64,000 nucleotides of DNA. Source: Listeria innocua (GTDB lineage Bacteria; Bacillota; Bacilli; Lactobacillales; Listeriaceae). Made by a program: the position numbers and the translations under genes. Below are positions 1 to 64,000 of this stretch, one piece after another (positions within the stretch are counted from its first letter, which is position 1; each line of letters starts with the position of its first letter). The stretch covers positions 1 through 64,000 of the forward strand of contig NZ_CP117229.1 in the NCBI RefSeq assembly GCF_028596125.1, read 5' to 3'. The notes below the pieces were generated by a model. The model ran no database searches. It saw only the letters and a program-made list of their open reading frames with translations, and was not told the DNA's origin.

Positions 1-1356
1 GTGCAATCAATTGAAGACATCTGGCAGGAAACACTGCAAATCGTCAAAAAAAATATGAGTAAACCTAGTTACGATACATGGATGAAATCAACAACCGCTC
101 ATTCACTTGAAGGTAACACGTTTATTATTTCAGCGCCCAATAATTTTGTACGCGATTGGTTAGAGAAGAGCTACACACAATTTATCGCTAACATTTTGCA
201 AGAAATAACTGGTCGCTTATTTGATGTCCGCTTTATTGATGGCGAGCAGGAAGAAAACTTTGAATACACTGTGATTAAACCAAATCCAGCATTAGATGAA
301 GATGGTATTGAAATTGGAAAACATATGCTTAATCCGCGTTATGTTTTTGATACATTTGTCATTGGTTCAGGGAACAGATTTGCCCACGCAGCATCACTTG
401 CAGTAGCCGAAGCACCAGCGAAAGCGTATAATCCGCTTTTCATTTATGGCGGAGTTGGCCTTGGTAAAACACATTTAATGCACGCAGTTGGCCATTACGT
501 TCAACAACATAAAGATAATGCCAAAGTAATGTACCTTTCCAGCGAAAAATTCACTAATGAGTTTATTAGCTCCATCCGAGATAATAAAACCGAAGAATTC
601 CGTACAAAATACCGGAATGTTGACGTCTTACTTATTGATGATATTCAATTTTTAGCCGGTAAAGAAGGAACGCAAGAGGAATTTTTCCATACATTTAATA
701 CGCTTTATGATGAACAAAAACAAATTATTATTTCCAGTGACCGACCACCAAAAGAAATTCCTACACTGGAAGATCGGCTTAGATCCCGCTTTGAATGGGG
801 CTTAATTACTGATATTACGCCACCAGACTTAGAAACACGGATCGCCATTTTACGTAAAAAAGCAAAAGCAGACGGACTTGATATTCCAAATGAAGTCATG
901 CTTTATATTGCAAACCAAATTGATTCGAATATTCGCGAGCTAGAAGGTGCACTCATTCGAGTAGTTGCTTATTCTTCCCTCGTTAATAAAGATATAACAG
1001 CTGGTCTTGCGGCTGAGGCTTTAAAAGATATTATCCCCTCTTCTAAATCACAAGTTATTACGATTAGTGGGATTCAAGAAACAGTGGGCGAATATTTCCA
1101 CGTTCGTTTGGAAGATTTTAAAGCAAAAAAACGGACGAAAAGTATTGCATTCCCGCGCCAAATCGCAATGTATCTTTCAAGAGAACTTACAGATGCCTCA
1201 TTACCAAAAATCGGTGATGAATTTGGTGGACGAGATCATACAACCGTCATCCATGCACATGAAAAAATATCGCAACTACTAAAAACCGATCAAGTGTTGA
1301 AAAATGACCTTGCTGAAATTGAAAAAAATTTAAGAAAGTCACAAAATATGTTTTAA
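1..1356 (+). CDS. dnaA: Chromosomal replication initiator DnaA
   Basis: AAA+ initiator that binds DnaA boxes at oriC, forms an ATP-dependent filament and unwinds the origin. At 451 aa it has the normal Firmicute length. Domain I occupies about residues 1-80. The AAA+ core has a Walker A motif ([11 protein letters not shown], about residues 150-160) and a Walker B motif (LLIDDIQFL). Domain IV carries the box-recognition signature [15 protein letters not shown] near the C-terminus. The start is GTG at base 1, so its ribosome binding site and the upstream part of oriC lie outside the window. dnaN follows after the 193-bp oriC gap. Autoregulation through the nearby boxes is expected for the family. 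Confidence 0.98.
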
Positions 1357-1371
1357 TAGACCTGTGTACAA

Positions 1372-1500
1372 TGTGGATAACTGGAACATACTTACCCACA
1401 AGTTATCAACATGTGGAAAACTTTATGTCGCATAGCTTAAAACATACTTATCCACAAATCCACAGTGCCTATTACTATTACTACGATTTTTTATTAATTA
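1372..1500. other. oriC: oriC: DnaA boxes, DnaA-trio-like repeats and AT-rich unwinding region
   Basis: The dnaA-dnaN gap holds two perfect DnaA boxes: TGTGGATAA at 1372-1380 (reverse strand) and TTATCCACA at 1448-1456. Near-boxes are TTACCCACA (1392-1400), TTATCAACA (1403-1411) and TGTGGAAAA (1412-1420). After the last box comes AATCCACAG, then the trinucleotide-periodic stretch ATTACTATTACTACGAT (1471-1487), then T/A-only sequence to about 1504. This is the same arrangement as the Bacillus subtilis basal unwinding system, where DnaA-trios sit between GC-richer boxes and the unwinding element. Motifs are seen directly; the function follows from the homologous layout. Confidence 0.9.
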
Positions 1501-1549
1501 ATTAAAGGTTTTTGAGGTTTTACAAAATATAAAAAAATGGGGGATACTC

Positions 1550-2695
1550 ATGAAATTTGTTATTGAGCGTGATCGTCTTGTCCAAGCAGTCAATGAAGTT
1601 ACTCGTGCCATCTCTGCAAGAACAACGATTCCAATTTTAACGGGGATAAAAATAGTCGTAAATGATGAAGGTGTTACTTTAACCGGTAGCGATTCTGATA
1701 TTTCCATCGAAGCATTTATTCCATTAATCGAAAATGATGAAGTAATTGTAGAAGTTGAAAGTTTTGGTGGTATCGTTCTTCAATCCAAGTACTTCGGTGA
1801 TATTGTTCGTCGTTTACCTGAAGAAAATGTCGAAATTGAAGTTACTACAAATTATCAAACTAACATTAGTTCTGGCCAAGCTTCCTTTACACTAAACGGC
1901 TTAGATCCAATGGAATACCCTAAATTACCAGAAGTTACTGATGGTAAAAATATTAAAATTCCTATTAATGTCCTTAAAAACATTATTAGACAAACTGTTT
2001 TTGCTGTTTCTGCTATCGAAGTTCGCCCAGTGCTTACAGGTGTTAACTGGATTATTAAAGATAACAAACTTAGCGCAGTTGCAACCGATAGTCATCGTCT
2101 AGCATTACGTGAAATTCCACTTGAAACAAATATTGACGAAGAATACAACATTGTTATTCCAGGAAAAAGCTTAGCTGAACTAAATAAAATTTTAGACGAT
2201 GCAAGTGAATCCATTGAAATGACACTCGCAAATAATCAAATCCTATTTAAATTAAAAGATTTATTATTTTATTCTCGTTTACTGGAAGGTAGTTACCCAG
2301 ATACATCACGCTTAATTCCAACTGATACTAAATCAGAACTTGTCATTAATTCCAGAGCATTTTTACAAGCGATTGACCGTGCTTCCCTACTTGCTCGCGA
2401 AAACCGTAATAACGTTATTAAATTAATGACCCTTGAAAATGGACAAGTTGAAGTATCCTCTAACTCTCCTGAAGTTGGGAATGTTTCGGAAAATGTCTTT
2501 AGTCAAAGCTTTACTGGTGAAGAAATTAAAATATCCTTTAACGGTAAATACATGATGGATGCATTGCGCGCATTTGAAGGCGATGATATTCAAATCTCCT
2601 TCTCTGGCACAATGAGACCTTTCGTACTTCGACCAAAAGATGCTACTAATCCAAATGAAATTTTACAATTAATCACGCCGGTTAGAACTTACTAA
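1550..2695 (+). CDS. dnaN: DNA polymerase III beta sliding clamp
   Basis: Processivity clamp: a dimeric ring that tethers polymerase III and many repair proteins to DNA. The 381 aa match the family length, and the protein begins with the typical MKFVIERDRLVQAVNEV and ends in a LITPVRTY tail. Three clamp folds cover roughly residues 1-125, 128-250 and 252-381. The ATG start has a purine-rich GGGGGAT Shine-Dalgarno sequence a few bases upstream. It lies directly after oriC, the usual position in Firmicutes, and is closed by a strong terminator at 2712. It is probably transcribed with dnaA and possibly also from a promoter in the oriC gap. Confidence 0.98.
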   Translation: MKFVIERDRLVQAVNEVTRAISARTTIPILTGIKIVVNDEGVTLTGSDSDISIEAFIPLIENDEVIVEVESFGGIVLQSKYFGDIVRRLPEENVEIEVTTNYQTNISSGQASFTLNGLDPMEYPKLPEVTDGKNIKIPINVLKNIIRQTVFAVSAIEVRPVLTGVNWIIKDNKLSAVATDSHRLALREIPLETNIDEEYNIVIPGKSLAELNKILDDASESIEMTLANNQILFKLKDLLFYSRLLEGSYPDTSRLIPTDTKSELVINSRAFLQAIDRASLLARENRNNVIKLMTLENGQVEVSSNSPEVGNVSENVFSQSFTGEEIKISFNGKYMMDALRAFEGDDIQISFSGTMRPFVLRPKDATNPNEILQLITPVRTY

Positions 2696-2711
2696 TCTCG
2701 CAAAAAAGCAC

Positions 2712-2744
2712 ATCCGTCTTGGTTTCAAGGCGGATTCTTTTTTT
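2712..2744 (+). terminator. Rho-independent terminator after dnaN
   Basis: ATCCGTCTTG and CAAGGCGGAT form a 10-bp stem with a GTTT loop, followed by a run of T broken by one C. Confidence 0.9.
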
Positions 2745-2803
2745 GTTATAGTACAGATTTTGAATAAAAATGTATATTTATGCAAATGGAGGTAATTCTT
2801 AGC

Positions 2804-4147
2804 ATGATGAAAGACATGACAACAGGTAACCCGACAAAATTAATCTTTTTATTCGCGATGCCGATGTTGATTGGAAACTTATTTCAGCAATTTTATACGA
2901 TGATTGATGCCGTTATTGTCGGGAAATTTGTAAGTGTAGATGCCCTTGCTGCTGTTGGGGCGACAAACTCAGTCAATTTTTTTATGATTTCTTTGATTAT
3001 TGGACTTATGAGCGGTATTTCTGTCGTAGTAGCGCAGTATTTTGGTTTTAAAGATTATGATCGTTTAAAAGATGTAATTGCTACTGCAACGTATGCGGTG
3101 GTTTTTTCGGCGATTATTTTAACTATTGCTGGCGTTTTACTTGCGAAGCCACTTCTTATTTTACTTAGAACACCTGCTAATATTTTGGATGATTCTACTA
3201 TCTTTTTAACCACTCTTTTTATTGGGATTTTACCGATGAGTCTGTATAACGGGATGGCCGCGATACTTCGAGCTCTTGGAAATTCGATTACACCGCTGAT
3301 TTTTTTGATTTTATCGTCTTTAATGAATATTGCATTAGATTTTTTATTTGTTGTTTATATGGGTATGGGCGTTCGCGGTGCTGCGATTGCAACGGTTTTA
3401 TCCCAAACAGCTGCAGCAATTGCCGTTATTTACTATGCTTATCGCCACGTGCCTTTTATGCGAATAGAGCGTGCCAAATTCAAGCTTTCCACCCCACTAC
3501 TTAAAGAAATGGTGCGAATTGGGCTTCCTTCTGGTTTACAAGGATCATTTATTTCTATCGGGAATATGGCACTTCAAAGTTTAATTAATGGTTTTGGTTC
3601 GTCCGTTGTTGCGGCATATACTGCAGCGAGTCGAATTGATTCACTTACATATCAACCAGGAATTGCCTTTGGAGCTGCCTCCTCGATGTTTGCTGGTCAA
3701 AATATCGGTGCTGGAAAAATTGATCGTGTTCGCGAAGGTTTTTGGTCAGGAATAAAAGTAGTTACAGCCATCAGCATTGGAATAACGATTTTAGTTCAAC
3801 TTTTCGCTCGGCAATTTTTATTACTATTTGTAGATTCTAGCGAGACAGAAGTTATTAATATTGGTGTGAGTTACTTACTTATAGTGTCGCTATTTTACGT
3901 CGTTGTAGGGATTTTATTTGTTGTGCGGGAAACTTTGCGTGGTACTGGAGATGCGATGGTACCTTTAGCAATGGGGATTTTCGAGTTAGTTTCAAGGCTT
4001 GCTATCGGATTTATTTTATCCCTTTATATTGGTTATGTTGGGCTTTGGTGGGCGACCCCAGTTGCTTGGATCACCGCGACGATGCTCGGAGTATGGCGAT
4101 ATAAATCAGGAGCTTGGCAAAAAAAGGCAGTTATCCGACGAAAATAA
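2804..4147 (+). CDS. MATE-family multidrug/Na+ antiporter-like efflux protein
   Basis: Polytopic membrane exporter of the MATE/DinF-NorM superfamily; its substrate is unknown. About twelve hydrophobic segments are visible in two similar halves. The N-terminal signature LIFLFAMPMLIGNLFQQFYT and the internal repeat-half motif IGLPSGLQGSF near residue 240 are typical. I place the start at ATG 2804 because GGAGGT at 2788-2793 is 10 nt upstream; an in-frame ATG at 2780 lies before that Shine-Dalgarno sequence and is unlikely. The gene interrupts the dnaN-recF order of B. subtilis, and it stands alone between the dnaN terminator and the yaaA promoter. Corresponds to lmo0003 of EGD-e by position. 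Confidence 0.92.
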   Translation: MMKDMTTGNPTKLIFLFAMPMLIGNLFQQFYTMIDAVIVGKFVSVDALAAVGATNSVNFFMISLIIGLMSGISVVVAQYFGFKDYDRLKDVIATATYAVVFSAIILTIAGVLLAKPLLILLRTPANILDDSTIFLTTLFIGILPMSLYNGMAAILRALGNSITPLIFLILSSLMNIALDFLFVVYMGMGVRGAAIATVLSQTAAAIAVIYYAYRHVPFMRIERAKFKLSTPLLKEMVRIGLPSGLQGSFISIGNMALQSLINGFGSSVVAAYTAASRIDSLTYQPGIAFGAASSMFAGQNIGAGKIDRVREGFWSGIKVVTAISIGITILVQLFARQFLLLFVDSSETEVINIGVSYLLIVSLFYVVVGILFVVRETLRGTGDAMVPLAMGIFELVSRLAIGFILSLYIGYVGLWWATPVAWITATMLGVWRYKSGAWQKKAVIRRK

Positions 4148-4260
4148 CCATTTTAATAAAAAAACGCCACAGAAGCTCATATTTTCTTTTTTTTAATAAA
4201 TAATATCCCCCCATTAGTTTTGCTAAAAAAAGCTGAAAAACGAATATATGAAAATATTCT

Positions 4261-4289
4261 TTGTATTATTAGCAAAACTTTAGTAAAAT
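4261..4289 (+). promoter_or_regulatory. Probable sigma-A promoter of yaaA-recF-gyrBA
   Basis: TTGTAT and TAAAAT are separated by 17 bp. An 11-bp inverted repeat (AGTTTTGCTAA at 4216-4226 and TTAGCAAAACT at 4269-4279) places its right arm in the spacer. Elements read from sequence; activity inferred. Confidence 0.5.
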
Positions 4290-4311
4290 AGAAGGTAGTG
4301 ATAAAAAAAGA

Positions 4312-4545
4312 TTGGGCGTGAAATTTTTGGCTGAAACAGTAAAGATAAATAGTGAGTTCGTAACGCTTGGTCAACTTTTACAAATGATTGATGTAGTTTC
4401 AACTGGAGGAATGGCAAAAGCGTACCTTAGTGAAAATACGATTTACATCAACGGAGAGCAAGATAATCGCCGGGGGAAAAAGCTTCGTAATGGCGATGTT
4501 ATCTTAGTTCCTGGTGTTGGAAAAGTGAAAATTGAGCAAGGATAA
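4312..4545 (+). CDS. yaaA: S4-domain RNA-binding protein YaaA
   Basis: Small S4-domain protein (77 aa) of the YaaA/RlbA family found beside recF in Firmicutes. It is thought to bind structured RNA and has been linked to ribosome assembly, but its exact role is unsettled. The S4 fold is visible in the segment from VTLGQLLQMIDVVSTGG through NGEQDNRRGKKLRNGDVI. The start is uncertain: TTG 4312 is used here, while GTG 4318 and TTG 4327 are in-frame alternatives and none has a strong Shine-Dalgarno sequence. recF follows after 6 nt, so the two are almost certainly co-translated. Confidence 0.9.
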   Translation: MGVKFLAETVKINSEFVTLGQLLQMIDVVSTGGMAKAYLSENTIYINGEQDNRRGKKLRNGDVILVPGVGKVKIEQG

Positions 4546-4551
4546 TAGCAG

Positions 4552-5664
4552 ATGCATTTAGAAAGCATTGTTTTAAGAAATTTCCGTAATTATGAAAACT
4601 TAGAACTAGAATTTTCCCCGTCTGTGAATGTTTTCCTTGGAGAGAATGCACAAGGTAAAACCAACCTTTTGGAAGCTGTGTTGATGCTTGCTCTTGCAAA
4701 ATCACATCGGACAACCAATGATAAAGATTTTATTATGTGGGAAAAAGAAGAAGCCAAAATGGAAGGGCGAGTAGTGAAGCGCGGGCAAACAGTGCCTTTA
4801 GAGCTTGCTATCACCCAAAAAGGCAAGCGAGCTAAGGTCAACCATTTGGAACAAAAGAAATTGAGCCAATATGTTGGTAATTTAAACGTGGTTATTTTTG
4901 CCCCAGAAGATTTATCGCTTGTGAAAGGTGCTCCAGGAGTTAGGCGCCGATTTTTAAATATGGAAATCGGACAGATGCAGCCGATTTATTTGCATAATTT
5001 AAGTGAATATCAGCGGATTTTGCAGCAACGAAACCAATATTTGAAGATGTTGCAAATGAAACGTAAAGTTGATCCAATGTTGCTTGATATTTTAACAGAG
5101 CAATTTGCAGATGTCGCCATTAATTTGACGAAAAGACGAGCTGATTTTATTCAAAAACTAGAGGCATATGCAGCGCCAATTCATCACCAAATTTCACGAG
5201 GATTAGAGACACTTAAAATCGAGTATAAAGCTTCTGTCACCCTTAATGGGGACGATCCCGAAGTGTGGAAAGCTGATTTACTTCAAAAAATGGAATCAAT
5301 CAAACAAAGAGAAATCGACCGTGGTGTCACACTTATTGGGCCACATCGGGATGATTCTCTGTTTTATATTAATGGGCAAAATGTGCAAGATTTTGGTTCA
5401 CAAGGCCAACAGCGGACAACGGCACTTTCTGTGAAATTAGCGGAAATCGACCTTATCCATGAAGAAACTGGTGAATATCCGGTTCTCTTACTCGATGATG
5501 TGCTCAGTGAACTAGATGATTATCGTCAATCGCATTTGCTCGGAGCTATTGAAGGAAAAGTACAAACCTTTGTAACAACCACAAGTACGAGCGGAATCGA
5601 CCACAATACGCTTAGACAAGCAACGACATTTTATGTAGAAAAAGGTACAGTAAAAAAATCCTAA
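4552..5664 (+). CDS. recF: DNA replication and repair protein RecF
   Basis: SMC-like ATPase that helps load RecA at single-strand gaps together with RecO and RecR. At 370 aa it is full length. The Walker A motif [14 protein letters not shown] lies near residue 30, and the Walker B/signature region [11 protein letters not shown] is near residue 315. It starts 6 nt after yaaA and is followed by gyrB after 48 nt, the conserved Firmicute order. Probably transcribed from the promoter before yaaA. Confidence 0.97.
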
Positions 5665-5709
5665 TTTAGGTTAATATAATTTGATGAAAAAGAAAGTGCG
5701 GTGGAATAA

Positions 5710-7653
<1,944 letters not shown>

Positions 7654-7747
7654 TAAATATTTCCCGGGTAATAATTGGGTTATTAATTGTTTTTAAAAGG
7701 TATGAACTAGATTCAGCCTTACTTTTGAAAGGGAGGTTTCTCTAACA

Positions 7748-10276
7748 ATGGCAGAAACACCAAATCAACGAATAACAGAGATAAACTTGAATAAAGAAAT
7801 GCGGACATCATTCTTAGACTATGCGATGAGTGTAATTGTTGCCCGCGCCCTACCAGATGTTCGTGACGGATTAAAACCAGTTCACCGTCGAATTTTATAT
7901 GCGATGAATGACCTAGGTATGACTTCTGATAAAGCGTATAAGAAATCAGCACGTATTGTTGGGGAAGTTATTGGTAAGTATCACCCCCACGGCGATACAG
8001 CGGTTTATTTTACAATGGTTCGGATGGCGCAAGATTTTAGTTATCGTAATATGCTAGTTGATGGACATGGTAACTTTGGTTCTGTCGATGGTGATATGGC
8101 GGCAGCGATGCGTTATACGGAAGCACGTATGTCAAAAATTTCGATGGAACTACTGCGCGATATCAACAAAGACACAATTGATTATGCTGATAACTATGAT
8201 GGTTCAGAACGTGAGCCAGTTATTTTGCCAGCACGTTTCCCTAACTTACTTGTCAATGGTTCGTCAGGTATTGCGGTTGGTATGGCTACGAATATTCCTA
8301 CCCATCATCTGGGTGAAGTAATTGACGGCGTTTTAGCCCTTAGTCATGATCCAGAAATTAGTATTCGTGATCTAATGGAACATATTCCAGGACCCGACTT
8401 CCCTACTGCTGGGATGATTATGGGTCGTAGCGGAATTCGCCGTGCTTATGAAAGCGGTCGTGGTTCTATTACCGTTCGCGGTCGTGTTGATATTGAAGAA
8501 AAGAAAAATGGTAAAGAAACAATCGTTATTACCGAAATTCCTTACCAAGTAAATAAAGCGCGCCTAGTTGAGCGTATTGCCGAACTAGCTCGTGAGAAAA
8601 AAATTGACGGAATTACTTCTCTAAACGATGAATCTGACCGTTCCGGAATGCGCATTGTCATTGAAGTTCGTCGTGATATTAGCGCAAGTGTTATCGTGAA
8701 TAACTTATTCAAAATGACAGCACTTCAAACCACTTTTGGTATTAATATGCTGGCACTTGTCGACAATCATCCAAAAGTACTTAATTTAAAAGAAATCCTT
8801 TATCATTATTTAGAACATCAAAAAGTAGTTATTCGTCGCCGTACGGAATTTGAGCTTCGTAAAGCAGAAGCGCGTGCTCATATTTTAGAAGGTTTACGAA
8901 TTGCGCTTGATAATATTGATGCGATTATTAAATTAATTCGTGGATCAAAAACTTCTGATGTAGCCAAAGAAGGCTTAATGACTCAATTCAACCTTTCTGA
9001 TAAACAAGCGCAAGCCATTTTAGATATGCGTTTGCAACGTTTAACAGGTTTGGAACGCGAAAAAATTGAAGAAGAATATCAAAACTTAGTGGCATTAATT
9101 AACGATTTAAAAGCCATTTTAGCTGATGATGAGCGTATTCTTGAAATTATTCGTGAAGAATTAGAAGAAATCAAAGTTAAATATGCGGATAAACGTCGTA
9201 CTGAAATCTTGGCTGGTGATTTAGTGAGCCTTGAAGATGAAGACTTAATCCCTGAAGAAGAAGTGGCGATTACGCTAACTAAACGTGGCTATATTAAACG
9301 TTTACCATTATCAACTTATCGTAGCCAACGTCGTGGTGGTCGTGGTATTCAAGGTATGTCTACTCATGAAGATGATTTCGTAGAGCACCTTGTTGCAACG
9401 AGCACGCATGATACGTTACTATTCTTCACTAACACGGGTAAAGTTTACCGTTCAAAAGGTTATGAAGTACCTGAATACGGTCGTACCGCGAAAGGTATTC
9501 CAATCATCAACTTACTTGGAATCGAAAGCCAAGAACAAGTGAATGCCGTGATAAATCTATCCGAATTCACTGATGACAGCTACCTATTCTTCACTACTAA
9601 ACACGGTGTCGTGAAGCGTACCACCCTTTCTCAATTTGCGAAAATCCGTCAAAGTGGTCTTCGTGCTGTAGAACTTCGCGAAAACGATGAACTAATCTCT
9701 GTTCAAATGACAGATGGTAGCAAAAACATGATTATCGCAACGAAACATGGCCAATCTATCTACTTCCCAGAAGAAAATATCCGCGTAATGGGCCGTACAG
9801 CTGCCGGTGTCCGTGGTATTAGACTTCGTGAAGACGATGAAGTTATTGGTATGGAAGTACTAGAAGACGATGAAAAAGTACTCGTTGTAACAGAAAAAGG
9901 ATATGGTAAACAAACGCCAGCCTCCCAGTATCCGCTACGTAATCGTGGTGGTATGGGTGTTAAAACCGTTACAATTACTGAGAAAAACGGTAATTTAGTA
10001 GCAATGAAAACTGTTACTGGTGAAGAGGACTTAATGTTAATGACCGTGAGTGGCGTATTAATTCGTTTTGAAATCGATACTGTTTCTCAAACTGGTCGTA
10101 GCGCAATGGGCGTCAAACTAATTCGCCTTGATGAAGATGAAAAAGTAGCCACTGTTGCAAAAGTGCCAAAAGAAGAAGATGAAGTTGAGCTTGAGGAAGA
10201 AATCGACGAAACTCTAATCACACAAGTTCCTGATGAAAGTTTTGAAGATGCTCCTGGAAGCGACATAGAAGAATAA
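7748..10276 (+). CDS. gyrA: DNA gyrase subunit A, with natural Thr84/Phe88 in the quinolone-binding region
   Basis: Cleavage and religation subunit of gyrase. The 842 aa contain the winged-helix/tower domain with catalytic tyrosine in [10 protein letters not shown] (near residue 121) and a C-terminal six-bladed beta-pinwheel with a GyrA box ([11 protein letters not shown]). The tail is strongly acidic. Residue 84 is Thr and residue 88 is Phe ([12 protein letters not shown]), where most bacteria have Ser and Asp/Glu. I recall these residues being described as the wild-type Listeria state linked to intrinsic nalidixic acid resistance. A strong AAGGGAGGT Shine-Dalgarno precedes the ATG and a terminator follows. 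Confidence 0.98.
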
Positions 10277-10280
10277 AACG

Positions 10281-10332
10281 AAGCTGGAAATGACTCTAAT
10301 TTATGAATTAGAATGATTTTCCAGCTTTTTTT
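10281..10332 (+). terminator. Rho-independent terminator after gyrA
   Basis: AAGCTGGAAA pairs with TTTTCCAGCTT around an inner CTAATT/AATTAG hairpin, followed by a T run. Confidence 0.9.
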
Positions 10333-10410
10333 CAGCATTAAAAAGCGCTTTTTGGCTGTATTTTATGTATAATATCTTTAATACGTCTAAAAAAGAGAAG
10401 AGTTGAAAAA

Positions 10411-11925
10411 ATGCGCAAACTGGTCCAATTTCTGTTTATAGCAGTAGTTTTATTTTTAGTGGAATATGTTTTAATCAACCAAGCAGCTATCTTATTCTTA
10501 ATAACAAGTGGAATCATCCAACTATGCGGGGTTATTATCGCAATTCGGCTACTTCTGTTCGATCAGCGGAATACTAGCTCAAAAGTCGCTTGGATTGCCG
10601 TTATTTTCATTTTGCCAGTGCTTGGAACAATTAGTTACCTTGTGTTTGGTAGAAATCCAGCAACTAGAAAATTCAGTACAGCTCAAGTGATGGAAAAAGC
10701 TAAATTAATTAATGCGATTCATGCAATTCCAAACAACACCAATGAAAAATTACCAAGGCTTTCTAAAAGAATTGCGCATTTAACGTCCATAGAGCCGATT
10801 AAGGGAAATAAAATTGAAATATTAACAAATGGTGAGGAAACTTTTCCAGTGCTCCTAGACGCGCTTAGAAAGGCTGAAAACCATATTCACATTCAATATT
10901 ACATTTTTAAAACGGATGCGATTTCTACAGAGATTCGTGATATTTTGGTGGAAAAAGCGAAATCCGGTGTTGAGGTTAGGTTTATGTTTGACGGTCTTGG
11001 ATCAAGCAAACTGAGTAAAGCCTTTTTAGCTCCTTTGAAAGAAGCTGGAGTTAGTATTCACGCATTTGACCCAATTGCCTCCCCTTGGATTGTAAGAACA
11101 GCCAACTTAAGAAATCACCGTAAAATTGTTGTGATTGACGGACAAATTGGCTTTACAGGTGGACTTAACATTGGGGAAGAATATCGCTCTAATACACCAG
11201 ATTTTCGTGTCTGGCGTGATACACACATGAAAATCACAGGACAGGCTGTTATCGAACTTCAAGAATCTTTTCTAAATGATTGGATTTATATGGAAAATCA
11301 GGCTGGGGCTGCTGATCAATTTATTAGTGAAGCTGGATTACAACAATATTTTTCACCAGTTGATGTAGGTGATGAATGGGCGCAAGTGATATACGGCGGA
11401 CCATATGATAAAGAAAAATGGGTTCGTGATTCGATGCTTGATTTGATTGATTCCGCTAAAGAATCAGTTTGGATTGTATCGCCCTATTTTGTTCCAGATG
11501 AGGAGGCTCTTGCGGTTATTCGCCGGGTTGCAATGAGTGGTGTCGACGTACGGGTTATTATTCCTGGAAAAGGCGATCGCGGGATTTCATTCCACGGAAG
11601 TAATGCTTATGTAAAAACGATGATTGAAGCAGGCGCGAAAATGTATGCTTATGCCGATGACTCTTTTGTTCATGCAAAAGCAATGCTTGTGGACGGAACA
11701 CGTGCGGCTATTGGAACTGCCAATTTTGACGTGCGAAGTTTTAGATTGAATCATGAATTAATGGTATTCTTATATGATGAAAGTGAGGCTATGCTTCATT
11801 TAAAACGTGATTTTAAGAAAGATTTTGAAGATAGCCGACTATTTACGATGAAAGATATGGAAAATAAACCATTATTGACTCGTATAAAAGAAGTTCTATC
11901 CAGTTTACTATCACCAATTTTATAA
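10411..11925 (+). CDS. cls: Cardiolipin synthase
   Basis: Membrane phospholipase-D-superfamily enzyme that condenses two phosphatidylglycerol molecules into cardiolipin and glycerol. The 504 aa start with two transmembrane segments (about residues 5-60). Two HKD catalytic motifs follow: NHRKIVVIDGQIGFTGG near residue 237 and HAKAMLVDGTRAAIGTANFD near residue 420. Length and architecture match Gram-positive Cls. A TATAAT hexamer lies at 10368-10373 but I see no good -35 element. The acetyltransferase gene starts 15 nt downstream, so the two are probably one transcript. Confidence 0.95.
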   Translation: MRKLVQFLFIAVVLFLVEYVLINQAAILFLITSGIIQLCGVIIAIRLLLFDQRNTSSKVAWIAVIFILPVLGTISYLVFGRNPATRKFSTAQVMEKAKLINAIHAIPNNTNEKLPRLSKRIAHLTSIEPIKGNKIEILTNGEETFPVLLDALRKAENHIHIQYYIFKTDAISTEIRDILVEKAKSGVEVRFMFDGLGSSKLSKAFLAPLKEAGVSIHAFDPIASPWIVRTANLRNHRKIVVIDGQIGFTGGLNIGEEYRSNTPDFRVWRDTHMKITGQAVIELQESFLNDWIYMENQAGAADQFISEAGLQQYFSPVDVGDEWAQVIYGGPYDKEKWVRDSMLDLIDSAKESVWIVSPYFVPDEEALAVIRRVAMSGVDVRVIIPGKGDRGISFHGSNAYVKTMIEAGAKMYAYADDSFVHAKAMLVDGTRAAIGTANFDVRSFRLNHELMVFLYDESEAMLHLKRDFKKDFEDSRLFTMKDMENKPLLTRIKEVLSSLLSPIL

Positions 11926-11940
11926 TTTAGGAGTGGAAAA

Positions 11941-12459
11941 ATGAGTGGAGATTTAAAACTTAGACCGCTTGAACGAGAAGATTTAAAATTTGTTCACCGG
12001 TTAAATAATGATGCGAAAATTATGTCTTACTGGTTTGAAGAGCCATATGAGGCATTTGTCGAGCTTCAGGAGCTATATGATAAGCACATTCACGACCAAT
12101 CAGAGCGCCGTTTTATTTTAGAATTAGATGGTCAAATGGTTGGACTAGTTGAGTTAATGGAAATTGATTATATTCACCGGAGAGCGGAATTTCAAATTAT
12201 TATTGATCCTAAGTTTCAGGGGCATGGTTACGCTGTTTCTGCCACAAAACTCGCGATGAAATATGCTTTTCATGTACTAAACCTGCATAAACTATATTTA
12301 GTAGTTGATAAAGTAAATGAAAAAGCAATTCATGTCTATGAAAAAGTTGGTTTTATTCGTGAAGGCGAGCTAATTGATGAATTTTTTGTTGATGGAACAT
12401 ACCACGATGCAATTCGGATGTGTATTTTTCAACATCAATATCAAGAAATGGATATTTAA
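11941..12459 (+). CDS. GNAT N-acetyltransferase, SpeG (spermidine N1-acetyltransferase)-like
   Basis: 172-aa GCN5-related acetyltransferase resembling SpeG, which acetylates spermidine and spermine with acetyl-CoA. The protein opens with [18 protein letters not shown]. It carries the acetyl-CoA binding region [25 protein letters not shown] and ends with [28 protein letters not shown], the C-terminal pattern of the RimJ/SpeG type. A TAGGAGTGG Shine-Dalgarno lies in the 15-nt gap after cls. Polyamine specificity is a family-level inference; other amine or ribosomal substrates cannot be excluded from sequence. Confidence 0.85.
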
Positions 12460-12493
12460 AAGGTGATTGGCGTGGGAAAAGTTGCGCCAGTCA

Positions 12494-12522
12494 TTGTTTT
12501 GGGTCAAAAAAAGTTCTATAAT
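12494..12522 (+). promoter_or_regulatory. Probable sigma-A promoter of the mevalonate operon
   Basis: TTGTTT and TATAAT are separated by 17 bp, upstream of mvk, with about 75 nt of leader to the TTG start. Confidence 0.55.
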
Positions 12523-12600
12523 AAGGTTTTAGTGAAAAAATTATGGTATCATGAAGTATTAAAGTTTGTATTATTTTGATGGAGAAAGGATTGGCGTGCA

Positions 12601-13569
12601 TTGGCTACAGGCATTGGGACAGCTAAAATGATATTATGCGGAGAACATGCAGTTGTATACGGAGAACCGGCGATTTCAGTCCCATTTACACAAGCAATAG
12701 TAACGACAAATGTAGAAACTTCTACAAAAACCAAATTTTCTTCGGCATTTTTTACAGGTGATTTAGAAAATATGCCTGATTTCTTAGCAGGAATCAAAGC
12801 ATTAGTAGTAGATGTTTTAAATGAAATTGGTAATGGTGAAAATGTATCTATTCATGTAACTTCAGGCGTTCCGATTGGCCGAGGATTAGGTTCAAGTGCT
12901 GCAGTAGCAACAAGTATTGCGCGTGGCTTATATAAATACTTCAATCAAGAATTAGACTCTAAAAAACTATTAGCAATTGTAAATGCAGCAGAAAAAATTG
13001 CCCACGGAAATGCTAGTGGAGTTGATGCGATTACAGTCGTGAGTGAAAAGCCCGTATGGTATGAGCGAGATCGAAAACTAGAAATTATGCATTTTCCTAA
13101 AAAAATTACTTTTGTAGTAGCAGATACTGGCGTTCCAAGTGAAACCAGAGATGCAGTAAAAGATGTGCAAATTTTATACAAAGAAAATCAAGCTGAAATA
13201 GGAAAAATAATCCACCAACTCGGTGATATTTCCCGGGAAATAAAGTTGCATTTAGAAGGCGATGCTGACACTGTGAAGATAGGTGCTGCAATGAATAAAG
13301 CTCAATCTTATTTGGAAACTTTGACAGTTAGTGATAGCAGTTTAGAAAAATTAATTAAAGTAGCTAGAAGTAATGGCGCGGACGGGGCAAAACTTACAGG
13401 TGGCGGTAGAGGCGGATGTATTATCGCTGTAGCAAAAAATCAAGAAATCGCTAAACAAATAACGAAGGCGCTTCATAATGCTGGAGCTGCACAAGAATGG
13501 ATTTTTACGATTGGAGAAGGTAGTTATGAGAGCGACAGCCATCGCACACACGAATGTGGCGCTAATTAA
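12601..13569 (+). CDS. mvk: Mevalonate kinase
   Basis: GHMP kinase that phosphorylates mevalonate to 5-phosphomevalonate, feeding isopentenyl diphosphate synthesis. The 322 aa show ILCGEHAVVYGEPAI at the N-terminus, the ATP-binding loop GVPIGRGLGSSAAVATS near residue 90, and the C-terminal GHMP motif KLTGGGRGGCIIAVA. The start is TTG with GGAGAAAGGA about 10 nt upstream; no in-frame ATG fits. It overlaps mvaD by 44 nt and heads a three-gene operon that completes the lower mevalonate route. Confidence 0.96.
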   Translation: MATGIGTAKMILCGEHAVVYGEPAISVPFTQAIVTTNVETSTKTKFSSAFFTGDLENMPDFLAGIKALVVDVLNEIGNGENVSIHVTSGVPIGRGLGSSAAVATSIARGLYKYFNQELDSKKLLAIVNAAEKIAHGNASGVDAITVVSEKPVWYERDRKLEIMHFPKKITFVVADTGVPSETRDAVKDVQILYKENQAEIGKIIHQLGDISREIKLHLEGDADTVKIGAAMNKAQSYLETLTVSDSSLEKLIKVARSNGADGAKLTGGGRGGCIIAVAKNQEIAKQITKALHNAGAAQEWIFTIGEGSYESDSHRTHECGAN

Positions 13570-14497
13570 ATACTGGGGAAAACGCGATGAACACTTGATT
13601 CTACCTGCAAACAGTAGTTTATCCTTCACGGTAGATAAATTTTATACAAAAACAACGGTAGAATGGGACGAAAACTTAGCCCAGGATACATTTATTTTAA
13701 ATAATGAACAAAAAACGGATGCAAAAGTAGCTCGTTTTATAGATAAAATGCGTGAAGAATTCGGTATTTCAGCAAAAGCAAAAATCACTTCCGAAAATCA
13801 CGTTCCAACTGCGGCCGGGCTTGCTTCATCGGCTTCTGCATTTGCAGCTCTTGCGCTTGCTGGATCTAGCGCTGCTGGCAGAAAAGACACAAAAGAATAC
13901 ATTTCCAGACTGGCTCGTTTCGGGTCTGGTTCTGCTTCTCGTTCCGTTTTCGGAGATTTTGTCATTTGGGAAAAAGGCGAACTCGCGGACGGTAGTGATT
14001 CATTTGCAGTACCTTTCACCAATAAATTATGTGACAAAATGTCTCTTGTAGTCGCAGTCGTTTCTGATAAAGAAAAGAAAGTTTCTAGTCGGGATGGAAT
14101 GCGCCTAACTGTGGAAACATCTCCGTTTTTCGAAAAATGGGTTTCTGCTGCTGAAACAGACTTGGAAGAAATGAAACAAGCTATTTTGGAGGAAGATTTC
14201 ATCAAAGTTGGCGAAATCACAGAACGAAACGGAATGAAAATGCATGCGACAACGCTTGGTGCAGAGCCTCCTTTCACTTATTTTCAACCTTTGTCGCTAG
14301 AAATAATGGATGCAGTTAGAGAATTGCGTGAAAACGGCATACCAGCCTATTTCACAATGGATGCTGGTCCAAATGTTAAAGTTATTTGTGAGCGTGAAAA
14401 TGAAAATATTGTAGCAGAGAAGTTGTCAGGTTTGGCTAAAAACGTTCTAATTTGCCACGCTGGTAAGGAAGCGAGTGTTATATCAGATGAAAAATAA
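13526..14497 (+). CDS. mvaD: Diphosphomevalonate decarboxylase
   Basis: Converts mevalonate 5-diphosphate to isopentenyl diphosphate with ATP hydrolysis and loss of CO2. From ATG 13526 the protein is 323 aa and begins MRATAIAHTNVALIKYWGKRD, the conserved N-terminus of the family. The phosphate-binding loop is AAGLASSASAFAALALA and the SGSASRSVFGDFVIW segment is characteristic. GGAGAAGG lies 5 nt before this ATG, inside the end of mvk, so translation is coupled. An upstream in-frame ATG at 13478 would add 16 unconserved residues. Confidence 0.96.
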   Translation: MRATAIAHTNVALIKYWGKRDEHLILPANSSLSFTVDKFYTKTTVEWDENLAQDTFILNNEQKTDAKVARFIDKMREEFGISAKAKITSENHVPTAAGLASSASAFAALALAGSSAAGRKDTKEYISRLARFGSGSASRSVFGDFVIWEKGELADGSDSFAVPFTNKLCDKMSLVVAVVSDKEKKVSSRDGMRLTVETSPFFEKWVSAAETDLEEMKQAILEEDFIKVGEITERNGMKMHATTLGAEPPFTYFQPLSLEIMDAVRELRENGIPAYFTMDAGPNVKVICERENENIVAEKLSGLAKNVLICHAGKEASVISDEK

Positions 14498-15557
14498 ACT
14501 ACAGGTTAAAATACCCGGAAAATTATATGTTGCTGGTGAGTATGCGGTGGTAGAATCCGGTCACACAGCCATTCTAACTGCAGTTAATCGTTATATAACG
14601 CTAACTCTTGAAGATAGTGAACGCAATGAATTATGGATTCCACATTATGAAAATCCAGTTTCATGGCCAATTGGCGGAGAACTTAAACCAGACGGGGAAC
14701 ATTGGACATTTACAGCTGAAGCAATTAATATCGCGACAACTTTCCTAAAATCAGAAGGTATAGAACTAACTCCTGTGAAGATGGTCATTGAAACAGAATT
14801 AATCGATCAGTCTGGCGCAAAATATGGACTCGGTTCAAGCGCAGCGGCTACGGTTGCTGTAATCAACGCGTTAATGACGAAATTTTATCCAGAAATATCA
14901 ATGCTTAAAAAATTCAAACTAGCTGCCCTTTCACATTTAGTTGTGCAAGGTAATGGTTCTTGTGGTGATATTGCTTCTTGTATGTATGGCGGCTGGATTG
15001 CTTATACGACGTTTGATCAAGAATGGGTGAAGCATCGTTTGGCTTATAAATCACTCGAATGGTTTATGAAAGAGCCTTGGCCAATGCTTCAAATTGAAAC
15101 ATTAGAAGAACCAGTACCGACTTTTTCTGTAGGTTGGACGGGCACACCTGTAAGTACTGGAAAACTAGTTTCGCAAATTCATGCATTTAAGCAAGAAGAT
15201 AGCAAGAATTATCAACATTTTTTAACTAGAAATAATGAGATTATGAAGCAAATAATTCAAGCTTTCCATACGAAAGACGAGGAATTGCTCTATTCATCTA
15301 TTAAAGAAAATCGGCGCATTCTTCAAGAACTCGGAACAAAAGCTGGCGTAAATATTGAAACAAGCTTGCTAAAAGAACTCGCGGACTCAGCCGAAAACAT
15401 GGGCGGCGCAGGAAAATCATCTGGCTCTGGTGGTGGCGACTGCGGAATAGCTTTCTCGAAAACGAAAGAACTAGCCGAAAAACTTGTCAATGAGTGGGAA
15501 AAGCTTGGTATTAAACATTTACCTTTCCATACAGGGAGAGTTCAAATTACTGAATAA
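14475..15557 (+). CDS. pmk: Phosphomevalonate kinase
   Basis: GHMP kinase that converts 5-phosphomevalonate to the 5-diphosphate, the step between mvk and mvaD. Motifs seen are PGKLYVAGEYAVVESG at the N-terminus, KYGLGSSAAATVAVINAL near residue 120 and SSGSGGGDCGIAF near the C-terminus. Two starts are possible. GTG 14475 has AAGGAA just upstream, while ATG 14487 gives the conserved family N-terminus but has no good Shine-Dalgarno sequence. Either way it overlaps mvaD. Last gene of the operon, followed by a strong terminator. Confidence 0.95.
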   Translation: MLYQMKNKLQVKIPGKLYVAGEYAVVESGHTAILTAVNRYITLTLEDSERNELWIPHYENPVSWPIGGELKPDGEHWTFTAEAINIATTFLKSEGIELTPVKMVIETELIDQSGAKYGLGSSAAATVAVINALMTKFYPEISMLKKFKLAALSHLVVQGNGSCGDIASCMYGGWIAYTTFDQEWVKHRLAYKSLEWFMKEPWPMLQIETLEEPVPTFSVGWTGTPVSTGKLVSQIHAFKQEDSKNYQHFLTRNNEIMKQIIQAFHTKDEELLYSSIKENRRILQELGTKAGVNIETSLLKELADSAENMGGAGKSSGSGGGDCGIAFSKTKELAEKLVNEWEKLGIKHLPFHTGRVQITE

Positions 15558-15563
15558 ATTTTA

Positions 15564-15599
15564 AGCAGCAAACTAAAATAAATAGTTTGTTGCTTTTTT
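15564..15599 (+). terminator. Rho-independent terminator of the mevalonate operon
   Basis: AGCAGCAAACTA pairs with TAGTTTGTTGCT (one G-U pair), followed by six T. Confidence 0.92.
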
Positions 15600-15670
15600 G
15601 TTTCGAATTTCACAATCTAGGGAATAGTGAACAGAATGAAAGTTTGTGAAATATTTAATATATCAGGTTT

Positions 15671-15699
15671 TTGAACTAAGGTATTAAATCAGATATAAT
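15671..15699 (+). promoter_or_regulatory. Probable sigma-A promoter of qoxABCD
   Basis: TTGAAC and TATAAT are separated by 17 bp. An inverted repeat, TTTCACAA (15608-15615) and TTGTGAAA (15644-15651), lies just upstream and could be an operator. The predicted transcript has a leader of nearly 200 nt before qoxA. Confidence 0.65.
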
Positions 15700-15705
15700 G
15701 AGTTA

Positions 15706-15900
15706 GAGTATGAACATAGTGATTCTAAAAATGCTAATCAGTTCAGAAAAAAGTTTGTGAGCTTTTTTAAAAGAATCAAATAGTAAAGCATTTTTTCAGT
15801 TACATAGGAGTTCTAAAAAGCTTCTTTCAGCACTCCGGTAATGGTATTTTTGCGCAAAAATACACATTAGAAAACATCAAAAGGAAAAGAGGGGATTCGG
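15706..15900 (+). promoter_or_regulatory. Long structured 5' leader of qoxA
   Basis: This occupies most of a 343-bp gap with no gene. It holds an imperfect hairpin at 15711-15745 (TGAAC/GTTCA and TGATT/AATCA). A GGAGT/ACTCC hairpin lies at about 15807-15836. A perfect 20-bp palindrome (GTATTTTTGC plus its complement) lies at 15844-15863, just before the ribosome binding site. I do not recognise it as a known riboswitch class. Structure is read by eye; function is unknown. Confidence 0.45.
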
Positions 15901-17007
15901 GTGTCAAAGGTACTTAAATCTTTGCTACTTACGGCACTACTTGGGGTTACCGGCCTTATAAGTGGTTGTGGTGACTTGACGGTACTTAATCCAAAAGGAC
16001 CAGTTGCAAAAGGTCAGTCGGACTTAATTATTTATTCGATTATATTTATGCTGGTTATTGTTTTGACGATTTTTGTATTGTTTACGATTATGTTGGTTAA
16101 ATACCGCGAACGGAAAGACATTTCAAACTATGAGCCAGATATGCATGGTAGTAGAAAACTGGAAATTTTTTGGACATTAATTCCAGTTGCTATCGTTATT
16201 GCTCTGGCTATTCCGACTGTAAAAACAATTTATGCAGGGGAAGAAGCACCAAAAGTGACTTCGCATAAAGATCCAATTGTTATTTACGCAACAAGTGCAG
16301 ACTGGAAATGGATTTTTAGTTATCCAGATGAGTCAATTGAAACAGTCAACTATGTAAATATTCCAACCGACCGTCCTGTTCTGTTTAAATTAACTTCGGC
16401 AGATACAATGACAAGTTTTTGGGTACCACAATTAGGTGGACAAAAATATGCGATGTCTGGAATGACGATGAATTTATATTTACAAGCAGATGAGGTTGGT
16501 ACGTATAAAGGCCGTAACGCAAACTTCAATGGTGAAGGATTTGCGGATCAACGCTTTGACGTAGTAGCTCAATCTGAAAAAGATTTCAAGAAATGGGCAA
16601 AAGAAACAAAAGCGAACTCGCCAGTTATTACGCAAGACACATATGACCGTCTTTTAATTCCTGGAAGCTCCAAGAAAAAAACTTATTCTGGTACGCATTT
16701 AGCATTTGTTGATGTAGCAGCTGATCCAGAGTATGTTTTCTATGCCTACAAACGTTTTGGTTATGAAATGACAAATCCACATAATCCGAACACAAAATCA
16801 ACCATTTCTGATAAACCAATGCTTCCGGTTCGTCCTGTGACAGTAACTAATCCGCAATTTGAGCGTCATGATATGAAGCCACAAATTATTAAAAACGGCG
16901 AAGGTTACCATGAGGATAAACACCGCGAAGATGAAATGAAGAAAATGGAAGAAGACATCCAAACAAATGAATTCAATAAAAAAGAATCGGATGACGCAGG
17001 GAACTAA
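15901..17007 (+). CDS. qoxA: Quinol oxidase (aa3-type) subunit II, lipoprotein
   Basis: Subunit II of the cytochrome aa3-600-type menaquinol oxidase in the cytoplasmic membrane. The 368 aa begin with a lipoprotein signal ending in LISGC, with Cys23 as the lipidated residue, followed by two transmembrane segments (about residues 40-65 and 85-105) and an external cupredoxin domain. The CuA ligand set of cytochrome c oxidases is not apparent, as expected for a quinol oxidase. The C-terminus is long, charged and Lys/Glu-rich. The start is GTG with AAAGAGGGGA upstream. First gene of qoxABCD. Confidence 0.95.
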   Translation: MSKVLKSLLLTALLGVTGLISGCGDLTVLNPKGPVAKGQSDLIIYSIIFMLVIVLTIFVLFTIMLVKYRERKDISNYEPDMHGSRKLEIFWTLIPVAIVIALAIPTVKTIYAGEEAPKVTSHKDPIVIYATSADWKWIFSYPDESIETVNYVNIPTDRPVLFKLTSADTMTSFWVPQLGGQKYAMSGMTMNLYLQADEVGTYKGRNANFNGEGFADQRFDVVAQSEKDFKKWAKETKANSPVITQDTYDRLLIPGSSKKKTYSGTHLAFVDVAADPEYVFYAYKRFGYEMTNPHNPNTKSTISDKPMLPVRPVTVTNPQFERHDMKPQIIKNGEGYHEDKHREDEMKKMEEDIQTNEFNKKESDDAGN

Positions 17008-17024
17008 AAGGGGGGACATAAGGC

Positions 17025-19004
17025 ATGAAATGGAATGAGTTTATCGTAACTGGTGACCCGATGATTTTAGGTGCGCAGATTTCTATCGTACTTGTAAGTA
17101 TTGGTGTTGTCGCGTTACTAACTTATACAAAAAAATGGAAGTGGCTCATGAAAGAGTGGATTTCTTCCGTTGATCATAAAAAAATAGGTATTATGTACTT
17201 GCTTGCTGCTGTCTTAATGTTTTTCCGTGGTGGCGTGGATGCGCTAATGATGCGTACCCAGCTCGCTTTACCGGACATGAAATTTTTAGACGCACAGCAT
17301 TACAATGAAGTATTTTCTACGCACGGAACAATTATGATTTTATTCATGGCGATGCCGTTTATCATTGGGTTGATGAACATTGCCGTACCACTTCAAATTG
17401 GTGCGCGTGATGTAGCATTTCCATTTTTAAACAACTTAAGTTTTTGGACGTTCTTTATGGGAGCGATGCTATTTAACTTATCATTCGTAATTGGTGGTTC
17501 ACCAGATGCTGGTTGGACAAACTATGCGCCACTTGCGACAGATTTTAGCGCTGGATATGGAATTAATTTCTATCTTCTAGGTGTTCAAATCGCTGGTATT
17601 GGTACGCTGATGACGGGGATTAACTTTTTCGTTACGATTTTAAGAATGCGTACAAAAGGTATGACTTTAATGAAAATGCCAATGTTTACTTGGTCTTCAT
17701 TAATTACAAGTTTGATCATTATTTTCGCTTTCCCAGTTTTAACAGTGGCACTTGCTTTGATGTCATTTGATCGACTGTTTGGGACAGCATTCTTCACACT
17801 CACGAATGGCGGGCTCCCAATGATGTGGGCCAACTTGTTCTGGGTTTGGGGGCATCCGGAAGTATATATTGTTATTTTGCCAGCTTTCGGTATTTTCTCA
17901 GAGATTATTTCTACTTTCTCCAGGAAAAAATTATTCGGTTATCCGGCGATGGTTGCCGCGATGGCAGTTATTTCTTTACTAAGTTTCCTAGTTTGGGTCC
18001 ATCACTTCTTTACAATGGGATCAGGGGCGCTTGTTAACTCCTTCTTCTCCATTACAACGATGATGATTGCGATACCGACCGGGATTAAGATATTCAACTG
18101 GCTCTTTACAATGTACAAAGGGCGAATAACCTTTACAACGCCAATGCTTTGGTCGCTTGCCTTTATCCCTAACTTTGTTGTCGGTGGGGTAACTGGGGTT
18201 ATGCTTGCGATGGCTGCGGCCGATTATCAATATCACAATACGTACTTCTTAGTATCCCATTTCCACTACGTATTAATTGCTGGGACAGTATTCTCCTGCT
18301 TTGCTGGGCTTACATACTGGTATCCAAAAATGGTCGGTTACAGACTAAATGAAAAAATTGGTAAATGGTTCTTCTGGATTTTCGTTGTTGGATTTAACGT
18401 TTGTTTCTTCCCGCAATATTTCCTAGGACTAGATGGTATGCCGCGTCGTATTTACACTTACGTACAAGGTGATGGCTGGACAACGCTTAACTTTATTTCC
18501 ACAGTGGGCGGATTCTTGATGGGTGTAGCATTCTTAGTTCTTTGCTACAACATCTACTACAGCTATAAAAACTCTAAACGTGAAGTTACTGGTGACCCGT
18601 GGGATGCTCGTACGCTTGAATGGGCTACAAGTTCTGCAGTTCCTCCAAAATATAACTTTGCTGTTTTACCAGAATGGAATGACTTGGATGATTTCTGGAA
18701 TAGAAAACAAAAAGGCGATCCATATGTAAATGATAAAAATTATAAACCAATCCATATGCCAAGTAATACCATGGTTGGGTTTGTAATGTCTGTCTTCTTC
18801 TTCATTGCAGGTTTCGGACTAGTCTTCTACTGGTACTGGATGGGAATTATTGGCCTAGTTGGTATTTTAGGATGTATGATTTATCGTTCATTCCAAAATA
18901 ACGATGGTTACCACGTTGAAGTGGACGAAATTAAAGCAACAGAAGAACATAATGCGCGCGAACTTGCGACTGGTGTGAAGGAGGGTAACCCATGGAATCT
19001 GTAG
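17025..19004 (+). CDS. qoxB: Quinol oxidase subunit I
   Basis: Catalytic heme-copper subunit that reduces O2 to water and pumps protons. The 659 aa contain about 14-15 transmembrane helices. Ligand motifs seen are the heme-binding His in [14 protein letters not shown], the CuB/crosslinked region [15 protein letters not shown], the VHHFF pair, and HFHYVL for the proximal heme ligands. Seventeen bases separate it from qoxA, with GGGGG as the ribosome binding site. Its end overlaps qoxC by 13 nt. Confidence 0.97.
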
Positions 19005-19603
19005 AAACAAATAAAAATCTGCCAATTGAATATAGATCAGAACAAGGTCGATTAAATATTCTTGGATTCTGGATTTTCCTTGGCGCCGAAATTGCATTGT
19101 TTGCGACGCTTTTTGCGACTTACTTTGTTATGAGAAAGGCTGGCTCGAATGCGGGTCATCCGCCAGCAGAAATGTTCGAACTTTGGCTAGTACTAATAAT
19201 GACATTTTTACTATTAGCAAGTAGTTTTACGTGTGGTCTAGCAATTGGTGAGATGCGTAAAGGCAATGTGAAAATGTTGACGATTTACTCGATTATCACA
19301 TTAATTCTTGGTGCGGGATTTGTTGGCTTTGAGCTTTATGAATTTGCACACTATGTGACAGAGGGCGTTACAATGCAAATCGGTTCTTACTGGTCAGCAT
19401 TCTTCGTTCTACTAGGGACACATGGACTTCACGTAACAGTCGGGATTTTCTGGATTAGTTTTATTCTAATTCAAATTAAAATGCATGGTTTGACGCCAAA
19501 AACAGCATCAAAAGTATTTATTTCCAGTTTATACTGGCATTTCCTTGATGTTGTGTGGATTTTCATTTTCACCGGTGTCTATTTGCTAGGGATGGTGAAC
19601 TAA
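18992..19603 (+). CDS. qoxC: Quinol oxidase subunit III
   Basis: Five-helix subunit III of the aa3-type quinol oxidase; 203 aa, as in the family. Features include the [23 protein letters not shown] first helix and the [13 protein letters not shown] and [18 protein letters not shown] helices near the C-terminus. The ATG start lies inside the end of qoxB, with GAAGGAGGGT upstream, so translation is coupled. qoxD starts two bases after its stop codon. Confidence 0.96.
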
Positions 19604-19604
19604 T

Positions 19605-19937
19605 ATGGCACAAAATAATAAATCAAATGCAGCTCATGCTGAAGGTGGCATTCCTTGGAAACATATTGTTGGTTTCGCGCTATCAATTATTTTGACGCTT
19701 CTAGCAGTCTGGGTAGCCATTTATTCGACGCTTACAACAAATGTTAAGGTAGTTATTATTTTCATCTTTGCGTTCATTCAAGCAGCCCTACAGCTTCTGA
19801 TGTTCATGCATATGACTGAAGGCCGCGATGGCAAAATTCAAATTGGTAATATTTTATTCGCAGCATTTATTGCGATTGTCGTAGTTATTGGTTCATATTG
19901 GGTAATGGAAATTGGCCATATGAATCACTTGTTATAA
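19605..19937 (+). CDS. qoxD: Quinol oxidase subunit IV
   Basis: Small subunit IV (110 aa) of the quinol oxidase with three transmembrane helices, including IVGFALSIILTLLAVWVAIYST and VVIIFIFAFIQAALQLLMFMHM. It is thought to help assemble the complex. It begins immediately after qoxC and is followed by a terminator, closing the operon. Confidence 0.95.
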   Translation: MAQNNKSNAAHAEGGIPWKHIVGFALSIILTLLAVWVAIYSTLTTNVKVVIIFIFAFIQAALQLLMFMHMTEGRDGKIQIGNILFAAFIAIVVVIGSYWVMEIGHMNHLL

Positions 19938-19948
19938 TTTAAAAAAGG

Positions 19949-19983
19949 CTGGTATGGAATTCATTTTCTGTACCAGTTTTTTT
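19949..19983 (+). terminator. Rho-independent terminator after qoxD
   Basis: CTGGTA and TACCAG form the stem, followed by seven T. Confidence 0.8.
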
Positions 19984-20030
19984 GCATTTTTAAAGGGATT
20001 AACAGCTCTTCTAAAAAAATTTTAAAATTA

Positions 20031-20065
20031 TTGCTTGCTATGTAATGCATTACATATTCTATAGT
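20031..20065 (+). promoter_or_regulatory. Probable promoter of the GH1 gene with a palindrome in the spacer
   Basis: Candidate elements are TTGCTT (20031) with TATTCT (20055), spacer 18, or TTGCTA (20035) with TATAGT (20060), spacer 19. The perfect 16-bp palindrome ATGTAATGCATTACAT (20040-20055) lies between them, a position suited to an operator. The cognate regulator is unknown. Confidence 0.45.
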
Positions 20066-20075
20066 GGAGAAGTAA

Positions 20076-21539
<1,464 letters not shown>

Positions 21540-21551
21540 GATATAGTAAAC

Positions 21552-21587
21552 CCCCACTTTCGGTGATGAAGGTGGGGATTTTATTTT
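21552..21587 (+). terminator. Terminator between the convergent GH1 and C39-peptidase genes
   Basis: CCCCACTTTC pairs with GAAGGTGGGG (one G-U pair), followed by ATTTTATTTT. It may also serve the minus-strand gene that ends at 21586. Confidence 0.8.
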
Positions 21588-22407
21588 AATATGAAATCGC
21601 GCGTTTTGCTTGTTTACTCCAACAAGTATTAAAATAACTTTGCGAAATTCGCGCATTTTTTTGACCAGACCAGCTGTCGTTATAGTAAAAATTGTTTTTA
21701 TCATAACCGGTAATGGTGATCGCGTGAACGGAAAAACCATGGAAATTACTAACCCAAGCTACGACCGGACGTTTTTTATTCAACTGATTTTTAATACCAG
21801 CTAAATTTGTCCCAGTCATATTCTTCGCGCTGCCAGTATATTTTTTCACTTGATTTACTAAAGCCGGTGGATAAATCGTCCAGCCACTTTTAGAGAACGG
21901 ATTCCCAACAAAACCATAATTTGGATTGGATTTATGTCGCTTCATTTCTTTTGCAAGCTTGACTTTATCAACATTTTTCCCAGCATAGCGCAGCATCATC
22001 GCAATATTAGTAATCTCACAGCCCGTTGGTAATTGTGGACGCTGAACAATTAATGGCACGTTCATTTGTACAATTTTTGGCGTTGATGGCGCTGGTGTAG
22101 GTGCAGCGGTTGCGGCTTTTACATATTTCCCAGATACATAGCCATTTTTCCCTTTAAAACTAAAGCGATACCAGTTGTTGGATGTTTTTGCGATTGCTTT
22201 AAATTTAGTATTATTTTTAAGCCAACCAATAACTTTCCCAGATGTCGCATTAGTTGAACGGACATTAAGGCTTGCGGTTGTTACCATTTGTTTATTAATC
22301 ACAGTTTCTTTCGCCGCTGCCTGACCGGTCGTTGCTACACTAAATACACTTAAAACTAACCCAAGAACAAGTATCCATTTCCCCCATTTACCAAAAAAAG
22401 TCCCCAT
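21586..22407 (-). CDS. Secreted SH3b plus C39-like cysteine peptidase
   Basis: 273-aa exported protein. A signal peptide (WGKWILVLGLVLSVFSVATTGQAAA, about residues 8-32) is followed by a bacterial SH3 domain (about 40-95) that may bind the cell wall, then a Pro/Thr/Ala linker. The C39_2-type papain-fold domain has its candidate catalytic Cys in PTGCEITNIAMML and His in FHGFSVHAITITGYD. Proteolysis or bacteriocin processing is not shown; a wall-associated peptidase is a family inference. Minus strand, with AGAGGGGGAT before its ATG, divergent from gntR. Confidence 0.85.
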   Translation of the reverse strand: MGTFFGKWGKWILVLGLVLSVFSVATTGQAAAKETVINKQMVTTASLNVRSTNATSGKVIGWLKNNTKFKAIAKTSNNWYRFSFKGKNGYVSGKYVKAATAAPTPAPSTPKIVQMNVPLIVQRPQLPTGCEITNIAMMLRYAGKNVDKVKLAKEMKRHKSNPNYGFVGNPFSKSGWTIYPPALVNQVKKYTGSAKNMTGTNLAGIKNQLNKKRPVVAWVSNFHGFSVHAITITGYDKNNFYYNDSWSGQKNARISQSYFNTCWSKQAKRAISY

Positions 22408-22462
22408 TATATCCCCCTCTGATTCAGATTACTTATTTATACCCTATTTTTTTAAAATGAAA

Positions 22463-22500
22463 AGAAAACGCTTGCATAAATAGAATGGCCGTGGTACTAT
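22463..22500 (+). promoter_or_regulatory. Promoter of the gntR-PTS operon with overlapping cre site
   Basis: TTGCAT (22472-22477) and TACTAT (22495-22500) have a 17-bp spacer. AGAAAACGCTTGCA (22463-22476) differs from the cre core TGNAANCGNTNNCA at one position and covers the -35 box, implying CcpA repression. Confidence 0.65.
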
Positions 22501-22507
22501 GAAAATG

Positions 22508-22523
22508 AACTTAACGTGTTAAC
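22508..22523 (+). promoter_or_regulatory. GntR operator copy 1
   Basis: AACTTAACGTGTTAAC, containing the inverted repeat TTAAC-GT-GTTAA, lies just downstream of the -10 box at about the transcription start. The same 16 bases recur 96 bp downstream. Likely autorepressor site for the adjacent GntR protein. Confidence 0.65.
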
Positions 22524-22603
22524 CGGTTATTAGTATAAAGTTCAGTGATAGCAGGCGAATTCAAGTTTGCAATCAAAAATGTATCATGGTACCATTAACC
22601 TAA

Positions 22604-22619
22604 AACTTAACGTGTTAAC
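22604..22619 (+). promoter_or_regulatory. GntR operator copy 2
   Basis: Exact copy of AACTTAACGTGTTAAC, 96 bp from copy 1 (about nine helical turns), just upstream of the gntR ribosome binding site. The spacing suits repression by looping. Confidence 0.6.
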
Positions 22620-22647
22620 GCGCGGGATGCTTTAGGGGGAAATTGTT

Positions 22648-23388
22648 ATGGCAGAACCAAAATACGCTATTATAATCAATGATATTAAGCGATTAATTAG
22701 TGACGGAACTTTTAAGCCAGGAGAAAAAATTTATTCAGAAGATGAACTGAAAAAGAAATACAATGTTAGTAATACTACAGTTGTTCGCGCTTTACATGAA
22801 TTAGTAAGAGCTGGAATTTTAGCGCGTTATCAAGGGAAAGGAACCTATGTTAGTAAATCTATTATTAACGAAGAAGTTATTTTTAATGAATATACGACCG
22901 TTCCTAATGGTAAATTCAACCGAAAAACAAAAATTGCTAACGAGCACACAAAAGTTGTAGCTATTAATGAAATTCAGGATGCGAGAATTGCCAAAAACTT
23001 GCAAATTCCACCTGAAAACATGATTGTTCATTTTCAACGAATTCGTCTGATTGATGATGTGCCTTGGACAGTACAAAACAACTATATGGCAAAAGCCAAT
23101 TTGATCAACGTAGATTTAACCAATTTTGAAAGATTTAATTCTTTATCAGAAGTAATTAAAGAGCTTTATGGTATTAATATTCTGCACGAAGCGATGAAAG
23201 AGCGAATTCAAGTCGAATTTCCAGTAAAAGACAAAAATAATTTTAAATTACTCGAAATTGACTCCGAACTACCGCTTTACCACATTGAAAGAATAACTTA
23301 TGTGCCAGAGGGGCAACCCTATGAATATATTGAAAGTTATTTACGGCATAATTTTTACTCTATTGAAATCGAAAAGAAAAAACAATAG
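22648..23388 (+). CDS. GntR-family (HutC/UTRA) transcriptional regulator
   Basis: 246-aa regulator with an N-terminal winged helix-turn-helix (GEKIYSEDELKKKYNVSNTTVVRALHELVRAGILARYQGKGTYV, about residues 25-70) and a C-terminal UTRA ligand-binding domain (YEYIESYLRHNFYSIEI at the end). Such proteins sense phosphorylated sugars or related effectors. It leads an operon with a mannose-family PTS and a SIS protein and so probably controls it. Two identical operator-like repeats precede the gene. The TTAGGGGGAA Shine-Dalgarno supports this ATG. Confidence 0.93.
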   Translation: MAEPKYAIIINDIKRLISDGTFKPGEKIYSEDELKKKYNVSNTTVVRALHELVRAGILARYQGKGTYVSKSIINEEVIFNEYTTVPNGKFNRKTKIANEHTKVVAINEIQDARIAKNLQIPPENMIVHFQRIRLIDDVPWTVQNNYMAKANLINVDLTNFERFNSLSEVIKELYGINILHEAMKERIQVEFPVKDKNNFKLLEIDSELPLYHIERITYVPEGQPYEYIESYLRHNFYSIEIEKKKQ

Positions 23389-23403
23389 AAGGGAGTTAAT
23401 TAC

Positions 23404-23805
23404 TTGGATTATATTATCGCAGCACATGGCCGGTACGCGCAGGAAGTGAAGAATAGTTGCCAAATGATTACTGGCCAAACAACGAATATCAAAGCAGTTA
23501 CTTTTACTGAAGAAATGGGGGTGAAAGATGTATTAGAAGCATACGCGGCAGTTTATTCACCTGGAAATGAAACCGCTATCATTGTGGATATTGTCGGTGG
23601 AACTCCGTGTAATGCCGCGCAAATGTTTCATGCAAAACACCCAGAAGTGAAGGTTGTGTCTGGGTTGTCACTCGGATTAATCATTCCGCTTAGTCTAGGG
23701 GAAACTTTAGAAGGAGCAATGCTTGGCGCGCAAGAAAATATTCAATTTGTGGAATTAAAAGTAAATAATACGATAATAAGCGATGATGGGGAGGAAGAGG
23801 ACTGA
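23404..23805 (+). CDS. PTS mannose/fructose/sorbose-family EIIA
   Basis: 133-aa EIIA of the mannose-class phosphotransferase system. It accepts phosphate from HPr on His8 (IIAAHGRYAQEV) and passes it to EIIB. The segment IVDIVGGTPCNAA is conserved in this class. The start is TTG, with AGAAGGGAG 10 nt upstream. Its stop overlaps the EIIB ATG by one base. The sugar is unknown; the neighbouring SIS protein hints at an amino sugar or similar. Confidence 0.93.
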   Translation: MDYIIAAHGRYAQEVKNSCQMITGQTTNIKAVTFTEEMGVKDVLEAYAAVYSPGNETAIIVDIVGGTPCNAAQMFHAKHPEVKVVSGLSLGLIIPLSLGETLEGAMLGAQENIQFVELKVNNTIISDDGEEED

Positions 23806-24293
23806 TGGGAAGTAACGGAATCAAACACGTTCGCGTAGATGAAAGACTAATTCACGGCCAAGTAGCGACAATGTGGACTAATACAATAAAAGCAACTCGA
23901 ATCATGATTGTTGACGATGCCGTTGTAAAAAATGACATGGAAAAAATTGCGCTAAAAACAGCAGTGCCAGCTGGGGTAAAACTAAGTATTTTGACAGTAA
24001 AAGGTGCTGCAAATAATATTAATAACGATAAGTACGTAGGTCAGCAAGTTTTCTTAATCGTAAAATCGCCACATGCACTTCGCGGTTTAGTGGATGCGGG
24101 TGTAGAACTTCCCCAAATCAACGTAGGAAATATGTCAACCAAAGCAGGAAGCCGCCAAGTCAAAAAATCAGTAAGCGTGACAGATGAAAATTTGGAAGAT
24201 TTTGATTATTTGGCTGAAAAAGGGATTAAAATCACCGCTCAAATGGTGCCTAGTGAGGATGCAGTTGATTTTGCAAGTTTATTAAAAAAATAA
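23805..24293 (+). CDS. PTS mannose/fructose/sorbose-family EIIB
   Basis: 162-aa EIIB with the phosphorylated His17 in VRVDERLIHGQVATMW, the hallmark of the mannose class. It transfers phosphate to the incoming sugar bound by EIIC/EIID. Translationally coupled to EIIA by an ATGA overlap; EIIC begins 22 nt downstream. Confidence 0.94.
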   Translation: MGSNGIKHVRVDERLIHGQVATMWTNTIKATRIMIVDDAVVKNDMEKIALKTAVPAGVKLSILTVKGAANNINNDKYVGQQVFLIVKSPHALRGLVDAGVELPQINVGNMSTKAGSRQVKKSVSVTDENLEDFDYLAEKGIKITAQMVPSEDAVDFASLLKK

Positions 24294-24315
24294 GTAATAA
24301 GAAGGGAGAACTACA

Positions 24316-25119
24316 ATGGATTTAGCGGTTTGGCAGATTATATTGTTAGTTATACTTGCGGCTTGTACCATTCTTGATGCTTTAACTTTAGTAATAGGAC
24401 TTAATTTCCCTGTAATAACAGGGACACTTGCTGGAATCATTATGGGTGACATGGTGCTCGGACTTGCAATTGGGGCAACGTTACAGCTGATGGTGCTTGG
24501 TGTCGGTACATACGGCGGCGCGTCGATTCCTGACTTTACAACGGGAGCAATTGTAGGAACAGTATTTGCTGTTTTATCTGGTCAAGATGCGGAATTTGCG
24601 ATTGGACTTGCAATTCCAGTGGGGCTTTTAATGGTTCAATTAGACATTTTAGCAAGATTTACAAATACATTTTTCTTACATCGGATTGATTCTAATATCG
24701 CTTCGGGCAACATTTCGGCGGTAAAAAGGAACATTTGGTATGGGGCGCTACCATGGGCTTTATCACGCGCGGTTCCCGTATTTATCATGTTGACTTTCGG
24801 ACAAAGCGTGGTTGATTTTATTCTAAATGAAATTCCAGAATGGCTAATGGGCGGTCTTCGTGTAGCTGGGGGAATTCTTCCAGTAGTTGGTATCGCGATT
24901 CTTCTTCGTTATTTGCCAACAAACAAATTCGTCGCCTATTTAATTATCGGTTTTGTAGCAGCGGCTTATTTAAAAGTACCAATGCTAGGTGTGGCGCTAA
25001 TTGGCGTGGCTTTGGCAATCATTTACTTCAAACAAAATTTCAAAAATCCAGTGGCTGCCGGAGCAAATGGTGCAGCGCTAGTTGGGGAGGAGAATGAAGA
25101 TGGCGAATACGAAGACTGA
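24316..25119 (+). CDS. PTS mannose/fructose/sorbose-family EIIC
   Basis: 267-aa membrane permease subunit with about seven to eight hydrophobic segments. The class motif GATLQLMVLGVGTYGGASIPDF lies near residue 55. With EIID it forms the transport channel. The C-terminus is acidic (GEENEDGEYED) and encodes the Shine-Dalgarno of the next gene, with which it overlaps by about 20 nt. Confidence 0.94.
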   Translation: MDLAVWQIILLVILAACTILDALTLVIGLNFPVITGTLAGIIMGDMVLGLAIGATLQLMVLGVGTYGGASIPDFTTGAIVGTVFAVLSGQDAEFAIGLAIPVGLLMVQLDILARFTNTFFLHRIDSNIASGNISAVKRNIWYGALPWALSRAVPVFIMLTFGQSVVDFILNEIPEWLMGGLRVAGGILPVVGIAILLRYLPTNKFVAYLIIGFVAAAYLKVPMLGVALIGVALAIIYFKQNFKNPVAAGANGAALVGEENEDGEYED

Positions 25120-25921
25120 ACATGATTTTGAGAAAGTCCTCAAAAGACGCGATTTAATAGCAGCAAACTTTCGTTGGTTGTTTGCCAGCCAAATCTGTTG
25201 GAACTATGAGCGAATGATGTCGACTGGTTATCTTTATAGTATTTTGCCAACGCTTCGGAAGCTTTATAAAACAGATGATGATTTAAAAGATATGATGAAT
25301 ATGCACAACCAATTTTTCAATACGAATCCGATGGTCGGTGGTTTGATCTTAGGGATGGATATGGCGATTGAAGAACGTGAAAAGAAAGCATCCAAAGAAG
25401 TCGTAACCGGCTTGAAAACTGGATTAATGGGACCGTTTGCTGGTGTTGGTGATACGATTTTCGGAGTTATTTTACCAACCATTTTTGGATCAATTGCAGC
25501 GTATATGGGGCTTCAAGGTAATGTGACGGGTGTAGTTATCTGGGTTTTAGTTAATATTTTGGTTGTAGGAGCTAGATTTACCTTACTACCACTTGGATAT
25601 AAGCAAGGTGCGAAATTGGTAACTGAATTTGCAGACCGACTTAACGCGTTAACCGATGCAGCAATATTACTCGGTGTCACAGTCGTGGGAGCCCTCATAC
25701 CAACCGTAATCAAAGCAACGGTCCCATTCGTTTATAAATCAGGAAAAGTAGAACTGAAAATGCAAGACATGCTCGATCAAATTATGCCTTCACTGGTACC
25801 AGTTTTACTTGTAGCGCTAATCTATGCACTTTTAGGCCATAAAAAAATGACATCTACGAAGGCGATTTTATTAGTAATGGTTATTGCGATTATTTTATTC
25901 AACCTAAAAATTCTAGGTTAA
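25100..25921 (+). CDS. PTS mannose/fructose/sorbose-family EIID
   Basis: EIID subunit of the mannose-class permease, 273 aa from ATG 25100. I chose this start because GGGGAGGAG lies 7 nt upstream; ATG 25094 is too close to it. Typical features are NWERMM-like NYERMMSTGY, GLKTGLMGPFAGVGDTI and C-terminal membrane helices. A 17-bp sequence inside the gene (25639-25655) matches the gntR operator at 16 of 17 positions. Confidence 0.94.
   Translation: MANTKTEHDFEKVLKRRDLIAANFRWLFASQICWNYERMMSTGYLYSILPTLRKLYKTDDDLKDMMNMHNQFFNTNPMVGGLILGMDMAIEEREKKASKEVVTGLKTGLMGPFAGVGDTIFGVILPTIFGSIAAYMGLQGNVTGVVIWVLVNILVVGARFTLLPLGYKQGAKLVTEFADRLNALTDAAILLGVTVVGALIPTVIKATVPFVYKSGKVELKMQDMLDQIMPSLVPVLLVALIYALLGHKKMTSTKAILLVMVIAIILFNLKILG
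25639..25655 (+). promoter_or_regulatory. Candidate intragenic GntR operator
   Basis: ACTTAACGCGTTAACCG within the EIID gene matches the upstream operator (22509-22525) at 16 of 17 positions and is a better palindrome (TTAACGCGTTAA). It could be an auxiliary site or coincidence. Confidence 0.4.
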
Positions 25922-25948
25922 AATATAAAAATTGGAGGAATAGACAAA

Positions 25949-26653
25949 ATGGGCTTAACATTTTTTGACAAAGCGCGTGAATTAACGGAAGAACTAGAAA
26001 AAACGCAGGCAGAAAACATTCATCAAGCAGCGAAATTGGTGGCGGAGAGCATTATGAATGAGGGTATTATCCAAGCTTTCGGTAGTGGACATTCTTATGC
26101 AGCGGCGATTGAAGTTTGTGGGAGAGCGGGTGGACTTATTCCGTCGAAGGTTATTATGGATCCCGCGGGTGGATACTATGAATCTATTGAGGGCGTTGGA
26201 TCATTATTGACTCATAGGTTACAAGCGAAACCAAACGATATATTCTTTCTTATATCTAACTCAGGTCGCAATCCAATGGGAATAGAACTTGCCGAATGGA
26301 TTAAGGCACAGGGTTGTAAATTGATTGTTGTGACAGCGCTCGATGCCTCGCAAACAGCAGCCTCAAGGCATTCTTCAGGAAAACTGTTGTATGAATTTGC
26401 GGATGTAATTTTAGATAATCGCTCGGTTCAAGGCGACGCGGCACTTGAATTAGATGGCTTAGAAGGAAAAGTTTGTGGAACATCGTCTTTCTCCGCCGTA
26501 TTACTTCTTCAGCAAACGATCTATGAAGCGGTAGAGCTGATGCTTGAAAAAGGCTATACTCCACCAGTTTATCGTAGTGCTAATATTGATGGTGGTTACG
26601 AATACAATTTTGCGATTGAAGATAAGTTCGCTGATCGGATTTTCCATTTATAA
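25949..26653 (+). CDS. SIS-domain sugar isomerase-like protein
   Basis: 234-aa SIS (sugar isomerase) protein of the UPF0309/phosphoheptose-isomerase-like group. The phosphosugar-binding pattern [20 protein letters not shown] is near residue 45 and [19 protein letters not shown] near residue 105. It is the last gene of the gntR-PTS operon, so it probably acts on the phosphorylated PTS product, for example by isomerising or removing a group. True sedoheptulose-7-P isomerase activity is doubtful in this context. A terminator follows. Confidence 0.85.
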
Positions 26654-26662
26654 TAAAAACAC

Positions 26663-26695
26663 GCGCGAAAATGAACGTTGTTTTCGCGCTTTTTT
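26663..26695 (+). terminator. Terminator of the gntR-PTS-SIS operon
   Basis: GCGCGAAAA pairs with TTTTCGCGC, followed by six T. The cutC ribosome binding site (GGAGG) begins directly after the T run, so the hairpin sits inside any transcript that reads through into cutC. Confidence 0.9.
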
Positions 26696-26707
26696 GGAGG
26701 CTATATG

Positions 26708-27349
26708 ATGGTTTTAAAAGAGGCTTGTATTGAAAACACTACTAATTTAGAAGGATTTATTGCAGCTGGGGCGAATCGAATTGAACTTTGCGATAATTTG
26801 GCAGAGGGCGGAACTTCGGTTAGTTACGGGGTTGCGAAACATGTGGTGGAAATTTGCCACGAACAAAATGTAAGTGTAATGGCAATGGTTCGTCCCCGAA
26901 AAGGCAATTTTGTTTATACAAAAGAAGAAATTTCGATTATGATTGATGATATTTTGATGTATAAGAAATTGTTAGCTGATGGCGTGGTTTTCGGCTGTAT
27001 TACGGACGCGGGATTACTAGATAAACCAGCCATAAATGAATTATTGAAAGCTGCAACAGGTCTGGAAGTAACTTTTCACATGGCGTTTGATGAGTTAGTA
27101 GAAACAGAAAAATTACCGGCAATAGACTGGTTAGCTGAACAAGGTGTTACGCGAATTCTCACGCACGGTGGTGACGGAGCTAAACTTCCCGAAGAAACTT
27201 TTGTTCATTGGCGAAAATATATTGATTATGCAGCGGGACGAATCATTATTTTACCAGGTGGAGGAATTAAATCGCACAATCTGGAATGGATTACAAAAGA
27301 AACGGGAGCGGCTGAAATACATGGTACAGACTTGTTTGGGGAGCGCTAA
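26708..27349 (+). CDS. cutC: CutC-family protein
   Basis: TIM-barrel CutC protein, 213 aa from ATG 26708, placed 7 nt after GGAGG; ATG 26705 is the alternative. Motifs include GANRIELCDNLAEGGTSVSYG, VMAMVRPRKGNFVYT and ILTHGGDGAKLPE, and the segment IILPGGGI near the C-terminus. The family was named for copper homeostasis in E. coli, but a direct role in copper handling is disputed. It follows a terminator, yet its close spacing suggests partial read-through from the PTS operon. Confidence 0.9.
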   Translation: MVLKEACIENTTNLEGFIAAGANRIELCDNLAEGGTSVSYGVAKHVVEICHEQNVSVMAMVRPRKGNFVYTKEEISIMIDDILMYKKLLADGVVFGCITDAGLLDKPAINELLKAATGLEVTFHMAFDELVETEKLPAIDWLAEQGVTRILTHGGDGAKLPEETFVHWRKYIDYAAGRIIILPGGGIKSHNLEWITKETGAAEIHGTDLFGER

Positions 27350-27382
27350 AACTCCCCAAATAAAAAAAATTTAAAAAAAGGC

Positions 27383-27411
27383 TTGCAACCGTTTTCTTTA
27401 TATGATATATT
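27383..27411 (+). promoter_or_regulatory. Promoter of the beta-glucoside PTS gene with overlapping cre
   Basis: TTGCAA and TATATT have a 17-bp spacer. TTGCAACCGTTTTCT (27383-27397) matches the cre consensus WTGNAANCGNWWNCA at all but the last position and covers the -35 box, indicating CcpA control. Confidence 0.65.
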
Positions 27412-27425
27412 TATCTCATCACAAA

Positions 27426-29455
<2,030 letters not shown>

Positions 29456-29466
29456 AATTCATTAAT

Positions 29467-29503
29467 AAACAGCTTGGGCGTAAATCTGCTCAAGCTGTTT
29501 TTA
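29467..29503 (+). terminator. Terminator after the beta-glucoside PTS gene
   Basis: AAACAGCTTG and CAAGCTGTTT form a long stem with an inner GC pair, followed by T. Confidence 0.88.
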
Positions 29504-29536
29504 TGTTATACTGAGGGAAAAATAGGCGGTGAGCGG

Positions 29537-30412
29537 ATGTTAGCAAAGGGCGATTTAATAGGGATCATTTGTTGTTCTGATGGTCGGAAGAAAGAAGAAG
29601 AGAAGAATTTGAAGCGCCTTAAACAAGTCTTAGAAAAGGAATTTGGACTTCAGGTGGTTTTTGCGAAAACTATTTTTCAAACAGATGATTCGCCTTTTAG
29701 TGGTACTCCTGAGGAACGAGCAGCCGAATTAATGAAACTATATCAAAATGTGGATGTAAAAATGATTTTTGACATTTCAGGAGGGGATGCGGCTAATCAA
29801 GTATTACCATATCTTAATTATGACATTATAAAAAAAGCAGCCAAACCTTTTATTGGCTATAGCGACTTAACCGTAATATTAAATGCAATTTTTGCGAAGG
29901 CGAAACAACCTGGCTTTAATTATTTACTGCGAAATTTAGTAAGTGAAGCTAGCGAGATACAACGAGTGCAATTCCAAAAAGCGTTTTTCGAGAATCAAAT
30001 TGCGATAAATGGGAAATCCCTTACTGATTTTGAATGGAGCGTGGGTGAGGTCGTTGGTGGAAATATCCGCTGCTTTTTGAAACTAGCAGGAACGGAATTT
30101 ATGCCTGATGTCTCGAATAAAATAATTTTTTTAGAAAGTTTAGGTGGAAAAGAGGCGAAAATTGCTTCTTACGTAGCGCAATTAGAACAGTTAGATGTGT
30201 TTTCGAAATGCTTAGGAATAGTTGTGGGAGAACACACTGAGGCTGAGAAAAACGGAGAATACGACAGAATAGGCATCTTATATCAACAGATTGGATTAAA
30301 ATATAAGTTACCTGTTTTTCGAACTAAGGAAATCGGTCATAGTGTCGAAGCAAAACCATGCCTAATTGGAGCAAAAATTAATGTTTCACGTGAAACATTA
30401 ACAAATTTTTAA
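29537..30412 (+). CDS. S66-family LD-carboxypeptidase-like serine peptidase
   Basis: 291-aa cytoplasmic peptidase of family S66 (LD-carboxypeptidase/MccF), which cleaves murein tetrapeptides or inactivates microcin-C-like peptidyl nucleotides. The nucleophile Ser is in IGYSDLTVILNAI, the catalytic Glu probably in IIFLESLGG, and the His in EIGHSVEAKPCLIGA near the C-terminus. I use ATG 29537 with GGCGGTGAG upstream; an earlier in-frame ATG at 29474 lies within the preceding terminator. The last codons (NVSRETLTNF) are encoded by a parS palindrome. Confidence 0.88.
   Translation: MLAKGDLIGIICCSDGRKKEEEKNLKRLKQVLEKEFGLQVVFAKTIFQTDDSPFSGTPEERAAELMKLYQNVDVKMIFDISGGDAANQVLPYLNYDIIKKAAKPFIGYSDLTVILNAIFAKAKQPGFNYLLRNLVSEASEIQRVQFQKAFFENQIAINGKSLTDFEWSVGEVVGGNIRCFLKLAGTEFMPDVSNKIIFLESLGGKEAKIASYVAQLEQLDVFSKCLGIVVGEHTEAEKNGEYDRIGILYQQIGLKYKLPVFRTKEIGHSVEAKPCLIGAKINVSRETLTNF
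30378..30401. other. parS: parS, centromere-like ParB (Spo0J) binding site
   Basis: TGTTTCACGTGAAACA at 30382-30397 is identical to the B. subtilis parS consensus. Here it lies in a perfect 24-bp palindrome because the flanking TTAA/TTAA bases also pair. It lies within the last codons of the S66 peptidase gene, about 30 kb from dnaA, the usual origin-proximal placement. It should nucleate ParB spreading and SMC loading. It is the only full copy I noticed in the window. Confidence 0.93.
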
Positions 30413-30456
30413 TATTTTTATTGCGAAATGTTCATAATTAACCTTTAATATAGAAC

Positions 30457-30562
30457 TTGTAAGCAAGGAATACAATTAGTTTTACTCCCTTTTTGCTAAT
30501 TGTAGAATTCCTTAAAATCCTAAACTCCCTTTTTGGACCGACTTGATTGTCGGTCTTTTTTT
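30457..30562 (+). ncRNA. rli22: LhrC-family-like small RNA (probably Rli22)
   Basis: The intergenic region encodes a compact RNA ending in a strong terminator (GACCGAC/GTCGGTC, 30536-30555, then T7). Its first hairpin pairs AGGAAT with ATTCCT and CAATTAG with CTAATTG (30466-30512) and exposes a loop with ACTCCCTTTTT. The single-stranded linker repeats ACTCCCTTTTTGG (30524-30536). Two exposed UCCC motifs, two stem-loops and a length of about 106 nt match the LhrC family, which base-pairs with Shine-Dalgarno regions of envelope-protein mRNAs. The name Rli22 and its location are from memory. A weak promoter (TTGCGA-17-TTTAAT) precedes it; the 5' end is approximate. Confidence 0.75.
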
Positions 30563-30644
30563 AATTCTCCAAGCTGAAAACTATTCAATTTTTTGTTAAA
30601 ATGATAACATAAAAGAAAATGCGTATGAAAAAGGAGTTTTTATC

Positions 30645-30983
30645 ATGAAAGTTGAAGGATTACTTGGCTTTTTAGGGGCGGCAATGGGTATTGGATTTAG
30701 TTTGATGGTTCTTATTATTCCTGATATTTCACAGGCTTTAGAAGAGGAATCGTTTTTCTTCTATATGTTAACAATTGGTTCGCTTGTGCTTTCAGGGGTG
30801 GGACTTGCAGGATCGTTTGTTGTTTCGCATAAACCCCGTCTTGGTGGAGCAATGATGGTTGCAGCTGCAATTGGTTGTACAATGTCGATTTCCATCATGT
30901 TCTTACTACCAATCGTATTACTTGCTGTTGGTGGATTAATTGCACTAATTAACTATGAAGAAGCTGCTTCAGTAGAAGAATAA
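30645..30983 (+). CDS. Small four-helix membrane protein of unknown function
   Basis: 112-aa protein with four predicted transmembrane segments (about residues 5-25, 38-60, 66-85 and 88-105), resembling DUF4064-type small membrane proteins, though I cannot assign it with certainty. AAAAAGGAG precedes the ATG. It stands alone between the sRNA and a bidirectional terminator. Corresponds by position to lmo0029. No function is proposed. Confidence 0.8.
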   Translation: MKVEGLLGFLGAAMGIGFSLMVLIIPDISQALEEESFFFYMLTIGSLVLSGVGLAGSFVVSHKPRLGGAMMVAAAIGCTMSISIMFLLPIVLLAVGGLIALINYEEAASVEE

Positions 30984-30990
30984 ATGAAAA

Positions 30991-31018
30991 AAAGCTGTCC
31001 ACGTGGGCAGCTTTTTTT
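30991..31018. terminator. Bidirectional terminator between convergent genes
   Basis: AAAGCTGTCC pairs with GGGCAGCTTT (one G-U pair) around ACGT, with T run on the plus strand and A run (T on minus) before it. It serves the membrane-protein gene and the minus-strand HAD gene. Confidence 0.88.
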
Positions 31019-31019
31019 A

Positions 31020-31829
31020 TTAACGATTAAGATATTTTTTTAAAAAGTAATAAATTCCGTCAGCATCATTTGCAGTAGTAACAAAATCAGCGCTTTTTTT
31101 CACTAATTCACTCGCATTTTCCATTGCGACTCCAGCACCAGCTACTTCAAGCATTCCAATATCGTTTTCACCATCACCAAAACTAATAACATTTTCTGGT
31201 TTGATGTCTAAATGTGCAGCGAGGTTTTTCACGGCATATTTTTTATCCATATCTTTGGGCAAAATTTCGATATTATTTGCATGAGAAGAAAGAATAGAAA
31301 CATCAGATAGTTTTTCTAATTCGTTTCGTAGGATTGCAAGTTTATCGAAATCCTCTTCTTCAATGACAATGCCGTTAATGAACTGATTAGCATGCTCCAA
31401 GAAGGTTTCTTTTGTTTTAATTGCAACGAGTTTTGTTGCATTTACGCGACCTTTATCTTCTTCATCGGTAAAATAATAAGGTGGATTTTTAGTGTAGTAA
31501 ACCGTGTCAGTCGAGAAGAAAAACACTGGTAGATCATGGTCTTGGCATAATAAAAATGTTTCTAGTAATGCGGATTGTTTCATTTTTTCTTGTTGGATGA
31601 TTTCGCCGGAAACTGCCACTACGCCACCATTTGAGGCAATAACATCTGCTTTTGGATGAACCAGTTTGGCGAAGTCGGTTGCGGAATTATACATTCGGCC
31701 AGTAGAAACGGCGAAATGATGACCTTCTTCTATTAATTGTTGCAGTAACCCTAGTGTTTTTGGTGAGATTGTTTGATTTTTTAGTAGTAATGTTCCGTCT
31801 AAATCAGAACAAATTAAGTATTTTTCCAA
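31020..31829 (-). CDS. Cof-type HAD-superfamily phosphatase
   Basis: 269-aa haloacid dehalogenase hydrolase of the Cof/class IIB type, probably acting on sugar phosphates or other small phosphates. The DxD motif is CSDLDGTLL near residue 10, and the C-terminal motif is FGDGENDIGMLEVAG. The start codon is TTG, with GAAAGGAAGG upstream. It lies 16 nt downstream of the lacI-type gene and is probably co-transcribed, which suggests a role in the same sugar pathway. Confidence 0.9.
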   Translation of the reverse strand: MEKYLICSDLDGTLLLKNQTISPKTLGLLQQLIEEGHHFAVSTGRMYNSATDFAKLVHPKADVIASNGGVVAVSGEIIQQEKMKQSALLETFLLCQDHDLPVFFFSTDTVYYTKNPPYYFTDEEDKGRVNATKLVAIKTKETFLEHANQFINGIVIEEEDFDKLAILRNELEKLSDVSILSSHANNIEILPKDMDKKYAVKNLAAHLDIKPENVISFGDGENDIGMLEVAGAGVAMENASELVKKSADFVTTANDADGIYYFLKKYLNR

Positions 31830-31845
31830 GTAAACCTTCCTTTCA

Positions 31846-32901
31846 TTATAGCTTGGAACCGCATGATTCGCGGATGATTAATTCTGGATTATGATTAATT
31901 ATCATCGGCTCAACTTGACCGTTAATTGCGCTAATCAATTGCAAAAGTGCCATTTTTCCAAGATATTCATTGTGTTGATCCATTGAAGTTAAGCGCGGGG
32001 TTTGATAATCGCCATTCATAAACTGATCGCAGCTGACGATGGCAATGTCTTCCGGGCAAGAAAGTTTCGCGTCATTAATCGCTCTAATCGCCCCAATTGC
32101 AACATTATCATTGATTGCTACAAGTGCAGTGGGTAAAGTAGTGTTATTTTCCAGAAGTTTAGTCATCGCCGCGTAACCATCAGCTGTATAGTAGTCAGAA
32201 AGAACAATCCAATCTTCATTAACCGAATGATTGTAACTAGCCATAGCAGCCTTAAAAGATTCCAATCGGTAGGAGGTGATTTTTACACCAGCTTCCCCGC
32301 CAATAAAGCCAATATTTTTGTGATCTAGCGCTGTCAGATGGCTAACTAAAGTTGTTATGCCTTTTTTTAAATTACGTTCAATAAATAAACAGTTAAGTTC
32401 GGGAATTTTTGAACCAATAACGACAACTGGAATTTCTCTATTTAGCTGATTTAAAGCATTGATGTAGTCTTTTGAAACAACTTCTTTATCAATTTCGCCA
32501 CCTAAAATAAGTAATCCATCCACTTGTTTTTCTAAAATAATTTTTAAGTAATCTTCTTCCGTCAAAGGATGTTTGCTATTCTTATTATTTGGCTCGGCAA
32601 GCATCGTATTGAATAAAATTGTCGAAAACATGTAATCTAGCGCGAATTTTTGGATTTGCGTTATGAGTGAAATGAAATAAGGATTGGAAATATCCGGTAA
32701 AATTACGCCAATATTTTTTGTTTGTTTATTGACCATTCCACGCGCAAATACGCTAGGTGTGTAATTGTGTTCGTCTATGATTGCTTGGATTTTCTTGCGT
32801 TTCGCTGCTGAAACCGAGGGGCTGTTATTAATCACTCGTGAGACAGTTGAAACGGAAACGCCACTAAGTTTCGCAATTTCTTGTATAGTTATTTTTTTCA
32901 T
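31846..32901 (-). CDS. LacI-family transcriptional regulator
   Basis: 351-aa regulator with the LacI helix-turn-helix at the N-terminus (ITIQEIAKLSGVSVSTVSRVINNS) and a periplasmic-binding-like effector domain. It is divergent from the ROK-GH9-EIIC-SIS operon; the shared region has two palindromic operators (32975-32992 and 33070-33087), so it likely represses both directions until a sugar or its phosphate binds. GAGGTG precedes the ATG. A degenerate cre-like sequence with two mismatches lies about 20 bp upstream of its start. Confidence 0.93.
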   Translation of the reverse strand: MKKITIQEIAKLSGVSVSTVSRVINNSPSVSAAKRKKIQAIIDEHNYTPSVFARGMVNKQTKNIGVILPDISNPYFISLITQIQKFALDYMFSTILFNTMLAEPNNKNSKHPLTEEDYLKIILEKQVDGLLILGGEIDKEVVSKDYINALNQLNREIPVVVIGSKIPELNCLFIERNLKKGITTLVSHLTALDHKNIGFIGGEAGVKITSYRLESFKAAMASYNHSVNEDWIVLSDYYTADGYAAMTKLLENNTTLPTALVAINDNVAIGAIRAINDAKLSCPEDIAIVSCDQFMNGDYQTPRLTSMDQHNEYLGKMALLQLISAINGQVEPMIINHNPELIIRESCGSKL

Positions 32902-32974
32902 TAGGAATATTCACCTCGTAAGCGTTTTTAGCTATTTTAAGTGTAGCTTATTTGGATCTAAATAACAAGTGAAA

Positions 32975-32992
32975 TTTGGTAACGTTATCAAA
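32975..32992. promoter_or_regulatory. LacI-type operator, copy 1
   Basis: TTTGGTAACGTTATCAAA, a palindrome with one mismatched pair, in the divergent region between lacI and the ROK gene. Its centre is 95 bp from copy 2. Confidence 0.7.
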
Positions 32993-33008
32993 AATAAACA
33001 AAAAAGTG

Positions 33009-33056
33009 TTGACATATTAAATTTATCCGGTTATTCTATGTTAGAAAGCGCTATCA
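33009..33056 (+). promoter_or_regulatory. Promoter of the ROK-GH9-EIIC operon plus cre
   Basis: TTGACA (33009-33014) and TATTCT (33032-33037) have a 17-bp spacer. TAGAAAGCGCTATCA at 33042-33056 fits the cre consensus with one mismatch, just downstream of the -10 box. Confidence 0.7.
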
Positions 33057-33069
33057 ACAAACGTTTTGA

Positions 33070-33087
33070 TTTGGTAACGTTACCAAA
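33070..33087. promoter_or_regulatory. LacI-type operator, copy 2
   Basis: TTTGGTAACGTTACCAAA is a perfect 18-bp palindrome located in the predicted leader just before the ROK ribosome binding site. Confidence 0.78.
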
Positions 33088-33102
33088 AATGAGGTGGAAT
33101 AG

Positions 33103-34068
33103 TTGAACATACAAGAATCTGTCATCGGCATTGATCTAGGTGGCACTAAAATTTTAATCGGTGAAGTAACAAAAGATGGGGAGGTGCTGCGGTCCAAAAG
33201 CTACCCGAGCAATACTGAAAATCAAGCCAAAGCGGTAGAAGTTCTGCTAAATGCGCTAGATGATTACTCGGAAAATATTGGTTTTATAGCAACGAAACAA
33301 ATTGGGATCGGTGTTGGCCTAGTAGGGCGCGTAGATTATAAGGCGGGCATTTGGCTGGAAATCGAACCAGGAAAAACAAATCCGACACCACTAGCAGAAA
33401 TGTTAGAAGCGAAAACAGGATTGCCAGTGAGGCTTGGTAATGATGTAGTTTGCGCAACAATGGCTGAAAAACAATTCGGTTGGGGGCGAGAAACAAACGA
33501 TTTTATTTATTTAAATGTTGGCACTGGTCTTGCTGCTGGATTTGTTGTAGACGGGCGCATTACGCAAGGCGGGCACTTTAACGCTGGTGAAATTGGTCAC
33601 GCCGTAGTAGATATTCAGAGCGATGTACTGTGTGGTTGTGGCAGATACGGCTGTGTGGAGCGTCTTGCTTCTGGTCTTGGAATAAAAGAAGAAGCGCTTA
33701 GACATTTAAATGAATACCCTACATCCTTACTTGCTGATAGTAAAACGGAATTAACTGGAAAAATGGTTCTTCATGCAGCAGAACAAAAAGATGAATTGGC
33801 TGAAAAAATCATTGATAACGCCACGCTTCAGCTAGCTAATTTGATTATGAATATGGTTCGGACGACAGATCCAGAATGTGTCATTCTAGGCGGCGGCGTG
33901 ACAAGAAACGAGCATTTTTTCCAAAAGATAAAAGCTAATCTTCAAAGTAATACAATCCGTTTTGTTACGAAAGGCGTTGTTCGTTCACAACTTGAGAAGG
34001 ATAAAGTTGGCTTAATTGGGGCGGCAGTTATTGGAATGAGACTAGGAAATGAAGGAGGACAAGAATGA
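33103..34068 (+). CDS. ROK-family sugar kinase
   Basis: 321-aa ROK kinase, likely an ATP-dependent glucokinase or other hexose kinase. The ATP-binding motif IGIDLGGTKILIGEV is at the N-terminus, the sugar-binding GEIGHAVVDI segment is near residue 165, and the zinc motif CGCGRYGCVERLASG near residue 185. It lacks an N-terminal DNA-binding domain, so it is an enzyme rather than a repressor. The start is TTG with GAGGTGG upstream; its stop overlaps the GH9 start (ATGA). It would phosphorylate hexose released by the GH9 enzyme. Confidence 0.92.
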   Translation: MNIQESVIGIDLGGTKILIGEVTKDGEVLRSKSYPSNTENQAKAVEVLLNALDDYSENIGFIATKQIGIGVGLVGRVDYKAGIWLEIEPGKTNPTPLAEMLEAKTGLPVRLGNDVVCATMAEKQFGWGRETNDFIYLNVGTGLAAGFVVDGRITQGGHFNAGEIGHAVVDIQSDVLCGCGRYGCVERLASGLGIKEEALRHLNEYPTSLLADSKTELTGKMVLHAAEQKDELAEKIIDNATLQLANLIMNMVRTTDPECVILGGGVTRNEHFFQKIKANLQSNTIRFVTKGVVRSQLEKDKVGLIGAAVIGMRLGNEGGQE

Positions 34069-36467
34069 AGCCGAAAATGAAGCAACAAATTGTGCAAACA
34101 GGTATTATTCATCGACCACTTCCAATTGAAACGGAACATGCGCTAGAAACGATAGCGAAAAAGAAACAAGTTTTATCAAGTAGAACGTTACTTAGCTCTG
34201 AAAAACAGGTTTCCTTAGATTTTACACATCAAGGCGCTGGCGATTTTGTTATATCTGATCAAGGTGAGATTAAGTTGACTTCTCCAGTTGTTATGCCACA
34301 TTGGCCAGCAGGTGCGCCAGATGACGGTGACTACACCAATTTTGGTAACGTTCTCATATCTGCGCCACTCCAAAATGAGGATTGGAACAGCTTTAACCGC
34401 GTGAGAATTCAAGTTTTCCCAGATTTTCCTGGTGTAACGAATCCATATTTAATGATTAGCTTTAAAAATGATGGAACCGTGAAAGTACCTGATATATATG
34501 GACGTGAAGGCGTTCATGGCGTGAATTTAATCAACCATGAATGGAACGATGTCATTTTTGAAATTGAAGGATTGCCACGGGATAAAATGACAGAAATTAG
34601 TTTTAGCTATTATTTGAATGGCCCAGAGCGACTGACTGCTGGAACAATGGAGTTATTCATTAGTGAGATTAAACTAGAGCAAATCAGTGAGCCGGAAATC
34701 TCCAAGGGCTGGATTCCGCAAGATAATTCGCTAATTTATTCCCACAACGGCTACACAAAAGACATGCCCAAAATAGCGTTTTGTGCCAATAAACTTGAAG
34801 CGAATTCCTTTACAATCCACGAAAAAGAAACAAATAAAGTCGTTTTCACCGGAAAAGGGTACCAAAATACAACCGAAACTGGCAATTTCATTATTCTTGA
34901 TTTTTCAGATTTACAAACTGTGGGTGAGTATTATTTGAAATTTGCTGAGATGCAATCGGAACTATTCCAAATCGGGACTTCCGAAGTGATTTGGGAATCT
35001 TCTATCTGGAAATCACTTAATTTTATTTTCTGTGAACGTTGTGGTTGCCCGATTTTTGGAAAACATACGACTTGTCATGCGGATATTATCGCTGAACATA
35101 ATGGAAAACAGCTGTCATTCAATGGTGGTTGGCATGACGCGGGTGATGTTTCGCAACAACTTATTCAAACGGCCGAAGTAACGATGGCTTTATATGAAAT
35201 GGCTGCGAGTTTATCTGAAAAAGATGAAATGTTACGGATGCGCCTTTTAGAAGAAGGTGAGTGGGGATTAGATTTCATATTGAAAACCCGCTTTGGAGAT
35301 GGTTTTAGAGCGACAAGTGCTGGGATGACACGGTGGACGGATGGCCTTGTTGGTGGCATGGATGACGCAATCGCGCGGGTTCATAATCAAGCTTATGAGA
35401 ATTTTTACTGTGCGGGGATTGAAGCGTATATCGGCAGCCAAATCCAGGATAACGCCACTATGCAGAATCATCTACTACGAATTGCGGAAGAAGATTTACT
35501 TTTTGCGATAGCGGAACTTGAAAAACATGGAACTGGGCAAAAACCGATTTTCTGGGAGCATACGTATCAAACCTCAGAAAGTTTGTATTACGCAACGGCT
35601 TCATGGGCGGCTTCGATGGTTTATCAATTAACAAACAAAGAAATATACGCAGAAAAAGCAGCTGAGTGGTTGGATTTGATGTTAGAAGCACAAGAAAAAA
35701 CTGGGATTAAAGACAGCGAAACTAGCGAACTTTACAAAGGATTTTTCTACCGAGATAAAACGCACAATGTTATTCAACATTTCAATCATCAAGCGCGTGA
35801 ACATCTTTATTTGATGGCACTTGAGGTGGCTCTTGAAACGCAACCAGGTCACGCTGAAAAACAAACTTGGCTACAAGCGGTCGAAATGTACGGTGACTAT
35901 TTGAAAAAAGTAACGCGTTTCACTAAACCGTATCCGCTCATTCCAGCCGGACTTTACAAAAAAGACGAGTATTTAGACGAAGCAAGTTTTCACTTACAAC
36001 ATTTACTCATTGATGAACGAGCGATAGAAGAATACCAATTACAATTCGAACAAGGTATCAAAATAAATGACGAGATTGCGTTGCGGAAATTCCCGATCTG
36101 GTTCTCGTTTAGAGGCAATAACGCCATTTTACTTTCGGCAGGAAAAGCGGCATCAATTGCTGGGAAAATTTTGCAAGATAAGGCGCTGTTAAATATTGCA
36201 GAAGGTCAATTGCAGTGGGTAATAGGAATGAACCCATTTGGACAATCAATGATGCACGGCGAAGGTTACCGTTATGCGCAGCAGTATAGTGTGCTTAACG
36301 GCGAAATCACAGGGGAGATACCAGTCGGAATGGAAACCTTTAGAAATGAAGATGAACCATACTGGCCGGAGTTTAATAATGCAACTTATAAGGAAGTTTG
36401 GGTCGGTAATGCCGGCAAATGGATGTCAATTGTAGCGGATTTAAACAAAATAACAGGAAAGTCATAG
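34065..36467 (+). CDS. GH9-family glycoside hydrolase (endoglucanase-like), apparently cytoplasmic
   Basis: 800-aa protein with an N-terminal beta-sandwich region (about residues 40-215), an immunoglobulin-like cellulase-N domain (about 225-310), and an alpha/alpha-barrel GH9 domain. The catalytic aspartates are in NGGWHDAGDVSQQ near residue 355, and the C-terminal acid is expected in the NEDEPYWPEFNNATYKEVW region. There is no signal peptide, so it probably acts inside the cell on imported oligosaccharides rather than on cellulose. It overlaps the ROK gene and precedes EIIC. Corresponds to lmo0033. Confidence 0.9.
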   Translation: MKPKMKQQIVQTGIIHRPLPIETEHALETIAKKKQVLSSRTLLSSEKQVSLDFTHQGAGDFVISDQGEIKLTSPVVMPHWPAGAPDDGDYTNFGNVLISAPLQNEDWNSFNRVRIQVFPDFPGVTNPYLMISFKNDGTVKVPDIYGREGVHGVNLINHEWNDVIFEIEGLPRDKMTEISFSYYLNGPERLTAGTMELFISEIKLEQISEPEISKGWIPQDNSLIYSHNGYTKDMPKIAFCANKLEANSFTIHEKETNKVVFTGKGYQNTTETGNFIILDFSDLQTVGEYYLKFAEMQSELFQIGTSEVIWESSIWKSLNFIFCERCGCPIFGKHTTCHADIIAEHNGKQLSFNGGWHDAGDVSQQLIQTAEVTMALYEMAASLSEKDEMLRMRLLEEGEWGLDFILKTRFGDGFRATSAGMTRWTDGLVGGMDDAIARVHNQAYENFYCAGIEAYIGSQIQDNATMQNHLLRIAEEDLLFAIAELEKHGTGQKPIFWEHTYQTSESLYYATASWAASMVYQLTNKEIYAEKAAEWLDLMLEAQEKTGIKDSETSELYKGFFYRDKTHNVIQHFNHQAREHLYLMALEVALETQPGHAEKQTWLQAVEMYGDYLKKVTRFTKPYPLIPAGLYKKDEYLDEASFHLQHLLIDERAIEEYQLQFEQGIKINDEIALRKFPIWFSFRGNNAILLSAGKAASIAGKILQDKALLNIAEGQLQWVIGMNPFGQSMMHGEGYRYAQQYSVLNGEITGEIPVGMETFRNEDEPYWPEFNNATYKEVWVGNAGKWMSIVADLNKITGKS

Positions 36468-36479
36468 GAGGACAAAAAA

Positions 36480-37838
36480 ATGAGTTCAGAGAGAAGTTTA
36501 TCTAGTCGGTTTATTGAAGGATTATCAATTTTTGCCCAAAAAATTTCATCGCAAAAACACATTATGGCAATTCGTGATGGCTTTGCAGCAATGATTCCGA
36601 TTACGATTATTGCAGCATTTTTCTTACTTGTAAATAATGTTTTGCTTCAACCAGAGAATGGTCTGCTTAAATTCATTCCAAATGTAGAAAATTATTTGGG
36701 TGTAGGTGTGCAAGTTTATAATGCGACACTTGGTATTATGGCGATTTTAGCGGCGTTTCTAATCGGGAACTTTTTAGCTAAATCATATGGGATGGAAGAT
36801 CGTACGGAAGGAATGGTTGCAGTTGCAGCTTATGTAGTCTTAATTCCCGCATCTTCGCACTTAATGTCTGTTGACGGAAAAGCGTTTGAGGCTGGCGGCG
36901 TTTTAACACAAGAAATGACAAGTTCAACTGGGATGTTCCTAGCGATTATTGCTTCTTTAGTTAGTATTACAATGCTTGCAAAATTCTCAAAAAGTAAAAA
37001 ATTAAAGATTTCCATGCCAGAAAGTGTTCCACCGGCAATTGCAAAATCATTTAACATTTTAATTCCATCTTTCTTAGTTCTAAGTATTTTAGCAATTATT
37101 GAAGTGCTTGTAGTTAGTTTTGTATCAATGAGTATTCCAGAAATTATCGTAAAAGTTCTACAAATCCCACTAGTAGGCGGTTTCCAAACGTTACCAGGTA
37201 TTCTACTTTATGTATTTTTAGCGGGATTCTTATGGGTATTTGGTATTCACGGCGCGTTCGTACTAGGCGCAATTTCAGGGCCAGTACTATTAACTTCCTT
37301 GCAACAAAATATTGATGCTGTCAATGCAGGTACAGCTTTACCAAATATTGTTACACAGCCGTTTTTAGATGCGTTTGTTTATATGGGTGGTGGCGGAACA
37401 ATTATCTGTTTAGTTATCGCGATTTTCATTGCCTCAAAACGACCAGATCATCGCATGGTAACAAAATTTGGCTTAATCCCTAGTATTTTCAATGTCAGTG
37501 AACCACTTATGTTCGGTTTGCCAGTTGTATTCAACCCGATTTACGGTATTCCGCTAGTTATCGCACCACTTGCTTCAACAGCAATGGCGTATTTTGCAAC
37601 TTCATGGGGCTGGATTAGCCAAACGTACATCTTGATTCCTTGGGTAACACCGCCTGTCCTTTCAGGGTATCTTGCAACAGGTGGGGACATTCGCGCTTCC
37701 ATCTTACAAATCGCAATTATCGTCGTTGGAACGCTCATTTACCTACCATTTGTACTTGTAGCTAACCGCGCGTACGTTTTAGAACAAAAAGCTGCTGGAA
37801 ACGTTGAAGCAGAAACAGTAACGAATGGAGAAGTTTAA
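36480..37838 (+). CDS. PTS lactose/cellobiose-family EIIC
   Basis: 452-aa permease of the lactose/cellobiose/chitobiose PTS class with about ten membrane segments. Characteristic parts are the N-terminal AIRDGFAAMIPITIIAAFFLLVNNV, the GIHGAFVLGAISGPVL region and NVSEPLMFGLPVVFNPIYGIP. No EIIA or EIIB of this class is in the operon or elsewhere in the window, so it must use subunits encoded elsewhere. A strong AGGAGGA Shine-Dalgarno is present, and the SIS gene begins immediately at its stop. Confidence 0.93.
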   Translation: MSSERSLSSRFIEGLSIFAQKISSQKHIMAIRDGFAAMIPITIIAAFFLLVNNVLLQPENGLLKFIPNVENYLGVGVQVYNATLGIMAILAAFLIGNFLAKSYGMEDRTEGMVAVAAYVVLIPASSHLMSVDGKAFEAGGVLTQEMTSSTGMFLAIIASLVSITMLAKFSKSKKLKISMPESVPPAIAKSFNILIPSFLVLSILAIIEVLVVSFVSMSIPEIIVKVLQIPLVGGFQTLPGILLYVFLAGFLWVFGIHGAFVLGAISGPVLLTSLQQNIDAVNAGTALPNIVTQPFLDAFVYMGGGGTIICLVIAIFIASKRPDHRMVTKFGLIPSIFNVSEPLMFGLPVVFNPIYGIPLVIAPLASTAMAYFATSWGWISQTYILIPWVTPPVLSGYLATGGDIRASILQIAIIVVGTLIYLPFVLVANRAYVLEQKAAGNVEAETVTNGEV

Positions 37839-38924
37839 ATGAAACCAACAATGATGACTTATATTAACGAAGAAGAGGAAATGTGCAAATCAATTTTAGC
37901 TAATTTCCAAAAAAATGCAGAACAATTAGAAGCTTTAGTAAAAAATGGCGCAAAAGAATGGCTGATTTTAGCTACTGGATCAAGTTTGAATGCAGCCCAA
38001 AGTGCCAAATATTACATTGAAAATCTAGCTGATGTACGCATTACTATTGAAGAACCATTCAATCATCTCTATTACGAAAAATTATCAAGTCACCTAGATT
38101 TAGTTATCGGTATTTCACAAAGTGGTCAGAGCACATCGACTATTTCCGCGCTAGAACGTGTGAAAAAAGAAGCTTCCGTGCCAGTAGTTGCGCTAACCAG
38201 TGATGTAACAAGTGAAATTGCCGAGTTTGCGGATATAACACTTGATATAGGTTGTGGAAAAGAACGAGTTGGTTACGTAACAAAAGGCTTCACTGCAACA
38301 GTCTTGACATTAATGCTAACAGGCCTTCATTTCGCTTATAAAACGGCGCAAATTGATGGGACTCGTTTTAATAACGAAATTAGTGCATTCAACCGTGCAA
38401 CCGACGCCATCCCAGAAACAATTGCCCAAACCGAAGCATTTTATGAAAAATGGAAAAATGAATTTGCTTCAGCACCAAAGTTTACTGCGATTGGTTATGG
38501 TCCAACAGTTGGAACGTGCAAAGAATTTGAAACAAAATTCTCAGAAACAGTTCGTGTACCATCGCAAGGTCTTGATTTAGAAGCGTTTATGCATGGCCCA
38601 TATTTAGAAGTAAACTCGCAGCATAGAATTTTCTTCATAGAAACAGAAAGCGCAGTTACAGAACGATTAGTGCTGTTACGCGATTATGAATCCAAATACA
38701 CGCCATTTACGTATACTATTAAGTTTGGTACAGCTGAGAATGACCGTACGCTAGCGATTCCCGCTGAGTTGGATGAATTTCAAGCACCATTTCTAATGAT
38801 TCTTCCTTTCCAAATCTTAGCTCATCACATTGCAGAGTTGAAAGGGAACAAATTAACAGAACGTATCTACACAGACTTTGGCGTAGCAATGAAAAGTAAA
38901 ACAAAACCTGGAGACTACGCTTAA
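37839..38924 (+). CDS. SIS-domain protein, GlmS C-terminal/deglycase-like
   Basis: 361-aa protein with two SIS domains (ATGSSLNAAQSAKYYIEN near residue 45; GYGPTVGTCKEFETKFSETVRVPSQGLDLEAFMHGP near 220). It resembles the isomerase half of glucosamine-6-P synthase but has no glutaminase domain. Such proteins act as fructosamine-6-P deglycases or amino-sugar-P isomerases. GGAGAAG in the end of the EIIC gene serves as ribosome binding site. Last gene of the LacI-controlled operon, followed by a terminator. Substrate unknown. Confidence 0.88.
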   Translation: MKPTMMTYINEEEEMCKSILANFQKNAEQLEALVKNGAKEWLILATGSSLNAAQSAKYYIENLADVRITIEEPFNHLYYEKLSSHLDLVIGISQSGQSTSTISALERVKKEASVPVVALTSDVTSEIAEFADITLDIGCGKERVGYVTKGFTATVLTLMLTGLHFAYKTAQIDGTRFNNEISAFNRATDAIPETIAQTEAFYEKWKNEFASAPKFTAIGYGPTVGTCKEFETKFSETVRVPSQGLDLEAFMHGPYLEVNSQHRIFFIETESAVTERLVLLRDYESKYTPFTYTIKFGTAENDRTLAIPAELDEFQAPFLMILPFQILAHHIAELKGNKLTERIYTDFGVAMKSKTKPGDYA

Positions 38925-38933
38925 AAATTACTA

Positions 38934-38979
38934 AAAGACTGGAAAACCCGAAGTAAGTAGGGGTTTTCCAGTCTTTTTT
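38934..38979 (+). terminator. Strong terminator after the SIS gene
   Basis: AAAGACTGGAAAACCC pairs with GGGTTTTCCAGTCTTT (16 bp), followed by T. The next gene is dedA; in EGD-e the agmatine deiminase block would follow here. Confidence 0.95.
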
Positions 38980-39126
38980 ACACACTGCTTCCTGAATTTC
39001 GTAAGTAAGAGAAAAGGCATTTAATTATTAAAAATTGATAAATAAGTCACAAGTCTGATACACGGAGAGTTAACTTGTGGTAAAATGGACTTTGACTTTT
39101 AAAAAAGAAAAGGAAGTGAGTGCCTG

Positions 39127-39786
39127 GTGGATTTTATTACGTACATCATTGATTTTATTTTGCATATTGACCAACATTTAGTGGAGATTATAAACAATTT
39201 TGGAATTTGGACTTACATCATTTTGTTCTTGATTGTTTTCATAGAAACTGGCCTAGTAGTATTTCCGTTCTTACCAGGGGATTCATTGCTTTTTGCGGCC
39301 GGAGCATTATCCGTATTAGATGGTTCAATCTTACATATTGTTCCCCTAATCATTACTTTATGGTTAGCTGCGGTTCTAGGTGACACAGTGAACTACCATA
39401 TCGGTAAAAAAATTGGCACATCGATACCAGAAGATAGCTGGTTTGGAAAACTAATCAACAAAGAAAAGATGGAAAAAGCAGAGGCGTTCTTCAATAAACA
39501 TGGTGGAAAAACGATTTTCATTGCTAGATTTATGCCTTTCATTCGTACTTTTGCGCCGTTCGTAGCTGGAGCAAGCCGTATGAATTATCGTTATTTCTTA
39601 AATTATAATATTTTAGGAGCGACTGTCTGGGTTCTACTTTGTACACTTGCAGGCTACTTCTTTGGTAATTTCCCAATCGTTAAAGACAACTTCTCATTAG
39701 TTGTGATCGGAATCATTGTAGTTTCAGTAATTCCGATGGTAGTTTCCTTTATTAGAAGTAAAATGACTCAAAAAAACGCGGATTAA
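39127..39786 (+). CDS. DedA-family membrane protein
   Basis: 219-aa DedA/VTT-domain protein with about five hydrophobic segments. The signature regions are PFLPGDSLLFAAGALS near residue 45 and FNKHGGKTIFIARFMPFIRTFAPFVAGASRMNYRYF near residue 125. The family is linked to lipid carrier (undecaprenyl phosphate) flipping and membrane homeostasis. The start is GTG, with AAGGAAGTGAG upstream. A TAAAAT box at 39081 follows a CACAAGT/ACTTGTG inverted repeat (39048-39079) whose meaning is unclear. The terminator overlaps its stop codon. Confidence 0.9.
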   Translation: MDFITYIIDFILHIDQHLVEIINNFGIWTYIILFLIVFIETGLVVFPFLPGDSLLFAAGALSVLDGSILHIVPLIITLWLAAVLGDTVNYHIGKKIGTSIPEDSWFGKLINKEKMEKAEAFFNKHGGKTIFIARFMPFIRTFAPFVAGASRMNYRYFLNYNILGATVWVLLCTLAGYFFGNFPIVKDNFSLVVIGIIVVSVIPMVVSFIRSKMTQKNAD

Positions 39787-39800
39787 TTTCCGTGTTTTTT
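39770..39800 (+). terminator. Terminator overlapping the end of dedA
   Basis: ACGCGGA and TCCGTGT pair (one G-U), with an A run before and eight T after; the stop codon lies in the loop. Confidence 0.8.
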
Positions 39801-39802
39801 TT

Positions 39803-39816
39803 ATTTCCCGGGAAAT
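39803..39816. promoter_or_regulatory. Palindrome in the arcA promoter region
   Basis: ATTTCCCGGGAAAT, a perfect 14-bp palindrome just upstream of TATAAA (39818-39823) before arcA. The position suits an operator; no regulator can be named. The same 14 bp recur inside mvk (13228-13241). Confidence 0.4.
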
Positions 39817-39864
39817 GTATAAATGATAAGTTTTGGGGTAATTGTTTAGGAAGAGGTGATAGAA

Positions 39865-41091
39865 ATGGAAAATGGTTTAAATATTACATCCGAAATTGGT
39901 AAACTGCAAACCGTCCTTGTAAAAAGGCCCGGTTCTGAGTTGGAAAATATCACGCCAGAATATCTAGAGTCGTTATTATTCGACGACATACCTTACTTAA
40001 AAATGATGCAAAAAGAACATGATTTTTTTGTCAAAACGATGCAAGACTCGAATATTGAAGTACTCTACTTAGAAAAATTAGCAGCAGAAGCTTTAAAAGA
40101 AGCTAGTAATAAAGAAAATTTTTTAACAAAAATGATTAAAGAATCCAATCAAATGGATGAAAGTGCTCTCTATGTACGTGATTATTTGATGTCTTTTGAT
40201 GAAGAAGAAATGATTAAAAAACTGATGTCCGGATTGAAAAAATCAGAAATTCCAGAACGAAAAAAGAAACATTTAAATGAAATGATGGACGAACAATATC
40301 CGTTTTTCTTGGATCCGTTACCTAATTTATATTTTACACGTGATCCGGCTGCAGTCATTGGTAGTGGTGTAACAATTAACAAAATGTTCCAACCTGCAAG
40401 AAGACGGGAGTCCCTATTTATTGAGCTCATTTTAAAACATCATCCTCGTTTTAGTAGTCAAGAAATCCCGATATGGTCTGGTCGAGAAGAGCCTTTCCCA
40501 TTAGAGGGAGGAGATGAGCTTATTTTGAATGAGGAAACGGTTCTCGTTGGTGTTTCCGAGCGAACTGATGCGCGTGCGGTTGAGCGCCTAGCAGAAAGTT
40601 TGTTTAGTCGCGCTCCAAAAATCAAGCGAGTACTGGCAGCTGAAATACCAGAAACAAGATCATTTATGCATTTAGATACAGTTTTTACAATGGTCAATTT
40701 TGCGCAGTTTACAATTCATCCTGCTATTCAAAACCAGCAAGGCGAACTAAATGTCTATATTTTAGAAAAAAGTGAGAACGGGCTAGAAATTACTCCGCGT
40801 AGAGATTTTAAGCGAGTGATTGCCGAAGTTCTAGGTGTGCCAGAAGTTGATTTTATTCCTTGTGGCGGAGAAGATGTGATTGTTTCAGCGAGAGAGCAGT
40901 GGAATGACGGCGCTAATACGCTTGCGATTGCGCCGGGAGAAGTAATTACATATGATCGAAATCACGTATCAAATGACCTTTTAAGAAAGGCTGGTATTAA
41001 GGTTCATGAGGTAATTAGCTCGGAGCTTTCTAGGGGGCGCGGAGGTCCTAGATGTATGACAATGCCGATAACTAGGGGAAATCTAAAATAA
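39865..41091 (+). CDS. arcA: Arginine deiminase
   Basis: 408-aa enzyme hydrolysing arginine to citrulline and ammonia, used for acid tolerance and energy. Motifs seen are [12 protein letters not shown] near residue 155, [11 protein letters not shown] near 265, [14 protein letters not shown] near 330, and the nucleophilic Cys in [13 protein letters not shown] near the C-terminus. I use ATG 39865 with AAGAGGTGAT 4 nt upstream; a GTG at 39856 lies inside that Shine-Dalgarno. No ornithine carbamoyltransferase, carbamate kinase or antiporter gene is adjacent. A palindrome lies in its likely promoter. Confidence 0.96.
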
Positions 41092-41201
41092 GCTTTGAAA
41101 AACTGGTATTTCCCCTCAAAATACGACTTTCACAAAAAGTATAGTCGCTGTTTTTAAGATGTGCTATAGTGTTTTCAAACCAGAAATTTTCGAGAAATAT
41201 C

Positions 41202-41230
41202 TTGCTGGTTAGTTTGCGCTATGATATAAT
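41202..41230 (+). promoter_or_regulatory. Promoter of rpsF-ssb-rpsR
   Basis: TTGCTG and TATAAT with a 17-bp spacer and an extended -10 (TGATATAAT). It is followed by a leader of about 135 nt. Confidence 0.8.
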
Positions 41231-41270
41231 ATTTTATTGTGAGTAATTATAAATTATTCCTTGCTCGCTC

Positions 41271-41352
41271 TTGATTTTAAGGCTTGCTAAAGGCAGTCTG
41301 AATTTCAGGGATATGGTGTGATTACATACCTTATCAGAGCCGCTTAAGACCA
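41271..41352 (+). promoter_or_regulatory. Probable S6:S18-binding autoregulatory leader
   Basis: TTAAG (41277-41281) can pair with CTTAA (41343-41347) and GC with GC, leaving the CCG at 41340-41342 in a bulge. An inner hairpin pairs GGTGTG with CATACC. A bulged CCG beside a long stem just before rpsF is the known S6:S18 repressor-binding motif. Pairing was judged by eye. Confidence 0.55.
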
Positions 41353-41370
41353 CAAGGAGGTGTAGAGTAG

Positions 41371-41664
41371 ATGGCTAGAAAGTACGAAATTATGTACATT
41401 ATTCGCCCAAACATTGAAGAAGATGAGAAAAAAGCTGTTGTTGAACGCTTTGACGGAATCTTAACTGAAAATGGCGCGGAGATCATCGAATCAAAAGAAT
41501 GGGGTAAACGTCGCTTAGCATACGAAATCAATGACTATCGTGATGGTTTTTACCACATCGTGAAATTGAATGCTGACAAAGCAGATTCTATCAACGAATT
41601 TGACCGTTTAGCAAAAATTTCTGATGATATCGTTCGTCACATGGTAATTAAAGAAGAAGCATAA
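41371..41664 (+). CDS. rpsF: 30S ribosomal protein S6
   Basis: 97-aa ribosomal protein S6 ([25 protein letters not shown]) that forms a heterodimer with S18 on the 30S platform. AAGGAGGTG lies 8 nt before the ATG. First gene of the conserved rpsF-ssb-rpsR operon; expression is probably limited by S6:S18 binding to the leader. Confidence 0.98.
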
Positions 41665-41719
41665 GAATTTATTCAAGGCTAGGACCTTGATTTACTAAAC
41701 GAGAGGAGGTTGGTTTTGC

Positions 41720-42259
41720 ATGATGAATCGTGTAGTACTTGTAGGACGCTTAACAAAGGATCCTGAATTACGTTACACTCCAGCTGGTGTGGCCGTTGCG
41801 ACTTTTACCTTAGCTGTAAATCGTACGTTCACTAACCAACAGGGAGAACGAGAAGCTGACTTTATTAATTGTGTTGTTTGGCGTAAACCAGCAGAAAACG
41901 TTGCTAATTTCCTGAAGAAGGGAAGCATGGCAGGCGTTGATGGCCGGGTTCAAACTCGTAATTACGAGGGAAACGATGGCAAACGTGTTTATGTGACAGA
42001 AATTGTAGCTGAGAGTGTTCAATTCCTTGAACCGCGCAATTCTAATGGCGGTGGCGGAAATAATAACTATCAAGGCGGAAATAACAACAATAATTATAAT
42101 AACGGTGGAAATAACTTCGGACAAGCACCTACTAATAACGGTGGATTCGGACAGGACCAGCAACAATCTCAAAATCAAAATTATCAATCCACTAACAATG
42201 ATCCTTTTGCAAGTGATGGTAAGCCAATCGACATTTCTGATGACGATTTACCATTCTAA
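41720..42259 (+). CDS. ssb: Single-stranded DNA-binding protein
   Basis: 179-aa SSB. The OB fold spans about residues 1-107, followed by a Gly/Asn/Gln-rich low-complexity linker (about 108-168) and the acidic tip DISDDDLPF that binds partner proteins. GAGAGGAGGT lies upstream; ATG 41720 and 41723 are both possible. Sits between rpsF and rpsR, as in most Firmicutes. Confidence 0.98.
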
Positions 42260-42302
42260 ATTCATTTTAGCGGTTTGAACTTTAAGATAGGAGGAACTTT
42301 CA

Positions 42303-42542
42303 ATGGCTGGAGGACGCAGAGGCGGACGCCGTCGGAAAAAAGTATGTTACTTTACTTCCAATGGTATTACGCATATCGATTATAAAGATGTAGAACTTCT
42401 TAAAAAATTCGTTTCCGAACGTGGTAAAATTTTACCTCGTCGTGTAACTGGAACAAGCGCTAAATATCAACGTAAACTTACTGTTGCTATCAAACGCTCT
42501 CGCCAAATGGCATTACTACCATTTGTTGCTGAAGAAAAATAA
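42303..42542 (+). CDS. rpsR: 30S ribosomal protein S18
   Basis: 79-aa S18 with a basic N-terminus ([11 protein letters not shown]) and the conserved core [34 protein letters not shown]. One cysteine (KKVCYF) is present. AGGAGGAAC precedes the ATG. Last gene of the operon, closed by a terminator. Confidence 0.98.
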
Positions 42543-42552
42543 GTTAACTATT

Positions 42553-42586
42553 AACAGTCTAGAATTTATTTCTAGGCTGTTTTTTG
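42553..42586 (+). terminator. Terminator after rpsR
   Basis: AACAGTCTAGAA pairs with TTCTAGGCTGTT, then T run. Confidence 0.92.
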
Positions 42587-42697
42587 TTAAATGGAGACTT
42601 TATGCGGAGGAAACTTAGGGCTTAAGTTGGACGTTTAGCATCTTACATTCATGTTATTCTTAAATAGAAGTAAAAAAATACACAGGGGGCAACAAAA

Positions 42698-43309
42698 ATG
42701 TATAAAAAATTAGCAACAGTAGGGGTGGCAGTATTATTAGTAGGAGCACTATCTGCGTGTAGTTTTAATGATGATAAGGATACTTCTTCAAGTAATAGCA
42801 GTAAAGAAACTACTAGTAGCAAAAGTAACAACGATAAAAGCTCATCCGATAGCTTGCAAAATAAAAGCTTCGATATGAGTTATGAAGACGCGGTGAAAGC
42901 ATTTAAAGATAAACATAGTGATGCAGAAATTTCTAGCGTTGAATTAGAGAAAAACTTGGGAAAATATATTTATAAAGTAGAAGGTATCTCAAACGATAAT
43001 GAGTACGAAATGAAATTTAATGCAGAAACAAAAGAAGAATTAGCTGACGAAACCGATAAATTAGATAAAGAAGATACAGGTGGAGTAGAAAAAGAAAACG
43101 AAAAAATCAGCTTAGATGGAATTAAATCACCAAAAGAAGCAATGGACAAAGCCGTTAGCGAGCAAGCAGGCGATGTAACAAGTTGGAAAATAGAAAGAGA
43201 ATTAGATACAACTTATTATGAAGTAACTGTAAAACAAGGTAACAATAAATACGAAATTAAGTTAAATTCAAAAACATTAGATGTCTTACAAACAGAACAA
43301 GATGACTAA
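42698..43309 (+). CDS. PepSY-domain lipoprotein
   Basis: 203-aa surface lipoprotein. The signal peptide ends in the lipobox ALSAC with Cys21, followed by a Ser/Lys/Asp-rich linker (about residues 22-60). Two PepSY-like repeats follow: SYEDAVKAFKDKHSDAEISSVELEKNLGKYIYKVEG and SPKEAMDKAVSEQAGDVTSWKIERELDTTYYEVTV. PepSY domains are thought to inhibit or chaperone exported peptidases. Monocistronic, with a terminator after it, just upstream of the agr locus. Function not known. Confidence 0.88.
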   Translation: MYKKLATVGVAVLLVGALSACSFNDDKDTSSSNSSKETTSSKSNNDKSSSDSLQNKSFDMSYEDAVKAFKDKHSDAEISSVELEKNLGKYIYKVEGISNDNEYEMKFNAETKEELADETDKLDKEDTGGVEKENEKISLDGIKSPKEAMDKAVSEQAGDVTSWKIERELDTTYYEVTVKQGNNKYEIKLNSKTLDVLQTEQDD

Positions 43310-43317
43310 AAACACGA

Positions 43318-43357
43318 AAAGTTACCTGTGATTATTCTTTCGCAGGTAGCTTTTTTT
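43318..43357 (+). terminator. Terminator after the PepSY lipoprotein gene
   Basis: AAAGTTACCTG pairs with CAGGTAGCTTT (one G-U pair), followed by T7. Confidence 0.9.
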
Positions 43358-43495
43358 ATGAATAATATTACTAAAGTTAAAGGTTAATATAGTCTTTTGT
43401 TACTATTCAGAGGTACTTTTTACACGTTTGAAAATTCTGAAATGTATCCAAAAAATCGGCATTTTTGCTGTTTTTGAGTCGTTCATGACAAGAAT

Positions 43496-43525
43496 CGGAC
43501 ATTTCATTACATTTTTGGTTATAAT
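43496..43525 (+). promoter_or_regulatory. Probable agr P2 promoter
   Basis: A weak -35 (CGGACA, 43496-43501) and TATAAT (43520-43525), spacer 18, precede agrB. The upstream 60 bp contain direct-repeat-like CATTTTTG/ACATTT blocks where AgrA would be expected to bind, but I cannot define its sites. Confidence 0.45.
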
Positions 43526-43564
43526 GGCTAAATTCGTTGTAAAATGTTAGTGGAGGTGAATTAG

Positions 43565-44179
43565 TTGAGTAATTTTACTGCAAAAGTACCTTTGTCAGAA
43601 AGAATGGCGGATGTTTTGATTTCAAAAGATCGCTGGAAAGATGACGAAGAAGGTTATTTAAAAGTAAAATATGGGCTGGAGATAATTTTAATTAACGTCA
43701 TGAAGTTTGCAATCGTATACGGTATTGCCTTAGTAACAGGGTTATTACTGCAAACAGTGACAGTGCATCTGTCATATTTATGGCTCAGACGGTATTCTTT
43801 TGGATTACATGCGACCAAAACATTGAACTGTACACTAATTAGCTTAACAATGTTTGTGCTTGCACCTTTTATTTTCCAAAATATACCTTCTAATAATTGG
43901 ATTGTTTTAGGCACATTTGCATTTATACTACTCAACATGTTTTTATTCGCTCCGGCAGACACAGAAAGTTTGCCTTTAATCGGTGAAGAACACCGGAAAA
44001 AACTAAAAAGAAAAGCGATGATAGGAACGCTAATTTTAACGGGAATTGCGTTACTAATACCATTCGCAGAGATGAAAACATTAATCATGGTAGGATCTTT
44101 GTTTCAGGTGATAAGTATTAATCCACTTACTTACAAACTATTGAAAAGGAGGTATCGGAACTATGAAAAATATGAATAA
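43565..44179 (+). CDS. agrB: AgrB, propeptide-processing membrane endopeptidase
   Basis: 204-aa integral membrane cysteine protease that cleaves AgrD and helps form and export the autoinducing peptide. About five to six hydrophobic segments are present. The catalytic His and Cys are in RRYSFGLHATKTLNCTLIS. The start is TTG (43565), with GGAGGTGAATTAG upstream. Its 3' end overlaps agrD by 17 nt and encodes the agrD Shine-Dalgarno. Confidence 0.96.
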   Translation: MSNFTAKVPLSERMADVLISKDRWKDDEEGYLKVKYGLEIILINVMKFAIVYGIALVTGLLLQTVTVHLSYLWLRRYSFGLHATKTLNCTLISLTMFVLAPFIFQNIPSNNWIVLGTFAFILLNMFLFAPADTESLPLIGEEHRKKLKRKAMIGTLILTGIALLIPFAEMKTLIMVGSLFQVISINPLTYKLLKRRYRNYEKYE

Positions 44180-44324
44180 ATCAGTTGGTAAATTCCTTTC
44201 TAGAAAGCTAGAAGAACAATCCATGAAAGTTGCGGATTCTTCTATGAGTAAAGCTTGTTTCATGTTTGTATACGAACCAAAAAGTCCATTTGTGAAAATG
44301 CAAGAAAAAAACGAAAATAAATAA
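44163..44324 (+). CDS. agrD: AgrD, autoinducing peptide precursor
   Basis: 53-aa precursor beginning MKNMNKSVGKFLSRKLEEQ, with an amphipathic N-terminus. The peptide core is ACFMFVYEP followed by an acidic, lysine-rich C-terminal tail. Known Listeria AgrD is processed to a thiolactone peptide starting at the single Cys (CFMFV). AAAAGGAGGT lies about 9 nt upstream of the ATG, and the gene overlaps agrB. AgrB should process it and AgrC sense it. Confidence 0.96.
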   Translation: MKNMNKSVGKFLSRKLEEQSMKVADSSMSKACFMFVYEPKSPFVKMQEKNENK

Positions 44325-44419
44325 ATTTAAAACTGTATAACATCAAAATTCATGCTAAAATAAAAAGAAGGCAAACTTACATATTTAAACATAGATATTT
44401 TAGACAGTGGAGGATTAAT

Positions 44420-45715
44420 ATGTTTAGTATTTTGATGGCAATTATACAGATAACGGGTATTTTTATAGCAATCCAGATTTTGACAAACAAAGTTTTTTCA
44501 ATTAAAGAGGGATTGGTTACTATAGCAATTGCTATGCTAGCCTTCCCTTTATTTACATTAGTTCAATACTGGTCGATGATTTTTGTGTTGATTGTTTTTG
44601 TAAGTGCCTTATATTGGAAAAATAAAAATGTGATAGTTTCAGGTTCTATTACGCTTGTGGTCATTATTTTGCTTACTATCAGTGATTCTATAGTAGGTTT
44701 TATTTTAGTACCGGGCTTGAACTTTAAATATGATGAAATATTTAATGAATTGTTACCAACACTAATTTACTGTGCGGGAATGCTGGCGAACTTGTTGGTA
44801 TTTTCGTTTATTCTTAGAAAATTGATTGAAAAAGTTAATATTTCTAGATTTGTTGAACATAGAAAATATGCGTACATTATTTTTTCTATCGTGGCTCTTA
44901 CTGTCTTAGCGTTCTATATGAACATATATGCGGGGTCAATCGCAGGTTTCGATGGATCAGTTTTGAAAATTAATACGCTTATTTTTACAGGATATACCAT
45001 TTTGTTAATAGTTATTGTGACGGTTGTGATTAACACTGCAACCAATGAACTTAAAGTACAGAATCAGAAGGAACAGCTAGAACAGTTACAGGATTATGTT
45101 ACTACATTAGAGTCCCTGCATAGAGAAATGCGCGTTTTTCGTCATGATTATGTGAATATCCTGTCAACGCTTGTAGGATATATTGATAACGATGATATGC
45201 CGGGTTTGAAGTATTACTTTGAAAATAATATCGTACCTATAAATAAAACAATTGAATCTAACAACTATAAAATTTCTTTGCTTCAAAATATTCATGTGAT
45301 TGAACTGAAAGGCTTATTGGCGGTTAAGTTAATACGAGCCCAAGAGTTGAAAATTGATGCAATTTTAGAAGTAGTTGAACCGATTGATAAGATTTCGATG
45401 GATAGCATAGATTTATGCAAAGTTGTCGGGATTTTACTGGACAATGCTGTCGAAGCGGCACTAACTTGTGAAAATCCAGTTATTCGAATCGCGTTTGTGA
45501 AGAAGGGTGATAGCATTATTATTGTGTTTGCGAATAGCTTGCCAGTAAATATGCCACCGATTTATAAAATATTTGAAGAAGGTTTTTCCACAAAAGGAGA
45601 GGGTCGTGGTTTAGGACTTGCTAGTTTGCGGGAGATTATGAAGAAATATTCGCACGTTGCCTTAGATACAAAAGTGACTAATAGAGAAGTTATTCAAGAA
45701 TTAGAAATTATGTAG
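44420..45715 (+). CDS. agrC: AgrC, sensor histidine kinase
   Basis: 431-aa HPK10-type sensor for the autoinducing peptide. The N-terminal sensor has about six to seven membrane helices (residues 1-205), followed by a coiled-coil stretch, the phospho-His in VFRHDYVNIL (near residue 240), and an ATPase domain with ILLDNAVEAAL and GRGLGLASLREI. GGAGGATTAAT precedes the ATG. 95 bp separate it from agrD; I see no terminator there. Confidence 0.96.
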   Translation: MFSILMAIIQITGIFIAIQILTNKVFSIKEGLVTIAIAMLAFPLFTLVQYWSMIFVLIVFVSALYWKNKNVIVSGSITLVVIILLTISDSIVGFILVPGLNFKYDEIFNELLPTLIYCAGMLANLLVFSFILRKLIEKVNISRFVEHRKYAYIIFSIVALTVLAFYMNIYAGSIAGFDGSVLKINTLIFTGYTILLIVIVTVVINTATNELKVQNQKEQLEQLQDYVTTLESLHREMRVFRHDYVNILSTLVGYIDNDDMPGLKYYFENNIVPINKTIESNNYKISLLQNIHVIELKGLLAVKLIRAQELKIDAILEVVEPIDKISMDSIDLCKVVGILLDNAVEAALTCENPVIRIAFVKKGDSIIIVFANSLPVNMPPIYKIFEEGFSTKGEGRGLGLASLREIMKKYSHVALDTKVTNREVIQELEIM

Positions 45716-45733
45716 AAGAATGGGGATGATTTT

Positions 45734-46462
45734 ATGCTACCGGTTTTTATATGTGAAGATAATAGGATGCAGCGAGAAAGGTTAACAAAATATATTGAAG
45801 ACTATATAATGGTTGAACATTTTGATATGAAGTTGGAACTTTCAACAGGTGATCCGTTTGAGTTAGTATCACGAATGCCTAGACATCAAGGTATGGGACT
45901 GTATTTTCTTGATATTGATTTAGGACAACCGGACATGAATGGCTTTGAATTAGCTCAAGAAATCAGGAAATTCGATCCACGCGGTTTCATCATTTTCATT
46001 ACGACACATGCGGAACTGAGTTATATGACTTTCACGTACAAGGTGGAAGCGCTTGATTACATTATTAAAGATGATATTGATATGTTGCATGACCGTGTTT
46101 TAGCTTGTATGAAGCAGGCAGAAGAACGAATCTCTAACGACCAAGATATGCAGAAGTATTTTACCTTTAAAGTTTCCGATAAAAAGATTATTCACGAACT
46201 TTTAGACGATATTTTGTTTTTCGAAACAGCGCCTACGATTCATAAAGTAATTTTACATGGCAAAAATCGCCAAGTGGAATTTTATGGTAAGTTGAAAAGC
46301 ATTGAGAAAATGTTGGATGAATCTTTTTATAGGTGCCATCGCTCGTATATTGTGAATAAGAAAAATATCCACGAACTTGATACGACAAAAGGCGTGGTGA
46401 AGATGTCTAACGGAGAAAATTGTTATGCATCATCAAAACTAATTAAAAGTTTGAGTTTATAA
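45734..46462 (+). CDS. agrA: AgrA, LytTR response regulator
   Basis: 242-aa response regulator: a receiver domain (about residues 1-125, phospho-Asp in LYFLDIDLG) and a LytTR DNA-binding domain (about 140-240, containing FYRCHRSYIVNKKNI). It activates the agr promoter and controls biofilm and virulence-related genes in Listeria. It follows agrC after 18 nt, with GGGGATGA as the ribosome binding site; a terminator follows. Confidence 0.97.
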   Translation: MLPVFICEDNRMQRERLTKYIEDYIMVEHFDMKLELSTGDPFELVSRMPRHQGMGLYFLDIDLGQPDMNGFELAQEIRKFDPRGFIIFITTHAELSYMTFTYKVEALDYIIKDDIDMLHDRVLACMKQAEERISNDQDMQKYFTFKVSDKKIIHELLDDILFFETAPTIHKVILHGKNRQVEFYGKLKSIEKMLDESFYRCHRSYIVNKKNIHELDTTKGVVKMSNGENCYASSKLIKSLSL

Positions 46463-46488
46463 AAGTGGCCTTCAGGGTCGCTTTTTTT
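46462..46488 (+). terminator. Terminator of the agr operon
   Basis: AAAGTGGCC pairs with GGGTCGCTTT through two G-U pairs, then T7; it begins at the agrA stop codon. Confidence 0.8.
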
Positions 46489-46549
46489 GTACGAACGTCA
46501 GCTTGAATTTGATGAAATGGGGAAATATAGGTAAAATAATAGTGATGAA

Positions 46550-46579
46550 TTGTTAGTTAATTTTATGTTATGATATAGA
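46550..46579 (+). promoter_or_regulatory. Possible gdpP promoter
   Basis: TTGTTA and TATAGA with an 18-bp spacer and a TG one base before the -10 box. Confidence 0.4.
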
Positions 46580-46628
46580 TACTCAAATTCAGACAAAAGG
46601 TATGTAAAAAAATGGGGAGCTGGATGAA

Positions 46629-48602
46629 ATGTCAGGCTATTTTCAAAAACGAATGCTTAAATATCCATTATACGGTCTGATTGCAGCGACAATTATTTTG
46701 AGCGTAATCACGTTCTTTTTTTCGTGGTGGTTATCGGCGTTAGTAGTTGTTGGCGGAATTATTCTTACAGTTGCGATGTTTTACTTTGAATATCGCCTAA
46801 ATGAAGACGTTCAATTGTATGTTTCTAATTTAACGTATCGGATTAAGCGTAGTGAAGAAGAAGCGCTAGTTGAAATGCCGATGGGGATACTTCTGTATGA
46901 TGAACATTATAAAATCGAATGGGTTAACCCTTTCATGTCCAAATACTTTGATAAAACTGAGCTAATTGGTGAATCTTTGGAAGAAGTGGGACCGGAATTT
47001 CTGGATGTAATAACTGGAAATGATGAAAAAGGAATTATGTCAATTGCTTGGCGTGAGCATCGTTTTGATACGATTGTAAAGCGAAAAGAGCGGATTTTGT
47101 ACTTATATGACCGAACGGAGTATTATGATTTAAATAAGAAATTTCAAGCGAATAAATCAGTATTTGCGGTTATTTTCTTAGATAATTATGATGAATGGGC
47201 GCAGGGTATGGATGATAGACGCCGTAGTGCCCTAAATAACTTAGTGACATCGATGTTGACTAACTGGGCCAGGGAGCACCGTATTTATTTGAAGCGAATT
47301 TCGACAGACCGATTTATGGCTTTTTTGACCGAAGAAATGTTGAAGCAATTGGAGGAAGAGAAGTTTCAAATCTTGGACCGAATTCGTGAGCGGACGTCAA
47401 AACAAAATATTCCGCTGACTTTAAGTATTGGGATTGGTTATAAGGAAGATGATTTGATTAAGTTGGCAGATTTGGCTCAGTCAAGCTTGGACCTTGCTCT
47501 AGGGCGAGGCGGAGATCAGGTCGTAATCAAACAACCTGAAGGAAAAGTTAGATTTTATGGTGGGAAAACGAATCCGATGGAAAAACGGACTCGAGTTCGG
47601 GCACGCGTTATCTCGCAAGCTTTGCAAGAACTAATTACGCAAAGTGACCAAGTTTTTGTTATGGGGCATCGCTATCCGGATATGGACGTAATTGGGTCAA
47701 GTCTAGGTGTAATGCGAATTGCTGAAATGAACAATCGGAATGCTTATGTGGTCGTTGAACCTGGCAAAATGAGTCCTGATGTGAAGCGACTAATGAATGA
47801 AATTGAAGAATATCCAAATGTGATTAAAAACATTGTGACTCCACAAGTTGCGCTGGAAAATATCACAGAGAAGAGTTTGCTTGTCGTAGTTGATACGCAC
47901 AAACCTTCGATGGTTATTAATAAGGAACTGCTTGATTCTGCTACGAATGTGGTCGTTGTTGATCATCACCGTCGTTCAGAGGAATTTGTTGGTAATCCGG
48001 TTCTGGTTTATATTGAGCCATATGCGTCATCTACAGCGGAACTGATTACGGAGCTATTTGAGTACCAGCCTGATTTAGAACAGGTTGGGAAAATTGAAGC
48101 GACAGCATTACTTTCGGGAATTGTTGTTGATACGAAAAACTTTACGCTTCGAACTGGTTCAAGAACATTTGATGCGGCGAGCTATTTACGATCGCTTGGA
48201 GCAGATACAATTTTAGTGCAACAATTTTTAAAAGAGGATATAACTACTTTTACACAGCGGAGTCGTTTAGTAGAGTCGCTTGAAATTTATCATGATGGTA
48301 TGGCAATTGCGACTGGACATGAAGACGAGGAATTCGGCACGGTTATAGCTGCGCAGGCGGCGGATACGATGCTTTCGATGGAAGGTGTACAGGCATCCTT
48401 CGTTATCACGCTACGTCCAGATAAATTAATCGGGATTAGCGCGAGGTCGCTTGGACAAATCAATGTGCAAGTCATTATGGAAAAACTAGGCGGTGGTGGA
48501 CATTTATCGAATGCAGCCACACAGCTTAAAGATGTTACAATTGCAGAAGCAGAAAAACAATTAATTAGCGCCATTGATGCGTATTGGAAGGGAGAAACAT
48601 AA
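46629..48602 (+). CDS. gdpP: GdpP, cyclic-di-AMP phosphodiesterase
   Basis: 657-aa membrane enzyme (PdeA in Listeria) that degrades c-di-AMP to pApA. Two N-terminal transmembrane helices (about residues 12-55), a PAS domain (about 75-160), a degenerate GGDEF domain (about 170-300), and a DHH-DHHA1 catalytic unit with [33 protein letters not shown] and C-terminal [10 protein letters not shown]. The upstream GGGGAGCTGG provides the ribosome binding site. rplI starts two bases after the stop, the common Firmicute order. Confidence 0.97.
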
Positions 48603-48604
48603 TT

Positions 48605-49051
48605 ATGAAAGTTATTTTCTTAAAAGACGTAAAAGGTAAAGGTAAAAAAGGTGAAACAAAAAATGTTGCAGATGGTTATGCAAACAATTTTTTAATTAAA
48701 AACGGTTACGCGGTTGAAGCTAGCAATGCGGCTTTAAGCACACTTTCCGCGCAAAAGAAAAAAGAAGATAAATTAGCTGCTGAAGAACTAGCTGAAGCAA
48801 AAGCTTTGAAAGAAAAAATGGAAAATTTAACAGTGGAATTAAAAGCGAAGTCTGGTGAAGGCGGCAGATTGTTTGGTTCTATTACATCTAAACAAATTGC
48901 TCAAGCGCTTGAAAAAACACATGGTATTAAAATAGATAAACGTAAAATGGACTTACCAGAAGCGATTCGGGCTTTAGGACATACGAAGGTGCCGGTGAAA
49001 TTGCACCATGAAGTAACGGCAACACTTGATGTACATGTGAGTGAAGAATAA
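48605..49051 (+). CDS. rplI: 50S ribosomal protein L9
   Basis: 148-aa L9, beginning [17 protein letters not shown], with an N-terminal RNA-binding domain, a long connecting helix rich in Lys/Glu/Ala, and a C-terminal domain with [17 protein letters not shown] chose ATG 48605, with AAGGGAG 10 nt upstream inside the end of gdpP; an earlier in-frame start at 48584 would lie before it. Confidence 0.98.
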
Positions 49052-49075
49052 TTTTTCTTAAGGGAGCGTAAGACA

Positions 49076-50428
49076 GTGGATAATAATTTCCAGGACAGAA
49101 CACCACCACAAAATATTGAAGCCGAACAAGCTGTACTGGGCGCGATATTTCTTGAGCCAAATGCGCTGATTACTGCTTCTGAAATTTTAATGCCGGATGA
49201 TTTTTATCGAACTGGTCACCAAATCATTTTTGAAACGATGCTTGATTTGAATGACCACGGGAAGGCTGTCGATGTTTTAACAGTATATGAGGCGCTTGCT
49301 GCCAAGGGTAATTTAGAAGATGCGGGTGGTTTGCCTTATTTGACGGAATTATCCGGTGCTGTACCAACTGCGGCTAACTTGGAATACTATGCCCATATTA
49401 TCGAGGACAAGGCGCTTCTCAGACGTTTAATTAGAACTGCTACCCAAATTGCAACAGATGGTTATTCGCGCGAAGACGAGCTCGATATGCTTATGGACGA
49501 AGCGGAAAAGAGTATCTTGGAAGTTTCGCAACGTAAAAATGTTGGTGCATTTAAGAATATTAAAGATGTCCTAGTTAAAACTTATGATGATATTGAAATT
49601 TTGCATAATCGTAAAGGTGATATTACTGGTATTCCGACTGGATTTAACGAGCTGGACAAAATGACAGCTGGATTTCAGCGGAATGATTTAATTATTGTTG
49701 CCGCGCGTCCTTCTGTTGGTAAAACGGCATTCGCCTTAAATATCGCGCAAAATGTTGCAACGAAAACAGACGAGAATGTGGCCATTTTTAGTTTGGAAAT
49801 GGGTGCGGAACAACTTGTTATGCGTATGCTTTGTGCGGAAGGAAATATTAATGCGCAGAATTTACGGACGGGTGCTTTAACGAGCGATGATTGGCAAAAG
49901 CTGACAATCGCGATGGGTACACTTTCTAATTCTGGGATTTATATTGATGATACGCCGGGTGTTCGTGTGAATGAGATTCGTTCCAAATGTCGTCGTTTAA
50001 AACAAGAAACAGGTCTTGGTATGATCGTAATCGACTACTTGCAACTTATTGCGGGGAGCGGTCGTGGCGGTGAAAATAGGCAACAAGAGGTTTCTGAGAT
50101 TTCTCGGTCGTTAAAAGCTTTGGCGCGGGAACTTGAAGTACCGGTAATTGCCCTTTCACAGTTGTCTCGTAGTGTAGAGCAACGTCAAGATAAACGTCCA
50201 ATGATGTCAGATATTCGTGAATCGGGTTCGATTGAGCAAGATGCGGATATTGTAGCCTTTTTATACCGGGAAGATTACTATGATCGGGAAGGTGAAAATG
50301 ACGGTACGATTGAGATTATTATTGCAAAACAACGTAATGGTCCGGTCGGTGACGTGAAATTAGCCTTTGTAAAAGAATACAATAAGTTTGTGAATTTAGA
50401 AGTGCGTTATGATGACGCAATGGCTTAA
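49076..50428 (+). CDS. dnaB: Replicative DNA helicase DnaB (DnaC in Bacillus naming)
   Basis: 450-aa hexameric helicase of the replication fork. The N-terminal DnaB domain contains TPPQNIEAEQAVLGAI. The RecA-like domain has Walker A ARPSVGKTAFALN near residue 210, MIVIDYLQLI near 315 and the DIRESGSIEQDADIV motif. The start is GTG, with AAGGGAGCG upstream. Last gene of the gdpP-rplI-dnaB group. No intein is present. Confidence 0.98.
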   Translation: MDNNFQDRTPPQNIEAEQAVLGAIFLEPNALITASEILMPDDFYRTGHQIIFETMLDLNDHGKAVDVLTVYEALAAKGNLEDAGGLPYLTELSGAVPTAANLEYYAHIIEDKALLRRLIRTATQIATDGYSREDELDMLMDEAEKSILEVSQRKNVGAFKNIKDVLVKTYDDIEILHNRKGDITGIPTGFNELDKMTAGFQRNDLIIVAARPSVGKTAFALNIAQNVATKTDENVAIFSLEMGAEQLVMRMLCAEGNINAQNLRTGALTSDDWQKLTIAMGTLSNSGIYIDDTPGVRVNEIRSKCRRLKQETGLGMIVIDYLQLIAGSGRGGENRQQEVSEISRSLKALARELEVPVIALSQLSRSVEQRQDKRPMMSDIRESGSIEQDADIVAFLYREDYYDREGENDGTIEIIIAKQRNGPVGDVKLAFVKEYNKFVNLEVRYDDAMA

Positions 50429-50433
50429 TAAGG

Positions 50434-50484
50434 AAACCTTGTGAAATTCTAATTAGATTTGGAGTTTGCAAGGTTTTTATTTTA
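50434..50484 (+). terminator. Terminator after dnaB
   Basis: AAACCTTG pairs with CAAGGTTT across a 27-nt loop, followed by a T-rich tract. Confidence 0.75.
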
Positions 50485-50541
50485 TGCAAAAAGGTATCGT
50501 ATTACTAAAAATGTACTTTGGTTTTCTATTAAAATGATTAA

Positions 50542-50585
50542 AAAAGCGAACGATAAAATTACCTTACAAATCAATGTTCGTAAAT
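50542..50585. promoter_or_regulatory. PurR operator: two inverted PurBoxes before purA
   Basis: AAAAGCGAACGAT (50542-50554) and, inverted, AATGTTCGTAAAT (50573-50585) match the Bacillus PurBox AWWWCCGAACWWT with two and one mismatches. They lie 18 bp apart, immediately upstream of the purA -35 box, as in B. subtilis. Confidence 0.7.
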
Positions 50586-50588
50586 CCA

Positions 50589-50617
50589 TTGACTATTTTG
50601 GTGGCAAACGGTACAAT
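50589..50617 (+). promoter_or_regulatory. purA promoter
   Basis: TTGACT and TACAAT with a 17-bp spacer, directly after the PurBox pair. Confidence 0.75.
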
Positions 50618-50686
50618 GTATAGTGGAAAATGAAGAGGCTATGAAAAAATCATAGCTATCAAAGACCAATTAAATGAGGTGTTTAA

Positions 50687-51979
50687 ATGTCTTCAGTTGT
50701 TGTTGTAGGAACACAGTGGGGCGATGAAGGAAAAGGGAAGATTACGGATTTTCTTTCCGAGAATGCAGAAGCGATTGCTAGATATCAAGGTGGGAACAAT
50801 GCGGGTCATACAATTAAGTTTGATGGCGTAACGTACAAATTGCACTTAATTCCATCAGGTATCTTTTACAAAGAAAAAATTAGTGTTATTGGTAACGGTA
50901 TGGTTGTTGATCCAAAAGCTTTAGTGGAGGAATTAAAATATCTTCATGACAAAGGCGTGGATACTTCTAATTTGCGTATTTCTAACCGCGCGCACATTAT
51001 TTTACCGTATCACATTCGGATTGATGAAGCTGACGAAGAACGTAAAGGCGCAAACAAAATCGGTACAACGAAAAAAGGTATCGGGCCGGCATACATGGAT
51101 AAAGCAGCTCGTGTTGGTATTCGTATTATCGATTTACTAGATAAAGAAACTTTTAAAGAAAAATTAGAGCATAATCTTGGTGAGAAAAACCGTTTACTAG
51201 AGCGTTTTTATGAGCTAGAGGGCTTTAAATTAGAAGATATTTTAGATGAGTACTACGAATATGGTCAACAATTTAAAGACTATGTTTGTGATACGTCAGT
51301 TGTTTTAAATGATGCATTAGATGATGGCAAACGTGTGTTATTTGAAGGAGCGCAAGGGGTTATGCTTGATATTGATCAAGGAACATATCCATTTGTAACT
51401 TCAAGTAATCCGATTGCTGGTGGCGTAACAATTGGTAGCGGTGTTGGCCCATCGAAAATCAATCATGTTGTTGGTGTTGCAAAAGCATATACAACTCGTG
51501 TTGGAGATGGTCCTTTCCCAACTGAATTATTTGATTCTATTGGTGACACTATCCGTGAAGTTGGCCATGAATATGGTACAACTACTGGTCGTCCGCGTCG
51601 TGTAGGTTGGTTTGATAGCGTGGTTGTTCGTCATGCTCGTCGTGTGAGCGGACTAACAGATTTATCCTTAACGCTACTGGACGTTTTGACAGGGATTGAA
51701 ACACTTAAAATCTGTGTAGCGTACAAGTTAGACGGAAAAACAATTACAGAATTCCCGGCAAGCTTGAAAGACTTAGCTCGTTGTGAACCTGTTTATGAAG
51801 AACTGCCTGGTTGGACAGAAGATATTACTGAAGTGCAATCATTAGATGACCTACCAGTAAATTGTCGTCATTACATGGAACGCATTGCTCAACTTACAGG
51901 TGTGCAAGTTTCTATGTTCTCTGTAGGTCCTGACCGCGCGCAAACTCACGTTGTTAAAAGCGTGTGGCGTTTAGCTTAA
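50687..51979 (+). CDS. purA: Adenylosuccinate synthetase
   Basis: 430-aa enzyme that joins IMP and aspartate with GTP to form adenylosuccinate, the first step to AMP. Motifs are the P-loop [14 protein letters not shown] at the N-terminus, GNNAGHTI with the catalytic His, and [14 protein letters not shown]. The ATG has GAGGTG upstream. Monocistronic, with its own promoter, PurBoxes and terminator. Confidence 0.98.
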
Positions 51980-51993
51980 TATTACTACAACCT

Positions 51994-52028
51994 AAACTCT
52001 CTGAGGATTTTCCTTGGAGAGTTTTTTT
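51994..52028 (+). terminator. Terminator after purA
   Basis: AAACTCTC pairs with GAGAGTTT, with an inner AGGA/CCTT pairing, followed by T7. Confidence 0.85.
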
Positions 52029-52223
52029 GATGTTATTAATAGGAAATATTGCTCATGGCAAGGACTTTTTCTTTAAAATCACTGTGTATCATTTGTGTAT
52101 TTAAAAGTTGTAAAATTTAACAAAAATAAGTTTTGTTTGTGAAAAACACATCTTTTTATAGAAATGGGATTCCACAAAAATACCTAATAACGTTGAAATG
52201 AAGTGGTTTTGTTCGTTTTTATG

Positions 52224-52280
52224 TCACAATTTCTTTTGTGAATTCATGATATAATTTGATTGTGATAGCTTATTCACAAT
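52224..52280 (+). promoter_or_regulatory. esxA promoter with flanking inverted repeats
   Basis: An extended -10 box (TGATATAAT, 52247-52255) has no good -35 element. TCACAA-N6-TTGTGA (52224-52241) lies just upstream, and ATTGTGA-N8-TCACAAT (52259-52280) just downstream, so the -10 box is bracketed by two inverted repeats made from the same half-site. This is the end of a 325-bp gap after purA; its first 190 bp are AT-rich with further short TGTG/CACA elements and no gene. Confidence 0.55.
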
Positions 52281-52304
52281 AGATAATAAGAGGAGATGAA
52301 GTGA

Positions 52305-52598
52305 ATGTCAGGTCAAATTCGTATGAGTCCAAGCGAACTACGTGATCGCGCGAAAACTTACGGTCAAAGTGGTCGAGATATTGAGGATATTCTAAGTCGT
52401 TTAAGTCAACTACAAGATCAACTACGTAGCGAATGGGAAGGTCAAGCTTTTATGCGTTTTGATGATCAATTTGAGCAATTAAAACCAAAAGTAACTGAAT
52501 TCGCAAACTTAATGGATCAAATTAACGATCAACTTGAGAAGACAGCAAACGCAGTAGAAGAGCACGATCAACAACTTTCTCAAAACTTCGGATTCTAA
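52305..52598 (+). CDS. esxA: EsxA, WXG100 type VII secretion substrate
   Basis: 97-aa secreted helical-hairpin protein. The WXG turn is SEWEGQAF (Trp44-Gly46) between two long amphipathic helices rich in Gln, Asp and Leu. It forms dimers and is exported by the EssC machinery. AGAGGAGATGAAGTG precedes the ATG. It has its own promoter and a terminator before esaA, suggesting that it is expressed separately from the machinery genes. Confidence 0.96.
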   Translation: MSGQIRMSPSELRDRAKTYGQSGRDIEDILSRLSQLQDQLRSEWEGQAFMRFDDQFEQLKPKVTEFANLMDQINDQLEKTANAVEEHDQQLSQNFGF

Positions 52599-52611
52599 AA
52601 ATCATTAAACA

Positions 52612-52679
52612 GTAAAGCATACATACAAATATCGTTGGATGCTTTACGAAAAGCCATGCAGTTTTTTGCATGGCTTTTT
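52612..52679 (+). terminator. Double hairpin terminator after esxA
   Basis: The first hairpin pairs GTAAAGCAT with ATGCTTTAC (52612-52647). The second pairs AAAGCCATGCA with TGCATGGCTTT (52650-52679) and ends in T5. It separates esxA from the esaA operon. Confidence 0.92.
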
Positions 52680-52746
52680 CTAAAATAGAAAGCTTATGTC
52701 TAAAAAGGCATTTATATAAAAAAAGACACAGCGGGAGTGGACATGA

Positions 52747-55700
52747 ATGAAAAAAGTAAAATGGAGTATTTTACTCTTTTTAGTCTTGGCGATTTTTTTA
52801 TCGGCAGGAATTACTTATTTAGCCTTGAATCAAGGGGCTAGTAAGGGTGATAAAAATAATACGGAAAAAGCGCATAAAATGACTATCGCGCTTGTTAATG
52901 AGGACCAAGGAGACACATTCCAAGGAAAACGGGCAGAGTTTGGAAATCAATTTGTTAAAAGTGTTGAAAAAGACGAAGAACATGAATGGTACGTTGTAAG
53001 TCGCGGTGTTGCGGAGAGCGGCTTAAAACGAGATGTATACAATATGATGATTGTTATTCCGAGTGATTTTTCTAAAAAAGCATTATCTATGACATCAGAG
53101 GCGCCAGAAAAAGTAACCATTAGTTACAAAGTAAATGACGTTGGAAATAGCGACCTAAAAGCAGAAGCAGAAAAAACAGCTGCGTCTGTATTGGAAGATT
53201 TCAACACGCGTATTATTGATGTTTATTTTGCGAGCATTTTAACCACGTTACAAGAAGCGCAAGACAATATTGGCACATTAGTAAAAGAAGAGAAAAAATA
53301 TGACGCAATTTACAACAAAGATATAAATAATCCACTATCAAATTATACAAAACAATTTAAAACAGTAGAAGATTATACCGGAGCCTCTAAAGAGAGTTTT
53401 CAGGGTTTTCAAGAGATTATGAAGGCTTTTGAAGAAAGCTTAAATCTCGCTAAAAAAGAAAATGCGGAACATATGAAGAATATGGATGCTTTTACAAAAA
53501 CGCAAGAGGAAAATGGTCCACTTCGAGCCGGATTCGCGGAAAATTTACAGACATTTGATGGAACTTTGACTGCGGAAGATATTAGAACGCAAACAGTCGC
53601 TTTAGAAAGAGCCAATGATCAGATGACTTCAGAATTCCAGATTATAGAAGGAAACAATTCGTTACTCACCCAGACTCAAGCGTTACAAAGCTACATTGCA
53701 GAAACGAATGCTCGTATTGAAGCGTTAGATGCTGAGATCATCGGAACGCTCGAAAATGATTTCCGTACAGCAGTATATAACGACTTGTTACGTATTCTAC
53801 AAGAAAACGAGTACTCTGATAGATTGAATGAAATTGGTCTTAAAGATTTGGCTGGCGAGGATATTAATGCTGGTTTTAACAATATGATTGTGAAAACTAT
53901 CAAGGCTTTACCGACATACAATACGGACCAATTAGCTTCAATCGGACTTGACGAGGAGTTATATAAAAATATTGTAACCATTTCAAAAAAATATTATAGC
54001 AGTCATCGCAGTGCTTTTGGTGATAATTTCAGCATCACAAATGAAATGAAAACTCTACCAACAGATACGCTAAAAAGTGACGCTATAAACAAGCTGAAAT
54101 CAGAAGGCGTGGCGCTAGAAAGTAGTTCAATTACCCTAGAAGGAAGTGAATATGCTTCTGAAATTCTCCTAACATTAGATGAAAACTTTTCATTTGAAAA
54201 TGTTGTTGGGGTTGTAAATGGAGATGCTCAAACGGGATTAGTTCAAGTAGCTCCTTATGGTGAAAACGGCTTAAGACTTACCATTCCAGCTCTAGGGACG
54301 CCAGTTGAAATTAAGGTTACGGGGACAGCGAAACTAAAAGAGGGAGCAAGTGTGCCTTTAGTTGGGGCAGTTAATTGGACTGCTTCCTTGCAACAATATG
54401 AAAAACAAGAATATCCTCAAATGCCTACGATTCCAATTGGTTTAGATCCCTCTACTCCAGAAAGTTCGCTCGTAGTTAGAAAAGAAGTTGTACCTATTAA
54501 AGTCACAGAGCCTACGTATCTTAACGAAACAAAAACTTCTGTAAAAGCTATTACTAATACAGTGAAAGATTATTATAAGTTGCAGGCGTTGTTTGATTTG
54601 TATTACGGAATTGACGCAAGTGACTCAGCACAGCTACCGGATTTTAGTAATTATAGTATTACCTTAGAAAACTCTGCGAAAACGTCTTCGTATTACTACA
54701 TTTTTAATAAGGAAGATGTTATTAGTAATTTTGTAAATCTTACAACAGACCGATTTGTAGCGGATTATAAGAAAAAAATTAATGCATTCAAACAACGGAT
54801 TGATGATTATAAATATACAATGGCCGAAGCGAATTCGCGCTCAGAAGATGTCACTAACAGGCTCACTGAGACAACCGAACAAGCAATAAATTTAAATACC
54901 AATTTAGCACTAACTTTAGAAAATCTAGAATCTTGGCGAAATGCAAGTAAGGATTTAATAAAAGAAAATGATGTAGTTTTAGATAAAACGGGTGAGGAAG
55001 CTACAATGGCGCTTCAACTGAATTCTGAATTTGCCGGACTTTTAGCGGAAAGTGAATCACTTGCTGGGACGTCTGAAGGCAACTTAAAGTCGGCGGAAGT
55101 TGTCTATGAAACTTTTGATGCGATTGATAAGGAAGCGAAGAATATTCAGCAAAGCGGTGAAACCCTAGTTAAAGAAGCTTCTACTTTATCGGAGGACTTA
55201 GGAGAAAAACTGAAAGATGATGAAACTTTCCAGAAAAATTTCGCTAAAGTTATGGAAAATAGCCGTATTGGCGATCGGCAAAATGAAAATCTCTACAGTT
55301 TCTTAAGTAATCCAGTAGATAAAATGAATGCGGGAACTATTGTCGCTGGAGATAAATCAATGCCGTACTTCATGGTTCTAATTTGTACAATTTTGGCGAT
55401 TTTCACAAGTTATGTTATTTCTCACCAAGAGAAGAAACGCCAGCAACTAAATGAATTTGAAAAAGAAATGTCCATTGTCTTTAAAAATATTCCAATCACG
55501 TTTTTGATGATATGTGTTGGAATAATTGAAGGCTTAGTAATCGGCGCTATTTCTGGCTTTATTTTTGATTTAGGCGAAATTGGGATTTTCCTATGGATTG
55601 GGGTTTGTTTACTGATTATGATGGCGCTTGTTACTGCATTTTCGTACGTACTACGCCAATTAAACATGATTGGAATGTCGATTGTTTTACTCGTTTTGAG

Positions 55701-55950
55701 TTTGTACCTATTTTTAACAGATGCGGTTGGACTTAATATCGATAATGAATCAATTTTTGCGACCTTTAGGAAATTTTCACCACTACAATATATGGAACAG
55801 TTGCTGAATGGAATTTTAAGTATGCAACAAGATTACATTATTATTGTATACAGTTTGATTGGCGCGACATTAGTGTTTACAGGGCTTAACCTGTTCGTTT
55901 GGCACCGTTCTAACAAAGAAGATGCAGAGGAGGATTCAGATGAAATTTAA
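52747..55950 (+). CDS. esaA: EsaA, type VII secretion membrane protein
   Basis: 1067-aa membrane protein of the Ess system (YueB family). One N-terminal helix (about residues 7-28), a very large extracellular region (about 30-870) with coiled-coil stretches, and about five to six C-terminal helices form a Pip/ABC-2-like membrane domain. In B. subtilis the homologue YueB is the SPP1 phage receptor. GCGGGAGTGG precedes the ATG. essA overlaps its end by 11 nt. Confidence 0.94.
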   Translation: MKKVKWSILLFLVLAIFLSAGITYLALNQGASKGDKNNTEKAHKMTIALVNEDQGDTFQGKRAEFGNQFVKSVEKDEEHEWYVVSRGVAESGLKRDVYNMMIVIPSDFSKKALSMTSEAPEKVTISYKVNDVGNSDLKAEAEKTAASVLEDFNTRIIDVYFASILTTLQEAQDNIGTLVKEEKKYDAIYNKDINNPLSNYTKQFKTVEDYTGASKESFQGFQEIMKAFEESLNLAKKENAEHMKNMDAFTKTQEENGPLRAGFAENLQTFDGTLTAEDIRTQTVALERANDQMTSEFQIIEGNNSLLTQTQALQSYIAETNARIEALDAEIIGTLENDFRTAVYNDLLRILQENEYSDRLNEIGLKDLAGEDINAGFNNMIVKTIKALPTYNTDQLASIGLDEELYKNIVTISKKYYSSHRSAFGDNFSITNEMKTLPTDTLKSDAINKLKSEGVALESSSITLEGSEYASEILLTLDENFSFENVVGVVNGDAQTGLVQVAPYGENGLRLTIPALGTPVEIKVTGTAKLKEGASVPLVGAVNWTASLQQYEKQEYPQMPTIPIGLDPSTPESSLVVRKEVVPIKVTEPTYLNETKTSVKAITNTVKDYYKLQALFDLYYGIDASDSAQLPDFSNYSITLENSAKTSSYYYIFNKEDVISNFVNLTTDRFVADYKKKINAFKQRIDDYKYTMAEANSRSEDVTNRLTETTEQAINLNTNLALTLENLESWRNASKDLIKENDVVLDKTGEEATMALQLNSEFAGLLAESESLAGTSEGNLKSAEVVYETFDAIDKEAKNIQQSGETLVKEASTLSEDLGEKLKDDETFQKNFAKVMENSRIGDRQNENLYSFLSNPVDKMNAGTIVAGDKSMPYFMVLICTILAIFTSYVISHQEKKRQQLNEFEKEMSIVFKNIPITFLMICVGIIEGLVIGAISGFIFDLGEIGIFLWIGVCLLIMMALVTAFSYVLRQLNMIGMSIVLLVLSLYLFLTDAVGLNIDNESIFATFRKFSPLQYMEQLLNGILSMQQDYIIIVYSLIGATLVFTGLNLFVWHRSNKEDAEEDSDEI

Positions 55951-56452
55951 TATTGCAGTATTTATTGTATTGATTTGTTTCGCTTTTTCTCCTAGTGTCC
56001 TCGCTGCGGATTCGGATAGTTATCTTGAAAATAGTGGGAAAATGGACATTAAAACAGATCGTCTTCAAAAGACAAATGAAGAAAAGACCAAAGAACTGGA
56101 AGACATGGAAGAAACAGAGCTTGATAAACAAGGTATTCCACTTTTTACAGATGAAATGGATGAAAAGATAGCGAAACAAAAAGCGACAGAAAAAGCTGAA
56201 TATGACCGGATTAAAGAGTCGTTGTTTGAAGAAGAGCCAACTGCTGGTGAAACGGTTAAAAAGACAAAAGAAAAATTATTTGCTGAAGAATATGAAACGA
56301 AGGCTGCAACAAATGAAACGACGGTTACGGAAACAATCACAGAAGATGAAACTAAAAAGACAAAGCAAAAAACAGTTGGTGGAGCAATTGCTGGAACACT
56401 TTTGGCTTTAGCTGGCGGAATTTATGTGGCGGCGCGTAATGTATTTGAATAG
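55940..56452 (+). CDS. essA: EssA, type VII secretion membrane protein
   Basis: 170-aa protein with an N-terminal signal or anchor (FNIAVFIVLICFAFSPSVLA), a charged, Glu/Lys/Thr-rich middle region, and a C-terminal transmembrane helix (VGGAIAGTLLALAGGIYVAA). I chose ATG 55940 because AGAGGAGG lies just upstream; ATG 55922 precedes it. Overlaps esaA and is followed by esaB after 17 nt. An essential component of the Ess machinery by homology. Confidence 0.9.
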   Translation: MKFNIAVFIVLICFAFSPSVLAADSDSYLENSGKMDIKTDRLQKTNEEKTKELEDMEETELDKQGIPLFTDEMDEKIAKQKATEKAEYDRIKESLFEEEPTAGETVKKTKEKLFAEEYETKAATNETTVTETITEDETKKTKQKTVGGAIAGTLLALAGGIYVAARNVFE

Positions 56453-56469
56453 AAAGCGGGGAAAACGAA

Positions 56470-56721
56470 ATGGCTAAAAATACACATATGAATGTGACGG
56501 TTGATTTCACTAATTGGGGTGCGGATAAGTATGATTTACGCATCCCAGTCCATCAACCAATTAAAGCATTAATTATTAATTTGGCAGAAACACTCAAAAT
56601 AGAATATAAAGATTTATCCAAATGTACAATAAAAACGACGAATAAAGCTATTTTACTAAGCGATGATGATAAATTAACTAATTTTCAAATTGCTGATGGC
56701 GACATTTTAGAAATTTTATAG
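56470..56721 (+). CDS. esaB: EsaB, ubiquitin-like type VII protein
   Basis: 83-aa YukD/EsaB family protein with a ubiquitin-like beta-grasp fold: HMNVTVDFTNWGADKYDLRIPVHQPIKALI at the N-terminus and LTNFQIADGDILEIL at the end. Cytoplasmic accessory factor. It lies between essA and essB, 17 and 21 nt from each, in one operon. Confidence 0.94.
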   Translation: MAKNTHMNVTVDFTNWGADKYDLRIPVHQPIKALIINLAETLKIEYKDLSKCTIKTTNKAILLSDDDKLTNFQIADGDILEIL

Positions 56722-56742
56722 AAAAAAAGGAGAATGAAAACG

Positions 56743-57939
56743 ATGAATAAGACAACAGAAATGGACGGAACAGCTTACGATTTTACTTATGAGGATTTAG
56801 CGTGGAGTGTAACGTTTCCTAAATCAAAAACACATGCAAAAGAACTAGCGCAACTAGAATTATTAGAAAAACCAGCTGCTCATTTTGTTCCGGCAAAAAT
56901 TACGAGCGATAGCGATTCCTATACGATTTCTTATGAGATTGCTCAACATACATATGGCTTTGAGCAAGTTCGCAAAATGGAACGCGAAGATAAGCTACGA
57001 GCGTTGCGGAATATTGCGGATTTAAGTGAATTACTGAATACACGCTATACTTTTTTCTTACATCCCGATAATTTGATTTTTGATATAAATTTAGTTCCGA
57101 GTATTGTTCACCGCGGGATTAAGAATATTTTACCACCATATGAATTGACCGAAGAAATATTCTTTAAGCAATATCAGTGTTTTGCGATTGCGCTGTTTTC
57201 CAAGAAGTTTTCTTTTGAAAATTTATATAATGGCTCGCTTTCGGGTGCTAGAGGAACTCAGTTTGAAAAAAGTATTTTAGATGCAAAAACGATTCAAGAT
57301 ATTGCTGATATTTTAGAAGAAGCTTATGTGAAAGAAAATAAAACTGTGAAAAAGAATATGGCAATTGTTCCAAAGAAAAAATACGGAACCTTTCGCGGAC
57401 TTGCGGTTGGTTTTATTATTGTAGCGATTTTACTTGCCATTCCAGTGAGCTATTTTGCATTCATCAAAGTACCACTTCAAAACGATTTACTTACAGCGAA
57501 CGAAAATTTTCTTAAAACAGACTACGACAAAGTAATTACAGGGCTTGAGAATGTGGATCCTGAAAAAATGCCGCAATCAGTGCAGTACGAGCTTGCTTAT
57601 TCCTATGTTAACGGCGAAAAAATGAGTGATAAAAAGAAAGAAAACATTATGAATACCATCAGTTTGAAATCAGATCAGAAAAATTTACTTTACTGGATTT
57701 ATAATGGTCGCGGTGAATTTGGTAAGTCACTAGATATTGCGAAACTTTTAGATGATCCAACACTTGCAATGTACAGCTTAACGAAACAAATCGAACAAGT
57801 CCAAAGTGATACAAAACTTAGCGGCGATGAAAAAGTAGAAAGACTAAAAACGCTAGAAGAAAATTTAAAAGAATATGATGAAAAAGTAAATGCACAAACG
57901 AAAGAAACAGACGCATCAACAAATACAGAAGCAAAATAA
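56743..57939 (+). CDS. essB: EssB, type VII secretion pseudokinase-like membrane protein
   Basis: 398-aa protein with an N-terminal cytoplasmic pseudokinase-like domain (about residues 1-210), one transmembrane helix (GLAVGFIIVAILLAIPVSYFAF, near 220-240), and an extracellular helical domain ending in a Lys/Glu/Thr tail. ATG 56743 lies 10 nt after AAAGGAG; an ATG at 56734 is too close to it. Dimeric structural component of the Ess membrane complex. Confidence 0.94.
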   Translation: MNKTTEMDGTAYDFTYEDLAWSVTFPKSKTHAKELAQLELLEKPAAHFVPAKITSDSDSYTISYEIAQHTYGFEQVRKMEREDKLRALRNIADLSELLNTRYTFFLHPDNLIFDINLVPSIVHRGIKNILPPYELTEEIFFKQYQCFAIALFSKKFSFENLYNGSLSGARGTQFEKSILDAKTIQDIADILEEAYVKENKTVKKNMAIVPKKKYGTFRGLAVGFIIVAILLAIPVSYFAFIKVPLQNDLLTANENFLKTDYDKVITGLENVDPEKMPQSVQYELAYSYVNGEKMSDKKKENIMNTISLKSDQKNLLYWIYNGRGEFGKSLDIAKLLDDPTLAMYSLTKQIEQVQSDTKLSGDEKVERLKTLEENLKEYDEKVNAQTKETDASTNTEAK

Positions 57940-57952
57940 GGGAGAATGAACC

Positions 57953-60900
57953 ATGAATAGAGAGGCTTTATTAATTGTTAGTAACGGGCAGCAATGTCAT
58001 AAACACCATTTGTCCCCTGAAAAAGTCGTGACAATTGGTAATACAATCGAACACGAAATTACTTATCCAGAACTAGTTGAATCAATGGAAGTTAAATATG
58101 ATGAAAACTCGTGGAATGTCGGTACAACAGCGCTTCAAGTGAACCAATCCGTGAAAGTGGACAATCTAGCATTTTATCTTTGCCAAGATTTGGATACGCA
58201 AGTGTATGATGTCGTCATGAACATTTCTGTAGCATTTGGCGCGGGAACGGAGAATGATGTTACGATTGATGGCACAAAATCAGACTTTTTACTTTTGCGT
58301 GATGCGAAGGAGAAACTGTTTAAATTACAAGTTTTAAATGGCGAAATTTATCATAATTTTTCTTTAGTAACAGAAGACTGCGTTCTAGAACCGGGTGATC
58401 AGCTCTATACGGACGGTGTGACGATTACAATCGGAAAAGAAGATATTAGTGTACTTGCTGTGAAAAATCGCGTGACGAGCAAATTAGCGCCTTTATTCGC
58501 AGCGGACAATTCGTTCGGTGAAGACTATCCAGATTATCACCGTTCTCCGCGGATTATTTACCGTGCTCCAGAAGAAAAAATCAGCATGGCGAAACCTTCT
58601 AGTAAGCCCTCCAAACCAACAGATGGCTTAATTAAGATAATTTTACCGCCGCTTATCATGGTTGCGATTACTGTGATGATTTCTATTTTCCAACCTCGCG
58701 GGCTGTATATTATTATGACCATCGCGATGTCGGCAGTAACGATAACGATGGCGATTATTAATTACGTAAAATCACGCAAAAAATACAAAATTGATTCAAA
58801 ACAAAGAATCGAGAGCTATGATCTATATTTAAAACGAAAAACAAAAGAATTACATGAAACAAGCGAGAAGCAACGCCACGCCTTAACTTACCATTATCCG
58901 GATGTAACTGAACTGGAAAAAATGGCGTTACGCGTGGATTCGCGTATTTATGAAAAAACAATGTTCCACCATGATTTCTTGACTTTCCGAGTTGGACGCG
59001 GCGCCGAAGCAAGTAGTTTTTCCGTCGAATTTCAACAAGAAGAATTTAGTCAGGACAAAGATGAACTTATTGATGAAGCTGTGAAAATCAAAGGACAATT
59101 TTTATCTATTAATGAAGTGCCAGTTGCGACAGATTTAATGCACGGACCAGTGGGTTACATTGGACCGCGCCGTTTAGTATTAGAGCAACTTCAAATGTTG
59201 GTAATGCAAACATCCCTTTTCCATAGTTATTATGATTTGCAATTTATTACCATTTTCCCAGAAGAAGAGAAGGCGGATTGGGACTGGATGCGCTGGTTAC
59301 CGCATGCGAATATGCGTGATGTGAATGTGCGTGGTTTTGTTTACCATGAACGTTCGCGCGACCAAGTGCTGAACTCGCTTTATCAAATTTTAAAAGAACG
59401 TAAACAAGCGCTCACTGAACAAGCGAGCAAGCAGGAAAAATTATATTTCACGCCACATTATGTAGTTTTGATTACCGATGAAAAATTAGTACTCGACCAC
59501 ACAGTGATGGAATTCTTCAATGAAGATCCAAGCGAACTAGGTGTTTCTTTAGTATTCGTACAGGATGTGATGGAGAGCTTGCCAGAACACGTGAAGACGG
59601 TCGTGGATATTCGTGATGCGAAGAGCGGGAACATTATTTTGGAACAAGGCGATCTGGTAAACCGAGCATTCGTGCCTGACCATTTGCCAGCAGATTTTGA
59701 CAAAGAAGTAATCAGCCGTGCTCTTGCGCCGCTAAACCATCTACAAAACTTGAAAAACTCTATTCCAGAATCCGTCACTTTCCTTGAAATGTACGGTGTG
59801 GAGCGTGTCGAGGAGCTAAACATTGCTGGACGCTGGGCGAAAAATGAAACGTATAAGAGCCTTGCTGTACCACTAGGCTTGCGCGGGAAAGACGATATTG
59901 TTCAATTGAATCTACATGAAAAAGCGCACGGGCCGCATGGTTTGGTAGCTGGGACGACTGGTTCTGGTAAATCAGAAATCATTCAGTCTTACATTATCTC
60001 ACTGGGCGTCAATTTCCACCCATATGAAGTCGCATTCTTGCTAATTGACTATAAAGGCGGCGGAATGGCGAACTTATTTAAAAACATGCCCCATTTACTT
60101 GGAACAATTACAAACTTGGACGGCGCGCAATCCATGCGTGCACTAGCTTCCATCAAAGCCGAATTGCAAAAAAGGCAACGGTTATTTGGCGAGCACGATG
60201 TTAACCACATCAACCAATACCAAAAACTATACAAACAAGGAAAAGCGACCGAACCAATGCCGCATTTATTCCTGATTTCGGATGAGTTTGCCGAGCTGAA
60301 ATCAGAACAACCAGAATTCATGAAAGAACTCGTTTCGACAGCACGTATCGGGCGTTCACTCGGAATCCATTTAATCCTAGCAACCCAAAAACCAAGCGGC
60401 GTCGTGGATGACCAAATCTGGTCCAACTCCAAATTCAAACTGGCCCTAAAAGTACAAAACGCCAGCGATTCAAACGAAATTTTGAAAACACCAGACGCAG
60501 CAGAAATTACACTACCAGGTCGTTCATACTTGCAAGTTGGTAATAACGAAATTTACGAATTGTTCCAGAGTGCTTGGAGTGGCGCGGATTATGTGCCAGA
60601 TAAGGAAAGCACGGATTATATTGATACGACGATTTATGCAATTAATGACTTGGGTCAGTATGATATTTTGACAGAGGATTTGAGCGGATTAGATAAGAAG
60701 GATGATTTGACGAAACTGCCGAGTGAACTTGATGCGGTGATTGATCATATTCATGCGTATACGGAGGCTTCTGGGATTGAGGCGTTGCTGAGACCTTGGC
60801 TGCCGCCGCTAGAGGAACAAATTTTCTTACCAGAATTGCACCAAGTAAATACTGAAGAGCTATGGAGCGGTGAGAAACAACCTCTTCAAGCTACCATTGG

Positions 60901-62449
60901 CTTTTTAGACATACCACAAATGCAAGCGCAAGAGCCATTAACAATTAATTTGGCAAAAGATGGGCATTTAGCTGTGTTTTCTAGCCCAGGTTACGGTAAA
61001 TCGACTTTCTTACAAACAATAACAATGGACTTAGCAAGACAGCATAACCCTGAAAGATTGCATGTTTATTTACTAGATTTAGGAACAAATGGGCTACTAC
61101 CTTTGAAAAAATTACCGCATGTTGCTGACACGATTATGGTAGATGAAGAAATTAAAATTGGAAAACTTATTCGTCGCTTAACACTAGAATTAAAAGAACG
61201 TAAGCAAAAATTGAGTAAATATGGTGTTGCGAATATTTCAATGTATGAAAAAGCAAGTAAGGAAGAAGTTCCAGCAATTTTACTCGTTATAGATGCATTT
61301 GATTCTGTTGGAGAAGCCCCTTATAAAGATGTATTTGAAAAACTAATTGCTCAAATTGCTCGTGAAGGAGCGAGTGTAGGGATTCATTTAGTTATGAGTG
61401 CAGTTAGACAAAATGCTATTCGAGTACAAATGTTAGCAAGTATAAAACATCAAATACCGTTATTTATGATTGAACCAGGTGAAGCAAGAAGTATTGTAGG
61501 AAAAACCGATTTAGCCATTGAAGAACTTCCGGGCCGTGGATTAGTTAAATTAGAAGAGCCAACTGTTTTCCAAACGGCACTGCCAGTTTGCGCGGATGGA
61601 ACACTTGAAATTATTGAAAAAATCCAAGCGGAAAGTGAAGCGATGTCTAGCGAGTGGAACGGATCACGACCTGCGCCAATTCCAATGGTACCTGAAGTTA
61701 TCAATATGCTTGAATATCTAGAAAATAAACAAGTCCAAAAATCATTTTCAGAAGGAAAAACGCCAATAGCAGTAGATTTTGAAGATGTATTACCAGTCAA
61801 TTTAGATGTGCAAACAGATGGCAACACACTTGTTTTAACAGATAATGCAGATGTTTTGGAAAGAACCATGGTTTCGCTAACTGAACTAATTGGTCAGAAT
61901 ATGGAAGTGGATATTGCTCTATATGACAATTCGTCTAACAGATTCCAACAGTACAGAAACAACGTAAATATATACGCAGGTGAGGAAACTGCCATGAATA
62001 GTGCTTCAGAGCAAATTGTTAGCGTACTCGAAGCTCGAGAAGATGGTTGGAAGGAGATTCAACGGGCATCGAATGGAGAAATCACACTCAAAATGTATGT
62101 TGAAGAATTACGACCAATGTATGTACTACTAACGGATAGTATCTATGCTGCGGAACAGATGTCTCTGGAAGCTAGGAAAAATATGGTCCGACTAATTGAA
62201 AATGGACCTAAATTAGGTATCTACTTTGTTACCGGAAGCCAAACAGGAATTCTATATAGAGCTCGAGATGAAATTTCTGGTGAATTACGAAAACAAAAAA
62301 CCGGTATCTTACTTGGACGGATTTCAGATCAAAATATTCTCAGTCTCATAAACAACATCTATAAAGAAGCTCTGCTAGCGCCGTATGAAGCGTATTACAT
62401 TAAACAAGGTCAATATGAAAAAATTAAACTTATTGCACCAAATCAATAA
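57953..62449 (+). CDS. essC: EssC, FtsK/SpoIIIE-type ATPase motor of type VII secretion
   Basis: 1498-aa membrane ATPase driving export. Two forkhead-associated domains come first (about residues 1-190), then two membrane helices (about 220-265). ATPase D1 has Walker A GTTGSGKSE near 667 and Walker B LFLISDE near 770. D2 has SSPGYGKST near 1010 and ILLVIDAFDS near 1108. A degenerate third domain follows (about 1250-1498). From about base 60820 the sequence looks more AT-rich than the preceding kilobase, which suggests an exchanged 3' portion. In Listeria and S. aureus the EssC C-terminus is variable and determines which substrates are exported. GGGAGAATGAACC precedes the ATG. Confidence 0.96.
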   Translation: MNREALLIVSNGQQCHKHHLSPEKVVTIGNTIEHEITYPELVESMEVKYDENSWNVGTTALQVNQSVKVDNLAFYLCQDLDTQVYDVVMNISVAFGAGTENDVTIDGTKSDFLLLRDAKEKLFKLQVLNGEIYHNFSLVTEDCVLEPGDQLYTDGVTITIGKEDISVLAVKNRVTSKLAPLFAADNSFGEDYPDYHRSPRIIYRAPEEKISMAKPSSKPSKPTDGLIKIILPPLIMVAITVMISIFQPRGLYIIMTIAMSAVTITMAIINYVKSRKKYKIDSKQRIESYDLYLKRKTKELHETSEKQRHALTYHYPDVTELEKMALRVDSRIYEKTMFHHDFLTFRVGRGAEASSFSVEFQQEEFSQDKDELIDEAVKIKGQFLSINEVPVATDLMHGPVGYIGPRRLVLEQLQMLVMQTSLFHSYYDLQFITIFPEEEKADWDWMRWLPHANMRDVNVRGFVYHERSRDQVLNSLYQILKERKQALTEQASKQEKLYFTPHYVVLITDEKLVLDHTVMEFFNEDPSELGVSLVFVQDVMESLPEHVKTVVDIRDAKSGNIILEQGDLVNRAFVPDHLPADFDKEVISRALAPLNHLQNLKNSIPESVTFLEMYGVERVEELNIAGRWAKNETYKSLAVPLGLRGKDDIVQLNLHEKAHGPHGLVAGTTGSGKSEIIQSYIISLGVNFHPYEVAFLLIDYKGGGMANLFKNMPHLLGTITNLDGAQSMRALASIKAELQKRQRLFGEHDVNHINQYQKLYKQGKATEPMPHLFLISDEFAELKSEQPEFMKELVSTARIGRSLGIHLILATQKPSGVVDDQIWSNSKFKLALKVQNASDSNEILKTPDAAEITLPGRSYLQVGNNEIYELFQSAWSGADYVPDKESTDYIDTTIYAINDLGQYDILTEDLSGLDKKDDLTKLPSELDAVIDHIHAYTEASGIEALLRPWLPPLEEQIFLPELHQVNTEELWSGEKQPLQATIGFLDIPQMQAQEPLTINLAKDGHLAVFSSPGYGKSTFLQTITMDLARQHNPERLHVYLLDLGTNGLLPLKKLPHVADTIMVDEEIKIGKLIRRLTLELKERKQKLSKYGVANISMYEKASKEEVPAILLVIDAFDSVGEAPYKDVFEKLIAQIAREGASVGIHLVMSAVRQNAIRVQMLASIKHQIPLFMIEPGEARSIVGKTDLAIEELPGRGLVKLEEPTVFQTALPVCADGTLEIIEKIQAESEAMSSEWNGSRPAPIPMVPEVINMLEYLENKQVQKSFSEGKTPIAVDFEDVLPVNLDVQTDGNTLVLTDNADVLERTMVSLTELIGQNMEVDIALYDNSSNRFQQYRNNVNIYAGEETAMNSASEQIVSVLEAREDGWKEIQRASNGEITLKMYVEELRPMYVLLTDSIYAAEQMSLEARKNMVRLIENGPKLGIYFVTGSQTGILYRARDEISGELRKQKTGILLGRISDQNILSLINNIYKEALLAPYEAYYIKQGQYEKIKLIAPNQ

Positions 62450-62465
62450 TTGAAAGGAGCTGTTA

Positions 62466-62864
62466 ATGATGGGTCTAACAGATTTCTGGAAAACACCTAC
62501 TGAGAAAAAACGAGATGAATACGATAAGCTGCATGACTATCTAAAAGATGCTCTCAAAAAACATGATGAAAAAATGGCAGAAGTAAAAAGTGATTTGAGT
62601 GCGTATAAAAAAGGAATGCCTGATATGCCGAGCAAAGGTATTCCTGCAAATCCGTTTGTAGAAAAAAATGAGAAAGTCTTAGAGCAGCTTGAAAAATATA
62701 TAGATAAAGAAAAAGATAAACGTGCCAGTTTGAAAAGTGCTATTGATACAGCTTATAGAAAATATTTAGAGTATAAAGCATTGGCCATAAAAGAAGAAAA
62801 AGCAGAGCAAGCAAAGAAAGAGAAGGAGAAAAAAGAACGAGAGGAGAGGCTAAAGAATGGGTAA
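62466..62864 (+). CDS. EsxC/EsaC-like small helical protein of the type VII locus
   Basis: 132-aa, very Lys/Glu-rich, mostly helical protein. Its position directly after essC and its length match S. aureus EsxC (formerly EsaC), a type VII substrate; sequence-level homology cannot be tested here. Notable parts are the N-terminal LTDFWKTPTEKKRDEYDKLHDYLKDAL, a Pro-rich turn (GMPDMPSKGIPANPF) and a C-terminal coiled coil of Lys and Glu. GAAAGGAGC precedes ATG 62466. Its end overlaps the next gene by 8 nt. Confidence 0.75.
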   Translation: MMGLTDFWKTPTEKKRDEYDKLHDYLKDALKKHDEKMAEVKSDLSAYKKGMPDMPSKGIPANPFVEKNEKVLEQLEKYIDKEKDKRASLKSAIDTAYRKYLEYKALAIKEEKAEQAKKEKEKKEREERLKNG

Positions 62865-63156
62865 TGTGAAAATTGATGCCGCAAAAGTTGCTGAAGCTAA
62901 AAAATCGGCTGCCATAGTGGAAAAAAGCTTAGAATCAACACATAAAAAATGCAAATCAGTTATTTCTTATGTAGAAGGCGCATCTTGGAGTGGTAAATCG
63001 CGGGACGCTTTCCTTACCTTCATGGAATTAATTGAAAAGTATCATGCTGATGTGAAGAAAAACTATAAAAAGCAAAAGAAAGCATTAACTTCCTTAGAAG
63101 ATTATGTAGAGGATTTTGAGAATACTTCATACTTCAAGGATGTGAAAAGACTATGA
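62857..63156 (+). CDS. EsxB-like WXG100-type protein
   Basis: 99-aa helical hairpin with a WXG turn at ASWSGKSRDAF (Trp44-Gly46), the same residue position as in EsxA. The flanking helices are Ala/Lys/Glu-rich. It lies third in the esxC-like/esxB-like pair, matching the S. aureus order, and is probably a co-secreted partner. AGAGGAGAGG upstream, overlap with both neighbours (8 nt and 4 nt), so the module is tightly coupled. The terminus ends in SYFKDVKRL. Confidence 0.85.
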   Translation: MGNVKIDAAKVAEAKKSAAIVEKSLESTHKKCKSVISYVEGASWSGKSRDAFLTFMELIEKYHADVKKNYKKQKKALTSLEDYVEDFENTSYFKDVKRL

Positions 63157-63854
63157 CAGTGGAAACGATAGACGTATTTTCCCCTGTTGAGTTATACCTT
63201 TTACTTTCTCCAATCGATGCGCAACACTTATTTGGTGTTCCTGACAAGCTTACTTTTTTATTAAAGGGAGAAGATGTTTTTGCTGAAGGGTTTGACCGGC
63301 TCAAGAGTAAAGGGATATTAAATAATGCAGGCGAGCTAACGGATGGCGGCGGCTTTTTGATTGATTCCTTAATTGAATATTATCAAAGTAAAAAGTATGT
63401 GCGTATGAACCAGTTGATGTTTGCTTTTCCAGAAAAAACACCCAATGAACTACTTGTAATGATTGAGATAACTCCTCAAAGAGAATATCGATTTGAACGA
63501 ATGAATAAAATTTATGCGCTAGAAATGATAAAAGATTTCTTTCCGCTCATTCGTAGAGAACCTGGTGAAAGAGAGACTGAGTTTCTAAAAGAAGAATTGA
63601 CTAATGAAGAGCGTAAACGAGCAACTGCTTTTGATCCGGAGAAAAATTTTATTAGTATGGAATTCTTTCATGTGGATGAGGAACCAAAAGAAAAAAACAA
63701 TGCTAAATATTACAAACAGTACTTGGCATTTGAGATGGAAGACAAATTAATGATGATAGATGTTGTAAACGATACCTATTACCATGGAAGTCAGTATGCT
63801 TTATTAAAATTATTGTTTGATGAACTTGAATTTCCTTATGAGGAGGCTAAATAG
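63153..63854 (+). CDS. EssE/EsaE-like (DUF5081-type) type VII accessory protein
   Basis: 233-aa soluble protein beginning VETIDVFSPVELYLLLSPIDAQHLFGVP. No signal peptide or membrane segment is evident. Its position after the esxB-like gene and its size match S. aureus EssE (EsaE), a chaperone that delivers the EssD nuclease toxin to EssC. I infer DUF5081 from context and general appearance, not from a search. It overlaps the previous gene by four bases (ATGA), and its end supplies the Shine-Dalgarno of the next gene. Confidence 0.65.
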   Translation: MTVETIDVFSPVELYLLLSPIDAQHLFGVPDKLTFLLKGEDVFAEGFDRLKSKGILNNAGELTDGGGFLIDSLIEYYQSKKYVRMNQLMFAFPEKTPNELLVMIEITPQREYRFERMNKIYALEMIKDFFPLIRREPGERETEFLKEELTNEERKRATAFDPEKNFISMEFFHVDEEPKEKNNAKYYKQYLAFEMEDKLMMIDVVNDTYYHGSQYALLKLLFDELEFPYEEAK

Positions 63855-64000
63855 ATGGCACAACAAACGATGGGCGGTGCAGGAGCCGCTTCTACAATAG
63901 ATATTAATCCAGATGAAATGACTCATATTGCCAAAGAGCTACTAGCTATTGCCAATGAATTTGAGGGTGTGATAAAACCAGCAATAAATCAGTTAAAAGC
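63855..64000 (+). CDS. Start of an EsxD-like or LXG-type type VII substrate gene (cut by the window end)
   Basis: The reading frame from ATG 63855, one base after the preceding stop, is open to the window end (48 complete codons). It reads MAQQTMGGAGAASTIDI then NPDEMTHIAKELLAIANEFEG, a helical segment. GAGGAGG lies 9 nt upstream. By position it may be EsxD-like (about 100 aa); the N-terminus of a larger LXG-type toxin is the alternative. Confidence 0.7.
   Translation, partial: MAQQTMGGAGAASTIDINPDEMTHIAKELLAIANEFEGVIKPAINQLK

Follow-up and report, generated by a model that had tools for sequence, protein, structure and literature searches.

The DNA that extends from about codon 953 of essC to about position 71,970 of contig C2 in this Listeria innocua genome is very probably an exchangeable cassette of a type VIIb secretion system (T7SSb), uniting the D2-D3 end of EssC with an EsxC-EsxB-EsaE-EsxD-like carrier set and with YeeF/EsaD-type polymorphic toxins and immunity genes. 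The window analyzed here is the whole stretch of 64,000 nucleotides, corresponding to C2 1-64,000 in a genome of 2.89 Mb, and the locus was read on in the same contig. A sequence-only reading of the window had proposed a possibly exchanged EssC C-terminus with a variant-specific substrate module; this observation was confirmed as a whole, and its interpretation was partly supported. This kind of cassette (EssC tail, carrier set, and toxins) has already been described, and the window holds a case with a TNT toxin whose tail is probably EssC1-type, as judged from the YeeF/EsaD-type module (in the parts of PMC10327511 used here) rather than from a typed EssC1 reference.

Gene layout of the essC locus

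The features from essC to the right of the variable block were as follows (window coordinates unless C2 is given).

57953-62449, + strand: essC, a single open frame of 1498 codons
57953..60807, + strand: conserved stretch of essC (codons 1-951), reaching to the D1/D2 linker
60808..60822, + strand: codons 952-957, left-hand junction of the exchanged block, close to the RPWLPPL motif in the D1/D2 linker
60823..62449, + strand: variant-specific 3' part of essC (D2 + D3), with the D3 boundaries set at about 61553-62446
62466..62864, + strand: EsxC-like small protein, 132 aa, with relatives at the same place in module-bearing loci
62857..63156, + strand: EsxB-like WXG100 protein (Pfam WXG100), 99 aa
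63153..63854, + strand: EsaE/EssE-like targeting chaperone, DUF5081, 233 aa
63855..64187, + strand, last part beyond the window: EsxD-like small protein, 110 aa, with relatives at the same place in module-bearing loci
C2 64,201-65,934: TNT toxin gene, 577 aa, TNT domain at residues 487-575
C2 65,949-66,563: 204-aa gene, candidate immunity gene, 14 bases downstream of the TNT toxin gene
C2 68,553-70,097 (L005:10654-12198): second toxin-like gene, open frame starting late
C2 72,041: conserved PEP-mutase family gene, right of the variable block

The whole EssC protein matched the TIGR03928 EssC equivalog at 1949.2 bits (cut-off, 778.4) over residues 190-1493, and the solved D2-D3 structure 5fv0 aligned to codons 981-1493. 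From essC through the EsxC-like, EsxB-like, EsaE-like, and EsxD-like genes, the gaps are 16, -8, -4, and 0 bases, which bears out the earlier description of these genes as tightly overlapped, and the order of the open reading frames supports the proposed module order, the EsxC-like and EsxD-like genes being named by place and size. The gene at 63855, previously called truncated, is indeed cut by the window end, but it is the 110-aa EsxD-like gene, and the toxin gene starts only at C2 64,201.

The EsxB-like protein scored 54.6 bits against Pfam WXG100 (cut-off, 27.3) and 19.9 bits against NCBIfam WXG100, below the cut-off of 44.85. No family in Pfam or NCBIfam rose above cut-off for the EsxC-like protein, and none did for the EsxD-like protein, in which WXG100 reached 13.7 bits, under the cut-off; the YxxxD/E targeting motif reported for Staphylococcus aureus EsxD, which is not treated here as defining EsxD, was absent by eye from its last 30 residues. 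The NCBIfam search did not help to name the toxins, the small proteins, or the immunity candidates. The 233-aa chaperone matched DUF5081, with which EsaE has been equated (PMC13093988), above the Pfam cut-off. An EspG fold is predicted for this chaperone and was seen by fold comparison only, a search of solved structures with the DUF5081 profile having returned nothing up to E = 1; in comparison with the mycobacterial ESX EspG chaperones, sequence identity is 7-10%, and the partner is a YeeF-type toxin complex, not PE-PPE.

Bowran and Palmer reportedly described in 2021 Listeria EssC variants with a variable region 1. In the excerpts of PMC10327511 covered here, L. monocytogenes has eight EssC variants, with more in the genus, that differ in D2 and D3 and have variant-specific substrates, and truncated second essC copies occur. 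The window shares with these variants the conserved essC 5' part, the variable D2-D3 tail, the variant-specific substrate module downstream, and the YeeF/EsaD-like toxins found with EssC1, many variants being common to several Listeria species; neither the TNT cassette nor a junction at codon 953-957 was found described in those excerpts. In S. aureus, according to the parts of PMC4788903 consulted, EssC variants differ in the last ATPase domain and have their own gene set each, and recombination has been inferred. The order and kinds of genes in the window are the same as in the S. aureus essC1 module (esxC-esxB-esaE-esxD-esaD-esaG; PMC10653861 and PMC4788903, in part), but a TNT toxin replaces the EsaD nuclease and the window's genome has no DUF600/EsaG; moreover, whereas the variable part in S. 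aureus is largely the last ATPase domain, the break in the window lies before D2.

Boundaries and probable exchange of the block

When essC was aligned across Listeria genomes, amino acid identity to other-variant essC of the same clade was 97-99% over codons 1-940 and then collapsed, identity being lost near codon 955 and not uniform past it. The likelihood change point in nucleotide identity fell at codons 953-956 (window 60,808-60,819) in 7 of the 11 other-variant sensu stricto comparisons (G017, G016, G002, G024, G003, G018, and G019), so the boundary estimated by eye at 60816 was right to about 10 bases. In the remaining four comparisons it fell at codon 1034 (G020), 1048 (G011), 1103 (G022), and 1191 (G005), the last being the end of the G005 open reading frame. 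By 20-codon bins, the identity of G011, G020, and G005 also starts dropping at codons 941-980, and G022 shows no such drop because its D2 resembles that of the window. The same-variant genomes G014 and G012 have no break at codons 953-956 (best change point at codon 1230, gain 12-14); amino acid identity to five other variants is 53-60% at codons 950-1200 and 22-29% past codon 1200, versus 92% and 83% for the same variant in these two genomes. Among eight sensu lato sequences, change points lay at codons 328, 1212-1213, or 1377, mostly at 1212-1213, which is the point where D3 starts evolving faster.

Actinobacterial systems have a divided EccC, made up of EccCa and EccCb. Matches to the EccCa and EccCb models, each under its cut-off, span residues 214-877 and 933-1449 of the window's EssC, which puts the Listeria junction close to the same linker, a coincidence worth testing rather than a result.

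The base composition changes near the same place. Third-position G+C (GC3) in the window's essC falls from 0.40 to 0.23 at codon 975 (window about 60,875), a change point whose log-likelihood gain is 22.0, compared with at most 5.0 in 100 shuffles. The drop in G+C noted earlier after about 60.8 kb is therefore real, but it does not count as evidence for exchange in this one strain, since the step recurs in each of the 13 essC genes tested from the sensu stricto clade, which cover every tail type seen there (their change points span codons 952 to 1098). It is a general mark of the variable region, and its use as proof of a recent swap was ruled out.

On the right side, conserved DNA resumes at C2 71,970-72,019 in 8 of the 11 comparisons, at 71,854 in G018, and at 71,291 in G017; G024 had no match for the right-hand conserved DNA within the stretch compared. 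The 3.8 kb to the right of the block is 94.7% identical to L. farberi, and the core DNA is 88.8% identical to an L. monocytogenes record.

Several side observations concern other copies of essC. Short essC remnants in G012 and G014 lie immediately within the right end of the variable block, and second partial essC copies were seen in 6 of 24 essC-bearing Listeria genomes (G020 C1 60,938; G015 C1 90,252; G014 C1 122,303; G011 C5 58,051; G012 C1 72,737; G004 C13 116,679), with none in the window's genome. In G021, a 2.1-Mb Listeria genome (95% complete), FtsK-like matches only and no essC were found.

By the N-terminal part of EssC (N-part), the nearest relative of the window is L. farberi, whose tail is of a different variant. 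Fourfold-site identity between the two declines from 102/125 in codons 600-900 to 10/40 in codons 950-1200 (Fisher p 1e-10), a drop that reflects old divergence next to a young N-part and not simply relaxed constraint. The alternative that nothing was exchanged and that the EssC tail evolves faster in place, under weak constraint or arms-race selection, is already disfavored and highly improbable. Even among loci of one type, D3 evolves fastest, and the frequent change point at codon 1212-1213 in the sensu lato comparisons agrees with such evolution in place; against it, tails fall in discrete classes across species (D3 97-99% identical in amino acids between different genomes within a class and 20-30% between classes), identity between G014 and L. 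immobilis drops from 99.7% over codons 1-600 to 27% beyond codon 1200, and the module label changes 15 times on the N tree and twice on the D3 tree (below). Two rejected candidates belong here. In L. farberi (G005; L127, frame interrupted before D3 at about 3900-4808), EssC looked naturally split, with a separate gene for D3; this was dismissed as a new type and taken as an ordinary variant with an interrupted frame, because the separate D3 open reading frame is 277/291 identical to the G003 D3; the apparently broken L. marthii essC was set aside, since the stretches concerned hold runs of N in a draft record.

Exchange of the tail, the preferred reading, also appears in pairs of other genomes. 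Between G003 and G018 the tail is younger than the N-part (fourfold sites, 99/106 in D3 versus 152/226 in the N-part; p 5e-8), and the same holds for G017 and G002 (p 0.002); such pairs indicate transfer between genomes assigned to different species. The window's own case is less directional: its fourfold-site identity to L. marthii does not differ between N-part (198/296) and tail (138/199; p 0.62), so that its tail may be as old as the species split. It is accordingly possible, at appreciably less than even probability, that the cassette descended vertically in the window's lineage, with L. farberi and other relatives having lost or swapped theirs and with no recent import. That account, however, disputes the direction of exchange only, not exchange itself, and the younger tails of the other pairs speak against it. 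The description of the C-terminus as exchanged consequently holds for the lineage, since L. farberi carries another variant, and either of the two may be the one that swapped. The swap would have proceeded by homologous recombination, in the conserved essC 5' part on one side and in the conserved DNA to the right of about C2 72,000 on the other.

Association of D3 with the downstream module

The claim that a variant-specific module lies downstream of the EssC tail was supported in the sensu stricto genomes: the EsxC-EsxB-EsaE-EsxD-like set was present in 4/4 genomes with the window's tail and in 0/11 with other tails (p 0.0007), a sample that includes related genomes. The comparison was widened to 87 loci, after 12 listed duplicates or fragments had been removed, of which 57 from Listeria, Bacillaceae, Enterococcus, and others were usable; the other 30 had less than 2.5 kb downstream or an N-part less than 54% identical. 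Among these 30, L037, L039, L050, and L066 bear the module with D3 identities of 43-56%, the DUF5081 match in L092, L093, and L101 is partial and comes with no match in D3, and L105 matches WXG100 weakly. D3 identity to the window was 39-100% in 22/22 module-bearing loci of the 57 and 22-32% in 34/35 without the module.

The area under the curve (AUC) for the presence of the module in the 57 loci was 0.977 for D3, 0.894 for D2, and 0.536 for the N-part; neither these values nor the permutation counts below come from independent samples, because near-related loci, such as two of Robertmurraya korlensis, stay in the set. With near copies removed, nearest-neighbor errors were 32/60 for the N-part, 19/61 for D2, and 11/61 for D3. 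A scan along essC predicted the module at 0.30-0.53 over codons 1-775, which is chance level (base rate, 0.57), rose at codons 926-1000, and peaked at 0.90 at codons 1251-1300. Quick trees of 61 rows, which carried long-branch warnings, needed 15 module label changes on the N tree (13 forced by starred, well supported branches), 6 on the D2 tree (3 forced), and 2 on the D3 tree (2 forced), while shuffled labels need about 20. Moreover, in 23 module-bearing loci, the association of DUF5081 distances, given the N-part, was 0.86 with D3 (0/500 permutations as high) and 0.18 with D2 (36/500), and the values for the three small proteins were 0.61-0.78 for D3 and 0.35-0.47 for D2. Taken from sequence comparison, these results point to D3, more than D2, as the part that travels with the EspG-fold chaperone and its partners.

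It is rather unlikely, in our estimate, that D2, or D2 and D3 together, is the specificity element and that D3 tracks the module merely by chromosomal nearness. D2 tracks the module too, with the AUC and the six label changes given above, the published variable region in Listeria comprises both domains in the excerpted text of PMC10327511, and physical linkage alone could make D3 follow the module better than D2. Loci with mismatched domains argue the other way. In G022, which is EssC8-like, D2 is 83% (84% at codons 950-1200) and D3 29% identical to the window's, and the window's module is absent; its locus (L117, 8096-14081) carries three small genes and then a 1656-aa Rhs gene, the arrangement published for EssC8, and G022 is a natural D2/D3 recombinant. 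Likewise, L. ilorinensis has a D2 at 70% and a D3 at 28% identity and no module. D2-D3 together has been proposed as the recognition place for toxin complexes (PMC13355648, in part). Our literature search, partial in coverage, found no published D2-against-D3 comparison across genera.

The pairing of D3 with the module has two exceptions. L. goaensis (L042) has a window-type D3 (53%) with an LXG-type cassette adjoining essC instead of the window's module (locus 14532-23612, with a YeeF-type toxin gene 7.5 kb further on), and in Bacillus sp. DNRA2 (L060) the module lies 7.6 kb downstream from essC, whose D3 is of another type. Scores for the S. aureus D3 of known structure (6tv1) were 57.3 bits with the profile of module-bearing D3 and 102.7 bits with the broader, more diverse module-less profile; the match between D3 and module is therefore one seen in Listeria and Bacillaceae and may not extend to Staphylococcus.

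Toxins, immunity candidates, and proposed function

Extending the sequence beyond 64000 revealed genes of toxin and immunity type, as had been anticipated, though of other families. An EssD/EsaD-type nuclease had been expected, but the C-terminus of the 577-aa toxin is a TNT domain (Pfam PF14021, tuberculosis necrotizing toxin; 82.3 bits versus a cut-off of 27), present in one copy in the whole genome (C2 65,659-65,925). A match to pre-toxin TG in the same protein is weak (21.6 bits; cut-off, 23.5). The expected DUF600-type immunity gene was contradicted by a whole-genome search for DUF600/YezG (PF04634), which gave 0 matches while the control rang in Bacillus subtilis; nuclease and DUF600 immunity were both ruled out in this way. 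The toxin is a predicted NAD-destroying protein that differs from the TNT family as known in the fusion of its TNT domain to a YeeF/EsaD-type N-part within a T7SSb locus. EsaD-like toxins with NAD+ glycohydrolase or deaminase ends sit at EsxC-EsxB-EsaE-EsxD loci according to the parts of PMC10653861 available.

The TNT toxin gene is followed by the 204-aa gene, two Imm59 genes, the second toxin-like gene, and some unknown genes. By its position, the 204-aa gene is likely the immunity gene of the TNT toxin. A relative in G017, 88% identical over 195 aa, occurs where the toxin is absent, as expected of an orphan immunity gene. The second toxin-like gene is 90.8% identical in DNA to the first over 1261 bases and then has a different end, for which the loci searched held no relative. 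As a separate observation, the G017 locus (L118, 11559-14688) has close relatives of both the 204-aa candidate and an Imm59 gene beside another EssC tail and no toxin.

The excerpts of PMC5994694 report that the EssC variant decides which substrate S. aureus secretes and that EssC2-4 can stand in for EssC1 for EsxA, not for EsxC, while EsaD joins EsxB, EsxC, EsxD, and EsaE in a complex, and these four help to export it (PMC10653861, in part). For the window, D2-D3 would be the substrate-recognizing end of the EssC motor, and the EspG-fold chaperone and its small helical partners may form a shaft with the N-part of the toxin, which would dock on the matching D3. The TNT domain could then destroy NAD in a rival bacterium, with the neighboring immunity protein presumably shielding the producer.

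We tentatively propose, at odds not far short of even, that EssC D3 and the EspG-fold chaperone EsaE are lock and key and form one traveling unit in Listeria and Bacillaceae, with at least about 13 swaps of the cassette on the EssC N-tree, D3 and module being kept together, that D2/D3 recombinants such as EssC8 put the key in D3, not D2, and that the swap point in Listeria is the D1/D2 linker matching the EccCa/EccCb split. A boundary estimated by eye is now confirmed with numbers, and a TNT toxin case is added to a known system for fighting between bacteria. Moreover, the 57-locus comparison and the three trees point to D3, with the EspG-fold chaperone as its partner, by which a recent open point becomes testable.
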